Assembly (NCBI GenBank): GCA_009773805.1
Contig: WTXA01000002.1
Location: 186,001-250,000 of the forward strand
Source of the DNA: Fusobacteriota bacterium
GTDB lineage: Bacteria; Bacillota; TC1
Length of the DNA: 64,000 bases
Reading direction: 5' to 3'
Position numbers and translations under genes: made by a program
The notes under the pieces: model-generated
What the model saw: only the letters and a program-made list of their open reading frames with translations
The model's database searches: none
Told to the model about the DNA's origin: nothing
In this document: in pieces, positions 1-64,000 of the stretch
How the letters are laid out: the number at the start of each line of letters is the position of its first letter
Numbering within the stretch: position 1 is the stretch's first letter

Positions 1-60
1 CATACGTATCGTAGCTTGTAGAAGAGGCAGAATAAATGCCCAAGTGAAGAAATTACTCAT
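1..60 (-). CDS. BMP-type ABC transporter permease 2 (5' end only)
   Basis: This is the first 20 codons (MSNFFTWAFILPLL...) of a gene that runs off the left edge. Its ATG overlaps the TAA of the preceding permease (sequence ATGAGTAA), which indicates translational coupling. Its place after BMP, ATPase and permease 1 is where the second permease sits in the other two BMP operons of this window. The family assignment is therefore mostly from context; only the hydrophobic N-terminus is visible. Confidence 0.6.
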   Translation of the reverse strand, partial: MSNFFTWAFILPLLQATIRM

Positions 61-1138
61 TATTTCCACCTCTCTTCCACTTTTTCAAAATGATTTCCTT
101 GTTTTCTAAAACTGAAAAGCCTACTACAAACAGAAGAACCAAAGCTTGTAAAACAGCTGCTAGAGTACTAGGAATACCAATACTTCTAGCCATCTGGTTC
201 GAGCCGGTGTTCAACATTCCAAAAAGTAGTGCGCTGAAAATTATACCTACAGGATTAAGTCTTCCAAGTAGGGCTACAGCTATTGCATTATAGCCGTATC
301 CTGGACTAAGTCCCATGTATAGTTTCCAGGAGGTTCCAAGAACTTCTACCCCTCCTGCAAGACCAGCAATCGCTCCACTTAAAGCCATAGTAGTTACTGT
401 AACCAACCCTATGTTGATTCCACCATATTCTGCTGATAAGGAATTTAAGCCTGTTGCTTTTATTTTATATCCCCAGGTAGTCTTTTCCATCAGAAGATAT
501 ACAGCTAAAGCTACAAAAAGAGCAATTATAAAGCCTGCATGTAATCTTGTATTTTCCCATATATATGGTAATCTTGCACTCTCTACTATTTCTTGAGTTT
601 CTGGGTAGAATCCTCTTGGTTCGGCAATAGGTCCCCCCTGGGTAACCAGATATCTTACAAAAAGAAGCATAACCGAAGTCAGCATTACAGAAGTTACTAC
701 CTCTGATGCTCCTCTGGCAGATCTTAAATAGCCTGGTATTGCACCCCAGATACCACCAAAAACAAAAGCAGTAACCAGGCATAAAAATATAATAATAAAA
801 CTTGGCAAAGCTGTTTCATGGAAGTACATTTCACTTAATGCTGCACCTAAGGCTCCTGCATAGAATTGTCCTTCAGCGCCTATATTGAAAGCCGAGCCCT
901 TAAAAGCAACAGCGATTGCTAAACCAATTATCATCAATGGTGTAGCCTTCAGAAAAGTCTGAGCTATAGCATTGCGGCTTCCAAATGCTCCTGTAACTAT
1001 ACTTTGATACGCCTGTAAAGGATTATACCCAGCAAGTACCATTATGACAGAAGCAACTAAAAGAGCACAAATTAAGGCGATAAAAGTTAACATTAGAGAC
1101 TTCATGTTTTTTTTCAAAATTATTCTCATCTTTTTCAT
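53..1138 (-). CDS. BMP-type nucleoside ABC transporter permease 1
   Basis: Integral membrane subunit (361 aa) of an ABC importer of the NupP/YufP type, which moves nucleosides or related compounds. The protein has about ten hydrophobic segments and the family segments FKGSAFNIGAEGQFYAGALG (residues ~80-100) and YGYNAIAVALLGRLNPVGI (~280-298). Its start overlaps the ATPase stop by four bases (ATGA) and its stop overlaps the next permease start, so the operon is tightly coupled. The substrate cannot be read from the sequence; the paired RpiR regulator leaves a nucleoside or sugar-like ligand open. Confidence 0.88.
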   Translation of the reverse strand: MKKMRIILKKNMKSLMLTFIALICALLVASVIMVLAGYNPLQAYQSIVTGAFGSRNAIAQTFLKATPLMIIGLAIAVAFKGSAFNIGAEGQFYAGALGAALSEMYFHETALPSFIIIFLCLVTAFVFGGIWGAIPGYLRSARGASEVVTSVMLTSVMLLFVRYLVTQGGPIAEPRGFYPETQEIVESARLPYIWENTRLHAGFIIALFVALAVYLLMEKTTWGYKIKATGLNSLSAEYGGINIGLVTVTTMALSGAIAGLAGGVEVLGTSWKLYMGLSPGYGYNAIAVALLGRLNPVGIIFSALLFGMLNTGSNQMARSIGIPSTLAAVLQALVLLFVVGFSVLENKEIILKKWKRGGNNE

Positions 1139-2682
1139 ACTATAACTCCTTCTTTCGGTAATTTTGCCATCTTTTCACGTTTGACTCCTGCCATCATTAG
1201 TCCTATTTCTTCAGTTGTAACTTCATCTGGATATACTATACCGGTTATTTCTCCACCGTGCATTACCATTATTCGATCACTTAATGTCATTATTTCTTCT
1301 AGTTCTGAGGAAAGAAGTAAAATACCTTTACCCTTATCACGTTCAGCAAGAAGACAACAGTGAATGTACTCAACTGCCCCAACATCTAAACCTCTTGTCG
1401 GCTTCATCGCTACGAGTAACTCAGGTTTTGATGAAATTTCTCTGGCAATTATTACTTTCTGTTGATTACCACCTGACAGACTTGAAGCTAAGGCATTCTC
1501 GCTTTCAGTTTTTATATTATATTTACATATATTATTTTTAGTAAATTCAACTGTTGCTTTTCTATTGATTATGATTCCATTCGAAAAGGGTTTATTGTCA
1601 TGATTTGTTAATATGCTGTTATCAACAAGGGAAAATCCTGTAATCAGACCTCTAACTCTTCGATCTTCCGGGATGTGAGCCAGTCCGCTTTTTCTTATAA
1701 ATTTCACACTCTTTCCTTTGATATTTCTATTTTTCAAAAGGATTCTACCATCTTCAGACTTACGTAATCCTGCAATAGCTTCTACTAGTTCCAGCTGACC
1801 ATTACCGTCTACACCGGCAACTCCTAATATTTCATTGGAATAAACTGTAAAATCAATACCTTTAACAACTGTTTTTTTACCGTCTTTAACAGTCAGATTC
1901 TTTACCTCTAGAACTTTTTCCCTTTTCAAATCAGGATCAAGTTCTTTTTTCTTCATCGCCACTAGATCACGACCAATCATCATTCGAGCCATTATTGCTT
2001 CATCAGCATCCTTGGTATCTACAATGCCACTGACTTTTCCTAATCTTAGAACCATTATTCTCTGACTAATTTCTTTAACCTCTTCAAGTTTGTGGCTAAT
2101 GAAAATTATTGATTTACCTTCTTTTTGTAACTTTCGTATTATAGTGAAAAGTTCCTTGGTTTCTTGTGGTGTAAGAACAGCAGTAGGTTCGTCTAAAACT
2201 AATATTTGAGCTCCTCTAAATAAAGCTTTCATAATTTCAACTCTTTGTTGGAGCCCCACCGGCAGATCTTTTACTTTAGCATCTGCCGGTACATCAAAAT
2301 TATATTGTTGAAAAAAGGAGTTAATCTTCTTATATATTTCTTTTCTATTTAGAACTTGTCCTGTAAATTCCTTCATTCCTAGCACAAGATTTTCAGCTAC
2401 TGTAAAATTATTTACAAGCATAAAGTGTTGGTGTACCATCCCTATTCCTAAACTAATAGCATCTTTTGGGCAAGTTATTTCTTCTTGTTTTTCTCTAATC
2501 CATATCTGGCCATTGTCAGGAACATCCATACCATAAATACCTCTCATCAAGGTAGTTTTTCCTGCTCCGTTTTCACCTAGAATTGCCAATACTTCGCCAC
2601 AATCTAATGTGAATGAAATATCATCATTTGCAACTAATTTGCCAAATTTCTTAGTTAGATTTTTAATTTCTAATGCTTTCAA
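1135..2682 (-). CDS. BMP-type ABC transporter ATP-binding protein (two NBDs)
   Basis: Cytoplasmic ATPase subunit of 515 aa with two fused nucleotide-binding domains, like sugar/nucleoside importers (NupO/RbsA type). NBD1 has Walker A GENGAGKTT, a signature-like VGLQQRVEI and Walker B ILVLDEPTA. NBD2 has a degenerate Walker A (GVDGNGQLE), a full signature LSGGNQQK and the PTRGLD motif, so one canonical ATP site is expected. Translation seems to start at TTG after a GAGG ribosome site. A hairpin in the 60-base gap separates it from the highly expressed lipoprotein gene upstream. Confidence 0.9.
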   Translation of the reverse strand: MKALEIKNLTKKFGKLVANDDISFTLDCGEVLAILGENGAGKTTLMRGIYGMDVPDNGQIWIREKQEEITCPKDAISLGIGMVHQHFMLVNNFTVAENLVLGMKEFTGQVLNRKEIYKKINSFFQQYNFDVPADAKVKDLPVGLQQRVEIMKALFRGAQILVLDEPTAVLTPQETKELFTIIRKLQKEGKSIIFISHKLEEVKEISQRIMVLRLGKVSGIVDTKDADEAIMARMMIGRDLVAMKKKELDPDLKREKVLEVKNLTVKDGKKTVVKGIDFTVYSNEILGVAGVDGNGQLELVEAIAGLRKSEDGRILLKNRNIKGKSVKFIRKSGLAHIPEDRRVRGLITGFSLVDNSILTNHDNKPFSNGIIINRKATVEFTKNNICKYNIKTESENALASSLSGGNQQKVIIAREISSKPELLVAMKPTRGLDVGAVEYIHCCLLAERDKGKGILLLSSELEEIMTLSDRIMVMHGGEITGIVYPDEVTTEEIGLMMAGVKREKMAKLPKEGVIV

Positions 2683-2705
2683 TGCCTCACCACCTATAAA
2701 AAGTA

Positions 2706-2731
2706 AGCTGCTGTATTTTATTACAACAGCT
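2706..2731 (-). terminator. Intercistronic hairpin between BMP and ATPase genes
   Basis: Read on the minus strand, AGCTGTTGTA pairs with TACAGCAGCT (10 bp, one G-U) and is followed by a short T-rich stretch. It lies between the lipoprotein and ATPase genes of one operon. It probably acts as a partial terminator or RNA-stabilising hairpin that makes binding protein more abundant than ATPase. Confidence 0.6.
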
Positions 2732-2742
2732 TCTTCAATTTC

Positions 2743-3744
2743 TTAATATTCGCCAATATCTATTTTTATGCTATTTGTTTTGAATTTTGCTACTGCATCA
2801 TCATAAGCTTTCTTAGCTTCAGCAGAAACAGGTAATTTATCGTTAAAGTAAACGTTGACACCACCATTGAAGATATCAGCAAAATAACTTACGCCTGGCT
2901 TAAATGTATCATCAACAACCTTACCTGCCAATTCAACAAAAACTGGTTCATAATTTGAAACCATATCTGCAATAAATGATTCTGGATATTTTTGTGTTAT
3001 TCTTCCATAACTACCAAATCCTATAACACCTTTATCCTTATTTTCATCTACAGCCTGGAATACACCTTGAGCTGCAGCATTTGCACTTGCAAAAATAAAG
3101 TCACATCCATTGTTGATTAATGCAATTGTTGCTTCTTTACCTTTACCGGCATCTGTTGATGTTCCTAAATATGTCAATTTTGTTTCAATACTTGGGTTTG
3201 TGTCTTTAACCCCTTGTGCAAATCCTTTTAAGGTTTTAGTAATTGAAGGGATTTCTTCACTTCCAATAATTCCAACTTTCTTAGTTGTACTCATTTTAGC
3301 TGCCATTACACCTAATAGATAAGATGCTTGTTCTGATTTTACATAGATAGGTGTAATATTCTCTGTCATTGTTGTTCCACCTGATGTTATGAATTGTGTA
3401 TCAGGATAATCTGCTGCAACTTTCTTGGCAGCATCTTGATAGTCAAAACTATGACAGAAGACAATTGTAAATCCTCTTTCGCCAAAATCTGTTAAAGCGT
3501 CAATTGCATCTTGTGGAGATTTTGTTTCAGTGTAGCTGAATTCCGCATCAATTGATTCTGCTGCTGCTTTTGCTGATTTATAACCCATAGTACTCCAGCC
3601 TCCATCATTCATTGAGCCTGGTAGAAGAACAGCAACCTTATACTTTTCATCTTTTTTGCTATTAGCATCAGTACCACTACAGCCTGCCATGATAAAAGCC
3701 ATCATAATCAATAAAACCATTACAATCCATTTTTGTTTTTTCAT
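2743..3744 (-). CDS. BMP family ABC transporter substrate-binding lipoprotein
   Basis: Membrane-anchored substrate-binding protein (333 aa) of a nucleoside-type ABC importer. The N-terminus has a lysine-rich start, a hydrophobic stretch and the lipobox MAGC (Cys22). The mature protein begins with the BMP family pattern YKVAVLLPGSMNDGGWSTMG, followed by DFGERGFTIVFCHSF and later GFGSYGRITQKYPESFIADMV. It is first in the operon and follows an operator-like palindrome and an RpiR gene. BMP proteins typically bind nucleosides; the ligand here is not known. Confidence 0.92.
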   Translation of the reverse strand: MKKQKWIVMVLLIMMAFIMAGCSGTDANSKKDEKYKVAVLLPGSMNDGGWSTMGYKSAKAAAESIDAEFSYTETKSPQDAIDALTDFGERGFTIVFCHSFDYQDAAKKVAADYPDTQFITSGGTTMTENITPIYVKSEQASYLLGVMAAKMSTTKKVGIIGSEEIPSITKTLKGFAQGVKDTNPSIETKLTYLGTSTDAGKGKEATIALINNGCDFIFASANAAAQGVFQAVDENKDKGVIGFGSYGRITQKYPESFIADMVSNYEPVFVELAGKVVDDTFKPGVSYFADIFNGGVNVYFNDKLPVSAEAKKAYDDAVAKFKTNSIKIDIGEY

Positions 3745-3766
3745 CTCTCATCCTCCGTTTTTTTTT

Positions 3767-3784
3767 GATTGAATACATTCAATC
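3767..3784. promoter_or_regulatory. Operator-like palindrome upstream of BMP operon 1
   Basis: GATTGAAT-AC-ATTCAATC is a perfect 8+8 bp inverted repeat with a two-base centre, 23 bases before the lipoprotein start codon. A related half-site (TAAATACATTCTA) follows at 3790-3802. A plausible minus-strand promoter (TTGCAA ... TAGAAT, 17 bases apart) lies just upstream, so binding here would block transcript start or clearance. The RpiR regulator encoded immediately upstream is the natural candidate. Confidence 0.6.
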
Positions 3785-3809
3785 TTTTATTAAATACATT
3801 CTATACTAT

Positions 3810-3858
3810 TGCATTTTTTTTTGCAATATAATTTATCAAATTGCAAAAAAAAATGCAG
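3810..3858. repeat. Inverted A-tract repeat between rpiR and BMP operon
   Basis: ATTGCATTTTTTTTTGCAAT (from about 3809) is followed about 12 bases later by ATTGCAAAAAAAAATGCAG, an 18-base inverted repeat. Each copy is itself TTGCA, nine A/T bases, TGCAA. It overlaps the rpiR terminator tail and the likely -35 region of the BMP operon. Confidence 0.6.
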
Positions 3859-3882
3859 CAATCAAATTTTCATTGATTGCTG
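3853..3882 (-). terminator. Intrinsic terminator of rpiR
   Basis: On the minus strand GCAGCAATCAA ... TTGATTGCTGC forms an 11-bp stem followed by nine T, directly after the rpiR stop codon. Confidence 0.9.
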
Positions 3883-3888
3883 CATTAA

Positions 3889-4725
3889 TTAATTGTGTCG
3901 AACAAAACGTTTAATTATGCTGTCAAATTCTTTTAGTCTAGCTTTTTTATCACTTCCAGCTTCTCTTGATATCTTAAATAACAAGGTGTCTATAACCAAC
4001 ATGGTAGGTACAAAAGAGACAAAGGCACTTTCACTACTGACTGGAAATACTATATCTCCCAGATCGGCTATTGAATTACGATAATTGTCACAAATGGAAA
4101 TTATCTTACAGCCTTTTTCCTTTCCAAATGAAAGCATATCATAGGAGAAGTTCTTGGCCTTCATGAAAGAAAAACCTATCAGAAGATCTTCTTCACCCCA
4201 TGTCTGTAAAGTATCAAAGGATGTATCGAAATTTGGAGTTAATAACTCAACATCTTCTACTAGTTGATTTAAAAGAACCTGAAGGGTTAAGGCAGGTGCT
4301 ACAGCGACTCTTGTTCCTATCACTCCAATACGTCTTGCTGAATTAATCATTTCTATAGCTTTTTCATATGTCTCATCGGGAATATTTCTGACTGTGTCAT
4401 TTAAATTTTTCAAGGTCAAATTATATACACGCATTGTATCTGTCATATTTTCATCCTCTAGATTTAATGCTTCTTCGAAACGGTCAAAAATACTTTGTTT
4501 GATCTTGAACTCTTCTTGCATGCCTTTTTGCATTTCCTTGAAACCTTTATAACCTAAAAATGTTGCAAATCTAACCACTCCTGATTCACTTATTCCTACT
4601 TTATCTGATATTTCCTTTGCATTCATATATACGGTGTCAGCTAGATTATCTTTGATAAAATCGGCTATTTTTCTTTGTCCGATAGACATAGTATGATATT
4701 TTTTCTCCATTTTTTCAGTAAACAT
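3889..4725 (-). CDS. RpiR/MurR family transcriptional regulator
   Basis: DNA-binding regulator with an N-terminal HTH_6 domain (IGQRKIADFIKDNL ... EISDKVGISESGVVRFATFLGYKGFKE, about residues 15-65) and a C-terminal SIS sugar-phosphate-binding domain (RRIGVIGTRVAVAPALTLQVLL and LIGFSFMKAKNFSYDML). The start at MFTEKMEKK is chosen because AGAGGTG lies six bases before it; the upstream in-frame ATG lacks a ribosome site. It lies directly upstream of BMP operon 1 on the same strand and is separated from it by a terminator, so it probably controls that operon. Its effector would be a phosphorylated sugar or nucleoside product, which is inference. Confidence 0.88.
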   Translation of the reverse strand: MFTEKMEKKYHTMSIGQRKIADFIKDNLADTVYMNAKEISDKVGISESGVVRFATFLGYKGFKEMQKGMQEEFKIKQSIFDRFEEALNLEDENMTDTMRVYNLTLKNLNDTVRNIPDETYEKAIEMINSARRIGVIGTRVAVAPALTLQVLLNQLVEDVELLTPNFDTSFDTLQTWGEEDLLIGFSFMKAKNFSYDMLSFGKEKGCKIISICDNYRNSIADLGDIVFPVSSESAFVSFVPTMLVIDTLLFKISREAGSDKKARLKEFDSIIKRFVRHN

Positions 4726-4919
4726 AACTACACCTCTAACATAATAATTTATTTTAATTTTTCTTAGCATAACATATTATTTATATAGTATCTACTTATT
4801 TATTAATTTGTTACTTTATAGTATTTGAAATACAAGAACCGGAAAATCCATTATTACTAGCTGATACTTTACTAAAAAATGGTATCTCGTGAAGGTATCT
4901 CAGCATTACATTCTCACCT

Positions 4920-5657
4920 TTATACTTTTCTCTCTAATATCATCTTAAAGATCTCCTGTGTTTCCTCTTCATTCTTTAAATTGAATATTATAGCCCCTTC
5001 ATCTGTTTCAAGGAAAATGAAAGGAGGCTTCTTTGTATCAACGAAAAGTTTAACAGAACCTAGTTCTGTTGTTCTAAAATGACCCTTTAAATTTGATCCC
5101 AAGGCTGAACCATTGGTACGTATTTCAATAGTCGGCAATTCCAAGATCAACTCTACACTCCTGATAGACTCCCAGGTATACACATCTCCATACATTCCAT
5201 GAATTTCAAGCCCCTCTTCAAGAACAGTCACCTTAGTTGACTGGGATGAAAAAAACACCAAAACACCAATAAACACTAAAGTAACAACACCGATTACTGC
5301 AGGTATGATAAATTCCTTACCTGCTCCTTTTCGTAGCTTCCCATCCTTATCATAAATATTCCCATCATACCTTTGAGCCTTGATTAATAGAAATACTGTT
5401 GAAATAACAAATATGACAATAGCCGGTGCATTAACCGGTTTAAAGCCCAATGCCAGAAGTATGGACATTATAATGAAAACTCCACCGTTGAAATAGGAAT
5501 AAATCCCCATCAAACGACCAAGACCTGCTGTATCAACATTGGTCTTTTTTTCTTTTGACATGGTATTATAGCCTGAGATTAGAAAGTGCAATTTTAATAC
5601 ATGTACAGCCAACCCTATAATGATAAAGAAAATCCCTAATAACAAATAGAACCACAT
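4920..5657 (-). CDS. DUF3784-like membrane protein with PH-like C-terminus
   Basis: Membrane protein of 245 aa. The N-terminal half has about three transmembrane helices and the DUF3784-type segment FLISGYNTMSKEKK near residue 30. After a fourth helix (about 115-137) a soluble part (about 140-245) looks like a bacterial PH domain (VTVLEEGLEIHGMYGDVYTWESIRSVEL). A good AAGGAGG site precedes the ATG. It appears monocistronic and its function is unknown. Confidence 0.6.
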   Translation of the reverse strand: MWFYLLLGIFFIIIGLAVHVLKLHFLISGYNTMSKEKKTNVDTAGLGRLMGIYSYFNGGVFIIMSILLALGFKPVNAPAIVIFVISTVFLLIKAQRYDGNIYDKDGKLRKGAGKEFIIPAVIGVVTLVFIGVLVFFSSQSTKVTVLEEGLEIHGMYGDVYTWESIRSVELILELPTIEIRTNGSALGSNLKGHFRTTELGSVKLFVDTKKPPFIFLETDEGAIIFNLKNEEETQEIFKMILERKV

Positions 5658-5979
5658 ACTAGACCTCCTTGAATTTTAGTATTCCAATCTTAAATAAGTT
5701 AATTATGGGAGAATAAATTTAACTGACATCATTATAACAAAGACTTTAAACAACATACAACAAAAGCTTTCCAACTAAATAAAATAGCCTGGCTCCATTC
5801 AATCTAGAAACCAGACTTTTGATATGAAATATACAATGTTTTGTTAAAATAGTTTTGAATTGATCCATGAGATTAATATGTATCATTTTATATTCCAAAA
5901 CATTTTAACCTACAAACACATTGTTATAAACAAATTTCAAATAATATATTTACAAATTAATATATTGTGATATCATATA

Positions 5980-6085
5980 AACAATAAGTAGTATTTATTA
6001 ATTAAGTGATTAAATCCGTTTTCACCAATTTTTTACTTCTATTTGGTCTTAGGGAAAGAGAGACATTCGTGTCTCTCTTTCTCTT
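5980..6085 (+). ncRNA. Candidate small RNA
   Basis: The segment lies between a promoter-like TTTACA-16-TATCAT and the hairpin AAAGAGAGACA-TTCG-TGTCTCTCTTT followed by CTCTTTTCTT. No open reading frame with a ribosome site lies between them, and neither flanking gene needs this plus-strand terminator. It matches no RNA family I recognise. Confidence 0.3.
6055..6082 (+). terminator. Orphan strong hairpin terminator
   Basis: An 11-bp stem AAAGAGAGACA/TGTCTCTCTTT with a TTCG tetraloop, followed by a T-rich tract on the plus strand. No gene ends upstream on that strand, so it would end the candidate small RNA. Confidence 0.6.
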
Positions 6086-6276
6086 TTCTTAACTCTATCT
6101 TCTATTCTTTTTATTCTTACCTCCTTAAAATCCCTGAATTCACCCATTTTATAGTATAATTAATACGATGCAACCAAAACTATACAAAAAACAACCAAAA
6201 GATGGTAGTCTGCAACCATTAGAAAATATAAGATGGAGTTGTAAAGGTAAGTAGAATAACAAAAGGAGAAGCCCAC

Positions 6277-7797
6277 ATGAACACAAAACTAGCAGAAAAT
6301 TTAAAGAAAATAAGAAAAGACCACAACCTATCACAAGAACAACTAGCAGAAGAACTAAAAGTATCCAGACAAGCCATCTCCAAATGGGAATCAGGCAACA
6401 CCTACCCTGAAATGGACAAGATACTACAAATCTGCAACAAATTCAATCTGGACATAAACGACCTACTAAACAACGACATCAGAGAAATCAAATCAGAACA
6501 ACAAACAAAAAACAACATCAACAAATACATAGACGACTTCCTAAACTTCATTAGCAAAACCTTCAATATGTTCGTAGGCTTTAGTACAAAAACAAAACTA
6601 AAATGCCTCTTCGAACAAGCAATAATCATAACCCTACTACTAATAACATTTGGCATAATAGGCACAGTCTTCAATAACCTATTCAGCAACATAATACAAA
6701 TACTACCAGACAGGATATACCAAATACTATATTCCATAGTACAATCAATCTTTGATATAGTATCCCTAATCTTTGGTATCATAATCTGGCTCCATATATT
6801 CAAAACAAGATACATAGACTACTATGAAATAGTCACAGATAATATTGAAGTTGGAAATGGGAATGAATCTGATACTGGAGCTGAACTTGGAACTGAGAAT
6901 AAAAATCAAAATGTTAATACCAAACAACAACCAAACAACAAGAACCAAAAAATAATACTAAGAGACCCAAAACACAGTGAATACAAATTCATCAACGGAC
7001 TACTAAAAGCAATAGTTGGAATAATAAAAATCTGGGCCCTTATAACATTAGTATCCATAGGCTTTATTCTAATTAGCTTAGTTGTAGGAGTAGTACTAAC
7101 ATTCCTAATAACTAAAACAGGAGTATTCTTCCTTGGTACCTTGATTACCCTACTAGCTGCCATAGCAATAACAGTAATAGTCGAACTAATACTACTCAAC
7201 TTTGTATTCAATAGACAAAACAAAAAGAAAATTATGATCTGGACCTTCCTTATTAGTCTAATAATAGCAGGCGTTGGTTCTGGTTTAATGTTTGTTGGTT
7301 CCTTAGATTTTGAAATAAGTGATGGTAAAGAGTTAATGATAAGCCAATCAATGGAATTAGAAATGTATGATAACCTAGTTATTAGTAATATTATAGAAAA
7401 TGAAATAGAATACATTGAAACTAACAATCAAAATATAAAAATCGAATACCTACTAAATAAGCATAGCTCATCAAACTATGACATATATGATGAAGCTGAA
7501 TACAAAAAGATATATATCTATAGCGAAAACCCTGAGATCTTTAAACTGATGAAAGAATCTATAAACTACTTAAATGATAAGAAATTACTAAGTCAAAATA
7601 GCCAATTATCAGATATTAAAATCTATACTACCAAAGAAAACATAGAAAAACTAAAAGCTAATATTGAAGCCTTGGATGTTAAGTATAATCTGGTCAGTAA
7701 TTATGAAACTAAGATACAAAACCTTGATAGCAAGATAGCTGAGCAAGAAGCAACCATTAATGAATTAAACTTTGAATTAGAATCATATAGGAAATAA
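6277..7797 (+). CDS. XRE-family regulator fused to a membrane domain and coiled coil
   Basis: Protein of 506 aa. Residues 1-65 are a Cro/C1-type HTH (LSQEQLAEELKVSRQAISKWESGNTYPEMDKI). Two transmembrane helices follow around 105-170, then a charged linker rich in N, Q and E (190-225), then three helices (about 240-350). The C-terminal 150 residues are soluble and end in a coiled coil (NLDSKIAEQEATINELNFELESY). This layout suggests a membrane-tethered transcription factor that senses an envelope signal, which is inference. It is a single gene with its own terminator. Confidence 0.75.
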   Translation: MNTKLAENLKKIRKDHNLSQEQLAEELKVSRQAISKWESGNTYPEMDKILQICNKFNLDINDLLNNDIREIKSEQQTKNNINKYIDDFLNFISKTFNMFVGFSTKTKLKCLFEQAIIITLLLITFGIIGTVFNNLFSNIIQILPDRIYQILYSIVQSIFDIVSLIFGIIIWLHIFKTRYIDYYEIVTDNIEVGNGNESDTGAELGTENKNQNVNTKQQPNNKNQKIILRDPKHSEYKFINGLLKAIVGIIKIWALITLVSIGFILISLVVGVVLTFLITKTGVFFLGTLITLLAAIAITVIVELILLNFVFNRQNKKKIMIWTFLISLIIAGVGSGLMFVGSLDFEISDGKELMISQSMELEMYDNLVISNIIENEIEYIETNNQNIKIEYLLNKHSSSNYDIYDEAEYKKIYIYSENPEIFKLMKESINYLNDKKLLSQNSQLSDIKIYTTKENIEKLKANIEALDVKYNLVSNYETKIQNLDSKIAEQEATINELNFELESYRK

Positions 7798-7813
7798 AGT
7801 AGATAGAATAAAA

Positions 7814-7848
7814 AGAACACCTCCAAATTAATCATTTGGAGGTGTTCT
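7814..7848 (+). terminator. Terminator of the membrane XRE gene
   Basis: AGAACACCTCCAAA pairs with TTTGGAGGTGTTCT (14 bp), followed by CTCATTTTTG, just after the stop codon. Confidence 0.9.
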
Positions 7849-7890
7849 CTCATTTTTGTTCCTTTATAGTTTTAAGTTTTTGTCTATTCT

Positions 7891-8283
7891 TTAATTTAGA
7901 ATGTACCCTAGAGCATCAGGAAAAAATATGTGCAACAGAAGCAATAGAACTGTCAGACCTGCAATTCTCTTATGCCACAAAAAAAGAACTTTTTTTCTAA
8001 GCCTATAGAAACTTCCTCCAAGTGTTGCAGTTATTACTAGAGATAAGTAGAACAGACTTCCTGTATGTAACCTGAAACCCCCTAGGGCCATGTAACCATG
8101 GATAGGACCTAGTACTGCTAGAGCAAGCCCAAGAGGTTTGTGGATTGTCTTAAAAAGTTTCTGAATTTTCTTAAACATCTTATTATCGGTTTTGATAAGC
8201 TTCCTATTAGTGTAGTTTAGCAGAAATTGTCCAAGTATAAGGACCAATAGGGTTATATTTATCCAGCCTAGTATTTTATACAT
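7891..8283 (-). CDS. Four-helix membrane protein, possibly cytochrome-like
   Basis: 130 aa with four hydrophobic segments and several histidines at helix edges (IHKPLG, IHGYMALGGFRLHTG, LWHKR, LLHIFFP). The spacing of histidines recalls b-type cytochrome or ferric-reductase-like membrane domains, but I cannot confirm heme binding. AGGAGGG precedes the ATG. It is the last gene of a small minus-strand group headed by an XRE regulator. Confidence 0.5.
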   Translation of the reverse strand: MYKILGWINITLLVLILGQFLLNYTNRKLIKTDNKMFKKIQKLFKTIHKPLGLALAVLGPIHGYMALGGFRLHTGSLFYLSLVITATLGGSFYRLRKKVLFLWHKRIAGLTVLLLLLHIFFPDALGYILN

Positions 8284-8312
8284 AAAGACCCTCCTGTTTG
8301 TTTATTTTATTA

Positions 8313-8561
8313 CTATTCTTCAGACTTAGGATTCTTCATAGCCCTTGCAGCCAGTATCCCTTGAGACATAAAGGCAATAAAAAGAAGACCCATCAAAATC
8401 CACCAACCCACAGCTTCAAAAATATCCTCTTGCACCAATATGGTATAACCCATATAACTTAAAAAAATAGCCCCTTGAATAATCTTAAATGCCCTAGCAT
8501 CAGCCTCATTCTTTAAGGCCACAAGTCTCTCATCATTTTCAGTAATGATAATATTCTTCAT
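8313..8561 (-). CDS. Small two-helix membrane protein
   Basis: 82 aa with an N-terminal soluble part (ENDERLVALKNEADARAFKI) and two transmembrane helices (about 27-45 and 50-70). The ENDER...A pattern recurs in small membrane proteins encoded next to XRE regulators in Firmicutes (DUF2178-like). It follows the 58-aa membrane protein and the HTH gene and is probably their operon partner. Function unknown. Confidence 0.55.
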   Translation of the reverse strand: MKNIIITENDERLVALKNEADARAFKIIQGAIFLSYMGYTILVQEDIFEAVGWWILMGLLFIAFMSQGILAARAMKNPKSEE

Positions 8562-8600
8562 CTTCTCTGGAGTCTTCCTTATTCCTAATAGCTTTATAAA

Positions 8601-8777
8601 TTAAATAAAAGCTACACTAAAAGGTATAAAAGACAAACCAACCAGAGCTCTAATATTCCCTATAAAACTAACATCCAATATATTAAAAACAATACCTAAG
8701 CCAAGTAATAGAAAACCAATTACCAAGCCAATAATTATTATAACCCTTGCTTCCTTAACTATTTTATCAACGTTCAT
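8601..8777 (-). CDS. Small two-helix membrane protein
   Basis: 58 aa (MNVDKIVKEARVIIIIGLV...) with two transmembrane helices. The start at 8777 is chosen because GGGAGG lies seven bases upstream; this start sits two bases after the stop codon of the HTH gene, so the two are translationally linked. Function unknown. Confidence 0.6.
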   Translation of the reverse strand: MNVDKIVKEARVIIIIGLVIGFLLLGLGIVFNILDVSFIGNIRALVGLSFIPFSVAFI

Positions 8778-8779
8778 AA

Positions 8780-8974
8780 TCATACCTCCCAAAATAAGTC
8801 ATTTAATGTTTTATTAAGTGCCTTGCAAATATCTACACACAATTTTAATGAAGGATTATATGTTCCTGATTCAATAAGACTTATAGTCTGTCTGGTAACT
8901 CCTACAATATTCGCCAACTGCTCCTGTGAAACATCACTTTCAATCCTGGCTATTTTCATCTTCTTATTCTTCAC
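8780..8974 (-). CDS. Small XRE-family regulator
   Basis: A single Cro/C1 HTH of 64 aa (VSQEQLANIVGVTRQTISLIESGTYNPSLKL). The chosen start is a GTG (MKNKKMKIARIE) ten bases after GGGGAG, which matches the usual N-terminus of this family. It heads an operon with two or three small membrane proteins. Such pairs usually mean the regulator represses its own operon. Confidence 0.75.
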   Translation of the reverse strand: MKNKKMKIARIESDVSQEQLANIVGVTRQTISLIESGTYNPSLKLCVDICKALNKTLNDLFWEV

Positions 8975-9151
8975 AAATACATCACTCCCCACTTATAGTA
9001 TATATCTTGCATTTTTTATATTGTCTAATTCCATTTATATATGGAATAATTCCATATAATTATATACATGCATTATAGACCATTAATTATAGGATTTCAA
9101 TAATAATTAAAGAAATATTTCAACTTTATTATATGAACGGGAAAATTAAAA

Positions 9152-9181
9152 GGAATGAGTCCTGTTTACAGAACTCATTCC
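9152..9181 (-). terminator. Terminator of the GNAT gene
   Basis: Inverted repeat GGAATGAGT/ACTCATTCC with a 12-base loop, followed on the minus strand by CCTTTTAATTTTCC, just past the acetyltransferase stop. Confidence 0.8.
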
Positions 9182-9196
9182 ACAATGGTTTTTTAT

Positions 9197-9826
9197 TTAA
9201 TTTTTCACTTCTGATTGTAGTTGTCCCGGTAATACTTTCTTTTCTTTTAGCGAAAAGCTCCCATCAAAGATATCAACATCGACACTATCTACTAAATAAC
9301 CCTCAGGATTGAAATAAGTGCCTACAACGCCTCTTAAATAACCTGGTATTAATTCCTTTATCATAAAGAACGCTGCCTCTTCATTTCTTGGCATTTCAGC
9401 ATAATAAACATTAACAGATGAACCACTTACAAAACCAAAGCGCTTATAGTAAGCAGGATCTCCAGTAATAGCAATTGCACCAAAACCCATATCCTTTGCC
9501 TTATCCATTGAATAAGAAATCAGTTCCCCACCATAGCCCTTACCTTGATGTTCTTGTAACACACTTAGGGGACCAAACACCATAATAGGAACTATATCCC
9601 CATTATCACATACTACTTCTGCTTTAGAATACATAATATGTGCAACAATATTACCATCAATTTCCATAACTAAGCTAAGTTCAGGAATATAATGAGGTAA
9701 TTCTCTAAATTTATGAAGCACATAATGTTCAGAACATCCAGGTTGATACACATTCCAAAAAGCTTCACGTGTAATGTTTTCAGTTATCTGATAATCTTTT
9801 TCTGTTTCTATACGAATAATTTTCAT
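9197..9826 (-). CDS. GNAT family N-acetyltransferase
   Basis: 209 aa acyl-CoA-dependent acetyltransferase of the YhbS-like type. Visible are IVAHIMYSKAEV (strand pair), the acetyl-CoA loop LSVLQEHQGKGYGGELISY (Q/RxxGxG/A variant, residues ~93-111) and the family segment AIAITGDPAYYKRFGFVSG. AGGAGGAAATAAGAT precedes the ATG. The substrate is unknown. Between 9843 and 9899 the leader holds a 17-bp palindrome (AAATTGTTAAACAATTT) and a hairpin ending in GAGAGG/CCTCTC. Confidence 0.88.
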   Translation of the reverse strand: MKIIRIETEKDYQITENITREAFWNVYQPGCSEHYVLHKFRELPHYIPELSLVMEIDGNIVAHIMYSKAEVVCDNGDIVPIMVFGPLSVLQEHQGKGYGGELISYSMDKAKDMGFGAIAITGDPAYYKRFGFVSGSSVNVYYAEMPRNEEAAFFMIKELIPGYLRGVVGTYFNPEGYLVDSVDVDIFDGSFSLKEKKVLPGQLQSEVKN

Positions 9827-9842
9827 ATCTTATTTCCTCCTA

Positions 9843-9899
9843 AAATTGTTAAACAATTTATGAGAGGTTGTACAGAGATAAATTTATACAAACCTCTCG
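9843..9899 (-). promoter_or_regulatory. Palindrome and hairpin in the GNAT leader
   Basis: AAATTGTTAAACAATTT is a perfect 17-base palindrome right next to the ribosome site of the acetyltransferase. Immediately upstream in the transcript, GAGAGGTTTGTATAAA and TACAACCTCTC can form a stem. They may be an operator and a leader hairpin; no regulator can be assigned. Confidence 0.35.
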
Positions 9900-10025
9900 G
9901 TTAGTATACAATCTCCATTTTGTAATTTTTCTTCATAAAGCACTTCTCCTAAAAAATATTAACCGAATTACACGGCTAGTTAATTATACAATAAGAGTAA
10001 TCAATTTTCAATTTCAATATTAATT

Positions 10026-10427
10026 CTAATTTATAGCATCAGAATTAGGATTAACCCACTTCCATGAATACCATATGATCCCTAACATACATATAACTTC
10101 TAAAGCAGCAAAAAAGTAATAATGTAAATATGCTGAACCACCACCAACAACAAACAAAATAGTAATAACACTAGCAACAATATTAGCCCAACGATTTATC
10201 CGATACTTTAATACCCTAGAAAGAAAAATCATAGAAATAGGAATAGCATTCAAAATAGCCATCACCAACATAAGTTCCTGTGTTATCTTAATTGGGGTAT
10301 CCCCTGTCATTATATCACTCAATAAACCAGGCATCATAAAATTATAAATATCAGCAAAAACCATAAAAAACATAACAACAACCCACAAAGTCGAAATTTT
10401 TACCCTTACATCAATAGTATTACTCAT
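10026..10427 (-). CDS. DUF6326-like four-helix membrane protein
   Basis: 133 aa with four transmembrane helices and the N-terminal motif RVKISTLWVVVMFFMVFADI, which I recognise from the DUF6326 family. The start overlaps the HTH gene stop by four bases (ATGA), so it is co-translated with that regulator. Function unknown. Confidence 0.65.
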   Translation of the reverse strand: MSNTIDVRVKISTLWVVVMFFMVFADIYNFMMPGLLSDIMTGDTPIKITQELMLVMAILNAIPISMIFLSRVLKYRINRWANIVASVITILFVVGGGSAYLHYYFFAALEVICMLGIIWYSWKWVNPNSDAIN

Positions 10428-10672
10428 TTTAAATCCTCCTCCTTTTTGTTCTTTTCTTCAATAATTTCATAAGTAAATATATCCTCAACTTTAGTTCTAA
10501 ACACTTCAGCAATACGGAATGCCAGCTCCAAGGTAGGGGAATACTTACTATTCTCTATTGCAACAATAGTCTGCCTAGTAACCCCAGTTCTCTTAGCCAA
10601 CTCCTGTTGGGTCATCTCCTCATTATAGAAGCGCAACTTTCTGATATTATTAGAAATCACAAACTTAGCCAT
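10424..10672 (-). CDS. Small XRE-family regulator
   Basis: 82 aa Cro/C1-type HTH (MTQQELAKRTGVTRQTIVAIENSKYSPTLELAFRIAEVF) with a short acidic/lysine-rich tail. It overlaps the membrane gene upstream (10665) and the one downstream (10427), so all three are one translationally coupled unit that is presumably autoregulated. Confidence 0.8.
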   Translation of the reverse strand: MAKFVISNNIRKLRFYNEEMTQQELAKRTGVTRQTIVAIENSKYSPTLELAFRIAEVFRTKVEDIFTYEIIEEKNKKEEDLK

Positions 10673-11180
10673 TACTTACCCCTCTCCTGTAATAATACAG
10701 TTGTGAAAAGCCCTCAAAAATAGAACCTAAGCTAAATGACATAAACATGATATTTAACATAATAGCCGGTGCCATCTCTAAATACAAAGTAACCAACGCA
10801 ATAACAAAACCTAAGCCAACAACAACGAAGGCATTCCTCATAGCTTTTAAAGCAATTAGTTTATCCATCTCATCTTCAGTCTCTGCAATCTCAAATTCTT
10901 CGAATGTATTTTTCCCATTTTCTCCAGCTATTTTCTTTGAAACCTCTTTTGACACTTCATTAGCTATAGCAAGGATAATATGAAATATTATCTGAATGAA
11001 AATAATTAAGATAATACCCCCACCAATAGCAACTAACATTGCAGTCGCCCAAAATTTCAAATCACCAAGCAGGCTTTCACCCACCTCACTATATTTTGAG
11101 TATCCATACATAATGTATGCAACCAATACCAATACTCCTGAAAGAATTGAGGCAATTGTTTTTTTCTCTTGATAATACAT
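10665..11180 (-). CDS. Four-helix membrane protein of an XRE operon
   Basis: 171 aa with paired transmembrane helices (about 10-30 and 44-68, then 115-160) and an acidic cytoplasmic loop (FEEFEIAETEDEMDKLIALKAMRNA). The start MYYQEKK is preferred because AAGGAGTG lies nine bases upstream, whereas the further upstream ATG would overlap that ribosome site. It is first in a three-gene operon with an XRE regulator and a DUF6326-like protein. Function unknown. Confidence 0.65.
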   Translation of the reverse strand: MYYQEKKTIASILSGVLVLVAYIMYGYSKYSEVGESLLGDLKFWATAMLVAIGGGIILIIFIQIIFHIILAIANEVSKEVSKKIAGENGKNTFEEFEIAETEDEMDKLIALKAMRNAFVVVGLGFVIALVTLYLEMAPAIMLNIMFMSFSLGSIFEGFSQLYYYRRGVSNG

Positions 11181-11340
11181 CTTTTTATCACTCCTTTTCA
11201 AATAGTATAACTATCTATACCTAGAGTATAACAGATTATGCTTGATGTCAAGATATTTTTACATATAGTCTTAATTTTTTTACATATTATTGATATAAGC
11301 AAGAATACAAACAGTATGAAAATTATCTTTTTCCATAAAA

Positions 11341-11368
11341 GTAAGGCTGGATATATATCCAGCCTTAC
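11341..11368 (-). terminator. Hairpin downstream of the creatininase-family gene
   Basis: GTAAGGCTGGAT/ATCCAGCCTTAC, a 12-bp stem in the gap after the creatininase-family stop. The minus-strand 3' flank is TTTTATGG, compatible with a terminator for the catabolic operon. Confidence 0.75.
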
Positions 11369-11403
11369 TGAAATTATTTAAAAAATATAATTAGAATTCT
11401 ATA

Positions 11404-12159
11404 TTAAAATTTTTTTAATATAGAATTGAATATCTTCTCAATTTTAAGATCAATATAGTTTGCTATTAGTTCACCAGTCTCTATACACGAATCAGTTGCA
11501 TCACCGATAACGCCACACTTAGAAACATCCTTACTCAACCAACTATAATCAAACTCATTAAAATTAACAATATTAGCTAACTCTTCACAAGAGCAAGCTT
11601 TTTCCTTTACCAAATCAGGATTAGTGTACATTAACAATGAAGTCTCAATCTCACCAGCATGTACATCAGTCACAAAATTAGTCTTAATAAACTCATCTGC
11701 ATCTTCAAAAAAATTACTTGCCCATAAATCAATATTGAGTATTTTTACATCATATTTATATCTAAAATCCTGAGCGATAGCATGCAAAACTGCAGTATTG
11801 CCACCATGAGAATTTAAACATATGATATTCTTAAATCCGTTAATAGATAGTGATTCCACTATATCTTCAATTATAGACATAATTGTTTTAGTCTTTAATG
11901 TAATAGTACCAGGAAAAGATAAATGCTCAAAACTATTACCATATTTTATTGGAGGTAAAATTAAAATATTTCTATCAGAATCTAAATGTATTTTTTCTAA
12001 ACTTTTTAAGGAATACTCAAGTATAAAATCATCAGCACCCACTGGTAAATGATATCCATGTTGTTCCAGTGAACTAATAGGAATTACACAAAAAGTATTT
12101 TCCCTATCTAAATCAGCAATTTCTTTCCATGTTAAACTATTCATTAATTGCACAGACAC
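11404..12159 (-). CDS. Creatininase-family metal-dependent amidohydrolase
   Basis: About 251 aa. The family zinc-site motifs are present: SLEQHGYHLPVGADDF (E and H/D ligands near residue 35), NSHGGNTAVLHAI (~120) and DVHAGEIETSLL (~165). The family hydrolyses cyclic amides or N-formyl groups (creatinine, formamidopyrimidine in archaeal ArfB, mycofactocin MftE). As the last gene after an enamidase-like and an 8-oxoguanine-deaminase-like gene, it may open a ring made by them; this is inference. A GTG start at 12159 is favoured by GAGGTG six bases upstream; ATG 12144 and GTG 12180 are alternatives. Confidence 0.8.
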   Translation of the reverse strand: MSVQLMNSLTWKEIADLDRENTFCVIPISSLEQHGYHLPVGADDFILEYSLKSLEKIHLDSDRNILILPPIKYGNSFEHLSFPGTITLKTKTIMSIIEDIVESLSINGFKNIICLNSHGGNTAVLHAIAQDFRYKYDVKILNIDLWASNFFEDADEFIKTNFVTDVHAGEIETSLLMYTNPDLVKEKACSCEELANIVNFNEFDYSWLSKDVSKCGVIGDATDSCIETGELIANYIDLKIEKIFNSILKKF

Positions 12160-12173
12160 CTTCAACACCTCTT

Positions 12174-13544
12174 TCAACACTTACTTTTTTTCAATAACTT
12201 TACAACTGAAGCACTAGCCTTTTCAACTATCTTATTTTCATCAATACCAACTAAATTTCCATCCCTAACTACTACTTTACCATTTACAATAGTATAGTCA
12301 ACAGGCCTAGAAAAACCTACAGTTCCAAATATTGACTTAGGATCCTCAAGAGCCCCAACTAGTTCTAATCTATTCGTATCAATCATAAACATATCAGCAG
12401 CTTTCCCAACCTCAATCGATCCAATATCAGACCTACCTAAAATCTTAGCTCCTCCATTTGTCGCAATTTTTAATATATCATACGAACTTGGAGCCAAAGA
12501 ACCAGAATTTAACCTATGCAACAAGAAAGATGCCCTGATCTCAGTCAGCATATTAGAACAATCATTACTAGCACTACCATCAACAGCTAACCCTAAAGGC
12601 ACACCTAACTCTAACATCCTAGGAATGTTAGCAATTCCAGAAGACAACTTTTGATTAGAAACAGGACAATGAGCTACTCCAGTCTTAGTTCTTGCAAGTC
12701 TAATCAATTCTTCATCATTAAAGTGAATACCATGAGCAAACCATACATCATCACCTAACCAACCCAAACTTTCCATATAGTCTAATGGACGCATACAAAC
12801 AGTATCTAAACAAAATTTTTCCTCGTCCTTAGTTTCTGCTAAATGAGTATGTAGTCTAACACCTAATTTCCTTGCCATTATTGCTGCTTCACTCATAAGT
12901 TCAGAAGTAACACTAAAAGGAGAACATGGAGCAATAGCAACCTGCCTCATGGAAAACTTACTATTATTATGAAATTTGTTTACTAAACGTTCTGATTCAC
13001 TTAAAATCTTTTCAACACTTTGGACTAAATCATCTGGAGGTAACCCACCATCACTACGTCCTCTAGACATACTTCCCCTAGAAGCTTGCATCCTGATTCC
13101 TAATTCACTAGCTGCTTCAAATTGTGTATCAATAAAAGTATCAGAGTCCTTTTTCGGGAATACATAATGATGATCAAAACAAGTTGTACAACCATATTTT
13201 AATAACTCACCCATACCAACTAAAGAACTATAGTAAATAATCTCAGGATTTAATCCTCTCCATATTTCATACAATGTTGTTAACCAATCAAATAGTTCCA
13301 TATTCTGTACTTGAGGTAAGTTTCTCGTAAAGGTTTGATATAAATGATGATGAGTATTTATCAATCCTGGATAAATAAATAGGTTTTTCCCATCAATTAT
13401 TTCATCAGCATCAAATATATCTGTTCCAATATACTTTATTTCATTATCCTTTATATAGATATTTTGGTTATCTAATACCCTATCTTCACTATCAATCGTT
13501 ATTATTTTTTTAATATTTTTTATTAATATACTAGAATTTTTCAT
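12174..13544 (-). CDS. Amidohydrolase, 8-oxoguanine deaminase-like
   Basis: 456 aa cytoplasmic aminohydrolase of the COG0402 type. Zinc ligands are visible in GLINTHHHLYQTFTR (HxH, ~68), RLHTHLAET (~230), VWFAHGIHF (~265) and LGLAVDGSASND (Asp, ~317). The segment RGSMSRGRSDGGLPPDDLVQ (~155-175) closely matches the signature I know from 8-oxoguanine deaminases and related isoxanthopterin/hydroxytriazine hydrolases. Expected reaction: loss of ammonia from an amino-purine or pterin ring. It is encoded with a BMP transporter and two other ring hydrolases, supporting heterocycle catabolism. The exact substrate is not fixed by sequence alone. Confidence 0.82.
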   Translation of the reverse strand: MKNSSILIKNIKKIITIDSEDRVLDNQNIYIKDNEIKYIGTDIFDADEIIDGKNLFIYPGLINTHHHLYQTFTRNLPQVQNMELFDWLTTLYEIWRGLNPEIIYYSSLVGMGELLKYGCTTCFDHHYVFPKKDSDTFIDTQFEAASELGIRMQASRGSMSRGRSDGGLPPDDLVQSVEKILSESERLVNKFHNNSKFSMRQVAIAPCSPFSVTSELMSEAAIMARKLGVRLHTHLAETKDEEKFCLDTVCMRPLDYMESLGWLGDDVWFAHGIHFNDEELIRLARTKTGVAHCPVSNQKLSSGIANIPRMLELGVPLGLAVDGSASNDCSNMLTEIRASFLLHRLNSGSLAPSSYDILKIATNGGAKILGRSDIGSIEVGKAADMFMIDTNRLELVGALEDPKSIFGTVGFSRPVDYTIVNGKVVVRDGNLVGIDENKIVEKASASVVKLLKKSKC

Positions 13545-13568
13545 TTTTATTCACCCACTTCATTTTAA

Positions 13569-13604
13569 ATATGTTGAAAGGGTGTAACCACCCTTTCAAC
13601 ATAT
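13569..13604 (-). terminator. Perfect 16-bp intercistronic hairpin
   Basis: ATATGTTGAAAGGGTG and its exact complement are separated by TAAC, between the enamidase-like and deaminase-like genes. There is no long T tract on the minus strand, so it may stabilise mRNA ends or partially terminate and lower expression of the last two genes. Confidence 0.65.
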
Positions 13605-13619
13605 TTTTATTTAGTAATT

Positions 13620-14867
13620 TTAATATTTTTGATGTCTTGCAGGATATGGAGGGAAGAACAAGTGTTCATTAATACTTGATAATCTATCTTCTACACCATT
13701 TATTGAGCAATATCTAGCAGTTGGTCTACCATCTTTACCTCTATACCCTGAGATTTCACCGTCAACTATAACTAATGAACAACCAAATGGGTCACCAGTT
13801 TTAATAGCTTCTAATGCATCTTTCCCTACAGATCCAGGTGGATGATCAATTATTACCACATCCCCTTCTCTGCCTACTTCTATTTTTCCTGTATTTAGTT
13901 TATAAAGATCTGCAGTATTACCAGTACCCATTGCAATTGCTTTTTCAGGAGCAATGTCATTTAATGATGATACTTTTACTATTGCTAAGTTAATAGCACC
14001 TTGTAAAGATGATTGTCCTGTTGGAGCATCACTACCTAATACAACTCTATGCAACTCATTTTTACCTTTTAATGTTTGTAAAATTTTATTGAAGTTAACA
14101 AAGTTACCATTCACTACCAATTCAAACGCAGCATCACTTTCAGCCATTAATTTTTCAATATGATCATAGGATACTCCTGTAGAGCCTCCATTAAAGTGAG
14201 CAATCTTGTCAGGTTTTATATCTAAAATTGCTTCTGAAGTAACCCATGATGAACCAGGAATTGATGGAGGAGCTAAGTGACAAGAAACAAAGAATCCATA
14301 TTTTCTTGCCCAAGCTACCAATGGTTTAACAACTTCTGGATCAGATAAGCCACCGCCACCAATTTCTGCTATAATCCATACACCAGCTTCAGCCATTTCT
14401 TTAAAATCTTTTTCAACGAAGCCATCAACTAATACTAATGCACCACCATGCATTTTAAGATTTCCACCAGGTCTAAATTTATCAAATACTCTTTTTGATA
14501 AGATTGCTGCTGCTTTACAACCGATAGCATCATTATAAAATCGAGGCCAGCCTGGACCTTGTTCACCTTCAGAAATCATAGTAGTTGTTCCATATAATAA
14601 AGCATCTCCATAACAACCCACAGCGCCTCTTTGAGGAGCATAGTCATCTAGTGTATTGTGTAGATGACAATCAATTATTCCAGGAATTGCAATTTGTTGA
14701 TTAGCATCAACAATTTTATCTATTCCACTTGAATCTACCTCTGACTCTTTACCAATTTCAGTAATAATACCATCTCTAATAACAATACTATCTGCACCTT
14801 TAATAATCCCTTTATGGAAATCTCCACTTACTATTTTATCAATATTCTTAATAAATACACTATTCAT
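13620..14867 (-). CDS. Enamidase-like amidohydrolase
   Basis: 415 aa metal-dependent hydrolase. It resembles enamidase of the nicotinate-fermenting clostridium Eubacterium barkeri: GIIDCHLHNTLDDYAPQRG (HxH metal site, ~65), LYGTTTMISEGEQGPGWP, VKPLVAWARKYGFFVSCHLA then PPSIPGSSWVTSE (~200-225), ELHRVVLGSDAPTGQSS and ATGNTADLYKLNTGKIEVG. Enamidase hydrolyses the enamide of tetrahydro-6-oxonicotinate. No nicotinate hydroxylase genes are nearby, so the substrate may be another cyclic enamide. A leader of 179 bases separates it from the permease gene. Family assignment is strong; the exact reaction is inferred. Confidence 0.82.
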   Translation of the reverse strand: MNSVFIKNIDKIVSGDFHKGIIKGADSIVIRDGIITEIGKESEVDSSGIDKIVDANQQIAIPGIIDCHLHNTLDDYAPQRGAVGCYGDALLYGTTTMISEGEQGPGWPRFYNDAIGCKAAAILSKRVFDKFRPGGNLKMHGGALVLVDGFVEKDFKEMAEAGVWIIAEIGGGGLSDPEVVKPLVAWARKYGFFVSCHLAPPSIPGSSWVTSEAILDIKPDKIAHFNGGSTGVSYDHIEKLMAESDAAFELVVNGNFVNFNKILQTLKGKNELHRVVLGSDAPTGQSSLQGAINLAIVKVSSLNDIAPEKAIAMGTGNTADLYKLNTGKIEVGREGDVVIIDHPPGSVGKDALEAIKTGDPFGCSLVIVDGEISGYRGKDGRPTARYCSINGVEDRLSSINEHLFFPPYPARHQKY

Positions 14868-15046
14868 ATTGTTTCCTCATTTCTAATTTATTTTTATATT
14901 ATTATTTTAAAATAATTATCTTATAATTTTTAATTATTATAATACTTCACATTATCACAACCCTTCATAAATAATTTTAGCTTCTTTTATTTATCCAACT
15001 GATCATTGTCGACCCCCTTTTACTTATATTAAATTATTAAATTGTT

Positions 15047-15997
15047 TTATAATTTTTCTCTTTCATAAGGTATACCTGAAGCTGCAGGAGCTATTGCCTT
15101 CCTACCAGTAATTATCAATACAATAGCTGTTAATAAATAAGGTATTATCAACATAAATTGATATGGGATTTGTATACCAATTACTTGCATCCTTACTTGT
15201 AATGCTTCTGCACCCCCAAATATTAATGCTGCCCCCAGTGCCTTATAAGGATTCCACTTACCGAAAATAACAATTGCTAATGCAATAAATCCTCTTCCTT
15301 GTGTTATATTTTCCATAAAACCACCTAGTATACCAACAGAAATGAAAGCACCACCTAATCCAGCTAATAGCCCACAAATACCAACAGCAATATATCTCAT
15401 TTTCTTAACATTAACTCCCATAGTTTCTGCTGCTCTTGGATATTCTCCTACTGATCTAAGTTTCAATCCAAACGTTGTTCTAAAAATAATTATGTTGGAA
15501 ATTACAATAATAAATATCGTAAGATATACAATAATATTATTGTTAAATAATATTTCTCCCAAAATCGGGATTTGGTTTAATAGTGGTATTTTTATATTTT
15601 GATAAGTTGCAACATGAGGTAATTTTGTAGTTACACCAAATATTATTCTAAAAAAGTAACTCGTAATACCCAAAGCCAAAATATTTAATGTTATTCCTGC
15701 TACTATTTGATTTGCTAGTTTCGAAATGCAAACCCATCCAAACAATAGTGCAAGTAACATACCAGCTGTTGCTCCTACAATAGTTCCGATTAGTAAATTG
15801 CCAGTAATGTAGGTGACTATAAATCCTACAAATGCGCCAAATAACATTTGCCCTTCTAAATTAATGTTTACCACTCCAGAACGTTCAGCAAATATTTCAC
15901 CTAAAGCAGCTAATAGTATGGGTACTGCTGTTCTTACACTTGCAGCAATAAAAGTAATCCAGAAAGCTAGGTCTAATTGACTAAATATATTATTCAT
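15047..15997 (-). CDS. BMP-type ABC transporter permease 2
   Basis: 316 aa membrane subunit with about nine helices. Family segments are ALGEIFAERSGVVNINLEGQ (residues ~30-50), GEYPRAAETMGVNVKKMRYIA and GRGFIALAIVIFGKWNPYKALG. The start MNNIFSQLD follows AGAGG by nine bases. It overlaps the end of permease 1 by eight bases and precedes the catabolic genes, so the imported compound is probably their substrate. Confidence 0.88.
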   Translation of the reverse strand: MNNIFSQLDLAFWITFIAASVRTAVPILLAALGEIFAERSGVVNINLEGQMLFGAFVGFIVTYITGNLLIGTIVGATAGMLLALLFGWVCISKLANQIVAGITLNILALGITSYFFRIIFGVTTKLPHVATYQNIKIPLLNQIPILGEILFNNNIIVYLTIFIIVISNIIIFRTTFGLKLRSVGEYPRAAETMGVNVKKMRYIAVGICGLLAGLGGAFISVGILGGFMENITQGRGFIALAIVIFGKWNPYKALGAALIFGGAEALQVRMQVIGIQIPYQFMLIIPYLLTAIVLIITGRKAIAPAASGIPYEREKL

Positions 15998-17087
15998 CTT
16001 GCACAACCTCTCTTTCTTTTTTACTAAACAGTTTATTTAAGAATTTAGATTTTGAATTTTGATTGATCAATATTAGTAGAATTACGACAGCTTGGGTTAT
16101 ACCAACTATTGAAGCAGGTACTCCAGATGAAACTTGCATAGAATTTGCGCCAGCTAATAAGGCCCCTACAAAAAGACTAGCAATTAATATGCCATAAGCA
16201 TTTAATCTCCCTAATAGAGCGACAACAATAGCCGAGAATCCAAAACCACCTGCAATACCATCTAGTAATCTAAAATGAATTGCATATACTTGAACCATTC
16301 CTGCTATACCAGCAAAAGCGCCACTAACTGCCATAATTAAAATTGTCTGTCTAAAGGTATTTATACCAGCATATACTGCCGCTTTAGGCGAAATTCCGAT
16401 AACCTTTACTTTATATCCAAACATAGTTTTATTTACTAATAGATACACAATAATAACCAAAATAAGTGCGAATATAATACCTATATGAGCTCTTGTTCCA
16501 GTTAATAATTTTGGTATTTGCAAAGGTATAGGAATGGATTTTGATTGAGGCAATACTCCTGAAGGGTCTCTTAGAGGACTTTCTATTAAGTAACTAAAAA
16601 TATATAGAGCTATATAGTTCATCATGATTGTCATTATTACTTCATTAGTATTATATTTTGCTTTTAAAAACCCTGCTATACCTCCCCATATTGCTCCGCC
16701 TAAAGCTGCAACTATAACTATTAGTATCATATGGATTGGCGTAGGAAGCCCGACTATGTTTGTTCCTGCAATAGTTGCTAAAATTGCACCTACTAAAAAC
16801 TGCCCGTCACCACCTAAGTTTGTCATACCTCCTTTAAAGGCAATAGATACTCCTAACCCAACTAATAATAGAGGTGTTGCTTTAGCAAGCATTTCTCCAA
16901 TACCAAATACGCTACCAAAAACTCCATAAAATAACATTTCAAAAGCATAAAAAGGATTTACTCCCATGAAAAGTATAAATATACCACTTATAATTAATGC
17001 AACAACTATAGCGATAGTTATGTTAAATAAATTATTTATTAATGCTTCAGATTTAAATTTAAGCATTAATTTTTTTATATTAATCAT
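15990..17087 (-). CDS. BMP-type ABC transporter permease 1
   Basis: 365 aa membrane subunit. It shows the family pattern LGVSIAFKGGMTNLGGDGQFLVGA (~80-100), KYNTNEVIMTIMMNYIALYI and GGFGFSAIVVALLGRLNAYGI. The ATG overlaps the ATPase stop (ATGA) and follows AAGGAGG. It pairs with the downstream permease 2 to form the membrane channel of importer 2. Confidence 0.9.
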   Translation of the reverse strand: MINIKKLMLKFKSEALINNLFNITIAIVVALIISGIFILFMGVNPFYAFEMLFYGVFGSVFGIGEMLAKATPLLLVGLGVSIAFKGGMTNLGGDGQFLVGAILATIAGTNIVGLPTPIHMILIVIVAALGGAIWGGIAGFLKAKYNTNEVIMTIMMNYIALYIFSYLIESPLRDPSGVLPQSKSIPIPLQIPKLLTGTRAHIGIIFALILVIIVYLLVNKTMFGYKVKVIGISPKAAVYAGINTFRQTILIMAVSGAFAGIAGMVQVYAIHFRLLDGIAGGFGFSAIVVALLGRLNAYGILIASLFVGALLAGANSMQVSSGVPASIVGITQAVVILLILINQNSKSKFLNKLFSKKEREVVQDE

Positions 17088-18622
17088 AAGCTTGCCTCCT
17101 TAATGTCATCTATATATTCTCCTGCCATCATTCTACCCAGCAACTCTCTAGAAGCCTCTAGCTGATCAACGATTCCAGTTATTTTGCCATTATACAAAAC
17201 AATAATTCTATCTGATAAACCCATAACTTCTTCAAGCTCCGTAGATACATATACTATAGTTTTTCCTGCTTTTCTTTGTTCCAGCAATTTTTCATGAACA
17301 AACTCTATAGCTCCAACATCTAGTCCTCTAGTAGGATGCATTGCTAATAACAAATTTGGATCTAGATGGATTTCTCTACCTAATATTAACTTTTGTAAAT
17401 TACCACCAGATAGTTGTGCAGCACAAATACTTTTTCCAGCTGTCCTAATATCATATTCTTCTATTATTTCATCAGTATATATATTAGCTTCTTTATATTT
17501 TATAACACCCCAACAGTTAAACTTCTTATCATATAGCTGTCTAAGTATCATATTATCTACTAGATTAAATTGACAAACAGAGCCAACTACTTTTCGTGAT
17601 TCTGGTATCAATGCAATTTTTCTTTTTAATATTTCTTTTGCTGATTTATTTGTAATATCTTCACCATTTACCTTAATAGTTCCACTTATCACTTTATTTA
17701 AACCAGCAATAGCTTCTACTAACTCTCTTTGTCCATTGCCATCTACTCCAGCTATCCCAATAATTTCTCCTTCTCTAGCACTAAAACTAATACTCTTCAG
17801 GCTTGAGGCAACTGTACTACCTTTAACAGTAAGATTACTGACATCTAATACTAATTTCCCTGGTTTAATGTCTTCTTTTTCTATACTTAAGGTCACTTCT
17901 CTACCAACCATTAAGCCTGCTAATTCTTTTTTGGAAATATTCTCAGTACTTACAACACCAACATTTTTCCCGCGTCTTAAAATAGTTACCTTATCGCAGA
18001 TTTCCAAAACTTCATCAAGTTTATGAGAAATGAATATTATAGAATGTCCTTTTTTCGCTATCATTTTTAGTGTTGCAAATAATTTTTCAGATTCTTGTGG
18101 AGTCAGTACTCCAGTTGGTTCATCAAGTATTAATATTTCGCCACCTCGATAGAGTGCTTTTAATATTTCAACCTGTTGTTGTTGCCCTACTGATAAGTCT
18201 GATATCATTGCATCAGGATCTACGGTTAAATTATTTTCTTCTGCTACTTCTTTTATTCTTCTTTTAATCTCAACCATATCTATAAATGGTTCTTTTTGGG
18301 ATTTAAGACCTAATGCAATATTTTCAGAAACAGAGAATGCTGATATTAGCATAAAGTGTTGATGTATCATCCCAATACCTTTTGCTATCGCATCTAAAGG
18401 ACCATCAATTTGTACTTTTTCTTCATTTATATAAACATCACCTTCAGTTTGTTTATATAAGCCATATAAGACGTTCATTAAAGTGCTTTTTCCAGCACCA
18501 TTCTCTCCAAGGATTCCATGAATTTCACCCTTTTCGACATCAAGGTTTACATTTTCATTTGCAGTGAAGTCACCAAACTTTTTTGTTATGTTTTTCATAC
18601 TAAGACTATAATTATGAGACAT
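17084..18622 (-). CDS. BMP-type ABC transporter ATP-binding protein (two NBDs)
   Basis: 512 aa. NBD1 has Walker A GENGAGKSTLM, signature LSVGQQQQVEI and Walker B ILILDEPTG. NBD2 has a degenerate Walker A (GVDGNGQRE), signature LSGGNLQK and HPTRGLDVGA. Such proteins power nucleoside/sugar importers with one canonical ATP site. It follows the lipoprotein gene after a hairpin and overlaps permease 1. Confidence 0.9.
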   Translation of the reverse strand: MSHNYSLSMKNITKKFGDFTANENVNLDVEKGEIHGILGENGAGKSTLMNVLYGLYKQTEGDVYINEEKVQIDGPLDAIAKGIGMIHQHFMLISAFSVSENIALGLKSQKEPFIDMVEIKRRIKEVAEENNLTVDPDAMISDLSVGQQQQVEILKALYRGGEILILDEPTGVLTPQESEKLFATLKMIAKKGHSIIFISHKLDEVLEICDKVTILRRGKNVGVVSTENISKKELAGLMVGREVTLSIEKEDIKPGKLVLDVSNLTVKGSTVASSLKSISFSAREGEIIGIAGVDGNGQRELVEAIAGLNKVISGTIKVNGEDITNKSAKEILKRKIALIPESRKVVGSVCQFNLVDNMILRQLYDKKFNCWGVIKYKEANIYTDEIIEEYDIRTAGKSICAAQLSGGNLQKLILGREIHLDPNLLLAMHPTRGLDVGAIEFVHEKLLEQRKAGKTIVYVSTELEEVMGLSDRIIVLYNGKITGIVDQLEASRELLGRMMAGEYIDDIKEASL

Positions 18623-18665
18623 TTTCTCACCAATAACCTTTCCATAGAAATTAAGTAATCCTTAG

Positions 18666-18691
18666 GGGTGGAGCAATATTTTGTTCCACCC
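18666..18691 (-). terminator. Intercistronic hairpin between BMP and ATPase genes
   Basis: GGGTGGA ... TCCACCC (7+ bp) lies in the 145-base gap after the lipoprotein gene. The minus-strand 3' flank (CCTAAGG) has no T tract, so RNA stabilisation or partial termination is more likely than full termination. Confidence 0.6.
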
Positions 18692-18767
18692 TTTTGGATT
18701 GAAGGTTAATTTTATCTCTAACAAATGATAAGTAATTGTTAGGATGTTTCAATAATTAATATAATAA

Positions 18768-19763
18768 TTATTGATATATTTCTGGAACTTTTATTTTTCC
18801 ATCAATAATATCTTGTTTAATAGCATTAACTTTAGCAGCTATATCGGCAGGAACACTATCACCAAATTTCGTAATGTCTACAATACCTTCTTTTATACCT
18901 GCTTTCCAAACATCTCCACCAAATGATCCTTCTTTTATTTTATCCCCTTGCATTCCGATAGCTTTTGGTATATCTGAGAAAAAGCATGTTAAAAATAATG
19001 TAGGGGCTAAATCACTTTGGTCTGTACCATATCCAATAAGCTTGATATTATTTGCTTTAGCTGCTTCTATTGCACCTACACCGGTTGAATCTGCTGCCTG
19101 TGCTATAATATCTGCTCCATTATCTATTTGAGCTAGTGCTGCCTCTTTACCTTTACCTGGATCTTCAAAAGTTCCAGTTAAAACTCCAAGAATTTTAACA
19201 TCTGGGTTCACTGATTTCGCACCAGCTTCAAAAGCATTATAGTTAGCTATTTGAATTGGAATTTTCATTCCGCCAACATATCCTACTTTATTTGATTCTG
19301 TCATTAATCCTGCTAAAACACCGGCTAAATATGCACCTTCAAATTCTTTTTGATCGATAAAGCCAACATTCTTTCCGATTTCTGCATTCTCTGGCGCTTT
19401 ACCACTTACATAAAAATTAACTTCTGGAAAATCTTTTGCTACACGTAGTGCAGGCTCTCCAAATTCAAATCCATGACCGATGACTAAGTCATAACCAGTT
19501 CTTGCATAGTTCATAAAAGCTTCTTCAATATCATTTACTGCTACTTTTTCAGTAAATGCAATTTCAAAGTCACCCTTTGCTTCCATTTCTTTTAATCCAT
19601 TATATGCAGCAGTATTCCATGAACCATCATTTATACTACCAGGTAACAATAATGCTACTCTCATTTTTCCATTCGAATCATTAGAAGTCCCTTTATTTCC
19701 ACAACCAACTAATACTCCTAAAATTAATACTACTAACATTAAACTAAATATAATTTTTTTCAT
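18768..19763 (-). CDS. BMP family ABC transporter substrate-binding lipoprotein
   Basis: 331 aa from the chosen start MKKIIFSLML, which follows AAAAAGGAG; the longer reading frame upstream lacks a ribosome site. Signal peptide with lipobox LVGC (Cys21). The mature protein has the BMP pattern MRVALLLPGSINDGSWNTAAY, YDLVIGHGFEFGEPALRVA and IDNGADIIAQAADSTGVGAIEAA. It is first in the operon with three ring hydrolases, so it probably captures a purine-, pterin- or nicotinate-like compound; this is inference. Confidence 0.9.
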   Translation of the reverse strand: MKKIIFSLMLVVLILGVLVGCGNKGTSNDSNGKMRVALLLPGSINDGSWNTAAYNGLKEMEAKGDFEIAFTEKVAVNDIEEAFMNYARTGYDLVIGHGFEFGEPALRVAKDFPEVNFYVSGKAPENAEIGKNVGFIDQKEFEGAYLAGVLAGLMTESNKVGYVGGMKIPIQIANYNAFEAGAKSVNPDVKILGVLTGTFEDPGKGKEAALAQIDNGADIIAQAADSTGVGAIEAAKANNIKLIGYGTDQSDLAPTLFLTCFFSDIPKAIGMQGDKIKEGSFGGDVWKAGIKEGIVDITKFGDSVPADIAAKVNAIKQDIIDGKIKVPEIYQ

Positions 19764-20112
19764 GTTTTTACTCCTTTTTAATTTATTTTCTAAACCATAC
19801 TCTTTTGCTAATTTATAATTCATTCACCTCTTTCCTTTAAAATTATTTATATTTTTTCATACCACTATATTATGTATTTATAAAACGTTTTATTATTATT
19901 AAAACGTTTTATAAATACATAATAGCTCATCTTTATTTTATTGTCAACATAATACATAAACAAATAAATTATTATTTAATAATCGCTCTGCAAACTATAA
20001 AATTGGTTAGTGATAAGAAATATTTTTTATTTAAGCGTTTTATAAATAGTTAATATATTAATTTAAAAATTTATATGTTATAATATTAAAATGAATTATA
20101 GGAGGTTTTTAA
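19764..20112. promoter_or_regulatory. Divergent control region of BMP operon 2 and its regulator
   Basis: 349 AT-rich bases without a gene. Besides the 57-bp inverted repeat there is a third related site (TAAGCGTTTTATAAATA at 20032-20048) close to the regulator's own start, so both operon and regulator are probably controlled from here. Confidence 0.6.
19868..19924. promoter_or_regulatory. 57-bp inverted repeat, likely operator pair
   Basis: Two exact 25-base arms (TATTATGTATTTATAAAACG plus TTTTA, and its complement) are separated by seven bases. Each arm contains the 12-bp self-palindrome TAAAACGTTTTA, so two dimer sites lie 19 bp apart centre to centre. The location suggests binding by the XRE-cupin regulator, although AAAACGTTTT also resembles LacI-type sites. 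Confidence 0.75.
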
Positions 20113-20649
20113 ATGGACATAGGTAGTAGATTAAGAAGAGTTAGAGTCGCAAAACATATGCGATTAAAAGATGTTGCTGAAGCAGCAGATATATCTATTT
20201 CATTCTTAAGTCAAATAGAAAATAATAAGGTTAATGCTTCAATATCAACTTTGCAAACTTTGGCAAATACTCTTGATATTCAAGTTGCAGATTTATTCAT
20301 GCAACATGAAACAAGTGATATTAAAATAATTCGTAAGGAACAACGGAGAAATTACAAAGGAACTGATGGTATAACAGAATCAATTTTATCATTACGTGAA
20401 GGTAGTGCTTTAGAAACAACAATTATAGAATTTCCTCCAAAATCTAAAATAAAAATTAAAGCAAAACATGAAGGCGAAGAGTTTACTTTTGTTATTTCAG
20501 GAAGCATTAATGTGTGGTTAGATAATCAAGTTTTTAAATTAAATGAGGGTGATATAATTTATTACATATCACTTTTAGAACATACTTGGGAGAATACTGA
20601 GAATGAAAGAGCAGTTGTTTTAGTAACGAATACTCCTGTGAGCTTTTAA
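20113..20649 (+). CDS. XRE-cupin transcriptional regulator
   Basis: 178 aa. Residues 1-62 are a Cro/C1 HTH (MRLKDVAEAADISISFLSQIENNKVNASISTLQTLA). A C-terminal cupin barrel follows (IEFPPKSKIKIKAKHEGEEFTFVISGSINVWLDNQVFKLNEGDIIYYISLLEHTWEN). Proteins of this layout bind a small catabolic substrate and control its degradation genes. It diverges from BMP operon 2 with palindromic sites between. AGGAGG precedes the ATG. Confidence 0.88.
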   Translation: MDIGSRLRRVRVAKHMRLKDVAEAADISISFLSQIENNKVNASISTLQTLANTLDIQVADLFMQHETSDIKIIRKEQRRNYKGTDGITESILSLREGSALETTIIEFPPKSKIKIKAKHEGEEFTFVISGSINVWLDNQVFKLNEGDIIYYISLLEHTWENTENERAVVLVTNTPVSF

Positions 20650-20667
20650 TATTATTAGAAATAAAGC

Positions 20668-20708
20668 AAAAATGAACTAATTCTGTATGAAGGATCAGTT
20701 CATTTTTT
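20668..20708 (+). terminator. Terminator of the XRE-cupin gene
   Basis: AAATGAACT ... AGTTCATTT stem followed by T residues, 20 bases after the stop codon. Confidence 0.8.
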
Positions 20709-20739
20709 AAGTGACATTTAGATTCATTGCACAAAAAAA

Positions 20740-20761
20740 CACCTCAGAATCCTCTGAGGTG
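20740..20761 (-). terminator. Terminator of the PAP2 gene
   Basis: CACCTCAGA/TCTGAGGTG stem, followed on the minus strand by seven T. The sequence is similar to the hairpins at 31246-31275 and 52185-52209 next to tRNA-Leu material. Confidence 0.85.
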
Positions 20762-20777
20762 CCTAACTATACAAAGT

Positions 20778-21335
20778 TTATATATTTAATTTCTTTTGTC
20801 TATCTTTAATCTTATGTTCAAAAAGATACGAAACCAAAACACCACAAAACAAACCAAGCACAACACCACCAAGCACATCACTAGGATAATGCATAAAAAG
20901 ATACAACCTAGAAAAAGAAATCATCACAGCCATACTCCAAATAACCAAAGAAAACCTCTTCAAGTACCTGCTTAGTACATAAGCTGCAGCAAAAGAAGAT
21001 GCAGTATGCCCAGATGGAAAAGAAAAAGTCCTATACTTACCTACTAACAAATCAACTAAAGGAAAATCATCATAAGGCCTAGGTCTTTGTACAATATTTT
21101 TCAATATCTCTTCACCAATAAGAGCATTCAAAGCCAAAGCGACCAATGCCATAACACCAACATACCTATACTTACTATTAAACAACAACACACAAACTAA
21201 CAACAACCAAACCAAACCCTTATCCCCTGCATGTGTAGCAAGTATCATAATTTTATCCAATAAGGGAGAATGTAAATTTGTTTGAATAAAGAACAATATG
21301 GACTTATCTAGATCATATAAAAATGTAATTTCCAT
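20778..21335 (-). CDS. PAP2 family membrane phosphatase
   Basis: 185 aa membrane-bound phosphatase with five or six helices. The three-part catalytic signature is complete: KNIVQRPRP (KxxxxxxRP, ~112), FPSGH (~132-136, catalytic His) and SRLYLFMHYPSD (SRxxxxxHxxxD, ~165). Members remove phosphate from undecaprenyl diphosphate (BcrC-like) or other lipid phosphates at the outer membrane face. It is a single gene with its own terminator. Confidence 0.88.
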   Translation of the reverse strand: MEITFLYDLDKSILFFIQTNLHSPLLDKIMILATHAGDKGLVWLLLVCVLLFNSKYRYVGVMALVALALNALIGEEILKNIVQRPRPYDDFPLVDLLVGKYRTFSFPSGHTASSFAAAYVLSRYLKRFSLVIWSMAVMISFSRLYLFMHYPSDVLGGVVLGLFCGVLVSYLFEHKIKDRQKKLNI

Positions 21336-21426
21336 TCACCTCTTATTCTTAATACCTATAATGCTTTATTGGAACTTGTGTAATAATATTAGAACACAAT
21401 ATAAGTATATCATAGCTCAATGAGAT

Positions 21427-21540
21427 GCCCTAACAGCAGGTATTATCCTCTGTTAGGGCATTCTAAAATAATTCTATACTCATCCATATTCTTTATACTC
21501 TTTAAGATGGGGCATCAAAAAGGGTGTTAAACTTTAAAAT
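21427..21540. repeat. Dispersed repeat copy A
   Basis: A hairpin (GCCCTAACAG...CTGTTAGGGC, 21428-21462) is followed by TTAGGGCATTCT, CTATACTCATC.ATATT and ATGGGGCATCAAAAAGGGTG. The same order of blocks occurs at 40665-40765, and the GGGTGTC ending also occurs at about 48292-48315 and 52160. Confidence 0.6.
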
Positions 21541-21556
21541 ATCGATGAGTTAATAG

Positions 21557-23125
21557 TTAATTTGTATCCATATATTTTATTACCAAGTTACGACCTTTAT
21601 CTTTAGCTAAATATAAGGCTTTATCTGCCTCGTTTATTGTATCACTATTATCATAATTCTTTGAATCCAGGCATGATATACCCACACTAATGGTTACATT
21701 AACAGTTAGTCCTGAAGTATCAATTACGATAAGTTCTTTTTCAATTATCATCCTAATTCTCTCTGCAATATTAAAAGCCTTTTCTTCATCACAATGTGGC
21801 ATAAGAATTATGAATTCCTCACCACCAAAGCGGCCAACGTAATCATTATCTCTAGTATTATCCAATAGTAATTCAGATATTCTTTTTAAGACCTTATCTC
21901 CAGCTTCATGACCATATCGATCATTGATATTTTTAAAGTTATCAATATCAATCATAATAACCGATAAGAATGAACCTTCCATTATTGTGTGATTTTTTAG
22001 ATGAGAGAATATTTTCATTATTTGTCTTCTATTGTTAAGACCTGTCAAATAGTCTGTTTTTGATTCAACATCTAGTTTTACATTCAAGATTTCCAGATCC
22101 TTGTTTACTACTTTAATTTTTTCAAACAACTTGCCCATTCTGATAGAAAAATACATATCTCTAATAATCAATATAGTTATTATAATTAAAAACCCGACTG
22201 ATAATACATCAATAATCAAATACCTACTAAAAACATAGGCTCCAAATAAGATAAAAGCTACGTAAACAAATATTACAATGACATTCCTTATTGATTGTCT
22301 GACACCTGTAATGTCTACAAAATCTTTTTGATTTTCAGAAACTGTAATTTTTACTTCTGCTGATATTATCGCGATTATTGCAAGAAGCCAGGTCGCCATC
22401 GGCCATAAAGGATCAAGCCAGCTACCTGAGCTATAGTTGTTGTTTAATGTTTCGATAAAATACACTTGATTGGCAACTATGTTTATTATAATTGGTATAA
22501 ACATCAGTCTGAATATATTTAACACCTTTTTTTCTAAAGTACTCATAACCAGCATAGTTAAGATAATAAGCATCATTAAATCTGCTACTGGATAAATTAG
22601 AGATAAATATGATAATATTCCGCTATTACTATTTATTGTAAAGATAGGAATAATTATAAACTTCAATTCTAATATAATCATAATCAATAATCCAATTATT
22701 ATGTCTATGCTCTTAATTAATCTTCTTGGATTACCCTTTCGGAGGGCAAATTTATATATTGCAACAACAAATAATATTGTCTGAATAGAATATAAAATAT
22801 CTGCAATCAGTAGAAATGATTCCAAATTATTCATTACTTCACTCATAGTCCAGACAATATCTCCTAGAATATTAAAAAATATGCCAACTGCGAACAGTTC
22901 CCACATGCTTTTTAAGCTTTTTAATGTGTGTCTGGAGATGGCATATATGATAATTAGCAGACTTATTACTAACCCAAGGATTCCGATGATATTAATAAAT
23001 ATCACGAATTCTTGATTATCTAAAACATTTAGCACAGTATAATAAATAATCATATACAGAATTAATGATACTGTAGCATATATGAGTGTTTTATTTTCTT
23101 TTATTTTTTCCTGATTAATAATCAT
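21557..23125 (-). CDS. Membrane diguanylate cyclase
   Basis: 522 aa. About ten transmembrane helices (residues 15-330) precede a GGDEF domain (about 355-520). The active site RFGGEEF is intact and an inhibitory RxxD site (RDND) lies five residues before it, so it should make c-di-GMP with feedback control. The N-terminal sensor region is of unknown specificity. It is next to a GGDEF-EAL gene and a tandem HD-GYP gene, all on the same strand. Confidence 0.9.
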   Translation of the reverse strand: MIINQEKIKENKTLIYATVSLILYMIIYYTVLNVLDNQEFVIFINIIGILGLVISLLIIIYAISRHTLKSLKSMWELFAVGIFFNILGDIVWTMSEVMNNLESFLLIADILYSIQTILFVVAIYKFALRKGNPRRLIKSIDIIIGLLIMIILELKFIIIPIFTINSNSGILSYLSLIYPVADLMMLIILTMLVMSTLEKKVLNIFRLMFIPIIINIVANQVYFIETLNNNYSSGSWLDPLWPMATWLLAIIAIISAEVKITVSENQKDFVDITGVRQSIRNVIVIFVYVAFILFGAYVFSRYLIIDVLSVGFLIIITILIIRDMYFSIRMGKLFEKIKVVNKDLEILNVKLDVESKTDYLTGLNNRRQIMKIFSHLKNHTIMEGSFLSVIMIDIDNFKNINDRYGHEAGDKVLKRISELLLDNTRDNDYVGRFGGEEFIILMPHCDEEKAFNIAERIRMIIEKELIVIDTSGLTVNVTISVGISCLDSKNYDNSDTINEADKALYLAKDKGRNLVIKYMDTN

Positions 23126-23167
23126 TTCTCTCCTAACATTCTATTTAATGATGAATTGCTAAATAGT

Positions 23168-25693
23168 TTACTCAAGTAATTTTGTCACATCAGCAGCAGA
23201 CATTGGTCTTGCAAAATAATAACCTTGGATGCTGTTACAACCCATCTTCTTCAGCATTTCTTTTTGCATCAGTGTTTCTACCCCTTCAGCCACTACCTGA
23301 AGATTTAAATTATGTGCAAGTTCAATAATACTCTTGATCACCTGAGTCTCTCGAATATTTTCATAAGCTTTGTCGACAAAAGTTTTATCAATTTTCAAGG
23401 TATCAATTGGCATAACAGTCAAATAATTTAGTGAAGAATACCCAGTACCAAAATCATCAAGTGCTAACTTAAGTCCAAGAGATTTTAAATCCCTCAGCCC
23501 TTTCAAACTATCATAGGAAGTATTAAATAAAACACTTTCTGTAATTTCAAGTTCGAGATACTCTGCTGGAAATTGTGTCTTTGCTAAAATACCTTTCACA
23601 CCTTCATAAAACTCAGCACCATTAAGTTGATGTGAAGAGATATTCACAGAAAGTTTTCCAAATTGATAGCCTGCATCTAACCACAATTTTCCTTGTATAC
23701 ATGCATTTTCTAATATCCAATTACCTAATCGTACTATCAGTCCTGTATTTTCAGCAACTTGTATAAACTCTAGTGGTGATATTACTCCTAATACATCATC
23801 ACTCAATCTTGCCAATGCCTCAATACCAGTTATTTTTTCATCTACTAAACTTTGTTGCAACTGATAATGAATCACCAGCTTATCATTTATAATCGCTTCA
23901 CGAATACATGTCTCAATTTTAGAATTTCGTAATAACTCTGCGTGCATCTTATCATCAAAGAAACAATACTGATTTTTTCCACTTTCTTTCGCTTTATTTA
24001 GCGCCAAGTCTACAGTTCTCATATATTCACTTACAGAATTATTCTTTTCTAGACTACACACAACACCTATACTTACTGTAATATATACAGATTTATTATT
24101 AAGTTTAAATGGCATTTTAAAGACATCGATAATTTTTCTACAAATCTCTTCAACCTCATTTTTAATGTTAGTATCCCTTAAAAGAATTAAAAACTCGTCA
24201 CCACCAAATCGAGCAGTCAAATGCTCCTTTCCAACAATAGCTGAAATATTCTCACCAATTTCCTTAAGCAATTGATCACAAAATTCAACCCCAAGAGTGT
24301 CGTTATATCGCTTAAAATTATCAAGATCAAGCATCAAAATTGAGCACTTATTATATTCATAATCCGGTTGCTCAAGTTCAGTTTTAAGTAATTTCATAAA
24401 AAGTTCTTTATTAGCTAATTCAGTTAAGGAATCATAGTATGCCATATATTCCATTTTGGTTTCTTTTTGTTTGCGTTCATCTATATTGGTTATAGAACCT
24501 GCCATTAAAGTAGCGTTTCCTTCACTATCTTTATAGACTTTCCCCCTGTTTTGAACCCAGCTGTAATTTCCAGTTGAGCCCATGATACGATAAACACTGT
24601 CAAATGTAAGTTTTTCACCACTCAAGCATTCTTCAATCGCCAGCAATGCCTGATCATAATCTTCTGGATGAATTGCTTCTTTATTTAAAATAACATCAAT
24701 GCCATGACCACTTTTTTTGTTTCCATTAATTTCAGCCCATTTATCGGAGGTGAAAATATCATTAGTAGTAATATTCCATTCCCATAATGCATCATTTGCA
24801 CTATCTAGTGCAAGAGAATAACTATTTTTAACCTTTTCAAGTTCTTTTTTTAAACTGGTGAGCTTTTGTATGTTTTGATCCTTTTTAAACAGTCTTATTT
24901 GCATCATCACTAATAAGCCAAAAACCAAAAGGAATAAAATAGAGGCTCCCAGAACAAAGTCTATAGTCGAGGTTGATATGTTTTTATTCATTGAGACATG
25001 GATTGACCATATGTTATCTAGGATCGAGATATCCTTAATATAGACGTATCCCTCTTGTTGTTCTTCTTCACCCCAAAATAGGGCCCCTTTATCATCATGG
25101 AAGCTAATATTGTAGTCTTTTGTTGTTTCAGTATCTATGATATCATTTAAAAATTTGTCTATACTCATTACCACTACAAAGAAACCATTGAATTCTTCTT
25201 CATAATAGAGCGGGTATCTGATAACAAGACCTAAGAGACCATTTGTGTCTTTGAGTACAAATGGTGAATTTGCAGTAATTCTTTTTTCTTTAATCGCTTT
25301 AAGAACAGCTTCTTCAACTTCTGGTCTGCCTATTAATGTTGCACCTAGAGTATAGTTAAAGGTATCAGGGTATACCATAATTGTAGTAGTTTCTTTATCT
25401 TTGCGTTGTATATAGATAATGTCAGAATTTACTTTTAGATAGTGCTCAGCTAAAGTTCTGAATTTGGATTCATCTAAATTGGGGTCAATTTCATAATTGT
25501 AAGCGAAGGAGGCTAATATACCTTCCTTGATATTTACATCTTCCTGAATATTGTATGCCAAAGTTTCCCCTACATTGTTGACTTTTTTTTGTAGTTGTTC
25601 AGTGTCATATTTTACAAAAAAGTATATCGATGATAAAAAGATAAAAAGTGTGAACATTAACTGCAACGCTATTATTTTAAAATGTTTGGACAT
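23168..25693 (-). CDS. Bifunctional-type sensor: extracellular domain, PAS, GGDEF and EAL
   Basis: 841 aa. An N-terminal helix, an extracytoplasmic CACHE/CHASE-like sensor (about 35-235) and a second helix (~245) are followed by PAS (about 285-410), GGDEF (about 415-575; RFGGDEF intact, no RxxD) and EAL (about 590-840). The EAL catalytic residues look complete: GIEALARL, SVNISS, LELEITES, DDFGTGYSS, LKIDKTFV and VAEGVET. Phosphodiesterase activity is likely; cyclase activity is possible. The ligand is unknown. AAAGGAG precedes the ATG. Confidence 0.9.
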   Translation of the reverse strand: MSKHFKIIALQLMFTLFIFLSSIYFFVKYDTEQLQKKVNNVGETLAYNIQEDVNIKEGILASFAYNYEIDPNLDESKFRTLAEHYLKVNSDIIYIQRKDKETTTIMVYPDTFNYTLGATLIGRPEVEEAVLKAIKEKRITANSPFVLKDTNGLLGLVIRYPLYYEEEFNGFFVVVMSIDKFLNDIIDTETTKDYNISFHDDKGALFWGEEEQQEGYVYIKDISILDNIWSIHVSMNKNISTSTIDFVLGASILFLLVFGLLVMMQIRLFKKDQNIQKLTSLKKELEKVKNSYSLALDSANDALWEWNITTNDIFTSDKWAEINGNKKSGHGIDVILNKEAIHPEDYDQALLAIEECLSGEKLTFDSVYRIMGSTGNYSWVQNRGKVYKDSEGNATLMAGSITNIDERKQKETKMEYMAYYDSLTELANKELFMKLLKTELEQPDYEYNKCSILMLDLDNFKRYNDTLGVEFCDQLLKEIGENISAIVGKEHLTARFGGDEFLILLRDTNIKNEVEEICRKIIDVFKMPFKLNNKSVYITVSIGVVCSLEKNNSVSEYMRTVDLALNKAKESGKNQYCFFDDKMHAELLRNSKIETCIREAIINDKLVIHYQLQQSLVDEKITGIEALARLSDDVLGVISPLEFIQVAENTGLIVRLGNWILENACIQGKLWLDAGYQFGKLSVNISSHQLNGAEFYEGVKGILAKTQFPAEYLELEITESVLFNTSYDSLKGLRDLKSLGLKLALDDFGTGYSSLNYLTVMPIDTLKIDKTFVDKAYENIRETQVIKSIIELAHNLNLQVVAEGVETLMQKEMLKKMGCNSIQGYYFARPMSAADVTKLLE

Positions 25694-25928
25694 GTTTCAC
25701 ACTCCTTTTCCTAAATTTCTGATAGAAAATCTTGTTATTACTTTCTAGTAACATATTCTTCATCTAAATTAATTAGCTGAGATATTTTAACAGATATCTC
25801 CTCAACCCTATGAAAATGAAAATCTCTTGAATACTATTCAACTTCTTTTGGAAATATACAAATACCAATCTAATTCGACTACTAACGGTTTCCAGCTATA
25901 TGGTAAGCTTACTTGTGCCTTAAGTATA

Positions 25929-27164
25929 CTATACTTCATTTATAGCATTATTTTCAAATAAATTAGAGTAAACATAAATCACATCCCTTACTATATCAAC
26001 ATCCAATTCACCAGCTAATGCCATGCTTTTAAGCACTTGACTAGCTTCAAATTGAGACATTGCTTTTCTATACGGCCTATCCTCACTTAATGCTTGATAA
26101 ATATCCATACATGTAATAAGCCTCGAGTTGAAGTCGAGTTCATCGGCCATTAAACCTTCAGGATACCCTGAACCATTCAACTTTTCATGATGGTTAGAAA
26201 TTAATTTTACAATTTCTTCGAAGCCACTTATATTTTGAAGACATTGCTTGGCTATATTTGGATGCTCCTTAATTTTATCGAATTCTAACTTTGACAATTT
26301 ATCAGGCTTTTCTAATATATTGTTGCTAATTGCTAGTTTACCAATATCATGCAGGTCTGCTGCAATTAAGAGCTTCAAAGTCATAGTTTCATCTATTTTA
26401 TAAAATTTTGCCATCTTTTCAAGTTTTTCCGAAAGACCTTCAGAATGTATCTGAGTAAACCTTGATTTTGAATCAATTATTTTTGCGAAGGTAGTTGTTA
26501 TGGTTCTAATTTCATTATAGTTTAACTCACATTCAAAAAGCGGAATTGTTTCTCTGAGACTATATTCTATGTTTTCATCAGTTAGGCCCTCCCAGAATTG
26601 ATTGTTTTCAGATATCTTAGAAAACACATCAACTATTAAAGCTGAAAAATATTTTCCTTTATTATCCTGCACAAATTCTATGATATTATCTTTATTATTT
26701 ATGTTTTTTAAGTCAAAGGTCAGATCTAATAAATCTGCGAAGGATATAATCTGCGCAAGAAGAGGAATCTCATCCTTCAACAGACCAAAGAATCCAGAAC
26801 CATCATATCTTTCATGATGATATTTTATTATGTTTTTAGGTTTTGTTATAAATGGAAATTCTTTTATATTATTCTCGCCAATTAAACAGTGTTCTTTTCT
26901 GCTTTCCATCATATCAATTTTTTCTTTTAAATCCCCTTTTAAATTTTCATGCAATATTTTCATACTGGCACCATTATCATGCATTAATGATAATGAAGCC
27001 AAATCAAATCTTGCTTCTTTAGATAAGCCCATTTCAACGGCTATCTTTTCCGATATATATGAAATCCTCTTTGAATGATTAGTAGAAAGATCAAATATAT
27101 CAAGTTCAATAATATCTAGTATGTTTGCAACACCTATTAAAAATTCATTTAAGTTGAATTTCAT
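25929..27164 (-). CDS. Tandem HD / HD-GYP phosphodiesterase-like protein
   Basis: 411 aa cytoplasmic protein with two HD-type domains. The first (about 20-190) has LSLMHDNG and HHERYDGSGFFG and is somewhat degenerate. The second (about 215-400) has the full pattern AADLHDIGKLAI, ...KEHP..., SNHHEKLNGSGYPEG and RLITCMDIYQALSEDRPYR. The family hydrolyses c-di-GMP. No sensor or receiver domain is attached. It stands after the c-di-GMP riboswitch and the decayed cyclase gene. Confidence 0.85.
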   Translation of the reverse strand: MKFNLNEFLIGVANILDIIELDIFDLSTNHSKRISYISEKIAVEMGLSKEARFDLASLSLMHDNGASMKILHENLKGDLKEKIDMMESRKEHCLIGENNIKEFPFITKPKNIIKYHHERYDGSGFFGLLKDEIPLLAQIISFADLLDLTFDLKNINNKDNIIEFVQDNKGKYFSALIVDVFSKISENNQFWEGLTDENIEYSLRETIPLFECELNYNEIRTITTTFAKIIDSKSRFTQIHSEGLSEKLEKMAKFYKIDETMTLKLLIAADLHDIGKLAISNNILEKPDKLSKLEFDKIKEHPNIAKQCLQNISGFEEIVKLISNHHEKLNGSGYPEGLMADELDFNSRLITCMDIYQALSEDRPYRKAMSQFEASQVLKSMALAGELDVDIVRDVIYVYSNLFENNAINEV

Positions 27165-27230
27165 TATACAATCTCCTCTATATCATTCCATTATCTGCTA
27201 TATTCGAAATTTCATTATGATTATTGTTAT

Positions 27231-27513
27231 CTATATTGAAAATATATAGTTGTTTCTACCTAAATTTTTCACGTTATACATCGCCTCATCACTTTTAGAA
27301 ATAAGTTCATCAATAGAATATTTTTTCTTTTTTTCTTATATTCAAAATATGCGGCTATTCCTTCCAATAGTGCTATCATGGAACTTATTATTACATAATT
27401 GAAATGTAAGTTCGCATGTAATTGAATCTCTTTATTGAAATTATACATATAGTAAAAATTAGTGGTAAAACAATAATTAAAATTGCTAGTAAATAAATTC
27501 TTTTTTTTAGTAT
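27231..27513 (-). pseudogene. Remnant of a membrane diguanylate cyclase
   Basis: After an AAAAGGAG site the minus strand reads ILKKRIYLLAILIIVLPLIF (a transmembrane helix) and meets stops. In another frame it ends KYSIDELISKSDEAMYNVKN then LGRNNYIFSI, the typical last helix and strand of a GGDEF domain. The middle, with the catalytic loop, is deleted and the frame is broken, and no ATG follows the ribosome site. A c-di-GMP-I riboswitch lies about 50 bases upstream and presumably once controlled it. Confidence 0.75.
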
Positions 27514-27562
27514 TAATTTCACTCCTTTTAAAATCAGTAAACTTTTAAATAAAAAAACCACC

Positions 27563-27635
27563 TTTGGCAACTGGCTGCCATATTAAAGGCCCTCTAGTTT
27601 TGCGTCGCTATTTTTCAATAGTTTTGCTCTTATCA
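27563..27635 (-). promoter_or_regulatory. c-di-GMP-I (GEMM-I) riboswitch
   Basis: The minus strand carries the aptamer hallmarks in order: GCAAAACTATTGAAAAATAG (GAAA-type tetraloop arm), GACGCAAA, the GGGCCT block, GGCAGCC and AGTTGCC. A T tract follows (GGTGG then seven T) but the terminator stem is weak. It precedes only the decayed GGDEF gene, then the HD-GYP gene about 400 bases further on. Confidence 0.85.
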
Positions 27636-27746
27636 TTATTGGTCTGGGAATAATTATTTTTTATTTTATATTTATATTAATTAATTTAAGTATTACTTAA
27701 TTTGATTATATAATCTTTATTTTATATTTACAATCATTATATAAAA

Positions 27747-27773
27747 AAGGCATCTCAAAAACTGAGATGCCTT
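27747..27773 (-). terminator. Terminator of the pilin-like gene
   Basis: AAGGCATCTCA/TGAGATGCCTT, an 11-bp stem followed on the minus strand by TTTTTTAT. Confidence 0.85.
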
Positions 27774-27790
27774 ACTTTTGCTGTAAGTTT

Positions 27791-28417
27791 TTATTCAGTA
27801 ATCAAAGTACATCTAAATCCTAATACGTAAGCTGCTTGTCCAGGGGTATTACTAAAGGCGAATATTCCTACTCCTGATTTATTATTTGTAGAACCGCCTC
27901 TATGAAGGAACGGAGCCTCATTAAACATAAAACTTGAATAATCACCAAACCAGGCCTTTTCTCCTAGTCCGTTAGAAGTTTCAAATATTGCATCTCCAAT
28001 TACTTTTTTATTTAAATTATATTTAGCTTCATTTGTATCCTCTTTTTTATCATACATATATACAGTTTTGTATTTATTGCTTTTATCAGGACTTCCATCA
28101 TCTAAGAGAGCCTTACCATTTTTGCTTAAGTTAGCATTTCCATTATTTATATAGGCTGATGATCTTTCCCATAATCCACCAGACATATCATAAACACCAT
28201 AAACGTTACCAGTTGTACTTTGATTAGCATTTTTTGTAAGAGCATCAAATTCCGCACTAGCTAGCCCATCAGTTCCATTCCCACCTGAAGTAACTGATGT
28301 TGATTCATTTTCGTTTATTATGTGTTTTGTATTATTTGAGGAAACTTCAATGCCGTTTCTGCCATAAGGACTTATAGCCAAATAGGCTACTGCTCCCCAT
28401 TCACTTGCTTTAATCAT
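27791..28417 (-). pseudogene. C-terminal part of a pilin-like / formylglycine-enzyme-like surface protein
   Basis: 208 aa (MIKASEWGAVAYLAISPYGR ... TTGNVYGVYDMSGGLWERSSAY ... LHRGGSTNNKSGVGIFAFS ... VLGFRCTLI). This matches the C-terminal domain of Firmicute surface proteins whose N-terminus normally carries a prepilin leader and a helix. Here the frame opens at an internal Met of that domain with no ribosome site, and a CrtI-like gene ends 25 bases upstream. The gene therefore appears 5'-truncated by a deletion. If expressed at all it would lack export signals. Confidence 0.6.
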
Positions 28418-28441
28418 ATTAATGATATTTTCAATATATCA

Positions 28442-29899
28442 TCATTTTTTTAATTTTATTATTTCTTTCGAAATATACCAAGCTGTGATCATAGCTGTTG
28501 GAACCCCACCTGGATTATGAACATAGTGGCCAACAGAATAAAAATTCTTGATAGGTATATCCTTAGCAAAATCAAAGTGTGGTGCATAATTCGGGTCCCA
28601 ATTCCACCCTGCCGTACTACCACGCCAGTTGGAAGTATAACGTTCGTAAGTCAAAGGTGAAGCAGCCTCTTGCACTTCTATATGAACTCGTAGACCTGGA
28701 ATAAATTCTTCCCCACGTTTTATCAAATCCTCTATATATGCTGCTTTCTGTATTGCATATGCTTGTGGCATGCCTTTTGTAGTCTCCCAGTCCTCATATG
28801 GACTGAGCAACCCTATAAACAAGGCATGTTTTCCATCTGGGGCAGCTGTTTTATCATCCTTGCTTAACAAGACAAGTTGAATATATTTTTCATCTGCACA
28901 GGTGAAAACCACATGACTACCCTGAAACCGTTTTAAAGCAACAGTAAGTTCTGGACTATCCTTCAAACCTAGGAAAACTGAAAATATTGATTCCGAAGGA
29001 CGGGTTTTATTCAGTTTTCTTATTGTTGATGAGGGAATATGTTTCCTTTCAATCAACTCGAAACAAGTTTGGTTAAGATCCGACGCAGATACGACCCAAT
29101 TAGCTGCGATAAACTCAGCATCTTGGACCTCTACTCCAGTTACCTGACCGTGGTCTACCTTGATTTTTTTAATACGATTACCAAAATGAACCTGGCCACC
29201 CTTCTCATTTATATAACGGACTAACTCATCAGAAATACTTTGCATCCCCCCAATAGGTACCCATGAATCATAATAGTAAGATGCCCACATTCCAAGTGTG
29301 TTCTTACCCGCCATTACTGGATACCCAAGTTGGTTTAACAACTGCTTCAAATATGGGTTCTTAAAATATTGAGCATGCAAACTTCGGTTTGTATTTTTAT
29401 TTGCTTTCCAAGAAGCCCAAGGAAATAAGGGATGATGATACACCACCCGTAAAATTGCCCTAAATACATTATGCCCAAACATCATGCCACTTTTCAGTAA
29501 GTCATTAAAGGCAGAACCACCAACTCCCACCCAGTTGAAATATCTCTTTAAAGATCTATTTTCGTTGGGAAAACAGTTTGCAATATCTTGATAAGACTGG
29601 CGTGGGGTTTCTAATGGAATATCGTGGTTTTCCCAACTGATTTGATGTCCTGCACGAATATAGCTTTCTTTGTTATATAGACCGAGTTCATCTAAAATAG
29701 GAAATATAACACCATTTGATCCAAAACATGTTGGACCCGCAGGGAATGTATACCCCTTGCGTTTAAAGGAAGAAACATACCCACCTGGCACAACATGTTG
29801 CTCAAAGACTTGAACAGGAATCCCTGCTTTAGCTAGGTAGGCCGCCGTAGTCAATCCTGCCAAACCTCCACCTATGATGATTACATTTTTATCAATCAT
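28442..29899 (-). CDS. CrtI/RetSat-like FAD-dependent oxidoreductase
   Basis: 485 aa. The N-terminal dinucleotide fold is IIIGGGLAGLTTAAYLAKAG followed by VFEQHVVPGGYVSSFKRKGY. The C-terminal FAD segment is NFYSVGHYVHNPGGVPTAMI. This is the phytoene desaturase / carotenoid isomerase / retinol saturase superfamily, acting on polyene lipids. Its start overlaps the upstream flavodoxin-like gene by eight bases, so the two are co-translated. A heliorhodopsin gene lies 1.8 kb away, so a role in making or altering a retinoid is possible; this is inference. Confidence 0.8.
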   Translation of the reverse strand: MIDKNVIIIGGGLAGLTTAAYLAKAGIPVQVFEQHVVPGGYVSSFKRKGYTFPAGPTCFGSNGVIFPILDELGLYNKESYIRAGHQISWENHDIPLETPRQSYQDIANCFPNENRSLKRYFNWVGVGGSAFNDLLKSGMMFGHNVFRAILRVVYHHPLFPWASWKANKNTNRSLHAQYFKNPYLKQLLNQLGYPVMAGKNTLGMWASYYYDSWVPIGGMQSISDELVRYINEKGGQVHFGNRIKKIKVDHGQVTGVEVQDAEFIAANWVVSASDLNQTCFELIERKHIPSSTIRKLNKTRPSESIFSVFLGLKDSPELTVALKRFQGSHVVFTCADEKYIQLVLLSKDDKTAAPDGKHALFIGLLSPYEDWETTKGMPQAYAIQKAAYIEDLIKRGEEFIPGLRVHIEVQEAASPLTYERYTSNWRGSTAGWNWDPNYAPHFDFAKDIPIKNFYSVGHYVHNPGGVPTAMITAWYISKEIIKLKK

Positions 29900-30464
29900 A
29901 AAAAATCACCTCTTTATTATAGTTGTCTTTGATTATCCCATTTCTGATTTCATTAACTATGGGGATAATATATTTTTTATCTGTGAAGTCAATTGGTCGA
30001 GAGTATGAGCTTAACATACCTTTTTCATCAGGAGTAAGGTTCTTTTTTGTTTCTAATTTTAATTTCAATAAAAACATAGCAAATTTATCCATGATATTGA
30101 GACAATTAAAATTAAAGCCACCTCTTAGCATGAAGAATTTTATACTTTCTTGTTGCTCCTTACTGAAATTACTGTTTATTACTTCTTCCTTAATACCCTC
30201 ATGCAGTGGAGTAGCACCTAGGAAAAAGACAATAAGCTTCTTGTCTTTCATTTCTTCTATTTTCTTTAAAAATAATTTAAGTCCATTTATACCTTTTGCA
30301 TATAATGCTCCACCATAAACTATTGTTTCATATTTTATTAAATCATTGATTCTAACTTTGCTGGCCTCTATTAAATCTGAATCTATTTCTTCTGCAATCC
30401 ATTCAGCATATTTTTTAGTAAAACCCGTTTTTGAGCAATAAACTACTATAACTTTCTTAGACAT
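29892..30464 (-). CDS. Flavodoxin-domain protein
   Basis: 190 aa. N-terminal FMN phosphate loop VVYCSKTGFTKKYAEWIAEEI (residues ~7-27) and YETIVYGGALYAKGING (~45-61) fit a flavodoxin-like fold of the HemG type. The C-terminal 70 residues are an extension seen in some clostridial flavodoxin-domain proteins. It overlaps the CrtI-like gene and probably donates or accepts electrons for it, which is inference. Confidence 0.78.
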   Translation of the reverse strand: MSKKVIVVYCSKTGFTKKYAEWIAEEIDSDLIEASKVRINDLIKYETIVYGGALYAKGINGLKLFLKKIEEMKDKKLIVFFLGATPLHEGIKEEVINSNFSKEQQESIKFFMLRGGFNFNCLNIMDKFAMFLLKLKLETKKNLTPDEKGMLSSYSRPIDFTDKKYIIPIVNEIRNGIIKDNYNKEVIFYD

Positions 30465-30657
30465 AATTCTAGCCCCTTCATCATATATTATATTACTTAT
30501 TTTAGTTCACATCGAGAAAAATATTTATTTGATATTAAATAAATAAACACAATTGTAAATGACCCTATTATTAATGATAATCCAAGATCATTCTAACTAA
30601 TAACTGGCATTGATGAAGAAAGAGATAAAGCTAAAGGAGAATTTAAATAAAAATTCA

Positions 30658-31113
30658 TTATTTTTCATTTTTTTTTGCTACTTGTTCGCAAAAACTATAT
30701 AATCTATCAAGGTCCATAGAATTGGGTCTTCCTTTTGAAATACCCCCTATCCACTTAAATAGCCCATAGGTATCAAATCCTTTACAAGTAAACTCACCTA
30801 TTATCTTGGCATTTTTTAAAAGTAGCTTATCATTTAATAAGATGTTGTTTTTTTTATTGCCTGTTCCACTTGTTGAAAAAATAATGACTTTCTTATCCTT
30901 GAAATTTGTCCTGTCAACAAAATCGAATATTTCCACGTGATGTTTTCCATGATAAATTCCTGAGCCAAGACAGATAGTGTCATATTTTTCTAATTCAATT
31001 GTTGGTAAGTCCTTGATGGGTAATATATCTGCATTCAACCATAAAGCCATGTTTTCTGCTATTTTTTTTGTGTTGCCATTATGTTCAGATATGTACATAA
31101 TTAAACTTTTCAT
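30658..31113 (-). CDS. Flavodoxin family protein
   Basis: 151 aa. The phosphate-binding loop is MYISEHNGNTKKIAENMALWL, followed by YDTICLGSGIYHGKHHVEIFDFVDR (~48-70) and IIFSTSGTGNKKNN. The length and motifs fit a flavodoxin electron carrier. AAGGAGAGATT precedes the ATG. It lies 190 bases upstream of the other flavodoxin gene on the same strand. Confidence 0.82.
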   Translation of the reverse strand: MKSLIMYISEHNGNTKKIAENMALWLNADILPIKDLPTIELEKYDTICLGSGIYHGKHHVEIFDFVDRTNFKDKKVIIFSTSGTGNKKNNILLNDKLLLKNAKIIGEFTCKGFDTYGLFKWIGGISKGRPNSMDLDRLYSFCEQVAKKNEK

Positions 31114-31239
31114 AATCTCTCCTTTTATCTATAATGTTAATAACCTAATTGTACCTACCTACTCTAAAATCCATCTGCTGTTTACCTTAATTTTTCCTTA
31201 AATCTCGAGCCTTATTGTAAATGCCTAGGTGGATAGAAG

Positions 31240-31307
31240 TACAAAAAATAGACACCTCAGAAAACTTCTGAGATGTCTAATTGGTGCCGAAGGGGAGACT
31301 TGAAAAA
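31240..31307. repeat. tRNA-Leu 3'-end remnant with flanking hairpin
   Basis: About 67 bases match the region at 52172-52240 with few differences: AGTACAAAAAATAGACACC, a CTCAGAAAACTTCTGAG hairpin, then TTGGTGCCGAAGGGGAGACT and TGAA. The last block is the acceptor and T-arm end of the minus-strand tRNA-Leu. The similarity stops inside the T arm. This looks like an old integration or recombination scar. Confidence 0.7.
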
Positions 31308-31362
31308 GTTGTCTATGCTTCCAAGAAAAGGAAAATAGATTGGACATCTACTTCTCATAGAC

Positions 31363-31644
31363 TTATTGTATTAGTCTTTCTATGAGTATACTTATGAAAA
31401 TACCTAACAAAGCTATTGATCCTACAAGATAAATTGAACGTATTTGTTTTCTGCCTAATACTGAGGTTTTGCTTTTTAGCAATTTAATAGCATAGTAGAG
31501 TATTAAAATATCCATTAATCCAATTATAAACAAATAACTTTCCCCGAATATATTGAAAAAAACCGGCAAGATACTTATTATAACTACTAGAATAAATATT
31601 GCAAAGGAAATAAAAAGTGCTTTGCTTTTGCCATTCAAGGTCAA
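31363..31644 (-). pseudogene. Probable 3' remnant of a UbiA-like prenyltransferase
   Basis: 93 aa with three transmembrane helices (FISFAIFILVVIISILPVFF ... YLFIIGLMDILILYYAIKLL ... LVGSIALLGIFISILI). The pattern recalls the last helices of archaeal-type UbiA prenyltransferases. There is no ribosome site; the frame opens with TTG inside sequence that matches the tRNA-Leu-flanking repeat (CTGAGATGCCCTACTGGT at 31652). The N-terminal two thirds with the DxxxD motifs are missing. It could also be an unrelated small membrane protein. Confidence 0.4.
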
Positions 31645-31680
31645 ACTCTGAGATGCCCTACTGGTAACGAAAAAGAAAAA

Positions 31681-31708
31681 AGCACCTTTGCCTTATGCAA
31701 AGGTGCTT
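31681..31708 (-). terminator. Terminator of the heliorhodopsin gene
   Basis: AGCACCTTTGC/GCAAAGGTGCT, an 11-bp stem followed on the minus strand by TTTTTTC. Confidence 0.9.
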
Positions 31709-31738
31709 CATTTATCAAATCATTTATTAATCCATAAT

Positions 31739-32518
31739 TTATGGTTGCATAGCTCCAAAAAGTACTAACCAAGCTAAAAGTGATTTAGCTACTAGGCTTA
31801 ATACTATATAGGTTCTTTCACCATAAATATAGTCTTTCCATTTACCAATTCTTTTGTATTGTAGTATCATATTGATTGGGAAAGTATTAAAGGCCACAAA
31901 GTAGGTTCCTACTATTGCCCATACGAACCAAGGTACCATGTCGAAATTTCCTGTTCCGAACATATATAGGAAGATAGCAATCCAAGGAGCTATTCCAGCA
32001 AATGAGCCCCAAACAAATGGTCCCCAGTTTACTTTGTTTTTTTCTGCTCCAGAATTTAGTTGTTCCATAACCAGGCCAAATAGGTTCATGGATGCATTGA
32101 CTATGAATATTAGGATCAAAGATGCTATATCATAGATTCCAAATAGAGTGCTGATAAGGACTATCATTATTGATGATGATAGTGCATATTCGAACCATCT
32201 GAATTTATTTATTCCCTTACTAAGGTCACTTAGGTATTTTTCAGTATTTAGATAGATTATCCCGTGTGCCAAGGCTGAGATCAATAGGAAAGAAGCAACA
32301 AGTATTCCAAATGGTAGCTGAAATAATTCCCTACTGGATGTTTCTAGTGTTTGGGTTTCAGGAATAAATTCTAGGAAAAACTGAGTAATTGTTGGTTGAA
32401 ATTCAGCTATTTTCTGAATCACAGTAGTTGCTAGAAATAGCATGGCTACACCTTGTATTAGGTGGAAAAAGCCCATGATCAGGTTGAAATTCTTTAGTTT
32501 TTTTAGTTTCTCATCCAT
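31739..32518 (-). CDS. Heliorhodopsin
   Basis: 259 aa with seven transmembrane helices. The retinal-binding lysine is in helix 7 (LSLVAKSLLAW, Lys245) and the conserved counterion glutamate is in helix 3 (FRWFEYALSSS, Glu110). Two intramembrane histidines are kept (GFFHLIQG, His19; ALAHGII, His85), as is NLFG in helix 4. This pattern is specific to heliorhodopsins rather than type-1 rhodopsins, whose helix-3 motif differs. Heliorhodopsins sit inverted in the membrane and do not pump; their role is thought to be sensory or regulatory. A promoter-like TTGCCA-17-TAGTAT lies in the shared upstream region, and AAGGAG precedes the ATG. Confidence 0.92.
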   Translation of the reverse strand: MDEKLKKLKNFNLIMGFFHLIQGVAMLFLATTVIQKIAEFQPTITQFFLEFIPETQTLETSSRELFQLPFGILVASFLLISALAHGIIYLNTEKYLSDLSKGINKFRWFEYALSSSIMIVLISTLFGIYDIASLILIFIVNASMNLFGLVMEQLNSGAEKNKVNWGPFVWGSFAGIAPWIAIFLYMFGTGNFDMVPWFVWAIVGTYFVAFNTFPINMILQYKRIGKWKDYIYGERTYIVLSLVAKSLLAWLVLFGAMQP

Positions 32519-32673
32519 TTTTGTTCTCCTTATTTTTTTGTATCTTATTTATTTCATACTATCATTTTATAAAGCATGTGGCAAGAGAACTGATAAAACC
32601 TTTGTATGCTTACTGTTATGCATATGTTATTATATTTTTATACCATGCAAATATATTGTAAGGAGACTATACT

Positions 32674-33243
32674 ATGAAAGTACTTACTACCCTCTCGAAA
32701 TGGTTTACTAAAAAAACGACGCTACTTGTCTTTATAGTTGCAACTTTGATCTTTACCGGCTTTATAATCTGGGTGCTGCCTGGAGTTTCAGCTAATACAA
32801 AGGAGATTACTGGTTCAAGTCTGTCTCCAGATACATCTTTTTTCTATACGGTCGAAAAGCTGTATCAGATTGCTGAGGTATATGGCGAAACAGGTCGTCA
32901 GTATTATATTAATAGTCGTTTTACCTTTGATGTGGTTTGGCCCATTGTTTATGGTTTTTTCTTAGTATCTGCCTTGTCCTTAACTTTTAAAAAGCCTATA
33001 GCTGGTAAGTCTTTCTACGTTTTTAATTTACTTCCGCTTTTTGGCATCGGTTTTGATTTTTCAGAAAATATTACTGTAGCATATGTGATGTTCAGATATC
33101 CCCAGACTACTTTTGTTGCCTATTTAGCACCTTATTTCACATTAATAAAATGGTTATTCATTTACTTGGCCTTTGGCTTTTTGATTATAGGTGTTATTAT
33201 CAAGGTCTTCCAGATAGTTCAGAGGAGGGTATTAAGGCGATAA
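32674..33243 (+). CDS. Conserved membrane protein divergent from heliorhodopsin
   Basis: 189 aa with four hydrophobic segments (about 17-37, 88-108, 112-135, 150-178) and a periplasmic-side loop containing SPDTSFFYTVEKLYQIAEVYGETGRQYYI. I recognise the pattern from uncharacterised Firmicute membrane proteins but no function is known to me. AAGGAGAC precedes the ATG. It shares a 155-base promoter region with heliorhodopsin, so the two may be co-regulated. Confidence 0.65.
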   Translation: MKVLTTLSKWFTKKTTLLVFIVATLIFTGFIIWVLPGVSANTKEITGSSLSPDTSFFYTVEKLYQIAEVYGETGRQYYINSRFTFDVVWPIVYGFFLVSALSLTFKKPIAGKSFYVFNLLPLFGIGFDFSENITVAYVMFRYPQTTFVAYLAPYFTLIKWLFIYLAFGFLIIGVIIKVFQIVQRRVLRR

Positions 33244-33277
33244 TTCAATTATTAAAAACTCAATTTAACCCCAAAGA

Positions 33278-33312
33278 GATAGCGTAGATTATATAAAATA
33301 ATCTACGCTATC
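33278..33312 (+). terminator. Strong bidirectional terminator
   Basis: GATAGCGTAGATTA pairs with TAATCTACGCTATC (14 bp) 35 bases after the membrane protein gene. T-rich flanks are short on both sides; it may serve both converging genes. Confidence 0.7.
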
Positions 33313-33380
33313 AGGGAGCAGTTCTAATTAAGGGTGTCAGTTTTCCAAAGTTTCAGTATTCTAATATCCCCTTTAACGTA

Positions 33381-34355
33381 TCACTCATCAACAACAATCA
33401 ATACTTTACCCAACTGCTCTCCAGTTGCGTAATATTCCATTGCTTCTCTTCCTGTTTCCAGGGTAAAGCTACGGGGGTCAATAATTGATGTTAAATTCCC
33501 TTCTTCAAACATTTTATTGATCTCAGGTAAATTTCGATTCGTGTGTAAAATAACGCATTTAAAAGCTCTTCTATATCTTTTCTCTAAATACTTAGACATA
33601 AACATTATCCAAATTACTTTTGGTATGTCTCCTCCAATTGTTATGTACATTCCATTTTCTTTTAGTATCTTTTTGTACTTGCGAGGAGATTTGTTTGTTT
33701 TACAATCAATGACAATATCATATTGTGTATTTTGTTCTGTAAAATCAGTTTTCATATAATCAATAAATTCATCATATCCTAATTTAAGTAACATTTCTCT
33801 TTTTACATCAGTATCAACACCAGTTAAGTGAACTTTATGTTTTCGTAGCATTTGAACAGCAAAAGTACCAACACCACCTCCCGCACCATTAATCAGGATT
33901 TTCTGGCCTTCTGTAATCTCGGAAAAATCATAGAGTGCTTGATAAGCTAGCTGACCTGCCTGTGGAATTGCAGCTGCAATATCAAAAGGCATTCCTTCAG
34001 CAATATGGCACAAGTTTTTTTCAGAAGTTGCAACATACTCTGCAAAGCCGCCAAATTTATTATCGCTTAGATCACCATATACTTTATCACCAATTTTAAA
34101 CTTTGTTACACTTTCACCAATCTCTTCAATAACACCAGCAATATCAGAACCTAAAATTTGTATTTTAGGTCTAAATAGACCTGCCAGTAATCGATTTATT
34201 AGAGATTTTCCTTCAATGATTCCAAGATCCAAGTCATTAATTGATACAGCTTTTATTTTCACAAGAACCTCGTTACTCATTATTATCGGCTTTGGTACTT
34301 CCTCAATGCTTAATTTATTGGGAGAACCATATTCTTTAATGACTAAAGCCTTCAT
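33381..34355 (-). CDS. MDR family NAD(P)-dependent oxidoreductase
   Basis: 324 aa zinc-independent medium-chain dehydrogenase/reductase of the quinone-oxidoreductase type. N-terminal GroES-like fold (MKALVIKEYGSPNKLSIEEV ... GSDIAGVIEEIGESVTKFKIGDKVYG), then the nucleotide-binding loop ILINGAGGGVGTFAVQMLRK (~150-170). There is no structural zinc cysteine cluster. It starts 30 bases after the permease 2 stop of BMP operon 3 and may be read from it. The substrate is unknown. Confidence 0.82.
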   Translation of the reverse strand: MKALVIKEYGSPNKLSIEEVPKPIIMSNEVLVKIKAVSINDLDLGIIEGKSLINRLLAGLFRPKIQILGSDIAGVIEEIGESVTKFKIGDKVYGDLSDNKFGGFAEYVATSEKNLCHIAEGMPFDIAAAIPQAGQLAYQALYDFSEITEGQKILINGAGGGVGTFAVQMLRKHKVHLTGVDTDVKREMLLKLGYDEFIDYMKTDFTEQNTQYDIVIDCKTNKSPRKYKKILKENGMYITIGGDIPKVIWIMFMSKYLEKRYRRAFKCVILHTNRNLPEINKMFEEGNLTSIIDPRSFTLETGREAMEYYATGEQLGKVLIVVDE

Positions 34356-34385
34356 TTTTTCACCTACTTTGTTTTTATATTGTAA

Positions 34386-35351
34386 CTATCGCAGAGCCTT
34401 ATCATAAGGTATACCTTCTGCTTTTGGTGCTCTTGATTTTCTAGAAGTAAATGCAAGAACAACCATCGTTGCAATATAAGGTAACATTTTATAGTAGGTT
34501 TGATTAATCCCTAAATTATCGAGGAAAGGAATTAGTACTACAGAGTAAGCAAGAGTGCGTAGAAATGCAAAAAACAATGCTGCAAGAAGTATTCTTATTG
34601 GTTTCCATTGGCCAAAAATCATAACAGCTAAAGCTAAGAAACCAAAACCAGCAACACCAGTATGACCGTTCACATTACCATCCAAAACACCTACGGAGTA
34701 AAAAAATCCTCCAATACCACCTAAAATACCAGAGATACTAACTCCTGCATATCTCATGAAATATACATTAATCCCCACAGAATCAGCCGCCTGAGGATGT
34801 TCACCACATGCTCGTAGACGTAACCCAAATCTAGTTTTATAGAAAACAATTACTGAAATAACAAGAAAAAATAAACCTAAAACTACAGTCAAATAAGTTT
34901 TTTGAAAAAACATTTCACCAATAAAAGGAATATCTCCTAAAACTGGAACCTTTCTGATATAAAAATTCATATTTGTTGTAATACCATCACTATTAAAAAA
35001 CATTTTTGAAAATAATAAAATTGCTGCAGGTATTAACATATTTAAAGAAACACCAGTAATAGTTTGATTTGCTTTCATCGTAACGGCTGCAAAAGAAAGA
35101 AGTAATGAATAAATCAAACCAGAGAAACCTGCAACTACCATTCCAATTAGTATAATAACTTGAGGATCAATTTGTGATTTTTGTATAAAAAAAACAAAGA
35201 GTGCACCAAAGAATGCTCCAAACAACATAATACCTTCAAGAGCAATATTGACAATACCGCTTCTTTCACTAAACATACCACCCAAGGCAACTAATAATAA
35301 AGGAATTGCTACAGGAAGCATATTCTGAATTAAATAATAAACTGTACTCAT
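34386..35351 (-). CDS. BMP-type ABC transporter permease 2
   Basis: 321 aa membrane subunit with family patterns LGGMFSERSGIVNIALEGIMLFG (residues ~24-46), FGLRLRACGEHPQAADSVG and GFGFLALAVMIFGQWKPIR. Its ATG overlaps the preceding TAA by one base (TAATG). It completes importer 3. Confidence 0.88.
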   Translation of the reverse strand: MSTVYYLIQNMLPVAIPLLLVALGGMFSERSGIVNIALEGIMLFGAFFGALFVFFIQKSQIDPQVIILIGMVVAGFSGLIYSLLLSFAAVTMKANQTITGVSLNMLIPAAILLFSKMFFNSDGITTNMNFYIRKVPVLGDIPFIGEMFFQKTYLTVVLGLFFLVISVIVFYKTRFGLRLRACGEHPQAADSVGINVYFMRYAGVSISGILGGIGGFFYSVGVLDGNVNGHTGVAGFGFLALAVMIFGQWKPIRILLAALFFAFLRTLAYSVVLIPFLDNLGINQTYYKMLPYIATMVVLAFTSRKSRAPKAEGIPYDKALR

Positions 35352-36541
35352 TATTCTGCCTCCTTATTCTGGACTTCTATTTCCTCTTCTACAGCCTCTA
35401 AATCTTCAAGTAATATATTAGTGTGTGGTTTTTTGATAATATATTTTTTAATAAATCTTCCAATCCCAGAATTCATAATCATTGCAAAGGCTGAGAAATA
35501 AATGATTACAGCAATAACCACATCAATAATTTCCGGTTTATAGCCTACTAAATTGGCTAATGTACCTCCACGTTGAATAAATGAAATAAAAGTTGCAGAA
35601 AAAATGATACCAATAGGATTTGCACTACCTAAAAGAGCCACTGCAATACCATTAAATCCGTTGACTGCAATAATATTTATAGGTTCATAAGTCATGCTAC
35701 TTCCTGCTATTGCTGAAGGGGCTAATATAGCAAAAGCACCACCTAAACCTGCTAAACCTCCGGCAATGACCATAGTAAGAATTATATTAGTCTTACCTTT
35801 CATACCTGCATAATTGCTTGCATGTTTGTTAAAGCCTGTCGCTTTAAGTTCATAGCCGAAAGTTGTTTTCTCTAAAACAATAAATAATATAATTCCAATA
35901 ATAACTGCCATTATTATACCAACATTTACATTTGAGCCCATTATACCTAAGGAAGGAAGTTGAACTGTTCTTGGCAAGTAGTTTGTTCTAGCATTTGATG
36001 ATAAATATAATACTAAGTTACCTTGTATTAACATATCCACCAAATACATTCCAATATAATTAAACATAATCGTAGTTATTACTTCATTAACATTAAGGAA
36101 TGCCTTGAAAATACCAGGGATAAATCCCCAAAGCATACCACCAACCATACCCGCAATGATTGCAGCAATCCAGTGTATTTCTGGAGGCAAATCCCACATG
36201 AAACCAACATAAAGTGCAAAAAACATTCCCATGGTATATTGACCAGATGCACCAATATTGAAAAGGCCCATTCTAAAGGCCAACCCCACTGATAAACCTG
36301 TCATTAAGATTGGTGTTGCAAAATATAGCACATCACCAAAACGCCCAAAACCACCAAGTAGTATATAACTAAATCCTTTAAAAACATTTTGTGGCCCCGC
36401 AAAAGCCATGACAATAAATCCAAAAATTAGACCTAAAAAAATTGCCAATAGCACAGAGGTAAATGCAGTGAACCCCTTACTTTCTGTTATATTTTTTAAA
36501 GTTATACCCTTATTTCGAGATGAACTTTTCTTACTCTGCAT
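35351..36541 (-). CDS. BMP-type ABC transporter permease 1
   Basis: 396 aa from the ATG at 36541 (MQSKKSSSRNKG), seven bases after AAGGAG; an in-frame TTG lies two codons earlier. Family patterns: LSVGLAFRMGLFNIGASGQYTMG, LNVNEVITTIMFNYIGMYLV and GFNGIAVALLGSANPIGI. It overlaps the end of the ATPase gene. The basic N-terminal and acidic C-terminal tails are longer than in the other two systems. Confidence 0.88.
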   Translation of the reverse strand: MQSKKSSSRNKGITLKNITESKGFTAFTSVLLAIFLGLIFGFIVMAFAGPQNVFKGFSYILLGGFGRFGDVLYFATPILMTGLSVGLAFRMGLFNIGASGQYTMGMFFALYVGFMWDLPPEIHWIAAIIAGMVGGMLWGFIPGIFKAFLNVNEVITTIMFNYIGMYLVDMLIQGNLVLYLSSNARTNYLPRTVQLPSLGIMGSNVNVGIIMAVIIGIILFIVLEKTTFGYELKATGFNKHASNYAGMKGKTNIILTMVIAGGLAGLGGAFAILAPSAIAGSSMTYEPINIIAVNGFNGIAVALLGSANPIGIIFSATFISFIQRGGTLANLVGYKPEIIDVVIAVIIYFSAFAMIMNSGIGRFIKKYIIKKPHTNILLEDLEAVEEEIEVQNKEAE

Positions 36542-38078
36542 TGTCAATCTCCTTTACAGTGTTTCGTTTAGCACCTGACATATATAGTCCAAGTTCTTGA
36601 ACTGTGGTTTTTTTAGGGTCAAGCTCTCCTACAATTTCTCCTTCATACATAACTAATATACGATCACTAACATTCATAACTTCATCTAGTTCAAGGGATA
36701 CTAATAAGACACCTTTTCCACAATCACGTCTGCTGATAAGTTGTTTATGAATATACTCTACAGCACCCACATCAAGACCTCTTGTTGGTTGAACTGCAAC
36801 TAAAACTTCATGATCTTTATCAATTTCCCTTGCAATAATTGCCTTCTGTTGATTTCCTCCTGACATACTTCTAGCCATTGTTATAGGTCCTTGGCCACTT
36901 CTTACGTCATATTTTTTTATGAGGCATTCAGCATAGTTTCTAACAGCATGAAATCTTATAAAGCCTTTATTTTGAAATTCAGGTTGCCAGTAGCGTTGTA
37001 AAACCAAGTTTTCTTCTAAAGAATAATCTAGTATTAATCCATGTTTATGTCTGTCCTCAGGAATATGACTCATTCCAGATACTGAACGTTTCCTTATTGA
37101 TGATTTAGTAATGTCTTTACCACCTAAGATAATTGTTCCAGAACTAACTTTTTCAAGACCTGTTAGCGCAGATATAAATTCTGTCTGTCCATTACCATCA
37201 ATACCTGCCAGACAAACAATTTCACCACCTCTTACATCAAAAGAGATATTTTTCACTGCATTATTTTTATGTAATTTTGAAGGTACTGTTACATTTTTAA
37301 CAGATAATACAACTTCTTTAACTTCAGTTAACTTTTTTTCAATGTTGAAACTAATGTCACGTCCCACCATCATTCGAGAAAGTTCTTCTTTTGTAGTGTC
37401 TTTAATATCTACAGTTCCAATATATTTTCCTTTACGGAGTACAGTACATCTATCGGCAACTTCAATTATTTCGTTTAATTTATGGGTAATAAATAATACT
37501 GATTTTCCTTCTTGAGCCAAATCTCTCATTATTTTTAGTAATTCTTTAATTTCTTGTGGTGTTAAAACTGCAGTAGGTTCATCAAAAATCAATATTTCAT
37601 TTTCTCTATAAAGCATTTTTAGAATTTCTGCTCTTTGTTGCATACCAATAGATATTTCTTCAATAAGTGCATCTGGATTAATTTTTAATCCATATTTTCC
37701 ACTTAGTTCCATAACTTTTTTTCTTGCGTCTGTTTTTTGTAGAAAGCCTAAGGTATTAGGTTCAACCCCAAGTATGATATTTTCTAGGACAGTAAATATT
37801 TCTACAAGTTTGAAATGCTGATGAACCATTCCTATTCCAAGATCATTGGCATCATTAGGGTTATTAATTTTCACTTCTTTTCCATTTTTTTTAATTTCGC
37901 CTTTTTCTGCTTGATATAATCCAAAAAGAACACTCACAAGTGTGCTTTTACCAGCACCATTCTCACCAAGAAGAGCATGTACTTCCCCTTTTTTTAAGTT
38001 CAAGGTGATATTATCATTAGCAATAATACCAGGAAATTCTTTTGTTATATTTAGCATCTCTACAATATAATTTTCCAC
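36531..38078 (-). CDS. BMP-type ABC transporter ATP-binding protein (two NBDs)
   Basis: 515 aa. NBD1: Walker A GENGAGKSTLV, signature ISIGMQQRAEI, Walker B ILIFDEPTA. NBD2: degenerate Walker A GIDGNGQTE, signature MSGGNQQK and QPTRGLDVGA. It apparently starts at GTG after AGAGG. The gene follows the lipoprotein gene after a hairpin, as in the other two BMP operons. Confidence 0.9.
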   Translation of the reverse strand: MENYIVEMLNITKEFPGIIANDNITLNLKKGEVHALLGENGAGKSTLVSVLFGLYQAEKGEIKKNGKEVKINNPNDANDLGIGMVHQHFKLVEIFTVLENIILGVEPNTLGFLQKTDARKKVMELSGKYGLKINPDALIEEISIGMQQRAEILKMLYRENEILIFDEPTAVLTPQEIKELLKIMRDLAQEGKSVLFITHKLNEIIEVADRCTVLRKGKYIGTVDIKDTTKEELSRMMVGRDISFNIEKKLTEVKEVVLSVKNVTVPSKLHKNNAVKNISFDVRGGEIVCLAGIDGNGQTEFISALTGLEKVSSGTIILGGKDITKSSIRKRSVSGMSHIPEDRHKHGLILDYSLEENLVLQRYWQPEFQNKGFIRFHAVRNYAECLIKKYDVRSGQGPITMARSMSGGNQQKAIIAREIDKDHEVLVAVQPTRGLDVGAVEYIHKQLISRRDCGKGVLLVSLELDEVMNVSDRILVMYEGEIVGELDPKKTTVQELGLYMSGAKRNTVKEIDNAE

Positions 38079-38130
38079 ATTAACCTCTTCTTCCTACTTT
38101 TTATAAAAATCTTAAATTTAAATTTAAAAA

Positions 38131-38156
38131 ATGGAGGAAACTCGCGCCTCCTCCAT
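38131..38156 (-). terminator. Intercistronic hairpin between BMP and ATPase genes
   Basis: ATGGAGGA ... TCCTCCAT (8 bp) in the 148-base gap. The minus-strand flank is TTTTTTAAATTT, so it may act as a partial terminator. It is the third such hairpin at this position in the window's BMP operons. Confidence 0.65.
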
Positions 38157-38226
38157 TTATAGTCTTATATCTACATAAGGCTTAGTCTATTATATTATGT
38201 TATGTTATGTTATCTAAATTTTATTA

Positions 38227-39363
38227 CTATCTTGTAGAAACTGTTACTTTCATTAATCCTAATGCAGAAGTAAGCTCAGCTACTGTAGCAACTCCACTTG
38301 AACCAGCTACTGTAATTTTACGTAGTGGTTTAACACTTCCATCAGCTAAAGTAGCAAATACTTTATCATATGCTGCTTTATTAAAAGTTGAGAATCTATC
38401 AAAAGCATCTGCTTTATCATCTCCAATAACCATTGTTGGTAGACCAACACCATCATTGGAGGCATTAAAGAATGTTGTTTTTGCTGAGTATGTTGCCCAT
38501 TTGTCATTATAGATTGCTTCTAGCACACTGATAACAGATGCTGAAAGTCCTTTTGTTGCTGAGGTTATAACTGTATCGCTATCATATCTTTGGTCAACGT
38601 CTACTCCGATAACTAATGCATCAGATTCAGAAGCTGCAGACATGACGCTCTTTCCTACAGAACCACCGCAAGCAAATATTACTTGAGTGCCTTGCTGGTA
38701 CATAGTTCTTGCAGTTGCTTTGTTTGTATCGCTTTCATCAAAGTTTCCAGTGTAGTGATATGTCACCTTAATTGAACCATCTGCAAGATTAAGGCTTTTA
38801 GCAGCTGCTTCAGCACCTTGAAGATATCCATAACCAAAAGCTTGAACAGCAGGAACTGCCATTCCACCCATGAAACCTAGTTGAGTCATACCATCTGTTA
38901 CTGCTGCATAACCAGCAAGATAACCTGATTGTTCTTCAGCATACATAACGCTTGCTACATTAGATTTTGTTTCAAATTTTGCATAATCAGCTGTATGTGG
39001 TGCTCCATCAAGTAAGATGAATTTAACATCAGGATATTTTGTTTGCGCTTCATATATCGGTACTTCAAAAAGGAAACCTGGTGTTACAATAATTTTTGCT
39101 CCACCTGTAACTGCTAAATCAATAGCAGCTAAATATCCTGCATCTGAAGCTTCTTCAGGCTTGATGTACTTATGCGAAATATTATTGTCTTTTGCATACT
39201 TAACTACGCCTTCCCAAGCTCCTTGGTTAAATGATTTATCATCAATGTTACCTTTGTCTGTGATTAGTGTAATTTCATTTGTATCAGAAGCATTTTGACC
39301 ACATCCTACTAATACCATACCCACTACCATGATTGCTAGTAAACCTAATAATTTTTTTTTCAT
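38227..39363 (-). CDS. BMP family ABC transporter substrate-binding lipoprotein
   Basis: 378 aa from MKKKLLGLLA, preceded by AGAGGAGGG; the longer frame upstream covers that ribosome site. Lipobox LVGC (Cys21). Mature segments EITLITDKGNIDDKSFNQGAWEG and QQGTQVIFACGGSVGKSVMSAA are of the Med/TmpC nucleoside-binding type (DDKSFNQ is typical). It is longer than the other two BMP proteins here and likely binds nucleosides, with purine nucleosides probable by homology. First gene of operon 3. Confidence 0.9.
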   Translation of the reverse strand: MKKKLLGLLAIMVVGMVLVGCGQNASDTNEITLITDKGNIDDKSFNQGAWEGVVKYAKDNNISHKYIKPEEASDAGYLAAIDLAVTGGAKIIVTPGFLFEVPIYEAQTKYPDVKFILLDGAPHTADYAKFETKSNVASVMYAEEQSGYLAGYAAVTDGMTQLGFMGGMAVPAVQAFGYGYLQGAEAAAKSLNLADGSIKVTYHYTGNFDESDTNKATARTMYQQGTQVIFACGGSVGKSVMSAASESDALVIGVDVDQRYDSDTVITSATKGLSASVISVLEAIYNDKWATYSAKTTFFNASNDGVGLPTMVIGDDKADAFDRFSTFNKAAYDKVFATLADGSVKPLRKITVAGSSGVATVAELTSALGLMKVTVSTR

Positions 39364-39804
39364 TTTATACCCTCCTCTTTGGAATTTATGCAGCATATCT
39401 CTTTGATTGAATTATATCCTTTACAATTTCTAAATACAACAATTTCCACTTAATATCTCCATTTCTCTTATTTTTGTCCATAAATTCTAATATGAAAAAA
39501 TATATTTAGATCAGTATAAATATAAAGGAATGCCTTTCTCTATTTCTATGGATGGCTTATCACTTCATTCTAGGGCTTTCATGAAGATGTGCAGGGATTT
39601 TTTTAGGATCTCTACCTTGTTCTTTTCTTCCAATAGCAGTCTTTCCTTAATCCTAAGTTCTTTTTCCAGTTCTTTAACTTTATGAATTAGTTAATTGTTG
39701 CTTTTTGGTTCTGGTCTTTTTAGACCTTTTTCAACGCATAGAAGGTTTGCTATTTATCCTTTGATATTGTATATTAATTACAAAGAAATTTTTGGAGGTA
39801 AAAT
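39364..39804. other. Intergenic region with an IS3-type remnant
   Basis: Upstream region of BMP operon 3. No purine riboswitch pattern is visible. The middle contains a decayed transposase OrfA end; the right end is the promoter and ribosome site of the SPFH gene. Confidence 0.6.
39565..39750 (-). pseudogene. Remnant of IS3/IS150-family OrfA
   Basis: The minus strand reads KGLKRPEPKSNN, a stop, then LIHKVKELEKELRIKERLLL followed by EEKNKVEILKKSLHIFMKALE and stop. The leucine-zipper-like end with EILKKSLHIF is typical of the end of IS3-family OrfA. The HTH part, OrfB and terminal repeats are absent. Confidence 0.6.
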
Positions 39805-40413
39805 ATGGAAAAAAATAATGAACCTAATAATATGTTGGCATTAAAAGTGAAAAAAAATAAAAATGTAAAGTTGATTTCTTCATTAGTTGTCCTTTTAGCT
39901 TTGGCTGTTTGGTTGATTTCAGGGTTTAGAATAGTAAGTGCAACAGAGGTTGCTGTGGTGCAAAGATTTGGTAAAATCGTGTCTGTGGAACCATCTGGAA
40001 TCCATTATGGACTAAGAGGCATTGATTATTATAACAAAATACAAGTCAATCAACAAAATATAAGGACTGTATACAGCACAACTACTAGTGATATATATAA
40101 AGTTAATCAGGTTATTCAGACTCAATATACTATTGACATTTCAAAGGCTGAGAGTTTATATTTGAAGTTTTTAAACACTCATCGGGATTCTATTATCAAG
40201 CCAATCTTGAGTCAGAGTATTAAGGAGACTACTTCTAAATTTACGCTAGAAGAGTTGATATCAAAACGGGTAGAACTTGGTCAAACTATTACAGATAGTG
40301 CTAGAGCAAGATTAAATGTTTATGGTATTAAGATTGTATCTGTAGAAATTGTTAATATTGAATTACCTGCAGATTATAAACAAGCTGTAGAACCGAAGCC
40401 CGTCGTCCAGTAA
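39805..40413 (+). CDS. SPFH/band-7 domain protein, short C-terminus
   Basis: 202 aa. A cytoplasmic basic N-terminus and one helix (about 25-45) precede an SPFH domain (TEVAVVQRFGKIVSVEPSGIHYGLRG ... VNIELPADYKQAVEPKPV). This is the stomatin/HflC-like membrane scaffold family. Relatives continue after 'DYKxAVEAKQVA' for 60-100 residues as a coiled coil; here the protein stops within that motif, so it looks C-terminally truncated. GGAGG precedes the ATG and a terminator follows, so it may still be expressed. Confidence 0.7.
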   Translation: MEKNNEPNNMLALKVKKNKNVKLISSLVVLLALAVWLISGFRIVSATEVAVVQRFGKIVSVEPSGIHYGLRGIDYYNKIQVNQQNIRTVYSTTTSDIYKVNQVIQTQYTIDISKAESLYLKFLNTHRDSIIKPILSQSIKETTSKFTLEELISKRVELGQTITDSARARLNVYGIKIVSVEIVNIELPADYKQAVEPKPVVQ

Positions 40414-40839
40414 GTAATTTATAAATTTTAATTACTAAATTAACAAATCTAAAAATAAAGGCTGAAGGTAAAAAACTTCAGCCTTTTATTTTTTTAGAAG
40501 GGTCTTTTATTTTACAGTAATGCATATTCAACTAGCACAATCAATAAAAATGACAGCAATTTAGGCGTTCTCTTCTCTATATTTATTTTTCCTATCTAAC
40601 TTAATTCCAATATAAAAAACAAAAAACCTCTTATGTTTTTGCATCGTACGGGATGATATGCTCCCCACTGTTAGGGCATTCTTGACTTTGCTATACTCAT
40701 CTATATTAAGCTATATTCTTTAAGAGAGGGTGTCAGATGGGGTGTCAGATGGGGTGTCGAAATTATAATCTAAATTTCTAATTTTTCCTTAAATCTCTAA
40801 AACCACTGAATCATTTATAAAAAGAATCGTATATCCACT
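40414..40839. other. Intergenic region with terminator and repeat copy B
   Basis: 426 bases between converging genes. They hold the SPFH terminator (40458-40487) and a repeat block: TTTTTGCATCGTACGGGATG (tRNA-Leu anticodon-arm-like, ~40638), GTTAGGGCATTC, CTATACTCATC and three GGGTGTC units (GGGTGTCAGATG, GGGTGTCAGATG, GGGTGTCG at 40726-40758). No gene is visible. Confidence 0.65.
40458..40487 (+). terminator. Terminator of the SPFH gene
   Basis: AAAGGCTGAAG/CTTCAGCCTTT stem followed by TATTTTTTTAG, 45 bases after the stop. Confidence 0.85.
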
Positions 40840-41334
40840 TTATCTATTATCTATTTTTTCAGGATACATATCATGCATATTAAGTCGTTGTTCAGCTACT
40901 TCATACCACTTCGTTCTTTCTTCTCCATAATTACAATATGGATCTATTGAGATGCCTCCTCTTGGGGTGAATTTACCCCAAACTTCAATATATTTGGGTT
41001 TCATAATTTTTATGAGATCTTTCATTATTATATTCATACAATCCTCATGAAAAGCACCATGATTTCTAAAGCTGAATAAATATAGTTTCAATGATTTACT
41101 CTCAACCATCTTTATATTTGGTACATAGGAAATATAAATTGATGCAAAATCTGGTTGTCCTGTAATAGGGCACAAGCTTGTGAATTCAGGAAAATTAAAC
41201 TTCACAAAATAATCATTGTTTTGGTGTTTATTATCAAATGTTTCAAGTATACCCGGATTGTAATTATAGCCATACTTTGTGTTCTGGCTACCTAATAAAG
41301 TAAGGTCTTTAAGATCTTCTGGTTTTTTATTCAT
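40840..41334 (-). CDS. queF: NADPH-dependent 7-cyano-7-deazaguanine reductase QueF
   Basis: 164 aa cytoplasmic enzyme that reduces preQ0 to preQ1 in queuosine synthesis. The unimodular QueF pattern is present: [15 protein letters not shown] (catalytic Cys, ~53), [22 protein letters not shown] (ESKSLK substrate motif) and [14 protein letters not shown]. The start MNKKPEDLK follows AGGAGAATAATT. It overlaps queT by eight bases, and both lie under a preQ1 riboswitch. Confidence 0.95.
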
Positions 41335-41848
41335 AATTATTCTCCTGCTTTTCAACATATGCTTTTTCCAAATATCTTAAAAGTAAAACACCTGCGATAC
41401 TTGGTATAATCTGGCCAATACCTACACTCAACACAAGCATCAAGTATGGAATATTCAATATGAATGAAAGCCATATTGGTACCATTATTGTTGGTATAAT
41501 CAAAATAGGTATAGCAACTAGAAAAATATTTAATTTTCTTAAATAATAACATCCAGCCGCAGTTAACAAGCCTACTATTAAGCCACCAATCATATCTAAT
41601 AAACCTAATCCACCCATAAGTGTATTACTTAAAAAATTAGCAATACCTAACGGTACAATTAAAAAAGGATGAATTGCTGCGACTGCATATATACTTGTCG
41701 CAATTCTTATTTGATATTGACCAAAAGAAAAACTTTGTGTTAAAAATACTACAGTTACATATATTGCTATTACTAATCCTGAAATAGCAATTTTCTTAAC
41801 TTTTGTCATAGATTCTTTTCCTGATTGTTGTTTTACGCTTGTTTTCAT
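41327..41848 (-). CDS. queT: QueT family queuosine precursor transporter
   Basis: 173 aa, five or six helices, an S-component-like vitamin transporter of the QueT (COG4708) family. Characteristic segments: [34 protein letters not shown] and LANTLMGG-like [21 protein letters not shown]. It imports preQ1 or preQ0, which are then used with the help of the downstream queF. A 7-deazaguanine riboswitch with terminator precedes it. Confidence 0.9.
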
Positions 41849-41903
41849 TTTCTACCTCTTTCACTTTAAAATAGAAAAGAACAATTCAAAAATATTCAAA
41901 TAA

Positions 41904-41928
41904 TAAAAAAATGGCGCCTAGGCACCAT
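41904..41928 (-). terminator. Riboswitch-controlled terminator of queT-queF
   Basis: On the minus strand ATGGTGC-CTAG-GCGCCAT followed by seven T. CCTAG in the hairpin can pair with CTAGG at the aptamer 3' end, giving an antiterminator. Confidence 0.85.
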
Positions 41929-41950
41929 AAATTACAGCTATAAATAACTG

Positions 41951-41990
41951 GTCCTAGTTTTATTTATAGACAGGAAGTTTCGAACTGTCT
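41951..41990 (-). promoter_or_regulatory. preQ1-I riboswitch
   Basis: Minus strand GACAG-UUCGAAACUUC-CUGUC followed by the A-rich tail UAUAAAUAAAACUAGGA. The layout copies the Bacillus subtilis queC aptamer (AGAGG-UUC...-CCUCU-AUAAAAAACUAAGGA): P1, the UUC loop, the A-rich tail and the ACUA pseudoknot strand. It sits before queT-queF with an intrinsic terminator between, so high preQ1 should switch the operon off. Confidence 0.75.
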
Positions 41991-42067
41991 TTTATTCCTT
42001 TAAAATATTAACATATACTAATTATTTATACAATCATATTTATCAAACTAAGGAATATTCCTATAAT

Positions 42068-43120
42068 TTATAAAATTTCCTTAAGTGTTTCAATTAGTGT
42101 TAGATTATCCAAATGAGACTTGACTGCAATCCTAAAATAGTTGTTATTAAGTCCTCTGAAATTCTCGCAATTACGAATTAATATTTTTTTATTCAATAGC
42201 AACTCATGAAGATTATTTATATTCTCACATTTAAACAATATAAAATTTGCATCACTCTCATAAACTATAAGTCCAAGATTTCTAAGAGATACAGACAAAT
42301 ATAAACGTTCTTTTATATTTTCAGCTACCGTTTTCTTTAAGTATTCTTCATCCTTTAATACTTCTATGCCACAAAGCTGAGCCGGTGTAGAAACACTCCA
42401 AGGTTGACCTGCCTTGGTGATTCTTTTTAATGTATCCTCATTTGAACTAAGACAATATCCCAATCTTAGGCCAGCCATTGCAAAAAATTTAGTAAATGCT
42501 TTTAAAATTATTAAATTGTCAAAATTGTAAAGTTGATCTTTTAATGAAAATTTATTTGGATTTTCTAAAAAAGAATTAAAGCACTCGTCTATAACCAATA
42601 CGCAATTAATTTCTAAACACTTTTTAGCAATTTTTATTAATAATTCCTTTTCTAATATTTTTCCTGTTGGGTTATTCGGGTTACAAATGAATAGAATATC
42701 AATTTTATCAATTTCTTTTAGTATTTTTTCATCTAAAATAAAGTCCGATTCACTTCTAAGATAATAATAATCTATTTTACAATCAACATTTATAAGAGAT
42801 AATTCATATTCCGAAAATGTAGGGGCCAGTAATAAAGCTCTCTTAGGCCTAAGAGCATAAGATATACGATATATAATATCGGCTGCACCATTTCCACAGA
42901 GTATGTTTTTTTCTGTAATACTTTCAAATTCACTGATTGATTTTTTAAGGTAAGTGCAATTAATATCAGGATATGCAAAATATCCACTTATAGAATTTTT
43001 TAAAATCTTAACTGCCCTTTTAGGCAACCCCATCGGATTAACATTAGAAGAAAAATCTAAAAGATTTTCACCGATTCTGCTAACAGAATAAATATCTCCG
43101 CCATGCTTACTTATATCCAT
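42068..43120 (-). CDS. cobD: L-threonine-O-3-phosphate decarboxylase-like aminotransferase
   Basis: 350 aa PLP enzyme of fold type I, histidinol-phosphate aminotransferase-like. HGGDIYSVSR near the N-terminus and LDFSSNVNPMGLP are typical of CobD. CNPNNPTGK, DECFNSFLEN and the PLP lysine in LKAFTKFFAMAGLRLGY are present. CobD makes the aminopropanol phosphate arm of cobalamin. Its start overlaps cbiB by ten bases and AGGTGG precedes the ATG, so the pair forms one operon. Confidence 0.88.
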   Translation of the reverse strand: MDISKHGGDIYSVSRIGENLLDFSSNVNPMGLPKRAVKILKNSISGYFAYPDINCTYLKKSISEFESITEKNILCGNGAADIIYRISYALRPKRALLLAPTFSEYELSLINVDCKIDYYYLRSESDFILDEKILKEIDKIDILFICNPNNPTGKILEKELLIKIAKKCLEINCVLVIDECFNSFLENPNKFSLKDQLYNFDNLIILKAFTKFFAMAGLRLGYCLSSNEDTLKRITKAGQPWSVSTPAQLCGIEVLKDEEYLKKTVAENIKERLYLSVSLRNLGLIVYESDANFILFKCENINNLHELLLNKKILIRNCENFRGLNNNYFRIAVKSHLDNLTLIETLKEIL

Positions 43121-44058
43121 ATAAACCACCTAATCGCACTGAAAATCAAGGCGCCTAATATAGCTGTTGCATACATTAGTTTATTTGCCAATTTTATATC
43201 TTCTGTTTCGATTTCTTTATTTCTATCTCCAATAGTAAGTTTTTTTACTAGTTTACCAAAATAATACGAATCTCCTGCTAACTGAATATTTAATGCACCG
43301 GCACATACTGATTCTGTTTGTGCAGAATTTGGACTTTTATGATTTTTCCTGTCGCGAATATATATATTAATTGCATTTTTAAAGTCAAGTCGAATAATGA
43401 AGGATCCTATCAACATCAGAAATGCAGCAATTCTTGCCGGGATGAAATTAAGTATATCATCCAGTCTTGCTGCAAATTTGCCAAAATATAAGTAATCTTT
43501 GTTCTTATACCCAATCATTGAATCTAATGTGTTCACGGCCTTATATAAAAACCCAAGTGGTGCACCTCCAATAGCTATGAATAAGAGTGGAGCAATAACA
43601 CCATCAGTTGTATTTTCTGCAATAGTCTCTACTGTTGCTTTTTTTATATCTTTATTATCAAGTTTTTCTGTATCTCTGCCTACTATATAAGATAGATATT
43701 TTCTTGCATTTTTTATATCTTCTTGCTTTAAATATCTATATACCTTCATGCTTTCTACTTTCAATGATTTTGCAGCAATTATTTGGAAGCAAAAATATAA
43801 CTCTATAACAAAATATAAATATATATTAATATTTTTAGCTATATATAATATAGTAAACGGAGCAATAAAACAAAAAACAATAACAAATATACTTAATAAT
43901 ACTCCTCCAAAAAAATCATTTTTAATTAGTTTTCTTATTTTCACTTCGACTTTTGATATCATATTTCCTATAAAACTAATTGGATGTGGTAACCAATTAG
44001 GATCGCCTACTACTATATCTATAATAAAAGCACAAATTATAATTATAGAAATTCTCAT
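43111..44058 (-). CDS. cbiB: Adenosylcobinamide-phosphate synthase CbiB
   Basis: 315 aa membrane enzyme that joins aminopropanol phosphate to adenosylcobyrate. Family patterns: DIVVGDPNWLPHPISFIGNMI (N-terminus), VETIAENTTDGVIAPLLFIAIGGAPLGFLYKAVNTLDSMIGYK (~145-190) and NSAQTESVCAGALNIQLAGDSYYFG. It precedes cobD. No cobalamin riboswitch pattern is visible upstream and other cobalamin genes are not nearby, so the pair may serve salvage. Confidence 0.93.
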   Translation of the reverse strand: MRISIIIICAFIIDIVVGDPNWLPHPISFIGNMISKVEVKIRKLIKNDFFGGVLLSIFVIVFCFIAPFTILYIAKNINIYLYFVIELYFCFQIIAAKSLKVESMKVYRYLKQEDIKNARKYLSYIVGRDTEKLDNKDIKKATVETIAENTTDGVIAPLLFIAIGGAPLGFLYKAVNTLDSMIGYKNKDYLYFGKFAARLDDILNFIPARIAAFLMLIGSFIIRLDFKNAINIYIRDRKNHKSPNSAQTESVCAGALNIQLAGDSYYFGKLVKKLTIGDRNKEIETEDIKLANKLMYATAILGALIFSAIRWFIWI

Positions 44059-44453
44059 TTCTTTAATACCTTCTCTCTATTAATTTCTTGTCAGTTTGAA
44101 AAATATCTAAATATTTATTTAAAAATAAACTTTTTAAAATTTTAAGTCAATATTTCTTTTGCTTCTATTTTATGCAAAAAACTTTAACTTTTTAAATATA
44201 AATAGTAGAACTAATTTAAGTAAAAATATACTTTATATTCTAACATAATTAGAATACTTTTATATACTAAAGTTAATTTCCCGTACGTTTTCACATCGTA
44301 CGGGAAGACAAAAAGTCGAGTAATTTAATTTACAACAAATTGAAATGTTCCCAATATGGTTGTCAGTTTATAAAACTATATTTATGGGTTTTTCCTCCTA
44401 TGAATATGGTACTATTTTTCATTGTGGCCGTTTTTCATATATCAAACCATATT
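44059..44453. other. AT-rich gap with tRNA-like hairpin, copy F
   Basis: 395 bases after the selenoprotein operon. The only clear structure is TTTCCCGTACG-TTTTCACAT-CGTACGGG at 44278-44304, which follows the plus-strand order of the tRNA-Leu anticodon arm (TTTCCCGTACGATTTTGAG, 52248 on). It may serve as a hairpin for the operon end. I see no gene and no cobalamin box. Confidence 0.6.
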
Positions 44454-44804
44454 TTAAAAACTTAATAATTTATCTGTATCCTCGGTCATTTCAGCCAATT
44501 CAAGCATACTGCTTCTATCAGCACCTTTGATCAACATATCTATGCTAAGACCCCTAGCATCCATACAAGATCCTCAAACTTTTACCTTGCCTTTTTTTAC
44601 AATAACACTTTTTAACATACTACCCATATTATAGTAGCCATCTGGTGTCTTTTGATTATTGATTGCATTAACAACCCCATCACCTACTAGTGAAATACTA
44701 ACTTGTGCATCTTCTCTCTTTTGAATAGCCATTGCCAACCTTAGAGCATTATATGCTCTTTCATTGCCATAAGGTCCATCGTTGATAATAAATAGATACT
44801 TCAT
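44454..44804 (-). CDS. DsrE-family selenoprotein (TGA = Sec77)
   Basis: 116 aa small sulfur-relay-type protein of the DsrE/DsrF-like fold: MKYLFIINDGPYGNERAYNA, LRLAMAIQKRED and VSISLVGDGVVNAINNQKTP, then KGKVKV-U-GSCMDARGLSI and ...ELAEMTEDTDKLLSF. The TGA at 44574-44576 falls where relatives have the active Cys (xxCGSCMDARG), giving a UxxC redox pair. The frame stays open for 39 further conserved-looking codons. ATGCTA-GGGGTCT-TAGCAT forms a hairpin whose loop begins 19 bases after TGA, as expected for a bacterial SECIS. It is last in the nifS-arsR-membrane protein operon. Likely carries sulfur or selenium as a per(seleno)sulfide; this is inference. Confidence 0.85.
44536..44576 (-). promoter_or_regulatory. 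bSECIS-like hairpin in the DsrE-family gene
   Basis: Starting at the UGA, a 13-base spacer leads to a 6-bp stem ATGCTA/TAGCAT with a G-rich seven-base loop (GGGGTCT). Distance and loop fit bacterial selenocysteine insertion elements read by SelB. Confidence 0.65.
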
Positions 44805-44822
44805 AATTAACTCACAACCTTT

Positions 44823-45962
44823 CTAATTTTGTTTTACACTTATAGTCTTAAAAAATTTACTAAAGACAATAAAATAAACAATTGTACCAGCCAATATACT
44901 CAAATAATTGAAAATATTTATTGGCCAAAATTCAAAATACAAACCTTGTACGTAAACTCCCAACACTTGAGAGCCAACAAATGCTCAAACCATACCCCAT
45001 TGCGTTGGAGCAAAATCACTTTTAATAAACTTGTTTTTGAAGTAGTCGATTATTAAATACACTACAAAAACACCCCAGGCTATAGTTACAATATATGAAA
45101 AGATCAATACAATAAACGATAACCCCTTAAGTTCAATATTTAAAAATACACCACAAAAGCTAAAAATCCTGTATAAGCTTAATCCAAAAAGACACATTAT
45201 CGGTATAACCAGAAAAAATGATGGGATTATAGAATCTTCCGGTAACTTCCCAGCTTTTATCTGCAAATATACCAGATATATTATCTTAATGACAAATAAT
45301 ATAATACCAATTGAAATTGTGACTAATGATAAAAAGGCTGCCATAGACGCTATCCGGCTATTAATAGACATCGCAGCAATCCCTGAACCAGTCAAACTCA
45401 CCAAGGCAAAAGAAAAAACATCCAACAACCATACAAAGTTAAATTTAGATCTATCAATTTCTTTTGAAAGCCATATTTTCAATGCTTTCATTTCTAAAAT
45501 CAATAATGATACCAATAAAAGACCAAACAATACCATTGAAGGCAGCATATAGCTTTGTAATTTAGAAGATATATCAGAAATAAAAAATCCTAACGATCCC
45601 CAGAATACGTTGGCTGACATTGCTAATGAAGAAATTGGAACAAACAACCAAACATTTTTATATGGGTCACCTATCAAATCATTCATCTCTTTGCCGTTAA
45701 TAATCCATTTAATCAATTTTGCCAGGAAAATGAATGTCAAAACAAAATGGATAATTACAAATAATAACATTATACCAACTAAAATCATATTCTTGGTAAA
45801 TTCAAAAAGCGAAAAACTATTCCACATTATATCTGAAATTACAACTAATCCTTTTTCATGTGGGATAGAGAACTGTAAAAAATTAAAAGCCATCAATGCA
45901 ACTCCACCTGCTGCCAATGATGCTTGAAATAATAAGGGATTGAACTTTAAGTTTATTTTCAT
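44823..45962 (-). CDS. Multi-pass membrane selenoprotein (TGA = Sec326), TsoY-like
   Basis: 379 aa when TGA at 44985-44987 is read as Sec. About nine helices precede the sequence DFAPTQWGMV-U-AFVGSQVLGVYVQGLYFEF, then a last helix (NIFNYLSILAGTIVYFIVFS) and a real TAG. Without readthrough, the protein would lose its last helices. GGCTCTC-AAGTGTT-GGGAGTT can form a SECIS-like hairpin with its loop 17 bases after TGA. The pattern (QWG..C..VG..VLG) resembles TDT/SLAC1-type channel-like proteins. I recall a RefSeq family named TsoY (seleno)protein with this look but cannot check it. It lies 27 bases after arsR and 18 before the DsrE-family gene. Transport or redox handling of a sulfur or selenium species is inferred. 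Confidence 0.82.
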
Positions 45963-45989
45963 ATATTACACCATACTTTCTTTAATATC

Positions 45990-46325
45990 TTATTCCATCA
46001 TTTCTTTAATATCTTTTATTATCTTCATCTGTTTTGTCATCTGTTCGACCATAGCCTCTCTCATCAATATACAAGCCTGTAAAGTCTTTGGATTGCCAAT
46101 GCTATAGTAGATTTTATTGCCTTCTCTTCTGGAATTAACTACACAAGACTCTCTCATCACTGCAAGATGTTGAGAAATATTAGGAACATTTACCTTCATA
46201 GCTGATGCAAGTTCATCAACACACATTTCCTTTTCACCCAACAAGAATATTATTTCAATTCTTTTAGCATTGGCCATAAACTTACAAAAATCTGCATGTA
46301 TTCTATATAATTCTTTATTATCCAT
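45990..46325 (-). CDS. ArsR/SmtB family transcriptional regulator
   Basis: 111 aa winged-helix repressor: HADFCKFMANAKRIEIIFLLGEKEMCVDELASAMKVNVPNISQHLAVMRESCVVNSRREGNKIYYSIG. Cys14 and Cys50 could form a thiol- or persulfide-sensing pair, as in the SqrR/BigR subgroup, rather than a classical metal site (no CxC in the recognition helix). Its place between a cysteine desulfurase and two selenoproteins supports sensing of reactive sulfur; this is inference. A 24-bp palindrome before the operon is its likely operator. Confidence 0.85.
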   Translation of the reverse strand: MDNKELYRIHADFCKFMANAKRIEIIFLLGEKEMCVDELASAMKVNVPNISQHLAVMRESCVVNSRREGNKIYYSIGNPKTLQACILMREAMVEQMTKQMKIIKDIKEMME

Positions 46326-46340
46326 TATTGCTCCTCTATA

Positions 46341-47453
46341 TTACTTGATTATATTAGTCAACTTTTCAACTACAATATCTATTTCTTCTCTAGTAGTATA
46401 TCTACCAAGACTAAATCTAACAGCACCACGTCCAATATCTGCCGATACTCCCATAGCACTAAGCACAGGAGAAATAGTAGTCATTCCTGAATGACATGCT
46501 GAACCTGTAGAGGCAAGAACATCATCAAGCTTATCTAAAATTTCATGTCCATTAAAACCTATAAAGCTAACATTCAAGGTATTAGGAAGTTTTTTATCAG
46601 GATGGCCATTTAAATGAATAATATCCCCGAAGTTTTCAACAAGTCGTTTGTAAAAGTAATCAGTATTTTCCTTAATGACATTATTTCCAAGGTTTATTCT
46701 TGCAATTTCACAAGCCTTACCAAGTCCTACCTCTAGAATTATATTTTCAGTACCTGCTCTTCTGCCCTTTTCATGTCCAGCTCCATGTATCAATGGTTCA
46801 ATACTTATGCCGGTTCTTATATATAGAGCCCCGATGCCTTTAGGTCCATATAGTTTATGACCTGCCACTGTAAGAAAATCTACATTTAGATTCTTAACAT
46901 CAATTGGTACCTTACCTAAAGATTGTGATGCATCGGTATGGAATAAAACTCCATTTTTCTTACATATGTCAGCAATTTCCTCTATAGGTTGTATAGTTCC
47001 TGTTTCGTTATTCGAATGCATGATACTTACAAGTATTGTTTTATCATTAATTAATTCTTCTATATCGGTTGGATTGACCAATCCTAGTTCATCAACCTTT
47101 ACATAACTCACTTCATATCCTAGCTTTTCTAAATATCTGCAAGGATTAATTATAGCCGGATGCTCTATTTTTGAAGTTATGATATGGTTACCTTTCTTCT
47201 TGTATGTATGGGCAACTCCCTTTAATACAGTGTTATTGGATTCACTCCCTCCACTGGTGAATATTATTTCATCAACGGATGCGTTCAACAAATCTGCTAC
47301 TTGGTGTCTGGCTTTCTCAATTTCTCTCTTAGCCTCGATTCCTAATACATGAATACTTGATGGATTTCCGAAATGTCCATATAAGAAGGGGAGCATAGTG
47401 TCTGCTACTTCTTTATCTATTGGAGTTGTGGCATTATAATCTAAATAAATCAT
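46341..47453 (-). CDS. NifS/IscS-type cysteine desulfurase
   Basis: 370 aa PLP enzyme that removes sulfur from cysteine (or selenium from selenocysteine) to form an enzyme persulfide. Patterns: YLDYNATTPIDKEV, GNPSSIH, FTSGGSESNN, SIMHSNNETG, the PLP lysine in VAGHKLYGPKG, GRRAGTENI and the active-site loop STGSACHSG (Cys ~325). First gene of the operon, with TAGGAGG before the ATG. It probably supplies sulfur to the DsrE-family partner rather than to a nearby Fe-S scaffold, since no iscU/nifU is present. Confidence 0.92.
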   Translation of the reverse strand: MIYLDYNATTPIDKEVADTMLPFLYGHFGNPSSIHVLGIEAKREIEKARHQVADLLNASVDEIIFTSGGSESNNTVLKGVAHTYKKKGNHIITSKIEHPAIINPCRYLEKLGYEVSYVKVDELGLVNPTDIEELINDKTILVSIMHSNNETGTIQPIEEIADICKKNGVLFHTDASQSLGKVPIDVKNLNVDFLTVAGHKLYGPKGIGALYIRTGISIEPLIHGAGHEKGRRAGTENIILEVGLGKACEIARINLGNNVIKENTDYFYKRLVENFGDIIHLNGHPDKKLPNTLNVSFIGFNGHEILDKLDDVLASTGSACHSGMTTISPVLSAMGVSADIGRGAVRFSLGRYTTREEIDIVVEKLTNIIK

Positions 47454-47726
47454 TAATTTCCTCCTAAAACATTTTATAGTGATGTATTTGCGTATATACG
47501 CAAATACTAATTAACACAATTATATATAATTTTTAGAAAATATACAACTTCCTATATTATTTTATATCGGCATAATTATAGAAGATAATACTTTAATTCT
47601 TACTAATATACTAAAGAAAAATAATTTTAAAGTAAACGTGGAATTTATGGTATGATAAACATAGACAACAAAAGATGGTTGTTTTATTATGTATAGTAAA
47701 TATGGTATGCAAAAGGAGAAATAATA
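47454..47726. promoter_or_regulatory. Divergent control region of the sulfur operon and DUF302 gene
   Basis: 273 bases. Near the desulfurase start lies the palindrome at 47484-47507; the rest is AT-rich with the plus-strand promoter of the DUF302 gene (TATGGTATGATAAACATAG region, about 47646). One regulator could act on both directions. Confidence 0.55.
47484..47507. promoter_or_regulatory. 24-bp perfect palindrome, likely ArsR operator
   Basis: GTATTTGCGTAT and its exact complement ATACGCAAATAC are joined without a spacer, 31 bases before the desulfurase ribosome-site/start region. On the minus strand the palindrome contains TTGCGT, followed by TATAAA about 19 bases on, so a bound dimer would cover the promoter. 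Length and symmetry fit ArsR/SmtB sites. Confidence 0.7.
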
Positions 47727-48113
47727 ATGAATATAGTTTATGAAAAAAGTACAAATAAAAATCTAAACGATGCAATAAAGTCTTTAGAAATCAATTTAAA
47801 AGAACTTGGTTTCGGAATATTATGGCAACTTAATTTTAAGGATAAACTACAAGAAAAAGGATTAGAATTTAAAGAGGATTTTGTGATACTTGAGGTATGT
47901 AACCCAAAACAAGCAAAAGAAGTATTAGAAAAAAATATTCATATTGGCTATGTACTCCCTTGTAAAATGGTAGTAAGAAGTGAAAATGATAAAATATATA
48001 TTGGCATGACAAGTCCAGAAACTTTAATAGGCTTATTTGAAAGCCCTGAATTAATAGAAGTTGCAAAAAAGGTTGAGGAATCACTTAAGACTTCAATTGA
48101 AGCTTCAATTTAA
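47727..48113 (+). CDS. DUF302 family protein
   Basis: 128 aa soluble protein: VYEKSTNKNLNDAIKSLEINLKELGFGILWQLNFKDKLQEKGLEF ... FVILEVCNPKQAKEVLEKNIHIGYVLPCKMVV ... IYIGMTSPETLIGLF. This is the DUF302 pattern, including the conserved CNPxxAxxxL cysteine. The function is unknown, but DUF302 genes often stand beside sulfur-handling genes. AAAGGAG precedes the ATG; it diverges from the sulfur/selenium operon. Confidence 0.85.
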   Translation: MNIVYEKSTNKNLNDAIKSLEINLKELGFGILWQLNFKDKLQEKGLEFKEDFVILEVCNPKQAKEVLEKNIHIGYVLPCKMVVRSENDKIYIGMTSPETLIGLFESPELIEVAKKVEESLKTSIEASI

Positions 48114-48154
48114 TAAAAAAGAGTATAAATAAAATAATGTTCGTGCCCATCAAG

Positions 48155-48191
48155 ATCACCATGATATAATGATAAATTATTTCATGGTGAT
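48155..48191 (+). terminator. Terminator of the DUF302 gene
   Basis: ATCACCATGA/TCATGGTGAT stem with a 17-base loop, then TTTTCAT. Confidence 0.75.
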
Positions 48192-48490
48192 TTTTCATAT
48201 AATACAAAGGCCTGGCTCCTCTTCAAGTTAGAAACCAGGCTTCATAATATAAATTTTTCCACTGTCCACTTGACAGGGAGTAGTTCAACCGAAGGGTGTC
48301 AAAAAGGGTGTCGGGTTTTCACTCTAATTTATAACTTTATCCTTTTATGCATATGATACTTTATTTCCATAGTGAACGTTTTTCAACGCATAACAATTCA
48401 AACTAATCCAAACATGTCCCAACATTATATGTTGCTTTATTTTCGTTATAATTATTTTTTATAAAATATTATTATAACTTCGCACAAAAA

Positions 48491-48515
48491 AGAGCTATTA
48501 TATTCAAATAGCTCT
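48491..48515 (-). terminator. Terminator of the PGA hydrolase-like gene
   Basis: AGAGCTATT/AATAGCTCT stem, with TTTTTTG following on the minus strand. Confidence 0.85.
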
Positions 48516-48577
48516 TAAGAGTTAAAACAATTAATAATTGTATATATTAAATTTATTGTCTATTTTTTTATTACTAC

Positions 48578-49633
48578 TTAAACAACACTATTCATTCGAA
48601 ATAATGAAGGATACCAAATAAGCCCCATAACTCCAATATAAAATACATTTAAAAACTTAAATAACATATCACTATTAGGTTCATTTACTGTTTTACTGCT
48701 TATAGCAACTTCGTTTTGTCCACTTGCTATTTCTGTTGCACTAATAGTAGTATTTTCTACAGGTTTAGTTTCTTGTATTGCTATACTATTTGTTTCGTTT
48801 TCTACTGGTTTAGTTTGTTGTACTGTTGTACTACTAATAGTTTTTGCTATTGGTTTAGTTTGTACTGTTGGAGTAGCAGTTGTATTTTCTACTGGTTTAG
48901 TTTGTACAGTTGGTGTAGTTGTAGTATTTTCAACTTGCTTTGGTTGCACAACTGTTGTAGGATTAAGCCCTTCTATAATTGCTTTTGTATATTTATAGAA
49001 TTCAGCAGTTTTTGTATTTCTGCCTGATGATGTTAGACTAGAAAAAAAACTTGCTCTTTGTGCTGTTGATAACTCTATTTGCACTCCAGCATTTCTTGAA
49101 TTTTTATTTACTATATTTGATGTACTTGTTCCTCCTAAATTTGAAGGAGCAGTAGCTACTGCAAAACCTGCATTTTGCAAACTTATTGTAATATTAGCGA
49201 CCATTGTTTTATCAAGTCCACCAACATAAGTTAGTTTAGATGAACCTGAAAATCCATGAATTGATAAGGTTCTACTTTTACTTTGAACCAAGGAAATTGC
49301 TATAGGTTCATCAAATATTGTTGAAGTTATATGTAATGAGCTATTATTACTGCTCATTATTCCTTGGAATGAATAATAACTATAACTTAATCCAGCAATA
49401 TTATCAGCTAGTTCTGTAGTTCCAGGTTCAATTCCTCCTCCATGAATGGCAATTATTGCCAAATTTGAAGAGTTTTCACGACTGCTAATTTTATAGTCGG
49501 TTCCTTCAACTTTTGCTGCTGAAAGTTCCTGAAAATTAGAATACAAATCAGCTGCTTTTACTGTTGTTATATTTACAGAAAATAGAAGTAAACTGATAGT
49601 TACTACTATAAATCCAGCTTTTAAGATTCTCAT
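48578..49633 (-). CDS. Secreted poly-gamma-glutamate hydrolase-family protein with repeat stalk and C-terminal anchor
   Basis: 351 aa. Signal peptide (MRILKAGFIVVTISLLLF...VKA), then a zinc-peptidase domain of the PghP/YmaC (DUF867) type: LAIIAIHGGGIEPGTTELA (H, E ligands), YSYYSFQGI, LHITSTIFDEP and RTLSIHGFSG. A stalk of about five VQTKPVENTT-like repeats (about 225-305) leads to a hydrophobic C-terminal segment (FLNVFYIGVMGLIWYPSLF). The repeats and tail suggest display at the cell surface. The start MRILK is chosen since GAGGGAG overlaps the ATG three codons earlier. Two c-di-GMP-I riboswitches with terminators precede it. No capsule genes are nearby. Confidence 0.8.
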   Translation of the reverse strand: MRILKAGFIVVTISLLLFSVNITTVKAADLYSNFQELSAAKVEGTDYKISSRENSSNLAIIAIHGGGIEPGTTELADNIAGLSYSYYSFQGIMSSNNSSLHITSTIFDEPIAISLVQSKSRTLSIHGFSGSSKLTYVGGLDKTMVANITISLQNAGFAVATAPSNLGGTSTSNIVNKNSRNAGVQIELSTAQRASFFSSLTSSGRNTKTAEFYKYTKAIIEGLNPTTVVQPKQVENTTTTPTVQTKPVENTTATPTVQTKPIAKTISSTTVQQTKPVENETNSIAIQETKPVENTTISATEIASGQNEVAISSKTVNEPNSDMLFKFLNVFYIGVMGLIWYPSLFRMNSVV

Positions 49634-49659
49634 AAGTTTCATCTCCCTCTAAATAAAAA

Positions 49660-49692
49660 ATACTTCTATTCCGGTTACCGAAATAGAAGTAT
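49660..49692 (-). terminator. Terminator of the gene-proximal c-di-GMP riboswitch
   Basis: A 15-bp stem (ATACTTCTATTTCGG/CCGGAATAGAAGTAT) with a TAA loop, then TTTTTTATTT on the minus strand. TCGGTAAC in it can pair with GTTGCCGA at the aptamer end, an antiterminator. Confidence 0.88.
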
Positions 49693-49719
49693 GTAAAACA
49701 TTTATCTTCCAAATATATA

Positions 49720-49800
49720 TCGGCAACTCGGCTACCTTAGTCTTTCGACCTTAGGTCCGTGGCTTTGCGTCTCCAACTTTCGTTGAATTTGCTCTTTTCT
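49720..49800 (-). promoter_or_regulatory. c-di-GMP-I riboswitch, gene-proximal copy
   Basis: The minus strand carries GAGCAAATTCAACGAAAGTT, GGAGACGCAAAGCC, ACGGACCTAAGGTC, a GAAA loop and AAGGTAGCCGAGTTGCCGA, matching the GEMM-I consensus in every arm (GAAA tetraloop and receptor, GACGCAAAGCC, GTAGCC.AGTTGCC). Confidence 0.95.
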
Positions 49801-49856
49801 TTTTTTCTTTACACTTCTTAAATGAAGTATCATTTAAGATATTATTTTAATAAAAA

Positions 49857-49887
49857 AACTTCCATTCGAATTACCGAAATGGAAGTT
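49857..49887 (-). terminator. Terminator of the distal c-di-GMP riboswitch
   Basis: AACTTCCATTT/GAATGGAAGTT (11 bp with one G-U) followed by five T. Its loop TTTCGGTAA can pair with TTGCCGAAA at the end of the upstream aptamer. Confidence 0.88.
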
Positions 49888-49910
49888 TTGAAATCTTAAC
49901 TTACTTAAAA

Positions 49911-49992
49911 CTTTCGGCAACTCGGCTACCATAGTCTTTATGACCTTAGGCCCTTGGTTTTGCGTCCTCAATTTTCGTTGAGTTTGCTCTTT
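49911..49992 (-). promoter_or_regulatory. c-di-GMP-I riboswitch, distal copy
   Basis: Minus strand: GAGCAAACTCAACGAAAATT, GAGGACGCAAAACC, AAGGGCCTAAGGTC, ATAAAGACTATGGTAGCC and GAGTTGCCGAAAG. It is a second full GEMM-I aptamer, about 110 bases upstream of the first and with its own terminator. Confidence 0.94.
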
Positions 49993-50156
49993 TCTTTGTA
50001 ATCGAATCTTAACACATTTCTTATTAAAATGCAATGATTTTGATAAGAATAATTATATATAATTGGATAGTAATGGTTTTGTATAGTCATTCCTTAAAAC
50101 CCATATGCATACTTGTTTCTTTTTATGCATTTGATCCTTGATTATATATATATAGT

Positions 50157-51764
50157 CTAACTCATATTGAGAAACAGTTGCAAAATATCTGGATCAAATT
50201 GGGTGCCTGAATTTCTTCTCATTTCTTCAATAGCTTCTTCATTTGTCATCGCTGACCGATATACCCTATCGTTAGTCATAGCATCATACGAATCAGCAAT
50301 AGCCACTATGCGAGATAGAATCGGTATTTCCTCTCCAATTAAACCTTGAGGATATCCTTTACCATCCCATCTTTCATGGTGGCAAAGTATACAATCCGCT
50401 ATAGGTAAAAGCTCAGAAGTTGCTCTTGCAATCCTATAACCAACTTCAGGATGTTTTCTCATTTCGATCCAATCATCATTATTAAGCTTACCAGGCTTTG
50501 ATAAAATTTTAGGACTTACACCCATTTTACCAATATCATGCAAGGTGGATAATAACTCCAAATCATTTAGTTGATCCTTTGTCAGAGACATAGCTTGTCC
50601 TATATCCTTAGATAGTTGTACTATTCTCTCTGCATGTTCTTCAGTTTCTTGGCTTTTCTCAAACATTATTACTTTTATAGAAGCTATTATTGAGCTGTGA
50701 GCACTTTTGCTTTCTAATAACTTCTGCTTATACATTGATTCCTCAGCGGCAATCAATATGTCATCCATTATTTCAGTTTCAAAGTTCTTTGTTGCACATC
50801 CTAAAGAAATACTGGGATAAATTAAGCTATCATTTAATGCATCTACTTCACAAGCATTATGTATGCGTCTACATATTAATTGAGCAGACTTTTCATCTGT
50901 TTTGGGTAGTAAAATTGCAAATTGGTCTTCTCCTATTCTTGAAATTATATCTTCAGCTCTGCAGGAACTTTTTAAAATTCTGGCTATTTCAATAATCATT
51001 TCATCACCCTTGGAGTGTCCAAAGCCTTCATTTATTACTTTCAAACCGTTTATATCACCCATAATAACTGAAATTGGCAACTGTCTTGGAGTATCGAGTC
51101 GTTTTTTTTCCTCTTCAAAGTAACTTCTATTATATAGCCCTGTTAAATAATCGTGATAACTAATAAATGCAATCTCTTCATTTTGCTTTTTCAGTTCTAT
51201 TGTCTTTTGTGCTAATTCACTAATCATATTTATTAATCCGCTTAAAAAATCTAAGTACCTAAATATGGTTTCTTTATTATACACATTACATTCTTCAAGT
51301 GCTTTCATATATTTCACTTTATCAAAGTCCAGCTTTTCTGCTTGTTTGATAAAGAAATCTTTATTAGGTGTTTCAAAAAAGAACTGTCCAATGAATAAAT
51401 TGGCAACGTGCACTCCAGCAATAATGATTGGAGTTGCAATATCTACCATACCATTCTGGCAAACATGAATTGAGTGTTTCTCGTTTTCTATTAGCTGATT
51501 CGCTAAAATACTATCGCTTATGAAGCATCTCTCTGAAGATATTTTGTGTTTTCTATGAAAATCCATGCAAATACTTTTTCCACCCACATCATAAAGTATA
51601 TTTCCTTTATGATTCACTATAGCAGTGGTTAATCCAGTGGCAAAAGAGAAGTTCTCCATGATTCTGGATAGCTTTTCAATTTCCAAGATTTCATTTACAT
51701 CTTTTATGTCTTCTGATTTAAATAAAGATGATTTTTTCAATTGTTTATTATCGTTATTTTCCAA
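50157..51764 (-). CDS. PocR-GGDEF-HD-GYP signalling protein
   Basis: 535 aa cytoplasmic sensor. N-terminal PocR-type ligand domain (about 25-195; cysteines in KSICMDFHRK, SERCFISD and VCQNG), a short coiled coil, GGDEF-like domain (about 205-360) and HD-GYP domain (about 365-535). The cyclase motif reads RIGEDQF instead of RxGGDEF, so synthesis is probably lost. The HD-GYP motifs are intact (STLHDIGKMGV, CHHERWDGKGYPQG, AIADSYDAMTNDRVYR), so it likely hydrolyses c-di-GMP. It starts at TTG after AGAGGAG. It lies just upstream of the tandem riboswitches. Confidence 0.88.
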   Translation of the reverse strand: MENNDNKQLKKSSLFKSEDIKDVNEILEIEKLSRIMENFSFATGLTTAIVNHKGNILYDVGGKSICMDFHRKHKISSERCFISDSILANQLIENEKHSIHVCQNGMVDIATPIIIAGVHVANLFIGQFFFETPNKDFFIKQAEKLDFDKVKYMKALEECNVYNKETIFRYLDFLSGLINMISELAQKTIELKKQNEEIAFISYHDYLTGLYNRSYFEEEKKRLDTPRQLPISVIMGDINGLKVINEGFGHSKGDEMIIEIARILKSSCRAEDIISRIGEDQFAILLPKTDEKSAQLICRRIHNACEVDALNDSLIYPSISLGCATKNFETEIMDDILIAAEESMYKQKLLESKSAHSSIIASIKVIMFEKSQETEEHAERIVQLSKDIGQAMSLTKDQLNDLELLSTLHDIGKMGVSPKILSKPGKLNNDDWIEMRKHPEVGYRIARATSELLPIADCILCHHERWDGKGYPQGLIGEEIPILSRIVAIADSYDAMTNDRVYRSAMTNEEAIEEMRRNSGTQFDPDILQLFLNMS

Positions 51765-51924
51765 ATAAACTCTCCTCTAAACTCAAAAATTCTTGATACC
51801 ATATTTAAAAATACTTTTTTTATCATATTATTTATATACTATACCATTTCTTCACAATATATTATATACATAATATGATAAAAACTAGTTAGTACATTGA
51901 AATTGATATTTTAAAAATAAAAAA

Positions 51925-51940
51925 AGGAGCCGAAGCTCCC
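51925..51940 (-). terminator. Terminator of the SH3-domain remnant
   Basis: AGGGAGC-TTCG-GCTCCT followed by TTTTTTTATTT on the minus strand, directly after the remnant's stop. Confidence 0.85.
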
Positions 51941-51943
51941 TAT

Positions 51944-52063
51944 TTAGTCTTTAACTCTATTAACATATTCTAAATTTATCCAACCTGCACCGCTCTTTAA
52001 TTTACCCCAACCATTCTCTTCAACCACTATAATAGACCTCATTCTTTCGTATTTAATCCCTGA
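51944..52063 (-). pseudogene. 3' fragment of a bacterial SH3-domain gene
   Basis: The minus strand reads YSGIKYERMRSIIVVEENGW then GKLKSGAGWINLEYVNRVKD and stop, the end of an SH3b domain as found on cell-wall hydrolases. The frame is blocked by stops just upstream, so the catalytic part is gone. A functional terminator remains. It lies 150 bases from tRNA-Leu, a usual phage insertion site. Confidence 0.65.
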
Positions 52064-52079
52064 ATATTTTTTCTATTCA

Positions 52080-52178
52080 TATCATTTTCACATACGATTT
52101 GCGGTCGTATGGGATACTCTTTTTATAGCAAGTTAAATCTTGCAAAAACGAGGGTACATTTAGGGTGTCAAAAGCACA
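52080..52178. repeat. Dispersed repeat copy D beside tRNA-Leu
   Basis: TTTTCACATACGATTTGCGG then TCGTATGGGATA resembles an anticodon arm (CATACGA...TCGTATG), followed by an 8-bp hairpin (GCAAGTTAAATCTTGC) and GAGGGTACATTTAGGGTGTC. The elements recur at copies A-C and F. Confidence 0.55.
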
Positions 52179-52214
52179 AAAAAATAGCACCTCAGAAACT
52201 CTGAGATGCCCTAC

Positions 52215-52296
52215 TGGTGCCGAAGGGGGGACTTGAACCCCCACGGTTTCCCGTACGATTTTGAGTCGTATGCGTCTGCCATTCCGCCACTTCGGC
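52215..52296 (-). tRNA. tRNA-Leu (anticodon CAA)
   Basis: Acceptor GCCGAAG/CTTCGGC, D arm GCGGAATGGCAGACGC, anticodon arm TACGA-CTCAAAA-TCGTA, long variable arm CGGGAAACCG, T arm GGGGG-TTCAAGT-CCCCC and an encoded ACCA end. The class II variable arm and the loop CTCAAAA identify Leu reading UUG. The gene's flank carries a hairpin (CTCAGA...TCTGAG) and repeat copy D. Confidence 0.96.
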
Positions 52297-52341
52297 CAAT
52301 ATCTACTTTGTAATCTTACCAAAACCAACAAAAAAAGTCAA

Positions 52342-53211
52342 TCAAATAAACAACCCCAACACAAACCCTACAAACAAAACCAACAATACCAAACAACCAA
52401 CATTACCAGCACCACCACCAACAAAACCCAACACAAACGACCACCAATCAAAACCAGACAAAAAACCAGAAGTAGCCACAGAAGAACTACCACCTACACC
52501 AAAACCCCGACTACCCAACAAACCACCAAAACCCCTAACACCACTACCACTACCGAAACCATTACCCCCACTCACATTACCACCATAACTACTTATCCTC
52601 CCAACACTACGAACACTACCCACATCGTTACTCACACTATCACCCACACAAACAGAACCAAACAACCTAACCACACCCAAAAAGGATGAAATACTAAAAC
52701 TATTCCCCAAAGCCTCCAACCTATCCAAATAATCCATAAACCAAGACTCACCACTAAACACTGACCCAAACAAAGAAAGAACACCACCCCAAAAATCACC
52801 CTTATAAAAAGGACAATAAACCAAACCACAACCATCCATAGAATAAACTATCGACTCAGGACTAATATAGAAAGACGATAGATCAAAAAAATACTCAGAA
52901 CTCACAAAATCAACACGCTCCAATATAGAAACAAAATCATCAACCCCAAAACCACCATCACCCCTGTCTAACCTCTCACCCAAGCTATACCCACCCTCAA
53001 GATCATAAACAAAAACAAAATCCAAATTCTCCCTATAAAAATAAACAGGAAGCAGAAACTCCACACCCCCACCCTTCAACAAATAAGCATCACGACCAAC
53101 CAACTCCCCCCTTCCCCTATAAACCAAACTAAAACCCTCAACACAAAACTCATCCAACACCCTACCAACACCAAAACTAGAACCACCCATACCACTCACA
53201 CTACTACCCAT
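52342..53211 (-). CDS. DUF6382-like protein of a Tad-type pilus cluster
   Basis: 289 aa. N-terminal soluble domain (YRENLDFVFVYDLEGGYSLGERLDRGDGGFGVDDFVSILERV, about 45-100) resembles the DUF6382 domain seen in clostridial Tad loci. A Gly/Ser/Val-rich linker (about 195-255) leads to one C-terminal helix (GCLVLLVLFVGFVLGLFI). The start follows AGGAGG by eight bases and touches the TadE-like stop. The role is unknown; it may link pseudopilins to the assembly machine. Confidence 0.55.
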   Translation of the reverse strand: MGSSVSGMGGSSFGVGRVLDEFCVEGFSLVYRGRGELVGRDAYLLKGGGVEFLLPVYFYRENLDFVFVYDLEGGYSLGERLDRGDGGFGVDDFVSILERVDFVSSEYFFDLSSFYISPESIVYSMDGCGLVYCPFYKGDFWGGVLSLFGSVFSGESWFMDYLDRLEALGNSFSISSFLGVVRLFGSVCVGDSVSNDVGSVRSVGRISSYGGNVSGGNGFGSGSGVRGFGGLLGSRGFGVGGSSSVATSGFLSGFDWWSFVLGFVGGGAGNVGCLVLLVLFVGFVLGLFI

Positions 53212-53636
53212 CACCACAACCTCCTCTCATAAAAATCCACCACCACAACCCGACCAAGAAGCACCACATCAACACCATACTCAACCCTAACAGTCATATA
53301 ACCACCATCAAAATCCGAACTAACCACCAACCTATCACCATCAAGAAAACCACCCTCAAGAAGATAACTCCTAACAAAAGCCCGACTACCCCAACTTGCA
53401 GCAACCTCCACTACATCATCAGCCACACCATCCAACAACAAACCATCAACACTACAAACATAAGCCCCATAACTATCAACCCTCTGCCTAATAAAAGATG
53501 ACACAGAAAAAAAATTAATAAACGAGACAAAAGAGAACAGAAGCACCATAACCATAGGAAACACCACAACCCCCTCAATAACCAAAGAACCCCTCTCCTC
53601 AATTAAAAGACAACGAAACAACCTCCTCAAAAACAA
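53211..53636 (-). CDS. TadE-like pseudopilin
   Basis: About 141 aa. A short cytoplasmic N-terminus (CLLIEERGSLVIEGVVVFP) with the Tad-type GSxxxE pattern leads into one helix (MVMVLLFSFVSFINFF) and a small extracytoplasmic domain. This is the TadE minor pilin design. No ATG is well placed; a TTG at 53636 has GGGG eight bases upstream, but the start is uncertain. It overlaps the end of the TadG-like gene. Confidence 0.6.
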   Translation of the reverse strand: MFLRRLFRCLLIEERGSLVIEGVVVFPMVMVLLFSFVSFINFFSVSSFIRQRVDSYGAYVCSVDGLLLDGVADDVVEVAASWGSRAFVRSYLLEGGFLDGDRLVVSSDFDGGYMTVRVEYGVDVVLLGRVVVVDFYERRLW

Positions 53637-55047
53637 AACAACCACCCCTAATCTCACCACCAAACAACCGAGTCCCCTCAGGCAAAAACTTAAGAAACGT
53701 TAGCCCTAAACTACCCTTAACACTACCCCTAGCACCACAAAAATATGCCCCAGGAAAATCCCTTATAACCTCACCATAAATACCCTTAAGCAAACACTCC
53801 TCACCAGCCAAGAGAGAAAACATCAGAAGATGATCCCTATAAGACAACTTCAAAAACTCCAAAGGATTTGGCGTACCATAAACATTAACCACAGGCACCC
53901 TGGCATCATTAACCCCCACCAAAGACAACACATCAGAAACCCCAGTACCAAGACCCAACACCACACTATACACTAACCTAGACACAAGTTCAGGAGGAGC
54001 CTTAGCATCAAGTACAAAATAACCAACACCATCAACAAAAGTCCTAAACAACAAAATATTAAAGAGCGTACCTATTGTCGAACCATTACCAATAATCCGC
54101 TCAGCTTCACCTATACTACCTCCCACACTCCCACCACTACCAACATCACCAACAACAGACGATAGATTAGAAAACCTCTCCAAAACATACTCCCCCAACA
54201 ACAAATCATCCCGAAGCCCCTCCAAACCAGCACCAAGACGATTCTTCAAACCACCTCCAACCTCCTTAGCCCTAAAAAACAAAAACCCAGGACTTTTCAG
54301 TTCTTTCTCATAACTACCTAACTCACCACCAAAAAGCTCACCCAACTTCTTCCAAGTATCTTCACCAATCTGTTCACTATCGCTAGCTCCATCACTACTA
54401 CCACTACCACCATCAGTATTTGACAAATCCTCAGCCATCACTAAAAGAGACCTATTCTCCCCATACAACTTTTCAATACTAGCATCAAGACCAGCCTCAC
54501 CACCAGCTCGCCTCTCCTCCAAACCCTTAATAACCTCCACATTAGAAGCAACCCTCTCCTGCATCCTCTTAGTAGCCGCCTCCTTACTGCCACCAAAATC
54601 CCCAAAATCAGCACCAAGCTTATCCACCTCCTCCATCGCCGAAAAAATACCATAAACCTGCTTCCCAAGATTAACCAAACCCCTAACCTTCATCTCCTCC
54701 AAAATTTGCTTCTTTAAAATACGAGAATCAGAAAGAGGCTGCTCTAATATTAAGGAGAAGTTTTTCAGAGTTACTCCCTTACCCTTCACATTATTCCTAA
54801 CCATAGAAGAAAAATCCAAACCATACTCCTTACCCTTCAAGGCAAAAAGACCATAACGACCATACAAATCCTTATCATAATCAGCCAAAACACTATCCAC
54901 ACTACTATAAACACCCTCATTAACCACATTCATCGCATACTTAACCCTAACCACATCAAAAAGCACCCCGAAAAAAAGAACCAATACCGGAAATACTATT
55001 GCCATAAACAAAACCAAAGAACCACCCTCATCATCCCACAACCTCAT
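53599..55047 (-). CDS. TadG-like / DUF5702 pilus-associated protein
   Basis: 482 aa. N-terminus MRLWDDEGGSLVLFMAIVFP with one helix, then RVKYAMNVVNEGVYSSVDSVLADYDKDLYGRYGLFAL, which matches DUF5702 (TadG-like) proteins. A long extracytoplasmic region follows with coiled-coil and Gly/Ser-rich parts (about 150-235). GAGGTGG precedes the ATG. Upstream Tad genes (prepilin peptidase, CpaF, TadB/C) are not adjacent. Confidence 0.65.
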   Translation of the reverse strand: MRLWDDEGGSLVLFMAIVFPVLVLFFGVLFDVVRVKYAMNVVNEGVYSSVDSVLADYDKDLYGRYGLFALKGKEYGLDFSSMVRNNVKGKGVTLKNFSLILEQPLSDSRILKKQILEEMKVRGLVNLGKQVYGIFSAMEEVDKLGADFGDFGGSKEAATKRMQERVASNVEVIKGLEERRAGGEAGLDASIEKLYGENRSLLVMAEDLSNTDGGSGSSDGASDSEQIGEDTWKKLGELFGGELGSYEKELKSPGFLFFRAKEVGGGLKNRLGAGLEGLRDDLLLGEYVLERFSNLSSVVGDVGSGGSVGGSIGEAERIIGNGSTIGTLFNILLFRTFVDGVGYFVLDAKAPPELVSRLVYSVVLGLGTGVSDVLSLVGVNDARVPVVNVYGTPNPLEFLKLSYRDHLLMFSLLAGEECLLKGIYGEVIRDFPGAYFCGARGSVKGSLGLTFLKFLPEGTRLFGGEIRGGCFVFEEVVSLSFN

Positions 55048-55153
55048 AAAAAACCACCTCAAAAAAAAATTAGAGAAAAGAACCTAAATTCTTTCCTCTA
55101 ACATATTAATTTATGAAAATATAACCTGAATAATAAAATGATAAAAAATATAA

Positions 55154-55690
55154 CTACATCAAATACTTCAAAACTGTGATAAAAAGAATGTAAATGGTAA
55201 GAGCACAAGTGCTATAAACCATAACCTTCCTAGGAACTTTCTTAATAAGCTTCCGAATTTCAGGATACATCAAAAAAAAGAACAAAAAAGCCAAAGCCCC
55301 CCAACCAAGAGAAGTACTAAGACAAATCCTACCCTCAAAATTAAAAGGCTTATCATAATAATTCCAGGACCTAGGCCTCCCAAACATATCCTCAATATAG
55401 CTTCCAATCAACTCCACAAGAGTCATAAAAGAAGCAGAAACAACAAAAAACAAAACAGGAAACCTACTAAAACGCCCCAAAAAATAGACTACAATAAGAG
55501 CCCCAAATCCGTAAATATGAATAATCGGCAATCCAAACCCAAGAGCACCCCTAATAGTCCACTTCCCAGTCACAAAATAAACATAAGAAGTCTCAATCAA
55601 CAATCCTACAAAACCAAAAATCATAAACTCATACAAAATCCAAGGAAACTTAAACAACAGATAACTTCTATTACCAAGACGTCTCTCCAT
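55154..55690 (-). CDS. CmpB-like putative ABC transporter permease
   Basis: 178 aa with five helices. MIFGFVGLLIETSYVYFVTGKWTIRGALGFGLP, LVELIGSYIEDMFGRPRSWNYYDKPFNFEGRICLSTSLGWG are the hallmarks of PF06541 (CmpB). The function is unknown. It starts nine bases after selD and is probably in its operon. Confidence 0.8.
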   Translation of the reverse strand: MERRLGNRSYLLFKFPWILYEFMIFGFVGLLIETSYVYFVTGKWTIRGALGFGLPIIHIYGFGALIVVYFLGRFSRFPVLFFVVSASFMTLVELIGSYIEDMFGRPRSWNYYDKPFNFEGRICLSTSLGWGALAFLFFFLMYPEIRKLIKKVPRKVMVYSTCALTIYILFITVLKYLM

Positions 55691-55698
55691 AAAAACTC

Positions 55699-56733
55699 CT
55701 AAAACAAAACCAATTTAGAATCAGCTGCCTCCACTACCTTACCAATAACAAAAGCCAACTCACCCGCCTCTTCCATTTGTCTAACATACTCACTAGCATC
55801 CTCTGGAGTAAAAGCAAACACCAAACCACCAGAAGTCTCAGGAGTAACCACAGCCAACTCCATAAAATCATCCACCAAATACAAAACCCTATCCTTCACA
55901 TAATCCCTATTCCTATAGGCACCAGCAGGAATAAGACCCTCCCTGGCAAAAGAAAGAGCACTATCAAAAAACGGCAACTTCCTACTATCCACCTCAAAAG
56001 TAACAGCATCATCACCAACCATCTCCAACAAATGACCAACCAAACCAAAACCAGTAATATCAGTACAACTATGAACACCACCAACAACCTTAGCAACCTC
56101 AGCAGCCTTCCTATTTAAAGCAGCCAAAGACTCAGTCACTTCATGTAACTCATCTTTGCTCACAAGAGACTCATCACCCTTAAAAGCAGTAGTCACAAGA
56201 CCAACACCCAACTTCTTAGTTAGTACCAGAACATCACCAACCTTAGCACCACCATTAGTCCAAATATGTTCAGGATGAACAAAACCAGTCACCGAAGCAC
56301 CATACTTAGGCTCCGAATCCTCAACAGTATGACCACCAAGCAAAGCAACCCCAGCCTCCACTAACTTATCAGCACCACCGCGAAGAATCTCCCTTAAAAT
56401 CATAACATCAAGACAACTAATAGGAAAAGTAACCACATTCATAGCAGTCTTAGGCTCACCACCCATAGCATAAACATCTGATAAACTATTAGCAATCGCA
56501 ATCCTACCAAAATCATAAGGATCATCCACCATAGGAGTAAAAAAATCAACAGTCTGAACCAGAGCCAGCTCATCACTAACCCTATATACACCTGCATCAT
56601 CATAAGTCGAACCAGAAACCAGCACAGCCGGATCCTTAAAACTATTCAAACCAGTCAAAACTTGACTCAAGGTCCCCGGACCTATCTTAGAAGCTCAACC
56701 AGCTGCCTTAACCATCTGAGTTAAACGAACCAT
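55699..56733 (-). CDS. selD: Selenophosphate synthetase SelD, Sec13-containing
   Basis: 344 aa enzyme that makes selenophosphate from selenide and ATP. The true N-terminus is MVRLTQMVKAAG-U-ASKIGPGTLSQVL, with TGA (56695-56697) at the place of the catalytic Cys17/Sec of known SelD. The Lys that follows (ASK) and downstream VQTVDFFTPMVDDPYDFGRIAIANSLSDVYAMGG, GGHTVEDSEPKYGASVTG and TSGGLVFAF are conserved. AGGTC-CGGG-GACCT forms a SECIS-like hairpin 16 bases past TGA. AGGAGG lies seven bases before ATG 56733 (ATG 56736 also possible). Naive calling starts at 56670 and loses the active site. Confidence 0.93.
56660..56697 (-). promoter_or_regulatory. bSECIS-like hairpin in selD
   Basis: After UGA and an 11-base spacer, AGGTC pairs with GACCT around a CGGG loop. 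The GG-containing apical loop at 16 bases fits bacterial SECIS rules. Confidence 0.65.
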
Positions 56734-56746
56734 CATGCCACCTCCT

Positions 56747-58102
56747 TTAATTCTCTAAAAACGCCCTATATCCTAAATAAGTCATATACAAATCAGCCTT
56801 AGAAGCCACCTCAAAAGGAGAATGCATAGACAACAAACCAGTACCCATATCCACAACCTCCATCCCAAGCTGAGACAAATAGGAAGCAATAGTACCACCA
56901 CCACCTAAATCCACCTTACCAAGCTCACCAAACTGATACATAACCTTACCCTTATCCAAAACACCCATAACATAAGACAAATACTCAGCACTAGCATCAT
57001 TAGCATCATACTTACCCTTACTACCTGAATACTTACTTATGATAGGACCAAGCCCCAGTCTTCCTCTATTGTACTTATCGAAAACTCCTTCATAACTTGG
57101 ATCATCTACAGCACTAACATCAGCAGACAAACCCTTAGAATTAAAAAACACCTCTAAAGAAGTAGCTTTCATACCAGACTTACCAATCAAAAGTTCCATC
57201 AAATACTCCAGAACCCTAGACTGAGCACCAGTATCACCGTTACTGCCAATCTCTTCCTTATCAAAAAAACAAGCCAACACATTCGAACTACTAAACTCAC
57301 CCTCAAAGAAACTCTTCATCAAAGAATAAGCACAAATACGATCATCTTGACCATAAGCACCAATCATACTTCTATCAAAACCAATATCCCTAGGCGGAAT
57401 ATTCGGTAAAATTTCCAATTCAGCCCGAAGGAAATCCTCCTCAATCAAACCATACTCCTTATTTAAAAACCCAAGTATAGCCTTCTTAACACTAGGATCC
57501 TTCTCACCTTCAACCAAAGGAATACTTCCGATAAGAACATTCAACTTCTCACCCTCAATAATTTTTCCGCCAGTCTTAGCCATCTGTTCCTGGGCTAAAT
57601 GAGGAAGTAAGTCAGTAATAGTAAAAACAGGATCATTCGCACCCCTACCAATACTTAACTCCAACTTAGAACCATCTTTCCTATAAACAACACCCTCTAA
57701 GCACAAAGGCATAGTAACCCATTGATACTTCTTAATACCACCATAATAGTGGGTCTTAAATAAGGCCATACCCTCTTCTTCATAAATAGGCTGTTGTTTA
57801 AGATCAAGTCTTGGCGCATCAATATGAGAACCAATTAACTTAAGACCCGATTTCAATTCCTCATTAACAACACCCATAAAAAAACTCTTCTGCCTATGAT
57901 TTAAATAGAAACCCTGACCTAACTCCAATTTATCAACACTAGTAATATCCACATAACCCTTATCAATAGACTTAGCTTCCAGTAGAGTAACAATAGCCCT
58001 CTCAGTCATACCACCACTCATAAAGGACTTATAACCTTCAGCAAAATCCATTATTAATTCATTATCTATTTCAGACCAGATATTCTTGTTTACATATTCC
58101 AT
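56747..58102 (-). CDS. M18 family aminopeptidase
   Basis: 451 aa zinc aminopeptidase. Metal and catalytic motifs: LIGSHIDAPRLDLKQQPIYE (~95), FDKEEIGSNGDTGAQSR (~285), SADVSAVDDPSYEG and MHSPFEVASKADLYMTY at the end. Length fits the family, which removes N-terminal residues from peptides in the cytoplasm. AGGAGG precedes the ATG. Its stop is only 13 bases before the selD start, so the two are co-transcribed. Confidence 0.92.
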   Translation of the reverse strand: MEYVNKNIWSEIDNELIMDFAEGYKSFMSGGMTERAIVTLLEAKSIDKGYVDITSVDKLELGQGFYLNHRQKSFFMGVVNEELKSGLKLIGSHIDAPRLDLKQQPIYEEEGMALFKTHYYGGIKKYQWVTMPLCLEGVVYRKDGSKLELSIGRGANDPVFTITDLLPHLAQEQMAKTGGKIIEGEKLNVLIGSIPLVEGEKDPSVKKAILGFLNKEYGLIEEDFLRAELEILPNIPPRDIGFDRSMIGAYGQDDRICAYSLMKSFFEGEFSSSNVLACFFDKEEIGSNGDTGAQSRVLEYLMELLIGKSGMKATSLEVFFNSKGLSADVSAVDDPSYEGVFDKYNRGRLGLGPIISKYSGSKGKYDANDASAEYLSYVMGVLDKGKVMYQFGELGKVDLGGGGTIASYLSQLGMEVVDMGTGLLSMHSPFEVASKADLYMTYLGYRAFLEN

Positions 58103-58114
58103 TAACTTTACCTC

Positions 58115-58804
58115 CTACTTTCCATAAGGACAACTTGCCAGACACTTGCCGCAGATTCTTTTACCAAAAGTATTTCTTACCCTACTTAAATGCACATCAC
58201 ACAACTGCCCTATAAAACGCTTCTCAAGAGGATCATCCTCTCTAAATTGATTACCAACCACAGCACCTGATGGACAAGCCAAAACGCACTTAGTACACTC
58301 ACCACACAAATCACCTTCAAAAGGTTCATCCGTTTCAAGAGGTGCATCGGTTAAAATAGTTACCAACCTGAGCCTTGGCCCATACTCCCTGGTTATTAGT
58401 GATGAGTTCTTACCAATCCAACCAAGACCAGCTAGATGAGCCGCCATCCTATGAGAAAATATTCCGGCTAACCTATCATCAGTTACCCTTTGTGATGCCG
58501 GTACTGGAAAACTCCTATAACCCGCCCCCTCTAATGCAATCGCCACCTGAAGAGCAATGTCATCAAGCTTGGCATTAAGAATTTTATAATAATAGAGATA
58601 GGTATGAGTCGGTCCCTCCAATAATTGATTGACCACATCCTTAGGATATTGTATACCAATAGAAACAGCCTTATCTAAATGTAACAAACTGTTTCCATAA
58701 ATCTCATTAATATATTCTTTATATGGTAAAAGATTAGCTACCCCAAAAAGAGTAGCTCCATTTTTTTCACTTATTTCCTTTAATTTTTCTCTTAAGTTTT
58801 CCAT
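58115..58804 (-). CDS. 4Fe-4S double cluster protein, QueG-like C-terminal domain
   Basis: 229 aa. The N-terminal 150 residues include ITREYGPRLRLVTILTDAPL, as in epoxyqueuosine reductase-like proteins. A ferredoxin domain follows with CGECTKCVLACPSGAV and CDVHLSRVRNTFGKRICGKCLASCP (two clusters). It is much shorter than QueG (~380 aa) and lacks its C-terminal repeats, so it is not a full QueG. It lies between the LysR gene and the aminopeptidase on the same strand. Confidence 0.78.
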   Translation of the reverse strand: MENLREKLKEISEKNGATLFGVANLLPYKEYINEIYGNSLLHLDKAVSIGIQYPKDVVNQLLEGPTHTYLYYYKILNAKLDDIALQVAIALEGAGYRSFPVPASQRVTDDRLAGIFSHRMAAHLAGLGWIGKNSSLITREYGPRLRLVTILTDAPLETDEPFEGDLCGECTKCVLACPSGAVVGNQFREDDPLEKRFIGQLCDVHLSRVRNTFGKRICGKCLASCPYGK

Positions 58805-58816
58805 AATCAATTCAAC

Positions 58817-59713
58817 TTAATCCTTTTGCTTTAACATAAAATTCAAGAAAGTCTCACTCAAGGGACTTAATGTCTTTAACTTATTATGAATTAAATAAAT
58901 ATTTCGGCTTAAGTCAAAATCATCAACTTCCACGGCTTTAACACAACCTAAGGCTAAACTATCTCCAGCTACCAAGGATGATACAAAAGCCACTGAATTG
59001 GAATTCTTAACTGCTGTAATCGCTGATCTATTACCACTTAACTCTGTAAAATAGGCAAAATTCTTCAATTTTAGACCCTTTGTCTCCATTTTATCCTCTA
59101 ATACTCTTCTAGAAGCCGAACCCTTTTCTCTAACCACTATAGGATATGCTAGCACATCCTTAATACAAACCTTGTCCAACCTAAGTAATGGATGACCATC
59201 CTTGACAATCATAATAACTTTATCCTTTTTAAAAGGTTTGGATTCGATTCTACTATCATCAACCTTCATACCAACAACACCAATATGAATGTCCTCTGAT
59301 ATCAAACTTTCTACAACTTCATCTGAAGATGTTGTAGTAACCATCACATCAGTAGCCGGATAAGCATCCTTAAAACTACTCATATAGGCTGGCAGAATAT
59401 ATTCACCTGGCACAGTACTTGCACCAACTATTAATTTACCTTTTTCCATACATTTCAATTGTTTCATTTCTTCAATCAGCTGTTCATGTGCCTTGATAAT
59501 TTTTTCTGCATAAACATAGAATTGTTTACCTGCTTCAGTAAGCTTGGTCCCTCTTTCTTTTCTTTCGATTAGTTGTAAATCGATTTCACCTTCAAGATTT
59601 TTAATCTGCCAGCTTATTGCAGGTTGAGTCATAAATAGCTCTTTAGCGGCTATAGTAAAGCTTTTCTTTCTGACAACTGTCACAAAAGCTAACAAATGTT
59701 TATAGTTAATCAT
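58817..59713 (-). CDS. LysR family transcriptional regulator
   Basis: 298 aa. N-terminal HTH (INYKHLLAFVTVVRKKSFTIAAKELFMTQPAISWQIKNLEGEIDLQLIERKERGTKLTEAG) and a periplasmic-binding-protein-like effector domain (GKLIVGASTVPGEYILPAYMSSF). This resembles CysL/selenium-metabolism-linked LysR proteins (GASTVPGEYILP). The start MINYKHLL follows AAGGGGAG. It heads the minus-strand group that leads to selD. Confidence 0.88.
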   Translation of the reverse strand: MINYKHLLAFVTVVRKKSFTIAAKELFMTQPAISWQIKNLEGEIDLQLIERKERGTKLTEAGKQFYVYAEKIIKAHEQLIEEMKQLKCMEKGKLIVGASTVPGEYILPAYMSSFKDAYPATDVMVTTTSSDEVVESLISEDIHIGVVGMKVDDSRIESKPFKKDKVIMIVKDGHPLLRLDKVCIKDVLAYPIVVREKGSASRRVLEDKMETKGLKLKNFAYFTELSGNRSAITAVKNSNSVAFVSSLVAGDSLALGCVKAVEVDDFDLSRNIYLIHNKLKTLSPLSETFLNFMLKQKD

Positions 59714-59788
59714 GTAAAAACTCCCCTTCACCACTAAATTTAATATTAAAACTACCACTAATATAATAGCATATAATAGAAAATAATT

Positions 59789-60400
59789 CTATTTTTTCAT
59801 AAATAAATCTACACCTCTAGCAAATTTGCTTTCAGTTCTCACCTTCAAGTTATAATGCTTCAAATAGTCCTCTATAAAAGGAACTATATCACTTTCAATC
59901 CCTTTTTTCAGCTCTACTTCTACTTCCATAATTGGAAGTTCTTTGCCCCTTGAAATAATCTTACCATAATCTACAGCCAGTTCTAATTCTGAACTCCCAT
60001 ATTCTACATCCAAGGTTCTTCTAACAAAATCAGTTTCAACAATCTTCACTAGTTCCTTTTTACCAATTATTTCCTTTAGCTCATCCTTGGTTTCAGGAAA
60101 ATATTCAAGTTTAATTGCTTTAACAGGAACTTCTTTGTTCCATTCTTCTCTTATTAGAACTCCACTATCAAGTTCCTTGGTTCTTTTTTTCAAGGTACAC
60201 ACATAAACACCATTTTCTTTTCTGATTCTTATTACAAAATTGTGTCTAAGTAAATCCAGGTCTCTTGTATCATAGTAGTCTGCATTCATGGATATGATAG
60301 TATAATGCCCAAAGTCCTTCTTCAATCTTTCATCGTCTAGAATTTCTGTTAAGACATCCTCATTCTTGATATCTAATTTGATTTCAATTTCACTGCCCAT
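59789..60400 (-). CDS. CYTH domain protein
   Basis: 203 aa triphosphate tunnel enzyme. EIEIKLDI near the start is the ExExK motif, followed by YYDTRDLDLLRHNFVIRIRKENGVYVCTLKKR, LELAVDYGKI and IMEVEVELKKG (acidic and basic tunnel residues). Members hydrolyse inorganic triphosphate or thiamine triphosphate, or make cAMP. It follows pheA by one base and is probably co-expressed, though the link to aromatic synthesis is unclear. Confidence 0.85.
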   Translation of the reverse strand: MGSEIEIKLDIKNEDVLTEILDDERLKKDFGHYTIISMNADYYDTRDLDLLRHNFVIRIRKENGVYVCTLKKRTKELDSGVLIREEWNKEVPVKAIKLEYFPETKDELKEIIGKKELVKIVETDFVRRTLDVEYGSSELELAVDYGKIISRGKELPIMEVEVELKKGIESDIVPFIEDYLKHYNLKVRTESKFARGVDLFMKK

Positions 60401-60401
60401 A

Positions 60402-61547
60402 CTATTTCCCCTTCACTTCCTTATAGTTACCTTTGAAGTTCATTAATATTGAATTTTCACTAATCTCATTTAAGGCTTTCTTGACTCTCTTTTCCCCAAG
60501 ATTACCATTGAAGTCTATGCTGAATATATATTCGAAGGGTTTACCTAGAATTGGTCTTGAAGCAATCTTCACCATATTCAATCTATTTTCAGTAATACTT
60601 TGAATAACCCTTAACAAGGAACCTTCACTATCTTCAACAACAACTTGGATAGAAATCTTATCATAATCCTTTTCAATCTCAGCTGTCTTCTTGATTATAA
60701 CAAATCTAGTGTAGTTCTCCAAATTATAATTGATATTTTCTTTTAAAATTTTTAGCCCATAAACTTCAGCAGCTCGCTTACTAGCAATAGCACCTAATGA
60801 CACATCTCCACTTCTAGCCACAAACTCGGCGCTAATAGCTGTATTAAAATATGGTATTTCCTTAAAATCATATTCCCTTAAAAACTCTCTTGATTGTTCA
60901 AAACCCTGAACATGGGAATAGACTGTTCTGATATCCTCAATTTTACCAAGTCCTAATAGACAATGAGCCACCTGGACAATTGTTTCACCAACTATGTATA
61001 CACTGTCCCTCTCCAAGAGCCTCTCAACTTCCAGAATACCACCTGTAGAAGTATTCTCAATAGGCAGTACTCCATAATCAGATTCTCCATTCACCACTGC
61101 ATCAATTACTTCCCCAAAGGTCTTGTAACTTCTCTCTTCAACTTCACCAAAATATTGAATAAGAGCTTGTTCCCCAAAAGAACCTTTAACACCACCATAA
61201 GCAACCACAGGCTCACTCACCTTCTCACTAATAACTGGCATTTTAATAATTGCTGATATTGGTGTTCTGTTTTCAATAACAATATCACTTTGTGCATCTC
61301 TACTAACGCTCATTAACTTTTCAAGTAAGGTCTCTACATAAGGAGCAAAGGTTTCGTTAGTTACTCTACCTAGATTCTTTTGAATAACCTCTTCTTCCCT
61401 GCTTCTATCGAGGATTTTCATCCCCTTTTCCTTCTTAAAGAAGCCAATCTCAGTGGCAACTTCTAGACGTTCAGTAATAAGGCGCACTAGCTCCTGATCC
61501 AGCTCATCTATTTTCTTACGTTTTTCATCTAAACCCATTAATCCCAT
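60402..61547 (-). CDS. pheA: Bifunctional chorismate mutase / prephenate dehydratase
   Basis: 381 aa. Residues 5-90: AroQ chorismate mutase (RKKIDELDQELVRLITERLEVATEIGFFKKEKGMKILDRSREEEV). About 110-290: prephenate dehydratase (VAYGGVKGSFGEQALIQYFG, YGVLPIENTSTGGILEV, NYTRFVII). About 300-375: ACT domain for phenylalanine feedback (SEGSLLRVIQSITENRLNMVKIASRPILGKPFEYIFSID). GGAGG lies seven bases before the ATG. It overlaps aroC by ten bases. Confidence 0.93.
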   Translation of the reverse strand: MGLMGLDEKRKKIDELDQELVRLITERLEVATEIGFFKKEKGMKILDRSREEEVIQKNLGRVTNETFAPYVETLLEKLMSVSRDAQSDIVIENRTPISAIIKMPVISEKVSEPVVAYGGVKGSFGEQALIQYFGEVEERSYKTFGEVIDAVVNGESDYGVLPIENTSTGGILEVERLLERDSVYIVGETIVQVAHCLLGLGKIEDIRTVYSHVQGFEQSREFLREYDFKEIPYFNTAISAEFVARSGDVSLGAIASKRAAEVYGLKILKENINYNLENYTRFVIIKKTAEIEKDYDKISIQVVVEDSEGSLLRVIQSITENRLNMVKIASRPILGKPFEYIFSIDFNGNLGEKRVKKALNEISENSILMNFKGNYKEVKGK

Positions 61548-62647
61548 TTTTTATCCTCCAGATAGGCGTCTAACAAAGCAATTGCCAATACACCCTCCAT
61601 TACAGGAATACCTCTAATAGCAATACAAGGATCATGTCTTCCTACTATTTCCAGATCCACATTTTCTCCTGTCTGTATATTTACTGTTTCTTGTTTTTTA
61701 CTTATTGATGGTGTGGCCTTCATGACTACATTAAAAACAATTGGACTTCCTATAGATATTCCACCAATAATGCCCCCATTGTTATTTGTTCTTACACTTA
61801 CAACCCCATCCTTCATATAGTAGGGATCATTAGCTTCAGAACCTTTCATATCAGCAAAAGTAAAACCAGCACCAAAACTGATACCCTTAACCCCAGGAAC
61901 TGAAAATGCTAAACTAGAAATCTTACTCTCCAAACTATTAAAGAAAGGATTGCCAATACCGGCCTTAACACCTACCGCCATACACTCAATAACAGCCCCA
62001 ACAGAATCTCCCTCTGCCTTAGCATCAACTATCACCTTTTCAATATCAAGTCCAACACTTTCTCTTAAAACAGGAACTCTCATCCCTCTTAGTGCTTCCA
62101 ACATTCCTACATAATCTATTTCATCTTCCAATTTACTTAGATCTATAAAACTAATATCCTCTACATCATGAACCTGTTTCAAGTGAGCCCCGATTTCAAC
62201 ACCATAGCTTTTTAGATACTCCTTGGCAATAGCTCCTGCAAACACTAGTGGAGCAGTCAGTCTTCCTGAGAAATGTCCCCCACCCCTATAATCATTAAAC
62301 CCCCTATAATGAACAGCACCGGAATAATCACTATGTCCCGGTCTCATTTTAACTTTTAATTCACTATAGTCCTTGCTTTTAGTATCCTTGGAAAATATAA
62401 TACCACAAATTGGAGCACCTGTAGTCTTACCCTCAAATACACCACTAACTATCTGAACTGCATCATCTTCTTGCCTTGGAGTAGCTAATTTACTAGTACC
62501 AGGTTTCCTACGATCCATTTCGATTTTAATAGCTTCAAGATCTAGCTCTAGTCCAGGTGGCAGTCCATCAATAACTACACCCACAGCCTCACCATGTGAC
62601 TCACCAAATATGCTTAAAGTAATATTCCCACTATAGACACTATTCAC
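61538..62647 (-). CDS. aroC: Chorismate synthase
   Basis: 369 aa, FMNH2-dependent elimination of phosphate from EPSP to chorismate. Motifs: GESHGEAVGVVIDGLPPG, RRKPGTSKLATPRQEDD, RPGHSDYSGAVHYRGFNDYRGGGHFSGRLT, VRTNNNGGIIGGISIG and GRHDPCIAIRGIPV. Starts at GTG after AGGA. Overlaps aroA by eight bases. Confidence 0.96.
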   Translation of the reverse strand: MNSVYSGNITLSIFGESHGEAVGVVIDGLPPGLELDLEAIKIEMDRRKPGTSKLATPRQEDDAVQIVSGVFEGKTTGAPICGIIFSKDTKSKDYSELKVKMRPGHSDYSGAVHYRGFNDYRGGGHFSGRLTAPLVFAGAIAKEYLKSYGVEIGAHLKQVHDVEDISFIDLSKLEDEIDYVGMLEALRGMRVPVLRESVGLDIEKVIVDAKAEGDSVGAVIECMAVGVKAGIGNPFFNSLESKISSLAFSVPGVKGISFGAGFTFADMKGSEANDPYYMKDGVVSVRTNNNGGIIGGISIGSPIVFNVVMKATPSISKKQETVNIQTGENVDLEIVGRHDPCIAIRGIPVMEGVLAIALLDAYLEDKKWD

Positions 62648-63938
62648 TAATCTTTCCTCCTAATTTTACAAAATCAGACCAGAACCTCGGATAGGATTTA
62701 GCCACACTATTAGCACCTGTCAATACCAAAGGCTCCAAAGCCCTTTGACTAGCAACGCCAAGACTCATAGCAACCCTATGGTCATTCCAACTATCTACAG
62801 CACCACCACTAAAACTTTCAACACCATTTATAGTCAGACTATCATCACCAATTAATATATTTGCTCCCATCTTCATCAACTCTTTTGAAGTTGACTCCAA
62901 CCTATTAGATTCCTTAATCTTTAATCTCTCACCATTAATAATTCTAGTCTCACCCTCCGATAAACATGCTAACACAGAAAGTGCAGGAACCAAATCAGGG
63001 CATTCCCTAATATCAATCACTGTCCCTCTAGTCTTACTTGGTCTGAAGACAAAACCACCTGTGATTTCTTCAATATCAGCACCCATTTCCTTCATAATAT
63101 CAATAATTACCTTATCCCCTTGAAGAGAATGCCTATCAAGACCTGTACATCTAATTTCCTTTTGACCAATTGCTCCAGCTACTGCAAAAAAGGCCAATTG
63201 GGAATAATCCCCTTCCACCTCATAAACACCAGAGCTATATTTTTGATTTCCAGCAATCCTGAACACCCTGTAATCCTCATTTTCAATTACAATATCAAAA
63301 TCAGCCAAAGCCTTAATAGTCAGGTCAATATATGGTCTTGACTCTAAAGTAGTAGTCATTTCAATGACACTATCACCATCAAGAAGTGGTAAAGCATAGA
63401 GCAGCCCAGTAATAAACTGGGAGCTAATATCCCCTCTTACCTTAAAATGCCCAGGCTGTAATAATTCCCTACCACTTTCCAACACCAAGGGCAACCTGCC
63501 CTGATCATTTGTAAAATCAATACCTTGTTCTTGCATTATCTCATAATAGACGTTAAGAGGTCTCTCCCCTAGCTTACCTTTACCTTCTACAATAACCTCA
63601 TCACTAAAAAGAAGCAGCAAAGGTATTAGAAATCTTAGAGTAGAACCTGATTCGTTACAATTAAAAACCTTGTTCCTTAGCTTGAAGTTTTTACCGTTAC
63701 CCTCTATCACCAGGGTCAAGGTTCCATCAGCTTCTGCTATTCTATAAAAATCCACACCCAGATTATACATAACCTCGAGTGTTGCTTCAATATCCTTTGA
63801 TGCTTCAATATTCTTTATTATTACTTCTTGTTCACTTAAAGCTGCCCCAATAATATATCTATGAGCCATACTCTTAGAAGGTGGTATTTTAACCTCGCCA
63901 CCTAAATAATTAGGGTATATTGTGATTTTATCCTTCAT
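62640..63938 (-). CDS. aroA: 3-phosphoshikimate 1-carboxyvinyltransferase (EPSP synthase)
   Basis: 432 aa. Motifs: IPPSKSMAHRYIIGAALSE, NCNESGSTLRFLIPLLLLF (LFLGNAGTA-like site), GERPLNVYYEIMQEQGIDF, DISSQFITGLLYALPLL, IKESNRLESTSKELMKMGANI and DSWNDHRVAMSLGVAS. It joins shikimate-3-phosphate with PEP. GAGGG precedes the ATG. It starts 12 bases after the partial gene at the window edge. Confidence 0.96.
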   Translation of the reverse strand: MKDKITIYPNYLGGEVKIPPSKSMAHRYIIGAALSEQEVIIKNIEASKDIEATLEVMYNLGVDFYRIAEADGTLTLVIEGNGKNFKLRNKVFNCNESGSTLRFLIPLLLLFSDEVIVEGKGKLGERPLNVYYEIMQEQGIDFTNDQGRLPLVLESGRELLQPGHFKVRGDISSQFITGLLYALPLLDGDSVIEMTTTLESRPYIDLTIKALADFDIVIENEDYRVFRIAGNQKYSSGVYEVEGDYSQLAFFAVAGAIGQKEIRCTGLDRHSLQGDKVIIDIMKEMGADIEEITGGFVFRPSKTRGTVIDIRECPDLVPALSVLACLSEGETRIINGERLKIKESNRLESTSKELMKMGANILIGDDSLTINGVESFSGGAVDSWNDHRVAMSLGVASQRALEPLVLTGANSVAKSYPRFWSDFVKLGGKISE

Positions 63939-63950
63939 GATGTATCCCTC

Positions 63951-64000
63951 TTAAATTCCTCTATCTATAATATTCATCAAGTTTTCCTTTTTTTCTTCCA
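63951..64000 (-). CDS. 3' end of an unidentified gene of the aromatic operon
   Basis: The last 16 codons (EEKKENLMNIIDRGI then TAA) of a gene entering from the right edge. Its position before aroA suggests another shikimate or tyrosine/phenylalanine gene, but the fragment is too short to identify. Confidence 0.5.
   Translation of the reverse strand, partial: EEKKENLMNIIDRGI

Follow-up and report, generated by a model that had tools for sequence, protein, structure and literature searches.

What is known of characterized heliorhodopsins (HeRs) points to slow, non-pumping light sensors that work through protein contact. A 64,000-nucleotide stretch of contig WTXA01000002.1 (the window; assembly GCA_009773805.1, Fusobacteriota bacterium, placed by GTDB in Bacillota, TC1) had been predicted to carry such a gene in a probable anaerobe. 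We asked what an HeR would do in this host and where its retinal would come from. For anaerobes, both the role of HeRs and the source of their chromophore are standing questions.

The original prediction had listed the HeR gene under the span from 31739 to 33243. The HeR was confirmed, and the span proved to hold two genes: the HeR gene itself (31739-32518, minus strand; 259 amino acids, ATG start) and, 155 bp away, a divergent gene for a 189-amino-acid membrane protein (32674-33243, plus strand) without a Pfam or NCBIfam family. The HeR open reading frame (ORF) matched the Pfam Heliorhodopsin family PF18761 over the whole profile (318 bits; E value, 3.7e-95) and the NCBIfam equivalog NF038020, "heliorhodopsin HeR" (289.6 bits; cutoff, 100), and a search of the PDB by sequence returned no relatives other than solved HeRs. 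An AlphaFold model (pLDDT, 91) showed the 7-TM fold with the β-structured loop between helices A and B. The closest PDB structures found with Foldseek were HeRs (TM scores of 0.84 to 0.88), and the model superposed on 6is6, 6su3, and 6uh3, the paired strands of the A-B loop included.

The key residues named in the prediction (Lys245, Glu110, His19, and His85) were all located at their expected positions, as were Ser81 and Tyr111. The SxxxK motif of helix 7 is present as S241-LVA-K245, and Glu110 occupies the Glu counterion position of helix 3; from general knowledge of 48C12 and TaHeR, we take Lys245 to be the Schiff-base lysine and Glu110 to be the counterion. Across 84 aligned HeRs, Lys245, Glu110, His85, Ser81, and Tyr111 were invariant, and His19 was present in 83, the remaining row having a gap. 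Comparison of the window genome with a congener, G005, gave a dN/dS of 0.035 for HeR. The ORF is thus a genuine, intact HeR that has been kept under strong purifying selection since its transfer (see below). By homology, its topology would be inverted, with a cytoplasmic N terminus, and we infer that it binds retinal and has a sensory role.

This HeR is an ordinary member of its family. It shares its fold, pocket, and β-structured loop with TaHeR of Thermoplasmatales (6is6 and 7u55) and with 48C12 HeR (6su3 and 6uh3), to which it is about 42% identical, although TaHeR comes from an archaeon and 48C12 HeR from an actinobacterium. TfHeR of Trichococcus flocculiformis is of the same HeR type, 76% identical, and also from a Gram-positive host, but it lies in an operon with a photolyase gene, whereas the window HeR stands alone (PMC9769723). 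HeRs in anaerobic Bacillota have already been published: those of strictly anaerobic monoderm Firmicutes were surveyed and proposed to be light sensors (Bulzu et al. 2021, PMC8612252). The window HeR is like these in its kind of host and in its proposed role but differs in having no MORN or zinc-ribbon fusion and no histidine kinase gene among the neighbors examined.

The prediction also had HeR sharing its promoter region with a conserved membrane protein, the divergent gene. We found that HeR has its own predicted sigma-70-type promoter, TTGCCA-17-TAGTAT preceded by TG (32556-32584, minus strand; consensus match). A predicted intrinsic terminator with a 13-pair stem and a T-run follows directly behind the gene (31679-31709, minus strand; fold z, −4.5). 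A counterpart of the promoter sequence was found upstream of the G005 HeR, which is also followed by a hairpin of similar sequence. Blastn aligned promoter, HeR, and terminator with the G005 locus as one unit (31678-32589, minus strand) at 87% nucleotide identity, and the flanks of this unit had no similarity to that locus. Just behind the terminator lies a stretch (31363-31644, minus strand) that matches residues 194 to 277 of the UbiA-type prenyltransferase profile NF009523; its score against PF01040 is 18 bits, below the cutoff, and the upstream frame contains stops. It is probably a fragment of a UbiA-type gene, the C-terminal third, which seems to have been cut off where it borders the HeR unit. 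HeR is, then, a stand-alone unit with its own predicted promoter and terminator. The majority of HeR genes in a published survey likewise stand alone, 38.6% sharing an operon with neighbors (PMC11109279). The region upstream of the G005 HeR (locus L086, about 10840 to 10940) holds a degenerate tandem copy of its own promoter and first codons (66 nucleotides, 89%).

We looked across 10 genomes of the order and found HeR only in the window's genus, in four of five genomes; the HeR-negative fifth is 79% complete. The flanking genes differ among all four HeR-bearing genomes, giving four contexts. The HeRs of the window genome and G005 are 90% identical in nucleotides and 96% identical in amino acids, whereas the syntenic photolyase, thioesterase, HTH, and 79-amino-acid genes of the same two genomes are only 68 to 79% identical in nucleotides. 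The HeR of a third member, G003, is 56% identical to that of the window. In an HeR tree, the four genus sequences were not joined: the branch leading to G003 was very long, and G004 fell apart from the window/G005 pair at a node without resolution. The 80 best-matching HeR loci outside the order were mostly Bacillota, Mycoplasmatota, and Chloroflexota records. A mobilizable Lactococcus petauri plasmid of 10.5 kb carries an HeR (57% identical; L104 5592-6368, NZ_CP141705.1) beside an IS6 transposase gene, so such genes do move on mobile DNA. A search of phages found no HeR, and we looked for an empty site for the HeR cassette and found none.

Similarity confined to 31678-32589, together with an HeR far closer than four other shared genes, indicates that HeR was acquired by recent horizontal transfer as a single-gene unit. 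The four contexts, the tree, the UbiA-type fragment at the border, and the Lactococcus plasmid precedent, taken together, point the same way. HeR spreads as a stand-alone gene between sediment bacteria.

We propose that this HeR is an inverted 7-TM opsin that would carry all-trans retinal on Lys245 and respond slowly to green light, in the role of a sensor or regulator rather than an ion pump. Following its horizontal acquisition, the single-gene unit would be expressed from its own predicted promoter, and the host would most likely take up retinal from light-exposed neighbors or detritus. HeR probably works in trans on a cytoplasmic partner, for which the class II CPD photolyase would be the best candidate. 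Taken as a whole, a functional, horizontally acquired light sensor with scavenged retinal and a partner in trans is the account that on balance we consider probable.

A narrower version of this account would have HeR specifically help the class II CPD photolyase and so extend DNA repair to green light. It draws on TfHeR, which is reported to bind a class II photolyase and to increase repair by a factor of about 3 (PMC9769723). Class II photolyases are missed by PF03441, and we therefore searched for them with TIGR00591. A class II photolyase gene was present, in a conserved setting, in the window genome and the other three HeR-bearing members of the genus. Among 54 HeR-bearing genomes, 32 had a class II photolyase and 7 more had another photolyase class (39 with any), and a photolyase gene lay inside the HeR locus in 18 of the 80 loci examined. 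However, of the two residues that TfHeR needs to bind photolyase, R162 corresponds to Ala158 in the window HeR and K227 is conservatively changed to Arg223; E97 is deleted. The window genome's photolyase gene (C2:812939) lies about 595 kb from HeR (C2:217748) on the same contig and is not in the same operon, and 15 of the 54 HeR-bearing genomes had no photolyase match. With R162 lost, E97 missing, the genes unlinked, and 15 carriers without a photolyase, the enzyme is the best single candidate for the output and no more than that; by analogy with TfHeR, specific help to photolyase may occur here, but we think it unlikely.

The original prediction had further asked how a probable anaerobe without visible carotenoid genes would obtain retinal. 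The window genome (98.5% complete) had no COX1 match, which makes an anaerobic host likelier. It also had no match to phytoene synthase (PSY), to an RPE65-type cleavage oxygenase, or to Blh (PF15461), the last a search without a positive control. Positive controls gave matches for PSY, RPE65, and COX1. PF15461 stayed below its cutoff throughout the 54 carriers, 398 phylum genomes, and controls, and its absence is the weaker result because no control matched it. In the 54 HeR-bearing genomes, many of them draft or metagenome assemblies, PSY exceeded its cutoff in 11, and RPE65 and, again without a positive control, Blh in none. The host thus has no known route to retinal, and the predicted gap in supply was borne out. 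What did not hold in full was the absence of carotenoid genes: although PSY is missing, a CrtI/CrtD-like FAD oxidoreductase gene lies 1.8 kb from HeR (28442-29899, minus strand; 136 bits against a CrtI family cutoff of 238). It overlaps a flavodoxin-domain gene (the pair spanning 28442-30464, minus strand), and a second flavodoxin gene lies at 30658-31113. Since the genome lacks PSY, the CrtI-like gene cannot mean carotenoid synthesis from scratch, and the other HeR loci held a single distant relative (22%); a role for it in retinal supply was not supported.

Scavenging from light-exposed neighbors or detritus is the most likely source of retinal. The puzzle is real and already known in print: rhodopsin-bearing Firmicutes that have neither blh nor diox1 have been noted (PMC7734400), and Saccharibacteria, rhodopsin hosts without retinal genes, may use the retinal of others (PMC9296517). 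It is also testable: a self-contained mobile unit, purifying selection, and the lack of a detected retinal route make scavenging directly open to experiment, and several of the carriers are in culture (Trichococcus, Proteiniclasticum, and Anaerobium). More broadly, anaerobes across the lineage might select strongly for a functional retinal protein, yet have no known retinal synthesis in any member. We regard this generalization as somewhat doubtful; if true, an anaerobe lineage would need retinal from oxic neighbors or undiscovered anaerobic synthesis.

Two other readings dispense with scavenging. The opsin might work without retinal, as an apoprotein or with another ligand, which would suit a gene that is conserved despite the search results above. 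We consider this improbable, since an invariant Schiff-base lysine, counterion, and pocket would not be expected of an apoprotein. Alternatively, the host might synthesize retinal by an unknown, possibly oxygen-independent pathway. The absence of PSY, Blh, and RPE65 matches would fit this too, the CrtI-like gene lies nearby, and Aurantimicrobium minutum, which has neither blh nor diox1, is able to make retinal (PMC7734400). But A. minutum has carotenoid genes and an oxygenase has been proposed for its retinal (PMC7734400), whereas the window genome lacks PSY and the CrtI-like gene has just the one distant relative near another HeR, so that we hold a pathway of the host's own to be quite improbable.

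A signaling partnership with the divergent 189-amino-acid protein, favored by the common 155-bp intergenic region and by one Anaerolineaceae genome (L022) in which a homologue (42%) lies 2.4 kb away from HeR, is very improbable and largely refuted, because the gene is absent from G005 in spite of its 96% identical HeR, does not share a contig with HeR in G003, and has no homologue near HeR in the other 79 loci, some of them short. It is not a conserved neighbor, and the suggested survey of HeR loci elsewhere found it in L022 alone; a search of plasmids for its homologues found none. The upstream nucleoside-type ABC transporter genes (34386-39396), considered as an HeR target after PMC11109279, were ruled out because two genes intervene, HeR has its own promoter, and the HeR loci of the genus do not show the transporter as a recurring neighbor. 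On the minus strand 4.6 kb from HeR, we also noted a possible cyclic-di-GMP cluster (21557-27164) of three adjacent genes, for GGDEF, EAL-GGDEF-PAS-CHASE, and HD proteins.

Follow-up and report, generated by a model that had tools for sequence, protein, structure and literature searches.

A four-gene ArsR-type operon with two predicted selenoproteins, TsoY and a DsrE-family protein, and a probable role in selenium handling

Moving and managing selenium is an unsolved step of microbial selenium biology, and according to a 2026 review (PMC13188914) prokaryotes have no known selenium transport system that is both specific and of high affinity. In the same review Tso is an operon of three selenoproteins, and TsoY is assigned no function. 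A YedE-YedF-desulfurase selenium cluster has also been described (PMC5322559), and yeast Ssu1 is a selenite exporter that is induced by selenite (PMC10269739). The operon described here lies in a window of 64 kb (the whole stretch of DNA analysed) and comprises the following features.

46341 to 47453, minus strand: cysteine desulfurase gene, first gene of the operon
45990 to 46325, minus strand: ArsR/SmtB-family repressor gene, 111 aa
44823 to 45962, minus strand: tsoY, predicted membrane selenoprotein, 379 aa, with the TGA at 44987-44985 read as Sec326
44454 to 44804, minus strand: DsrE/YchN-family predicted selenoprotein gene, 116 aa, with the TGA at 44576-44574 read as Sec77
47484 to 47507, no strand: 24-bp perfect palindrome GTATTTGCGTATATACGCAAATAC, putative operator of the ArsR repressor
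47519 to 47547, minus strand: promoter, with -35 TTGTAT, 17-bp spacer and -10 TATAAT

The desulfurase, ArsR, membrane protein and DsrE genes named in the preliminary description were all found at their places on the minus strand, separated in operon order by 15, 27 and 18 nt, so that the range of 18-27 nt given there fits the last two gaps but not that between desulfurase and ArsR. The palindrome is perfect, as had been claimed, but instead of overlapping the promoter it lies just downstream of the -35 and -10 boxes, with 12 nt between the -10 and its 22-bp core. A search of the genome found it in a single exact copy. Among the loci scanned, palindrome-like sites (five mismatches or fewer) were present only in L049, L050 and L051 (twice in the latter), always upstream of ArsR-type TsoY operons, and in these three loci the spacer length (17 bp) and the distance from -10 to operator (12 nt) agree with those of the window. 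The palindrome is accordingly listed as the predicted conserved operator of the ArsR repressor. The scan for intrinsic terminators gave results at or below chance level, with none on the operon strand. The DUF302 gene at 47727-48113, a possible fifth member, is excluded, since it is divergent and L057 is the sole other locus with DUF302 close by. One promoter, an operator-like palindrome, four co-directional genes and a recurrent gene set show a single operon, and an ArsR repressor acting on an operator of its own is supported by promoter and operator conservation and by the loci of relatives.

The reading of both TGA codons involves three further features.

44955 to 44975, minus strand: SECIS-like hairpin after the TsoY UGA, GGCUCUCAA-GUG-UUGGGAGUU
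44542 to 44560, minus strand: SECIS-like hairpin after the DsrE UGA, AUGCUAGG-GGU-CUUAGCAU
55699 to 56736, minus strand: selD, itself a selenoprotein (VKAAGUASK), related and outside the operon

When frames open across TGA were sought by codon usage over the whole 64 kb, the DsrE gene, tsoY and selD were recovered together with one antisense false positive, and nothing else. Sec or Cys was kept at both sites across about 30 genomes, the TsoY column being invariant (29/29 sequences); Cys forms of TsoY were found in Trichococcus (L070) and in the distant homologues L034 and L082, and Cys forms of DsrE in L060, L062, L069, L074 and L076. The residues downstream of each TGA, which the preliminary description had singled out for checking, are conserved in homologues across phyla. 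The SelA, SelB and tRNA-Sec that it also called for are encoded in the window's genome along with SelD, the tRNA-Sec being matched by the Rfam model elsewhere in the genome, away from selA, near which ARAGORN detected none. The TsoY hairpin has a 9-bp stem with G as the first base of the apical loop; its pairing is kept in 96.8% of cells in 31 sequences, two of which replace an A-U pair by G-C through a double change, and the stem has decayed in the Cys-form L070. Among 8 sequences of the DsrE hairpin, two stem pairs showed double compensatory changes, of which one (C-G to A-U, across AGG/CTT versus CGG/CTG codons) occurs in the window alone. Because homologues keep either Sec or Cys at these sites, the SECIS-like hairpins show compensation and selA, selB, selD and tRNA-Sec are present, both in-frame TGAs are assigned from sequence comparison as selenocysteine codons and TsoY and DsrE as true selenoproteins. 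The earlier view of two genes seemingly truncated by TGA and continuing in frame is thus borne out.

Membership of the membrane selenoprotein in a named family, TsoY, is indicated by its match to NCBIfam NF047643 (520.9 bits, cut-off 250; profile positions 1-366 of 366). Sec326 lies in predicted transmembrane helix 9, and in fold comparison of the structure model (pLDDT 92) the significant PDB matches were TehA and SLAC1, with a TM-score of 0.75 on target for TehA (3m73). The match to Pfam SLAC1 was weak, and a profile search against PDB sequences gave none, so that the structural match came from fold comparison alone. The model, with its TehA-like transmembrane fold, puts TsoY in the SLAC1/TehA (TDT) superfamily, and carriage of an anion therefore suits TsoY more than the oxidation of a sulfur species, one of the activities previously suggested for it. 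TsoY was not found on plasmids.

The desulfurase is a class-V aminotransferase of the IscS/NifS group (PF00266 match; active-site loop STGSACHSG; E 1e-105 to 1e-101 against IscS structures), its homology to these enzymes being clear, and it is 44% and 35% identical to the other two of the three desulfurases in the genome. As exact names, NifS (TIGR03402; 472.8 bits, under the 530.75 cut-off) and selenocysteine lyase SclA (NF040779; 136 vs. 525 bits) were rejected. The ArsR protein matched NF033788 with 79.3 bits (cut-off 55) and is 74-75% identical to its counterparts in L049-L051 and L055. It has EMCVDEL where the As(III)-binding CxC motif would be, and its cysteines Cys14, Cys35 and Cys84 are kept in close relatives, a pattern that we take to be unlike both the As(III) site and the BigR/SqrR pair. 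Sulfite-sensing BigR (NF040642; 54.5 vs. 155 bits) was discarded as a name for it, and the score for the Tso operon regulator TsoR (NF045707; 37.1 vs. 115 bits) was also under the cut-off. The DsrE protein matched PF02635 with 87 bits (cut-off 22.7), carries Sec77 in the motif U-G-S-C-M-D-A-R-G and reached none of the equivalog cut-offs for TusB, TusC and TusD (TusD, 32.6 vs. 89.25).

Searching genome contigs with alignment A1 yielded 34 TsoY loci, and the neighbour counts are for 32 callable loci; a single TsoY sequence as query gave no matches in genome contigs. The window's gene set was found again, reordered, in Clostridia MAGs: L049 and L050 hold DsrE-U, ArsR, CGGC, CD and TsoY, L051 has the same set with the CGGC frame partly resolved, and the set recurs in L055 and L076. 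What recurs of the expected four-gene order is the set of genes and not their arrangement, and some genomes have Cys in place of Sec at one site or the other.

One more feature of the window bears on the neighbours of TsoY.

58817 to 59758, minus strand: selenium-metabolism LysR regulator (NF040786, 261 bits, cut-off 250), related and outside the operon

Genes for selD and LysR each lie near TsoY in 19/32 loci, and either in 20/32; one TsoY-neighbour SelD that was tested passed the selD cut-off (323 bits), and one tested LysR had the LysR_Sec_metab model as its best match. This selD linkage comes from LysR-type clusters, the window operon and its closest relatives (L049-L051 and L055) having no adjoining selD; the sole selD of the window's genome lies 8 kb upstream on the operon strand. 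Two selD genes were present in 8/13 TsoY genomes vs. 12/386 others (p = 1e-8), and TsoY and YedE, a proposed selenium transporter, were anticorrelated, YedE being found in 2/11 selD-positive genomes with Sec-TsoY vs. 144/248 without (p = 0.012), p-values that are optimistic because the loci are phylogenetically non-independent, several being of one genus. No YedE (TIGR04112) match at E <= 1e-40 was obtained in the window's genome, and a congener (G005) has a YedE. In the SelD tree, the TsoY-linked SelDs are a separate paralogous clade, on one side of a branch with support 100/98 and apart from other SelDs. As this clade adjoins TsoY, the data suggest that one SelD serves selenocysteine synthesis and another is kept for a different purpose. 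In four loci, those of M. selenatarsenatis SF-1 (L062), A. arseniciselenatis (L071) and two Desulfosporosinus (L059 and L078), genes for a selenate-reductase-like molybdoenzyme (TtrA/SrdA lineage), NrfD or FeS proteins flank the TsoY cluster; SrdA has been placed in the TtrA lineage (PMC7331816).

As relatives so often adjoin a second selenophosphate synthetase, the operon probably moves or manages selenium itself. The preliminary description had the desulfurase make persulfide (or selenium) for the carrier, and between the two, selenium is favoured over persulfide because of the second SelD, LysR_Se, the selenate-reductase-like operons and the anticorrelation with YedE. We incline, by a modest margin over doubt, to an ArsR-repressed selenium-handling module in which TsoY is the channel or transporter and DsrE the carrier. 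A rise in the level of reactive selenium, or of a related chalcogen in reactive form, would release ArsR from its operator; the dedicated cysteine desulfurase/selenocysteine lyase-type enzyme would free selenium (or sulfur) as an enzyme-bound per-selenide; and the DsrE/YchN protein would accept this on its Sec-x-x-Cys site and pass the selenium on, towards SelD in relatives with an extra selD. TsoY, with its one Sec in the ninth transmembrane helix, would let a selenium anion cross the membrane (selenite, or a selenide or selenosulfate form), filling the role that YedE may have in many other selD-bearing bacteria. The TehA fold speaks for such a passage, and so does Ssu1, the selenite exporter of yeast, as a member of the same superfamily. 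Here we infer the substrate of TsoY, the direction of transport and the ligand of ArsR. Export (or homeostasis) of excess selenium is slightly favoured over uptake: abundant selenium suits the production of a transporter that itself requires Sec, and selenate respirers are among the relatives.

The main rival is a reactive-sulfur module. The desulfurase would then produce persulfide, DsrE would be a carrier of sulfane sulfur, and sulfite, thiosulfate or a polysulfide anion would cross the membrane through TsoY; ArsR would respond to persulfide, and Sec would be no more than a faster thiol. DsrE and desulfurase families usually move sulfur; ArsR-rhodanese fusions (L060, L066, L069, L070 and L074), a metallo-beta-lactamase similar to persulfide dioxygenases (L060) and a sulfite exporter of the TauE/SafE type (L067) adjoin TsoY in some relatives; and the sulfite pump Ssu1 belongs to the SLAC1/TehA superfamily. 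Such sulfur-flavoured neighbours, like the missing selD beside the window operon, count against selenium. Yet a sulfur role, which we hold at about one chance in four, would leave unexplained the separate SelD paralogue and selenium-type LysR beside TsoY, the doubled selD and the depletion of YedE.

The selenium reading has a sub-case with the direction reversed, in which TsoY, as a dedicated importer, would supply the desulfurase, DsrE and SelD with selenium and replace YedE if YedE imports. The selD linkage and YedE anticorrelation would suit it, but a Sec-dependent importer would fail when selenium is scarce (a problem that selD often shares), TehA/SLAC1 proteins, like Ssu1, act as channels or exporters and some relatives live at high selenium, so that we rate it unlikely, a shade below the sulfur module. 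Resistance to arsenite, tellurite or mercury would agree with an ArsR/SmtB regulator, a TehA fold and the TehB/ArsM-like methyltransferase that adjoins the desulfurase in L062 and L071; with the CxC motif of ArsR replaced, no ars, mer or ter genes recognised within the operons and the selD link left unexplained, it appears very improbable.

What stands of the first interpretation is thus two selenoproteins in one ArsR-controlled operon with a recurrent gene set, whereas a sulfur-oxidising role now fits less well. A bolder proposal, held tentatively and at somewhat less than even chances, is that selenium has a channel or transporter of its own in TsoY, with Sec in the pore helix, and that TsoY forms with Sec-DsrE, a dedicated desulfurase and the separate SelD paralogue a second selenium circuit used instead of or beside YedE/YedF and switched by LysR_Se or ArsR according to lineage. 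Sec inside a membrane channel, if true, would be an unusual use of this residue. With its set of partners and its regulator, TsoY offers a definite candidate, open to testing, for a membrane protein specific to selenium.

Compared with known systems, the window protein is like the TsoY family (NF047643/NF047644; Haft and Tolstoy 2025, as cited in PMC13188914) in having Sec at the family site and a score above cut-off, whereas the Tso operon differs, since the partners of the window's TsoY are a desulfurase, ArsR and Sec-DsrE, and TsoA, TsoB, TsoC and TsoX had no match in the window's operon. The YedE-YedF-desulfurase cluster (PMC5322559) shares a membrane protein, a DsrE-like domain (CGxC there, UGSC in the window), a Sec-lyase-type enzyme, selD and LysR_Se. 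It differs in that its membrane protein is YeeE/YedE instead of a TehA/SLAC1 fold, while the window DsrE stands alone, without a SirA/TusA domain, and the window operon is under ArsR with its own operator. TehA/SLAC1 anion channels and Ssu1 are like TsoY in predicted fold and through the weak Pfam match, but with about 12% identity, and TsoY has an invariant Sec/Cys in TM9 and a selenium-gene context. Finally, E. coli YchN (1jx7) matches the window DsrE over its full length, with the first Cys of CKTC aligned to Sec77, the window protein differing from YchN and DsrE/TusD in that Sec replaces Cys and the Tus equivalog scores are not reached.

Four consecutive minus-strand genes form the operon, and a selD gene lies in the same window:

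47484-47507, 24-bp palindrome, its 22-bp core beginning 12 nt past the -10 hexamer
47453-46341, minus strand, cysteine desulfurase
46325-45990, minus strand, ArsR regulator
45962-44823, minus strand, TsoY (membrane selenoprotein), in-frame TGA at residue 326
44804-44454, minus strand, DsrE (small DsrE/YchN-family selenoprotein), in-frame TGA at residue 77
55699-56736, selD, carrying its own Sec codon

The gene arrangement of the preliminary description was confirmed, but the gaps are 15, 27 and 18 nt instead of 18-27. As it also proposed, TsoY and DsrE are each interrupted by a TGA past which the reading frame goes on. A codon-usage scan of the entire window for frames that look coding both before and after a TGA picked out TsoY, DsrE and selD, plus one antisense false positive. 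The genome, 98.5% complete with 1.68 Mb in four contigs, contains the Sec machinery, with selA, selB, tRNA-Sec and selD all found.

The residues around both TGAs are kept in relatives. The TsoY site is Sec in the window and in 31 related loci, mostly within MVU[AG][FL]VGSQVLG, and Cys in Trichococcus (L070) and the distant L034 and L082; this Sec/Cys column was invariant in a 29-sequence alignment. The DsrE motif UG[ST]CMDARG is shared with eight relatives, while Cys takes the Sec position in M. selenatarsenatis (two copies), Anaeromyxobacter and two actinobacterial MAGs, and the first Cys of CKTC in E. coli YchN aligns with it. In a Desulfohalobiaceae locus (L075), TsoY is flanked by a pair of short DsrE-like frames, both of which have TGA in frame at their UG motif.

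Downstream (3') of the TsoY UGA, the stem GGCUCYCAA-GUN-UUGGGRG lies at a constant distance across sequences, with 96.8% of cells paired in 31 sequences and A-U replaced by G-C on both sides in two; because the stem barely varies, its covariation exceeds shuffles only modestly. The hairpin 3' of the DsrE UGA shows double changes at two pairs among eight sequences, one change being private to the window (codons AGG/CTT vs. CGG/CTG). The SECIS stem is damaged in the Cys-form TsoY of Trichococcus.

The promoter (TTGTAT-17-TATAAT) precedes the 24-bp palindrome, which was verified but does not overlap it as had been described. A similar site at exactly equal distance was found in L049, L050 and L051, whose ArsR proteins are 74-75% identical, and a weaker palindrome-like site at 5 nt in L055. 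Among the loci scanned, sites with at most five mismatches occurred only upstream of such ArsR operons, and the exact palindrome is single-copy in the window's genome. Judged from sequence, this putative operator has the footprint expected of an autoregulating ArsR repressor. The ArsR carries EMCVDEL in place of the CxC arsenite motif and scored under the BigR cut-off in profile comparison; its Cys35 to Cys84 distance (49 residues) presumably differs from the BigR/SqrR spacing.

Around the operon, a divergent DUF302 protein (47727-48113, plus strand) has a counterpart in Bacillus canaveralius (L057), 43% identical and encoded 5 kb away from TsoY. Downstream of the operon (40840-44058, minus strand) are the queuosine genes QueF and QueT and a cobalamin gene, CobD/CbiB. 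Between 51000 and 57000, several minus-strand genes including selD share a strong strand bias, with GC skew near -0.6 and AT skew near +0.4, which makes their coding strands unusually G/T-rich.

TsoY exceeded its cut-off in 13 of 399 genomes of the phylum and in none of four congeners; a one-genome-per-species scan gave 34 TsoY loci, a set overlapping the former since several of its genomes are among the 13. Two arrangements are prominent. In the ArsR type (window, L049, L050, L051, L055, L076), ArsR, desulfurase, DsrE and TsoY adjoin, often with a CGGC-domain protein; the gene set of the preliminary description recurs in varying order. In the LysR type, LysR adjoins selD, followed by DsrE and/or desulfurase and then TsoY. 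The small, several-cysteine CGGC-domain protein (PF08821), not found in the window operon, is a frequent neighbour (L049, L050, L055, L056, L067, L068, L077, L078, L081) and may be a TsoY partner. In L039, L040, L041 and L044 (also L061, L063, L065), the genes after TsoY encode a nitrate-reductase-gamma-like membrane protein and an HdrD/TfrB-like iron-sulfur protein, which may act together in electron transfer.

selD lay within 8 kb of TsoY in 19 of 32 callable loci, LysR likewise in 19, and either in 20. The SelD representative of these loci passed the selD cut-off; the LysR representative matched the selenium-metabolism profile LysR_Sec_metab (NF040786) best, below cut-off (199.8 vs. 250), and the window's own LysR passed it. 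selD is present in 260 of the 399 genomes, and at least two copies were found in 8/13 TsoY genomes vs. 12/386 others (p = 1e-8, optimistic because the genomes are related). In the SelD tree, whose root and long branches are uncertain, a branch with support 100/98 separated the TsoY-linked SelDs from the others, several of which adjoin SelA-like or YedF-like genes (called by eye from first residues). The window's genome has the ordinary selD only. Genes for molybdoenzyme, NrfD or FeS proteins of the TtrA/SrdA kind flank the TsoY cluster in L059, L062 (M. selenatarsenatis SF-1), L071 (A. arseniciselenatis) and L078, as candidate srdBCA genes; the SF-1 selenate reductase SrdA is assigned to the TtrA lineage (PMC7331816).

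Selenium handling best fits the parts and their company. The desulfurase, or selenocysteine lyase-type enzyme, would perform release, Sec-DsrE would act as carrier, TsoY would provide passage across the membrane and ArsR would control the operon. The AlphaFold model of TsoY (pLDDT 92) matches TehA and SLAC1, and Sec326 sits in the ninth helix, which we take to bear the TehA gate phenylalanine; in the model, this gate-helix equivalent is a lead on a possible channel role. Yeast Ssu1 presumably belongs to the same superfamily. It is a selenite-inducible exporter of selenite (PMC10269739). YedE, a proposed selenium transporter (PMC5322559), is missing from the window's genome and, among selD-bearing genomes, occurs in 2/11 with Sec-TsoY vs. 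144/248 without (p = 0.012). Between the possible directions, export or homeostasis is slightly more likely than uptake. Uptake is one form of selenium handling, so confidence in the selenium-handling reading and in the uptake alternative overlaps. A sulfur role, which the preliminary description considered alongside selenium, is kept alive by sulfur-flavoured neighbours in some relatives: a persulfide-dioxygenase-like hydrolase, TauE and ArsR-rhodanese fusions. Such fusions adjoin TsoY in L060, L066, L069, L070 and L074, where DsrE is often Cys-form.

No account of the operon, its operator or the TsoY-linked SelD clade was found in the literature searched; the 2025 paper naming TsoY lay beyond that search, so such an account may partly be published already. 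TsoY and Sec-DsrE are themselves named families, and the parts of the operon are already known.

Follow-up and report, generated by a model that had tools for sequence, protein, structure and literature searches.

The window (the whole 64,000-nucleotide stretch of DNA analysed here) carries at 44454..44804 a dsrE-type selenoprotein gene, very probably so on the evidence below. The gene lies on the minus strand, a detail absent from an earlier note on this DNA, and runs from ATG 44804 to TAA 44456-44454, encoding 116 amino acids if the in-frame TGA at 44574..44576 (minus strand, codon 77) is read as selenocysteine (Sec77). The earlier note had placed this TGA in the context KVKV-U-GSCMDARG, where it is indeed found, and reading of the frame bears out the rest of that description: the conventional ORF ends at the TGA after 76 amino acids, and 39 sense codons then follow before the TAA, with no frameshift in this copy of the extension. 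A second conserved cysteine stands three residues past Sec77 (Cys80), and the two residues bound a U-G-S-C redox motif of the UxxC type (44565..44576, minus strand).

The three genes upstream of dsrE lie on the same strand, and nifS-like, arsR, tsoY and dsrE, which follow one another in this order with only 15, 27 and 18 bp between them, form a tight putative operon. Its first gene encodes a NifS/IscS-like cysteine desulfurase (46341..47453, minus strand), for which no selenium-specific family call was obtained, and is followed by an ArsR/SmtB-type regulator (45990..46325, minus strand) and by tsoY (44823..45962, minus strand). The latter is identified as the selenoprotein TsoY by NCBIfam NF047643 (521 bits vs a cut-off of 250), and its product is a SLAC1-like membrane selenoprotein of 379 amino acids with Sec326, which shrinks to 325 amino acids when its own in-frame TGA (44985..44987, minus strand) is taken as a stop. 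A SECIS hairpin with a GTG loop (44955..44975, minus strand) accompanies this TGA and is conserved in tsoY relatives. The TsoY model, of moderate confidence (pLDDT 68), fits the SLAC1/TehA fold, and the sequence profile found no solved relative. A scan for promoters and terminators gave no excess over shuffled sequences, and a plasmid search returned only matches below 60% identity.

At the protein level, the read-through product matches PF02635 over residues 1-116 of 116 (87.0 bits vs a gathering threshold of 22.7, E 1.3e-24), and its AlphaFold2 model, built with 52 relatives, has a pLDDT of 97. Among PDB matches of this model the best is E. coli YchN (1jx7; TM 0.92, 36% identity), also the best solved relative, followed by DsrE (TM 0.90) and then TusD; U77 falls on the cysteine of the YchN VKLC motif, i.e. 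the E. coli protein has Cys where the window protein has Sec. In the model Sec77 closes the strand 73-77, and the part encoded 3′ of the TGA comprises helix 78-83, strand 95-98, helix 100-109 and strand 112-115, about one third of the protein. Because these two helices and two strands lie after the TGA, the 76-residue fragment would be an incomplete fold. A profile alignment places position 77 on TusD Cys78 (the position being counted from the alignment); this cysteine and DsrE-Cys78 are catalytic, and DsrE-Cys78 is persulfidated in A. vinosum (PMC3397948). The fold and the position of the catalytic Cys78 are thus common to the window protein and the TusD/DsrE sulfur relay subunits, but those systems differ in that no TusB/TusC partner genes lie beside the window dsrE. 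Identity as TusD itself was rejected (32.6 bits vs the NCBIfam equivalog cut-off of 89.25).

A scan of a genome collection, from which the best 80 relatives were kept (all full-length or nearly so), shows how the TGA column is occupied elsewhere: Cys in 73 and TGA in seven, with none of these 80 ending at that position; relatives with a natural end there would, according to the earlier note, have refuted it. The alignment with Cys which it had expected is also found, U falling on the invariant cysteine of the relatives. Genome searches within the phylum added four further distinct TGA sequences, and among 398 genomes sampled from the phylum a close match occurs in 11, eight of them with TGA. 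In the tree, the 11 Bacillota Sec sequences form one supported group and the Zixibacteria Sec sequence stands apart, which implies at least two changes between the Cys and Sec states, in a tree of a short protein with many weakly settled forks. This separate Sec DsrE, from Zixibacteria RBG-1 (L104:8001-8351), reads IKLUGNCAEARGL, and selA is present in its genome.

Downstream of the dsrE TGA, a bacterial SECIS hairpin, ATGCTAGG-GGT-CTTAGCAT (6-8 bp), is predicted at 44542..44560 on the minus strand. The 6-bp stem with a G-rich loop described in the earlier note is present (ATGCTA/TAGCAT, loop GGGGTCT, 44560-44542); its stated distance of 19 bases past the TGA holds for the start of the loop but not for the stem, whose 5′ arm lies at 13 nt. 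RNAfold favours an 8-bp stem with a GGU triloop 21 nt past the TGA (-9.8 kcal/mol). The test applied was the set of four published criteria for bacterial SECIS elements (PMC13188914), all of which the window hairpin passes, as does the positive control, E. coli fdhF (sequence confirmed in E. coli genomes); the search for a bSECIS proposed in the earlier note thus succeeds. Equal fold stability is reached by 1% of synonymous recodings of the same peptide, and no SECIS-type family was found by Rfam over the window. Taken alone, these loose criteria are weak, since 4.5% of TGA sites picked at random from the window and 20 of the 73 Cys homologues among the best 80 relatives pass them too, and therefore more weight is carried by the fixed register and covariation of the stem. 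Specifically, all four pairs of the core stem (GCTC/GAGC-type) are kept in fixed register in 10/11 Sec genes vs 4/73 Cys genes, and compensatory changes on both sides occur at three of the six stem pairs among Sec genes. The covariation score was reached by none of 500 shuffles, with no slid register close, although this result is not a probability because the sequences are related. The Zixibacteria Sec dsrE has no hairpin that passes the standard SECIS criteria.

The genome itself contains selA, selB, selD and tRNA-Sec (selC; 67.7 bits), with selB and selA adjoining. In the window, outside the putative operon, selD (55699..56733, minus strand) has an in-frame TGA of its own at 56697-56695 (VKAAGUASK), because of which its start escapes simple ORF finding; further along lies a selenium metabolism-associated LysR regulator (58817..59758, minus strand; NF040786, 261 bits vs a cut-off of 250). 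Across genomes, selA accompanies Sec-type dsrE in 11 of 12 cases, as against one of the six Cys-dsrE genomes checked, and the Sec-dsrE genome in which selA was not found is a MAG with dsrE on a 4.1-kb contig. The window also holds c-di-GMP-I riboswitches, all on the minus strand, at 27563-27638, 49719-49803 and 49913-49998, the last two forming a tandem pair that precedes the gene at 48578-49642, as well as a region (52342-55062, minus strand) of ORFs with TTG/GTG starts and a G-rich strand, whose translations are unusually rich in Gly, Ser and Val.

An in-frame TGA can arise in other ways, one being a nonsense change, or a sequencing error, in a former Cys-type gene. The codon is one base away from TGC/TGT, and the same genome holds a second dsrE copy (C1:36226-36514; L052:9831-10108), 80% identical to the first and wrecked by several frameshifts, with its TGA kept and its hairpin region still recognisable. 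This second copy looks like a decaying gene; the window copy does not. Against its being a pseudogene, this TGA is fixed across genera, in 11 further sequences (53-69% identity), all with full frames, and over the 39 codons after the TGA dN is 0.27-0.37 and dS 0.8-2.0 when compared with the four nearest relatives, i.e. dN is well below dS and selection goes on past the TGA; on these grounds the pseudogene explanation was rejected as very improbable. Reassignment of TGA to Trp or another residue throughout the genome would account for in-frame TGA codons in two neighbouring genes, dsrE and tsoY, but seven genes of the window terminate normally at TGA, the frame beyond it staying open for no more than 18 codons, and Trp is encoded by TGG 126 times. 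As the dsrE TGA also stands at a Cys column in a genome with the full Sec machinery, reassignment is barely credible and was likewise rejected. It is also highly unlikely that the locus makes two products, the 76-residue fragment and a C-terminal peptide started internally: the ATG of MDARG does lie nine bases past the TGA, but the fragment would be short of two of the strands and two of the helices, and all 73 Cys relatives among the best 80 are unsplit.

At the level of sequence, then, these comparisons show that codon 77, the TGA, is translated and does not end the protein, and support the interpretation in the earlier note of a Sec-x-x-Cys motif in a DsrE-family gene with TGA at the cysteine of its relatives. 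The window dsrE is almost certainly a selenoprotein gene of the YchN-like branch of the DsrE family, with Sec predicted at the catalytic Cys position. Its novelty had nevertheless been overstated. DsrE-like UxxC selenoproteins are already published (PMC1088965 in 2005, PMC1794560 in 2006 and, in review, PMC13188914 in 2026), and the window protein bears their mark, a UxxC motif (UGSC) in a PF02635 protein. The DsrE-like selenoprotein of Zhang and co-workers (2005/2006), listed for Desulfovibrio vulgaris and for two sequences from the Sargasso Sea, resembles the present one by description, being a PF02635 protein with UxxC and Sec at the conserved Cys; the accessible parts of those papers mention no TsoY operon, whereas here tsoY adjoins. 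TsoY is attributed, in the accessible part of the review PMC13188914, to Haft and Tolstoy (2025), and the window gene is a clear member of their family, found here in the company of a Sec-type dsrE and of genes for an ArsR-type regulator and a desulfurase. When the genome was compared with the Tso three-selenoprotein operon, TsoA gave no match, but the TsoA model had no match in any control either, and the best score for TsoB was far below its cut-off. No account of a Sec-DsrE/TsoY pairing was found in the accessible literature, and Haft and Tolstoy (2025) may already report one. The DsrE-like UxxC type is thus already known, and it is the TsoY setting that stands out.

This setting recurs. 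At nine of 12 Sec loci, a tsoY that has an in-frame TGA itself is found no more than about 7 kb from dsrE (the other three being L056, L133 and L104, with no tsoY nearby); none was seen beside the 73 Cys-type dsrE loci among the best 80 relatives, for which up to 8 kb of flanking sequence, less at contig ends, was covered. Desulfurase genes adjoin in several of the Sec-dsrE/tsoY loci and selD in others. At two loci (L048:11195-11512 and L049, about 7660-7990) a Sec-type tsoY adjoins a Cys DsrE of another branch (CGTC), which takes the place of the Sec DsrE; this suggests that DsrE and TsoY can be partners whether or not DsrE contains Sec. Loci from Thermincola also hold gcvH, lipS1, lipS2, lplA and lpd, together with QmoC-like/Fe-S subunits beside tsoY. 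One such stretch (L044, 8624-17204) contains selD, dsrE-Sec, gcvH, lipS1, lipS2, lplA, lpd, citrate synthase and tsoY-Sec, and is a lipoate-linked version of the dsrE/tsoY neighbourhood.

As to function, SelB and tRNA-Sec would act at the dsrE TGA through the hairpin directly downstream, placing at position 77 a Sec that would replace the persulfide cysteine of DsrE relatives. The Sec77 selenolate may then accept sulfane sulfur (or selenium) that the nearby NifS-like desulfurase has set free, and Cys80 would be the resolving residue that helps to release the cargo to a partner, which would most likely be TsoY, the membrane selenoprotein of SLAC1/TehA type encoded in this putative operon; TsoY, in turn, would move or reduce a sulfur or selenium anion. 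Such a sulfur/selenium relay from desulfurase to Sec77 DsrE to TsoY is suggested by gene neighbourhood and can be put forward only tentatively; the three Sec-dsrE loci with no nearby tsoY, and the lack of a selenium-specific family call for the NifS-like gene, count against it. More speculative, and rather unlikely, is the fuller proposal that nifS-like, arsR, tsoY-Sec and dsrE-Sec constitute a distinct selenium-dependent module, in which the desulfurase loads Sec77 with sulfur or selenium and Sec77 passes it to Sec326 of TsoY, a Sec-to-Sec relay at the membrane governed by an ArsR-type sensor.

The main rival to a carrier role is a plain redox role, in which the selenoprotein would be a thiol-disulfide partner (reducing either TsoY or oxidised thiols). 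The UxxC motif would suit this, as would the lipoate genes and QmoC-like/Fe-S subunits of the Thermincola loci; on the other hand, in those DsrE/TusD homologues whose function is known the corresponding residue serves in sulfur transfer (PMC3397948), and a desulfurase is the neighbour here. A redox partner is a serious possibility, though one held with less than even confidence.

Gene callers that end every reading frame at TGA cut short both dsrE and tsoY, and the pair is thus easily missed in annotation. The conserved association of these two selenoproteins with a desulfurase offers a testable candidate for selenium-dependent trafficking of sulfur (or selenium), and a handle on the function of TsoY.

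Follow-up and report, generated by a model that had tools for sequence, protein, structure and literature searches.

TsoY, a predicted membrane selenoprotein with selenocysteine probably at the gate position of the SLAC1/TehA fold and a candidate for selenium handling

Does this gene end where its reading frame first meets a stop codon? In the window, i.e., the whole analysed stretch of 64,000 nucleotides, a frame starting with ATG at 45962 on the reverse strand reaches its first in-frame stop, a TGA at 44985-44987, after QWGMV. Beyond the TGA, 53 more codons (AFVGSQVLGVYVQGLYFEFW...) lead to a TAG at 44823-44825. An earlier note on this DNA had located these elements correctly, had read the gene as a membrane selenoprotein and had suspected that it may be TsoY. 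The locus thus asks whether the UGA is decoded as selenocysteine (Sec) and, if so, what selenium is doing in such a protein.

The suspicion as to the family was right. The extended product scores 520.9 bits against NF047643 of NCBIfam (cut-off 250) and covers positions 1-366 of the 366 of the profile. By this match the gene is TsoY and belongs to an already catalogued family; in itself it is another member of a named family. The name was given by Haft and Tolstoy (mSystems 2025), and TsoY figures in the list of a 2026 review with the motif UxxV (PMC13188914). The window protein shares with NF047643 TsoY the full-length match, the Sec site and the UxxV motif, and no sequence difference sets it apart. 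The 325-residue piece ahead of the TGA reaches 450 bits alone, and the part behind it is worth 70 bits more. A family alignment ending at residue 325 would have spoken against the earlier reading; the match instead spans the whole profile, with the post-TGA part conserved. A kinship to TDT/SLAC1-type proteins had also been proposed, and TsoY is indeed a distant relative of these (PF03595, 33.5 bits vs. a cut-off of 27.9, E 3e-8). The rarity of Sec in membrane proteins, however, had been overstated: it is also predicted in other membrane or transport proteins such as YeeE/YedE, SO_0444 efflux proteins and SaoP (PMC13188914).

Table 1. Features of the tsoY neighbourhood and selD (positions are those of the window)
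Feature	Position	Strand	Remarks
tsoY	44823..45962	-	379-residue predicted membrane selenoprotein, ATG to TAG; NF047643 E 2.2e-156, 10-TM SLAC1 fold
53 post-UGA codons of tsoY	44826..44984	-	remainder of TM9 and all of TM10; conserved family-wide
In-frame UGA, Sec326	44985..44987	-	in TM9, at the position of the TehA gate Phe262; register from the alignment with H. influenzae TehA F262
Bacterial SECIS hairpin of tsoY	44955..44975	-	9-bp stem, 3-nt loop GTG, loop starts 18 nt past the UGA
Cys257 codon	45192..45194	-	TM7; invariant in 32/32 TsoY, as no other Cys is; two outgroup homologues have Thr
DsrE-family selenoprotein (predicted)	44454..44804	-	116 residues, UGSCMDARG, starts 18 nt after tsoY; PF02635 E 1.3e-23
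In-frame UGA, Sec77 of DsrE protein	44574..44576	-	
SECIS hairpin of DsrE gene	44542..44560	-	8-bp stem, loop GGT; missing from Cys homologues
ArsR/SmtB-family regulator	45990..46325	-	upstream of tsoY; NF033788 E 1.4e-22
NifS/IscS-like cysteine desulfurase	46341..47453	-	TIGR03402 473 bits (below cut-off 531); PF00266 E 2.6e-88
selD	55699..56736	-	in-frame UGA 56695-56697; part of the Sec-making machinery

TsoY genes were collected in two ways: 398 genomes of the phylum were searched for the family, which gave 12 full-length genes with one internal TGA each, and a search with an alignment as query yielded 34 loci with organism names; a single-sequence search of genome contigs for TsoY relatives had returned no matches. 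In an alignment of 36 proteins the column of Sec326 holds TGA in 33 and Cys in three, i.e., in Trichococcus (TGC), a Pseudomonadota MAG (TGT) and a genome of the same order (TGT). The earlier note had named such Cys homologues as worth looking for; all three continue with the same downstream sequence as the TGA-bearing genes. Across the TGA, QW-x-x-x-U-x-x-VGSQVLG is found in 33/33 of the TGA-bearing relatives.

The hairpin behind the TGA, which had been described as SECIS-like and at the right distance, proved to be just that. Bacterial SECIS elements have a loop that lies 16-37 nt past the UGA and comprises 3-9 nt, with a G in the first two positions, on a stem of 4-16 bp (PMC13188914). The tsoY hairpin, with its 18 nt, GTG and 9 bp, falls within these limits. 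Nine of nine pairs form in 24 of the 33 TsoY genes and seven or eight in the remainder, whereas synonymous recoding leaves a mean of about six, as compared to the 7-9 observed. The Gly codon of the hairpin (+4) is GGC in 32/32 genes and the Leu codon is TTG in 30/32; in contrast to these frozen ones, the Leu residues that lie 22 and 23 positions farther upstream are written with five different codons each. At the top of the stem, G-C replaces the A-U pair in two genes. In the Trichococcus Cys homologue the peptide GSQVLGVYV is kept and the hairpin is broken (5/9 pairs). Rfam recognised no known RNA family at the tsoY locus. The host genome has SelB, a tRNA-Sec (67.7 bits) and, in the window, a selD with a UGA of its own in the customary position. 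Because 33 of 33 TGA are joined by three Cys, the SECIS element has frozen synonymous codons, and SelB, tRNA-Sec and a Sec-containing SelD are at hand, the UGA is almost certainly decoded as Sec through the hairpin, in what would be a ten-helix channel or transporter of the SLAC1/TehA type. On these comparative grounds, the selenoprotein status of TsoY can be called firm.

Of course, a UGA can be an ordinary stop, which would leave a protein of 325 residues and make the downstream frame an accident. The standard ORF does end there, and the shorter piece matches the family along its length. The 33 of 33 TGA, the Cys homologues with the same downstream sequence, the conserved hairpin and the presence of SelB and tRNA-Sec, however, render this reading extremely improbable, and it was rejected on the TGA/Cys comparison and the conserved hairpin. 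The truncated protein would also lack TM10 entirely and TM9 for the most part, two helices that are present in structures of the SLAC1 fold. The earlier note had seen just the last helix beyond the TGA: TM10 would indeed be lost, but TM9 is cut as well, since only about 7 residues of helix 9 (of ten) precede the UGA. The distance of 18 nt between the TAG and the next ATG (44804) had also been reported correctly; it fits readthrough without proving it and does not make it the sole explanation.

An AlphaFold2 model of TsoY, built with 26 sequences, has a pLDDT of 91.7, a pTM of 0.91 and ten long helices, TM9 comprising residues 319-341 and TM10 residues 346-376. Its nearest solved structures are TehA and the plant channels SLAC1/SLAH3, with Z values of 27-32 over about 300 residues, far above those of unrelated entries. 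As modelled, TsoY is a complete ten-helix SLAC1/TehA fold. A PDB sequence search with the TsoY profile gave no matches. Paired by HHalign with E. coli TehA as a single sequence, this profile produced no usable alignment; a 26-member SLAC1 profile was needed. Mapping of Sec326 on TehA via a model ending at residue 333 was dropped because TM9 is not formed in the shortened model.

TehA of H. influenzae is gated by Phe262, a residue of TM9, and its pore is lined by the odd-numbered helices (PMC11050165). When TsoY was aligned with 26 SLAC1-family (PF03595) proteins, including TehA of E. coli and H. influenzae, three modes of MAFFT placed Sec326 in the same column as Phe262, and Phe is found there in 26/26 of the PF03595 members. 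HHalign of the TsoY and SLAC1 profiles (E 3.6e-11) returned the same register. The Cys homologues link the motifs of the two families, QWGLICPMVAY standing beside WWAFIFPLSAY. The gating Phe typical of TDT/SLAC1 is missing from TsoY, which has Sec or Cys at that position of TM9. The register being well supported, Sec326 very probably resides in the pore-lining TM9 and replaces the gating Phe of TehA/SLAC1. TsoY shares with TehA/SLAC1 the ten-helix fold along its whole length, and the family match is weak but significant; it differs by the exchange at the gate, by an identity of only about 10-15% and by an operon context of its own. Judged by its sequence, it is a relative of the PF03595 family with an altered gate, not a typical channel of that family.

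The invariant chalcogen residues of TsoY are Sec326 and Cys257 only. They could make TsoY a redox-gated anion channel, whose gate selenol opens or closes it when oxidised or alkylated, with selenium serving as sensor instead of cargo. Sec does occupy the position of the gating Phe, and Cys257 would be a possible partner for it on another of the pore-lining helices. The neighbours, however, are genes of selenium supply and not of redox stress, and we therefore consider such a channel rather improbable.

These neighbours comprise two further predicted selenoproteins that the earlier note had not mentioned, the DsrE protein encoded by the next gene and SelD. The former shares the UxxC motif and PF02635 with the DsrE-like selenoprotein family (PMC1088965); it differs in its location, directly after tsoY and in a cluster with NifS. 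Its counterpart in M. selenatarsenatis is a Cys form (CGSCMDARG) without a hairpin. The NifS/IscS-like desulfurase near tsoY is a possible selenium donor. SelD starts with MMVRLTQMVKAAGUASK, and its UGA makes the ORF caller begin late, at 56670. Elsewhere in the window, two tandem c-di-GMP-I riboswitches (49719-49998, reverse strand) precede an ORF of 354 residues that contains repeats and has a signal-like start; another such riboswitch (27563-27638, reverse strand) lies upstream of an HD-GYP-like gene. From 51001 to 63000 the GC content reaches 0.36-0.40, up from about 0.31; the GC skew drops to about -0.5 near 51 kb, and a tRNA at 52218-52296 adjoins this shift. A flanking gene, sought in sister genomes in order to find an empty site, was present in just one genome of the same genus.

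The company of TsoY is similar elsewhere. In a survey of the 34 related named loci, the window and six comparison loci, its neighbours were LysR (20 loci), DsrE (19), SelD (18), NifS-like proteins (17) and ArsR (15). CGGC-domain-like proteins, so labelled from the CGGC motif alone, occur in 10 loci. The one LysR tested had as its best match NF040786, the LysR of selenium metabolism (199.8 bits, short of the cut-off of 250); for the DsrE of the CGTC type the best match, if a weak one, was YedF. As judged from this comparison of loci, TsoY is linked to selenium-supply genes. A Desulfohalobiaceae MAG (L072) has a NifS-adjacent DsrE with the UGA in a different motif, UGKLMDLHG, which lacks the second Cys. 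In another genome (L026, G302:C1 about 2124907-2125158), a C-terminal TsoY fragment with two TGA and one TAA inside lies near transposase-like ORFs and is apparently a decayed copy.

Mesobacillus selenatarsenatis SF-1, a selenate respirer, has one tsoY on contig 31, from about 6 kb downstream of which selenate-reductase-type genes (281, 414 and 749 residues) follow. Contig 31 is reported to carry srdBCA, the operon for the respiratory selenate reductase (PMC4319585), and from contig and gene order we infer that these genes are srdBCA itself. The SF-1 genome contains two Sec-TsoY clusters (L057, L059), one of which adjoins the selenate-reductase-type genes. In Anaerobacillus arseniciselenatis and Desulfosporosinus fructosivorans a homologous molybdoenzyme operon adjoins the group of tsoY, DsrE, LysR and SelD. 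Selenate-reductase-type genes thus stand beside TsoY in two characterised selenate respirers, SF-1 and Anaerobacillus arseniciselenatis.

Such company may also be read the other way round: TsoY could export excess selenite, selenide or related chalcogen anions as a detoxifying channel of the TDT type, with Sec as sensor or ligand. Models would be TehA (tellurite resistance) and the sulfite efflux protein Ssu1 of yeast, and the anion flow through SLAC1 channels is outward. The 15 loci with ArsR-type regulators and the occurrence of TsoY in selenate or arsenate respirers beside selenate-reductase-type genes point in the same direction. The linkage to SelD, NifS and DsrE and the selenium-type LysR, however, suggest assimilation, and TsoY is also found where no selenate reductase is nearby, as in the window. 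Altogether, export appears unlikely.

Another hint comes from seleno-YedE (TIGR04112), which Lin et al. put forward as a candidate for selenium transport (PMC5322559) and which scores above cut-off in 152 of the 398 genomes. SelB is present in all 12 TsoY genomes; YedE is found in only two of these 12, as opposed to 144 of 251 other SelB-positive genomes (Fisher p 0.007, an optimistic value because the TsoY genomes are related, six of the 12 coming from one family). Two genomes have both proteins, and 107 SelB-positive ones have neither. The genome of the window has TsoY and no YedE, while one sister genome of the same genus has YedE and no TsoY. With genomes that are not independent, the anti-association is suggestive. 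That TsoY and DsrE replace the whole YedE/YedF module had to be rejected in part: 13 of the 14 genomes tested have YedF, and therefore YedE alone, not YedF, appears to be exchanged.

What, then, might TsoY do? It is likely to take some part in handling selenium at the membrane. That TsoY is a channel or transporter for selenium, has a selenol at the pore constriction and passes selenium on to DsrE, NifS and SelD, is about an even bet. A selenium species, be it selenite or a reduced selenide or perselenide form, would enter the pore and react transiently with the selenol of Sec326, itself made through the SECIS hairpin by the SelA/B/C/D machinery. Cys257 in TM7 might resolve the adduct, yet two outgroup homologues have the gate Cys and lack Cys257, which counts against this role. 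On the cytoplasmic side, selenium would then move to the Sec or Cys of the co-encoded DsrE protein and from there, with the NifS-like desulfurase, to SelD, which would yield selenophosphate. That selenium is the cargo of the pore, that it reacts with Sec326 and that DsrE is the acceptor, we infer. For the entire relay, with its presumed substrate and import as its presumed direction, our confidence falls somewhat short of even; ArsR regulators and the kinship to TehA fit efflux as well. More tentative still is the proposal of a dedicated selenium uptake system, in which Sec serves as the SLAC1 gate, Sec-DsrE as the relay and the whole as an alternative to YedE.

There are precedents. In YeeE/YeeD, thiosulfate is proposed to be relayed along three cysteines until it reaches the Cys of the partner, a TusA-like protein (PMC11073785), and YedE, with SelD and Sec lyase as neighbours, has been proposed for selenium transport (PMC5322559). 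What TsoY shares with YeeE-YeeD and seleno-YedE is the combination of a polytopic protein, reactive chalcogen residues and a small sulfurtransferase-like carrier. Its fold, however, is unrelated, its carrier is of the DsrE and not the TusA/SirA type, and its mechanism would be an analogous one. The exchange of Sec for the gating Phe, the survey of selenium operons and the YedE pattern were derived here and may be new.

According to the 2026 review, prokaryotes have yielded no specific high-affinity system for the transport of selenium (PMC13188914). For such transport TsoY is a concrete candidate: the residue to mutate and the gene cluster are defined, and there are hosts that can be cultured. 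If Sec is truly the gate of a SLAC1-type protein, the 21st amino acid would be put to an unusual use, in transport as opposed to a soluble redox enzyme, and a selenium uptake system would itself be built with selenium.

Follow-up and report, generated by a model that had tools for sequence, protein, structure and literature searches.

In this work, we analyzed the leader of a predicted secreted poly-gamma-glutamate hydrolase gene within 64,000 nucleotides of a contig (WTXA01000002.1) from a Fusobacteriota bacterium, a stretch hereafter called the window. Two full-length c-di-GMP-I (GEMM-I) aptamers follow one another on the minus strand of this leader, and we estimate a probability of about 0.78 that they form a tandem ("pseudo-cooperative") pair on one transcript, in which each unit would turn transcription OFF in the manner of the Cd1 riboswitch. 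From 5' to 3', the minus strand carries a promoter-like site, aptamer 1, terminator 1, a spacer hairpin, aptamer 2, terminator 2, a ribosome-binding site and the gene. These elements and the upstream neighbor are located as follows:

50157-51764, minus strand: upstream gene with PocR, GGDEF and HD-GYP domains (Pfam), the GGDEF motif being degenerate (GEDQF)
50006-50034, minus strand: promoter-like site TTGCAT-17-TAAGAT with TGn before the -10, read by eye
49913-49998, minus strand: c-di-GMP-I aptamer 1 (Rfam RF01051, 75.6 bits, model positions 1-87 of 87)
49912-49924, minus strand: 3' strand of aptamer 1, CGAGUUGCCGAAA, an antiterminator half that includes the ligand-contact CC (49917-49916) and pairs with 49879-49867
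49852-49889, minus strand: terminator 1, a minimum-energy hairpin around CUUCCAUUUCGGUAAUUCGAAUGGAAG followed by U7
49817-49838, minus strand: spacer hairpin CUUAAAUGA-UACU-UCAUUUAAG (in DNA, CTTAAATGA-TACT-TCATTTAAG), by direct reading
49719-49803, minus strand: c-di-GMP-I aptamer 2 (RF01051, 82.2 bits, model positions 1-87 of 87)
49720-49727, minus strand: 3' strand of aptamer 2, GUUGCCGA, an antiterminator half that includes the ligand-contact CC (49723-49722) and pairs with UCGGUAAC at 49681-49674
49655-49692, minus strand: terminator 2, AUACUUCUAUUUCGGUAACCGGAAUAGAAGUAU followed by a U-rich tail, from the terminator scan (15 pairs) and the minimum-energy fold
48578-49642, minus strand: gene of the predicted secreted poly-gamma-glutamate hydrolase (PF05908, E 4.9e-67; open frame)

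Both aptamers belong to RF01051 by covariance model and fold, with scores far above its gathering cut-off of 35 bits, and their 5' ends are 195 bases apart; the original prediction had placed two complete GEMM-I aptamers about 190 bases from each other. Each unit possesses its own expression platform and no gene intervenes, so that two complete riboswitches of the same class stand in tandem. The span first assigned to the pair (49660-49992) was nearly right but left out six bases of aptamer 1 as well as the U-run that belongs to terminator 2. The cores of the two units are similar, while aptamer 1 has more non-standard pairs relative to the Rfam consensus. The spacer hairpin between terminator 1 and aptamer 2 (49838-49817) is a perfect 9-bp stem, also kept in a congeneric species (G001, Bacillota MAG STCSWMC_229), and perhaps insulates the two riboswitch folds from each other. 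Further Rfam matches in the leader (STnc150, PyrR, L10 leader and others) scored below the cut-off and were rejected as chance.

From the promoter-like site, transcription is predicted to start near 49999, just at the 5' boundary of aptamer 1, and this proximity leaves aptamer 1 hardly any 5' P1 strand. The aligned site in G001 reads TTGTAT-17-CATAAT, and three single-switch leaders carry TTGCAT/TTGCTT-17-NATAAT at the equivalent place. The automatic promoter scan of the region listed no minus-strand promoter, and the site at 50034-50006 was thus recognized by eye and by comparison. No comparable site was seen between units 1 and 2, which are presumably carried on a single transcript.

The window holds a third aptamer of this class, which precedes an HD-GYP gene (25929-27164):

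27563-27638, minus strand: third c-di-GMP-I aptamer (63.4 bits, A20, shortened P3)

The identity of the ligand is less sure than that of the class. At Rfam position 11, which corresponds to position 20 of Vc2 in the mapping made in this analysis (in agreement with G11 of Cd1), both tandem aptamers have A instead of G (base 49988 in aptamer 1 and base 49793 in aptamer 2). The G20 that contacts one guanine of the ligand in the c-di-GMP consensus pocket is therefore missing from both, and the A20 of GEMM-Ib riboswitches stands in its place. All four aptamers of the genome and 8 of the 10 found in the genus carry A20, versus G20 in every aptamer read in the phylum outside this genus, a sample of high-scoring matches, which favors G. 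A20 is the residue of the cGAMP type (PMC6456294, PMC9481103), and these switches might thus sense 3',3'-cGAMP, as GEMM-Ib riboswitches do, or be promiscuous. Furthermore, the Gmet_0970 switch, which senses cGAMP, becomes a c-di-GMP switch through A20G (PMC6456294), and a Desulfobacca aptamer is shifted towards cGAMP by a change of the cGAMP-variant type at a ligand-contacting pocket base (PMC9481103).

Nevertheless, several observations make such a specificity unlikely. First, orthologous switches exchange A and G at position 20: the G001 orthologues have G in aptamer 1 and A in aptamer 2, and the leader of the HD-GYP gene has A here, A in G003 and G in G004. Second, c-di-GMP binding by Cd1 was not greatly affected by G11A (PMC9262584). 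Third, among the 17 GGDEF domains of the 1.7 Mb genome, none of the 14 with a core found by pattern has the Hypr serine (one has N), and one further domain read by eye has D; the CD-NTase domain (PF18144, SMODS) had no match in the genome. Finally, the remaining pocket is of the c-di-GMP type, with G21-C46. The Geobacter cGAMP aptamer Gm0970 has a swapped pair in place of G21-C46. The Geobacter GEMM-Ib cGAMP riboswitches (PMC6456294, PMC8835794) resemble the present units in A20 but differ from them in the rest of the pocket and in the terminator logic, both of which follow the c-di-GMP OFF type here; the genome yielded no recognizable cGAMP synthase. Since orthologues swap A and G, no such synthase was recognized and Cd1 tolerates G11A, we retain c-di-GMP as the likelier ligand. 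It would be a long shot that, with the genus-wide change to A20, all GEMM-I switches of this genome have come to respond to cGAMP, or to cGAMP and c-di-GMP alike; the mixed G20/A20 doublet of G001 would then gate a single matrix-degrading enzyme by two signals. As regards other c-di-GMP receptors, no PilZ match was obtained in the 1.7 Mb genome, and a search of the genome for c-di-GMP-II riboswitches gave no match, the control of that search likewise matching nowhere, so that the result does not speak for their absence.

Regarding the expression platforms, a consensus terminator scan yielded two sites in the region, versus 0.2 expected, and flagged terminator 2; both terminators form as minimum-energy hairpins, as anticipated by the original prediction of one terminator for each aptamer. 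In unit 1, the antiterminator comprises 13 contiguous pairs (49924-49912 with 49879-49867), a length reached in none of 2000 dinucleotide shuffles of the downstream stretch. The 8 contiguous pairs of unit 2 were equaled in 127 of 2000 shuffles; by length alone, the antiterminator is clear in unit 1 and not in unit 2, since 8 bp are not rare in shuffled sequences. It had been proposed that GTTGCCGA, as the 3' strand of P1, pairs with TCGGTAA of the following terminator. The pairing is found in both units, but this segment does not correspond to the 3' strand of a classical P1: its GUU closes P3 in the Rfam structure, and its GCCGA holds the ligand-contact CC.

The shorter antiterminator of unit 2 and the more numerous non-standard pairs of aptamer 1 raise the question of whether a single switch works, the other unit being decayed or a constitutive attenuator. 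Conservation argues against it. The doublet also stands before this gene in G001 (locus L053), the only orthologue found in a scan of genome contigs, and the aptamers, linkers, spacer and terminators of the two species are 88-100% identical (82/86 in aptamer 1, 82/85 in aptamer 2, 35/35 in terminator 1 over 49885-49851 and 37/38 in terminator 2), with 25/32 in the promoter stretch. Each unit matches its counterpart in G001 (96% for unit 1, 95% for unit 2) better than the two units of the pair match each other (74%), which indicates that the doublet arose before the two species diverged and has been kept. Both units are complete and their terminators and antiterminators are preserved, whereas decay should have produced drift, and we consider that a lone functional switch is quite improbable. 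The gene upstream of the leader, which likely encodes a c-di-GMP phosphodiesterase judging from its domains, is replaced by a different one in G001; the conserved leader thus behaves as an independent, maintained unit, and the idea that the phosphodiesterase is a co-regulated part of it was rejected. In G001 itself (G001:C7, L074 / L054), the leader with the single switch, before the second hydrolase, shares 94% identity with tandem unit 2, and the two signal-peptide starts are nearly alike, which suggests a recent gene conversion between the paralogous hydrolases.

The polarity of the tandem switches was evaluated by folding the growing transcript. The probability of the antiterminator reached 1.0 in units 1 and 2 before the 3' arm of the terminator was transcribed. 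In six of seven related units (both units of the present tandem, both of its G001 counterpart, and one single-switch unit each from this genome and G001), it amounted to 0.96-1.0 once the 5' arm and loop were out and fell to near 0 when the terminator was complete; the single switch of G003 (G003_single) reached only 0.57. In all seven, the antiterminator pairing includes the ligand-contact CC, and across related units all pairs of the outer terminator stem are kept through two two-sided changes. The terminators lie downstream and have no base in common with the aptamers, so that a ligand-bound aptamer and a terminator can coexist. In the full-length fold without ligand, the terminator is more stable than the antiterminator, and the OFF decision must therefore be kinetic, as described for Cd1. 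Cd1 controls the flagellar operon of Clostridioides difficile; its antiterminator base-pairs with C87 and G86, which unfolds the pocket, and the ligand switches transcription OFF (PMC9262584). The present units would share with Cd1 its class, its OFF polarity and an antiterminator that takes the ligand-contact C and the adjoining G, excluding the aptamer by structure prediction; Cd1 differs in being a single switch, in its G at position 11 (Vc2 20) and in its flagellar target. The use of ligand-binding residues by the antiterminator, its formation before the 3' arm of the terminator and its presence in all seven related units support the OFF polarity put forward originally, as far as predicted pairing and timing can tell. 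ON switches, in which the ligand would prevent termination as in Bc3-5 or pilM, do occur among known tandem c-di-GMP-I systems (PMC4759541), and the third aptamer of the window (27638-27563) looks ON-type, with a 3' strand that overlaps the terminator, a weak hairpin followed by U7, but such a design is very improbable for the tandem pair because its terminators share no base with the aptamers and the aptamer-excluding element is the antiterminator, the Cd1 arrangement.

The computed aptamers, terminators, pairings, conservation and gene identities suggest how the pair of OFF switches would work, from ligand, polarity and single transcript to enzyme activity and physiology. In the ligand-free state, each aptamer would have its 3' end paired to the terminator's 5' arm and loop once these are made, and RNA polymerase would read on. 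With ligand bound, the 3' end would be held in the pocket, the terminator would form and transcription would stop. As both checkpoints would have to be passed, readthrough would be the product of two probabilities, with tight shut-off at high c-di-GMP and a modest steepening as the outcome. For two independent, identical OFF steps, we calculated that the input range from 90 to 10% output narrows from 81-fold to 40-49-fold and that the IC50 falls to about 0.4-0.5 of Kd, while a maximal termination of 90% per step lowers the leak floor from 10% to 1%, i.e. squares it. Doubling mainly buys tight shut-off and lower leak. The "sharper or digital" response envisaged at first was overstated, given that the range remains 40-49-fold and the larger effects concern the leak floor and the IC50.

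The regulated protein matches PF05908 with 225.6 bits (cut-off 22) over the whole profile (1-191 of 191) and has a signal-peptide-like N-terminus, in keeping with the secreted hydrolase originally described, as well as a Thr/Pro-rich linker and a hydrophobic C-terminus seen by eye. Its start is likelier at the second ATG (49633), better spaced from the ribosome-binding site GAGGGAG. The enzyme is predicted to cut poly-gamma-glutamate, although membership in PF05908 is no proof of substrate; the support for this substrate is the presence in the genome of capB-like, capC, capA-like and ggt genes, and nothing else. The genome has two PF05908 genes, and the second one, the sole paralogue, stands behind a single c-di-GMP-I switch of the same OFF design (locus L001). 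Convergent with it lies a cluster (L078 1022-6202, ~G000:C2:328.5-333.7 kb) that encodes a CapB-like protein with a Mur-ligase domain, CapC, a CapA-like protein and a gamma-glutamyltranspeptidase (capB-capC-capA-ggt), and the same cluster is present in G001 (L079). The location of the paralogous, singly switched hydrolase beside these genes leads us to infer that c-di-GMP likely preserves the polyglutamate matrix by switching the hydrolases off: at high c-di-GMP the hydrolase would be off and the poly-gamma-glutamate matrix intact, and when c-di-GMP falls the matrix would be degraded.

Elsewhere in the window, between 52300 and 58000, just past a tRNA gene (52296-52218), GC skew jumps abruptly (about -0.2 to -0.6) and AT skew does so too; minus-strand coding is G/T-rich there, with secreted or pilus-like proteins by eye.

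Tandem c-di-GMP riboswitches are well documented. According to one census (PMC9481103), c-di-GMP-I is the commonest tandem riboswitch class, with 347 doublets and 12 triplets; c-di-GMP switches are enriched in tandem arrangements (PMC12452182), and our search of 61 genomes contained 12 close c-di-GMP-I pairs among the matches listed. Like the present one, the doublets of that census combine two full aptamers of one class, a terminator for each, no intervening gene and a single target; unlike them, the present doublet has A20 in both pockets and stands before a poly-gamma-glutamate hydrolase gene, a target that did not occur in the available part of the source (PMC9481103). The triple tandem Bc3-5 of Bacillus thuringiensis, in which reporter output was more stringent and more digital than with one or two units, in kind agreement with the calculation above, is likewise a series of the same class before a surface-related operon, but has three units and ON polarity (PMC4759541). 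Our literature search found no paper linking c-di-GMP riboswitches with a poly-gamma-glutamate hydrolase. It seems, then, that the tandem architecture was already known, while the hydrolase target and the pocket substitution are new. The original prediction was supported in its two serial switches and their OFF polarity, and had missed the catalogued architecture, A20 and the poly-gamma-glutamate regulon.

Altogether, both poly-gamma-glutamate hydrolases of this genome stand under c-di-GMP-I switches, versus none of 18 PF05908 loci of the phylum outside this genus, where no Rfam match of any kind, and hence no c-di-GMP-I, was obtained. An ON-type switch before the HD-GYP gene would mean negative feedback, and a retuning by A20, if true, would imply an unrecognized source of cGAMP in a small-genome member of the Bacillota. 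The system offers a natural test case, in that one cell has two paralogous enzymes, one behind a doubled and the other behind a single switch, and the specificity base varies between orthologous pockets; the regulon would tie c-di-GMP directly to the shedding of the polyglutamate matrix.
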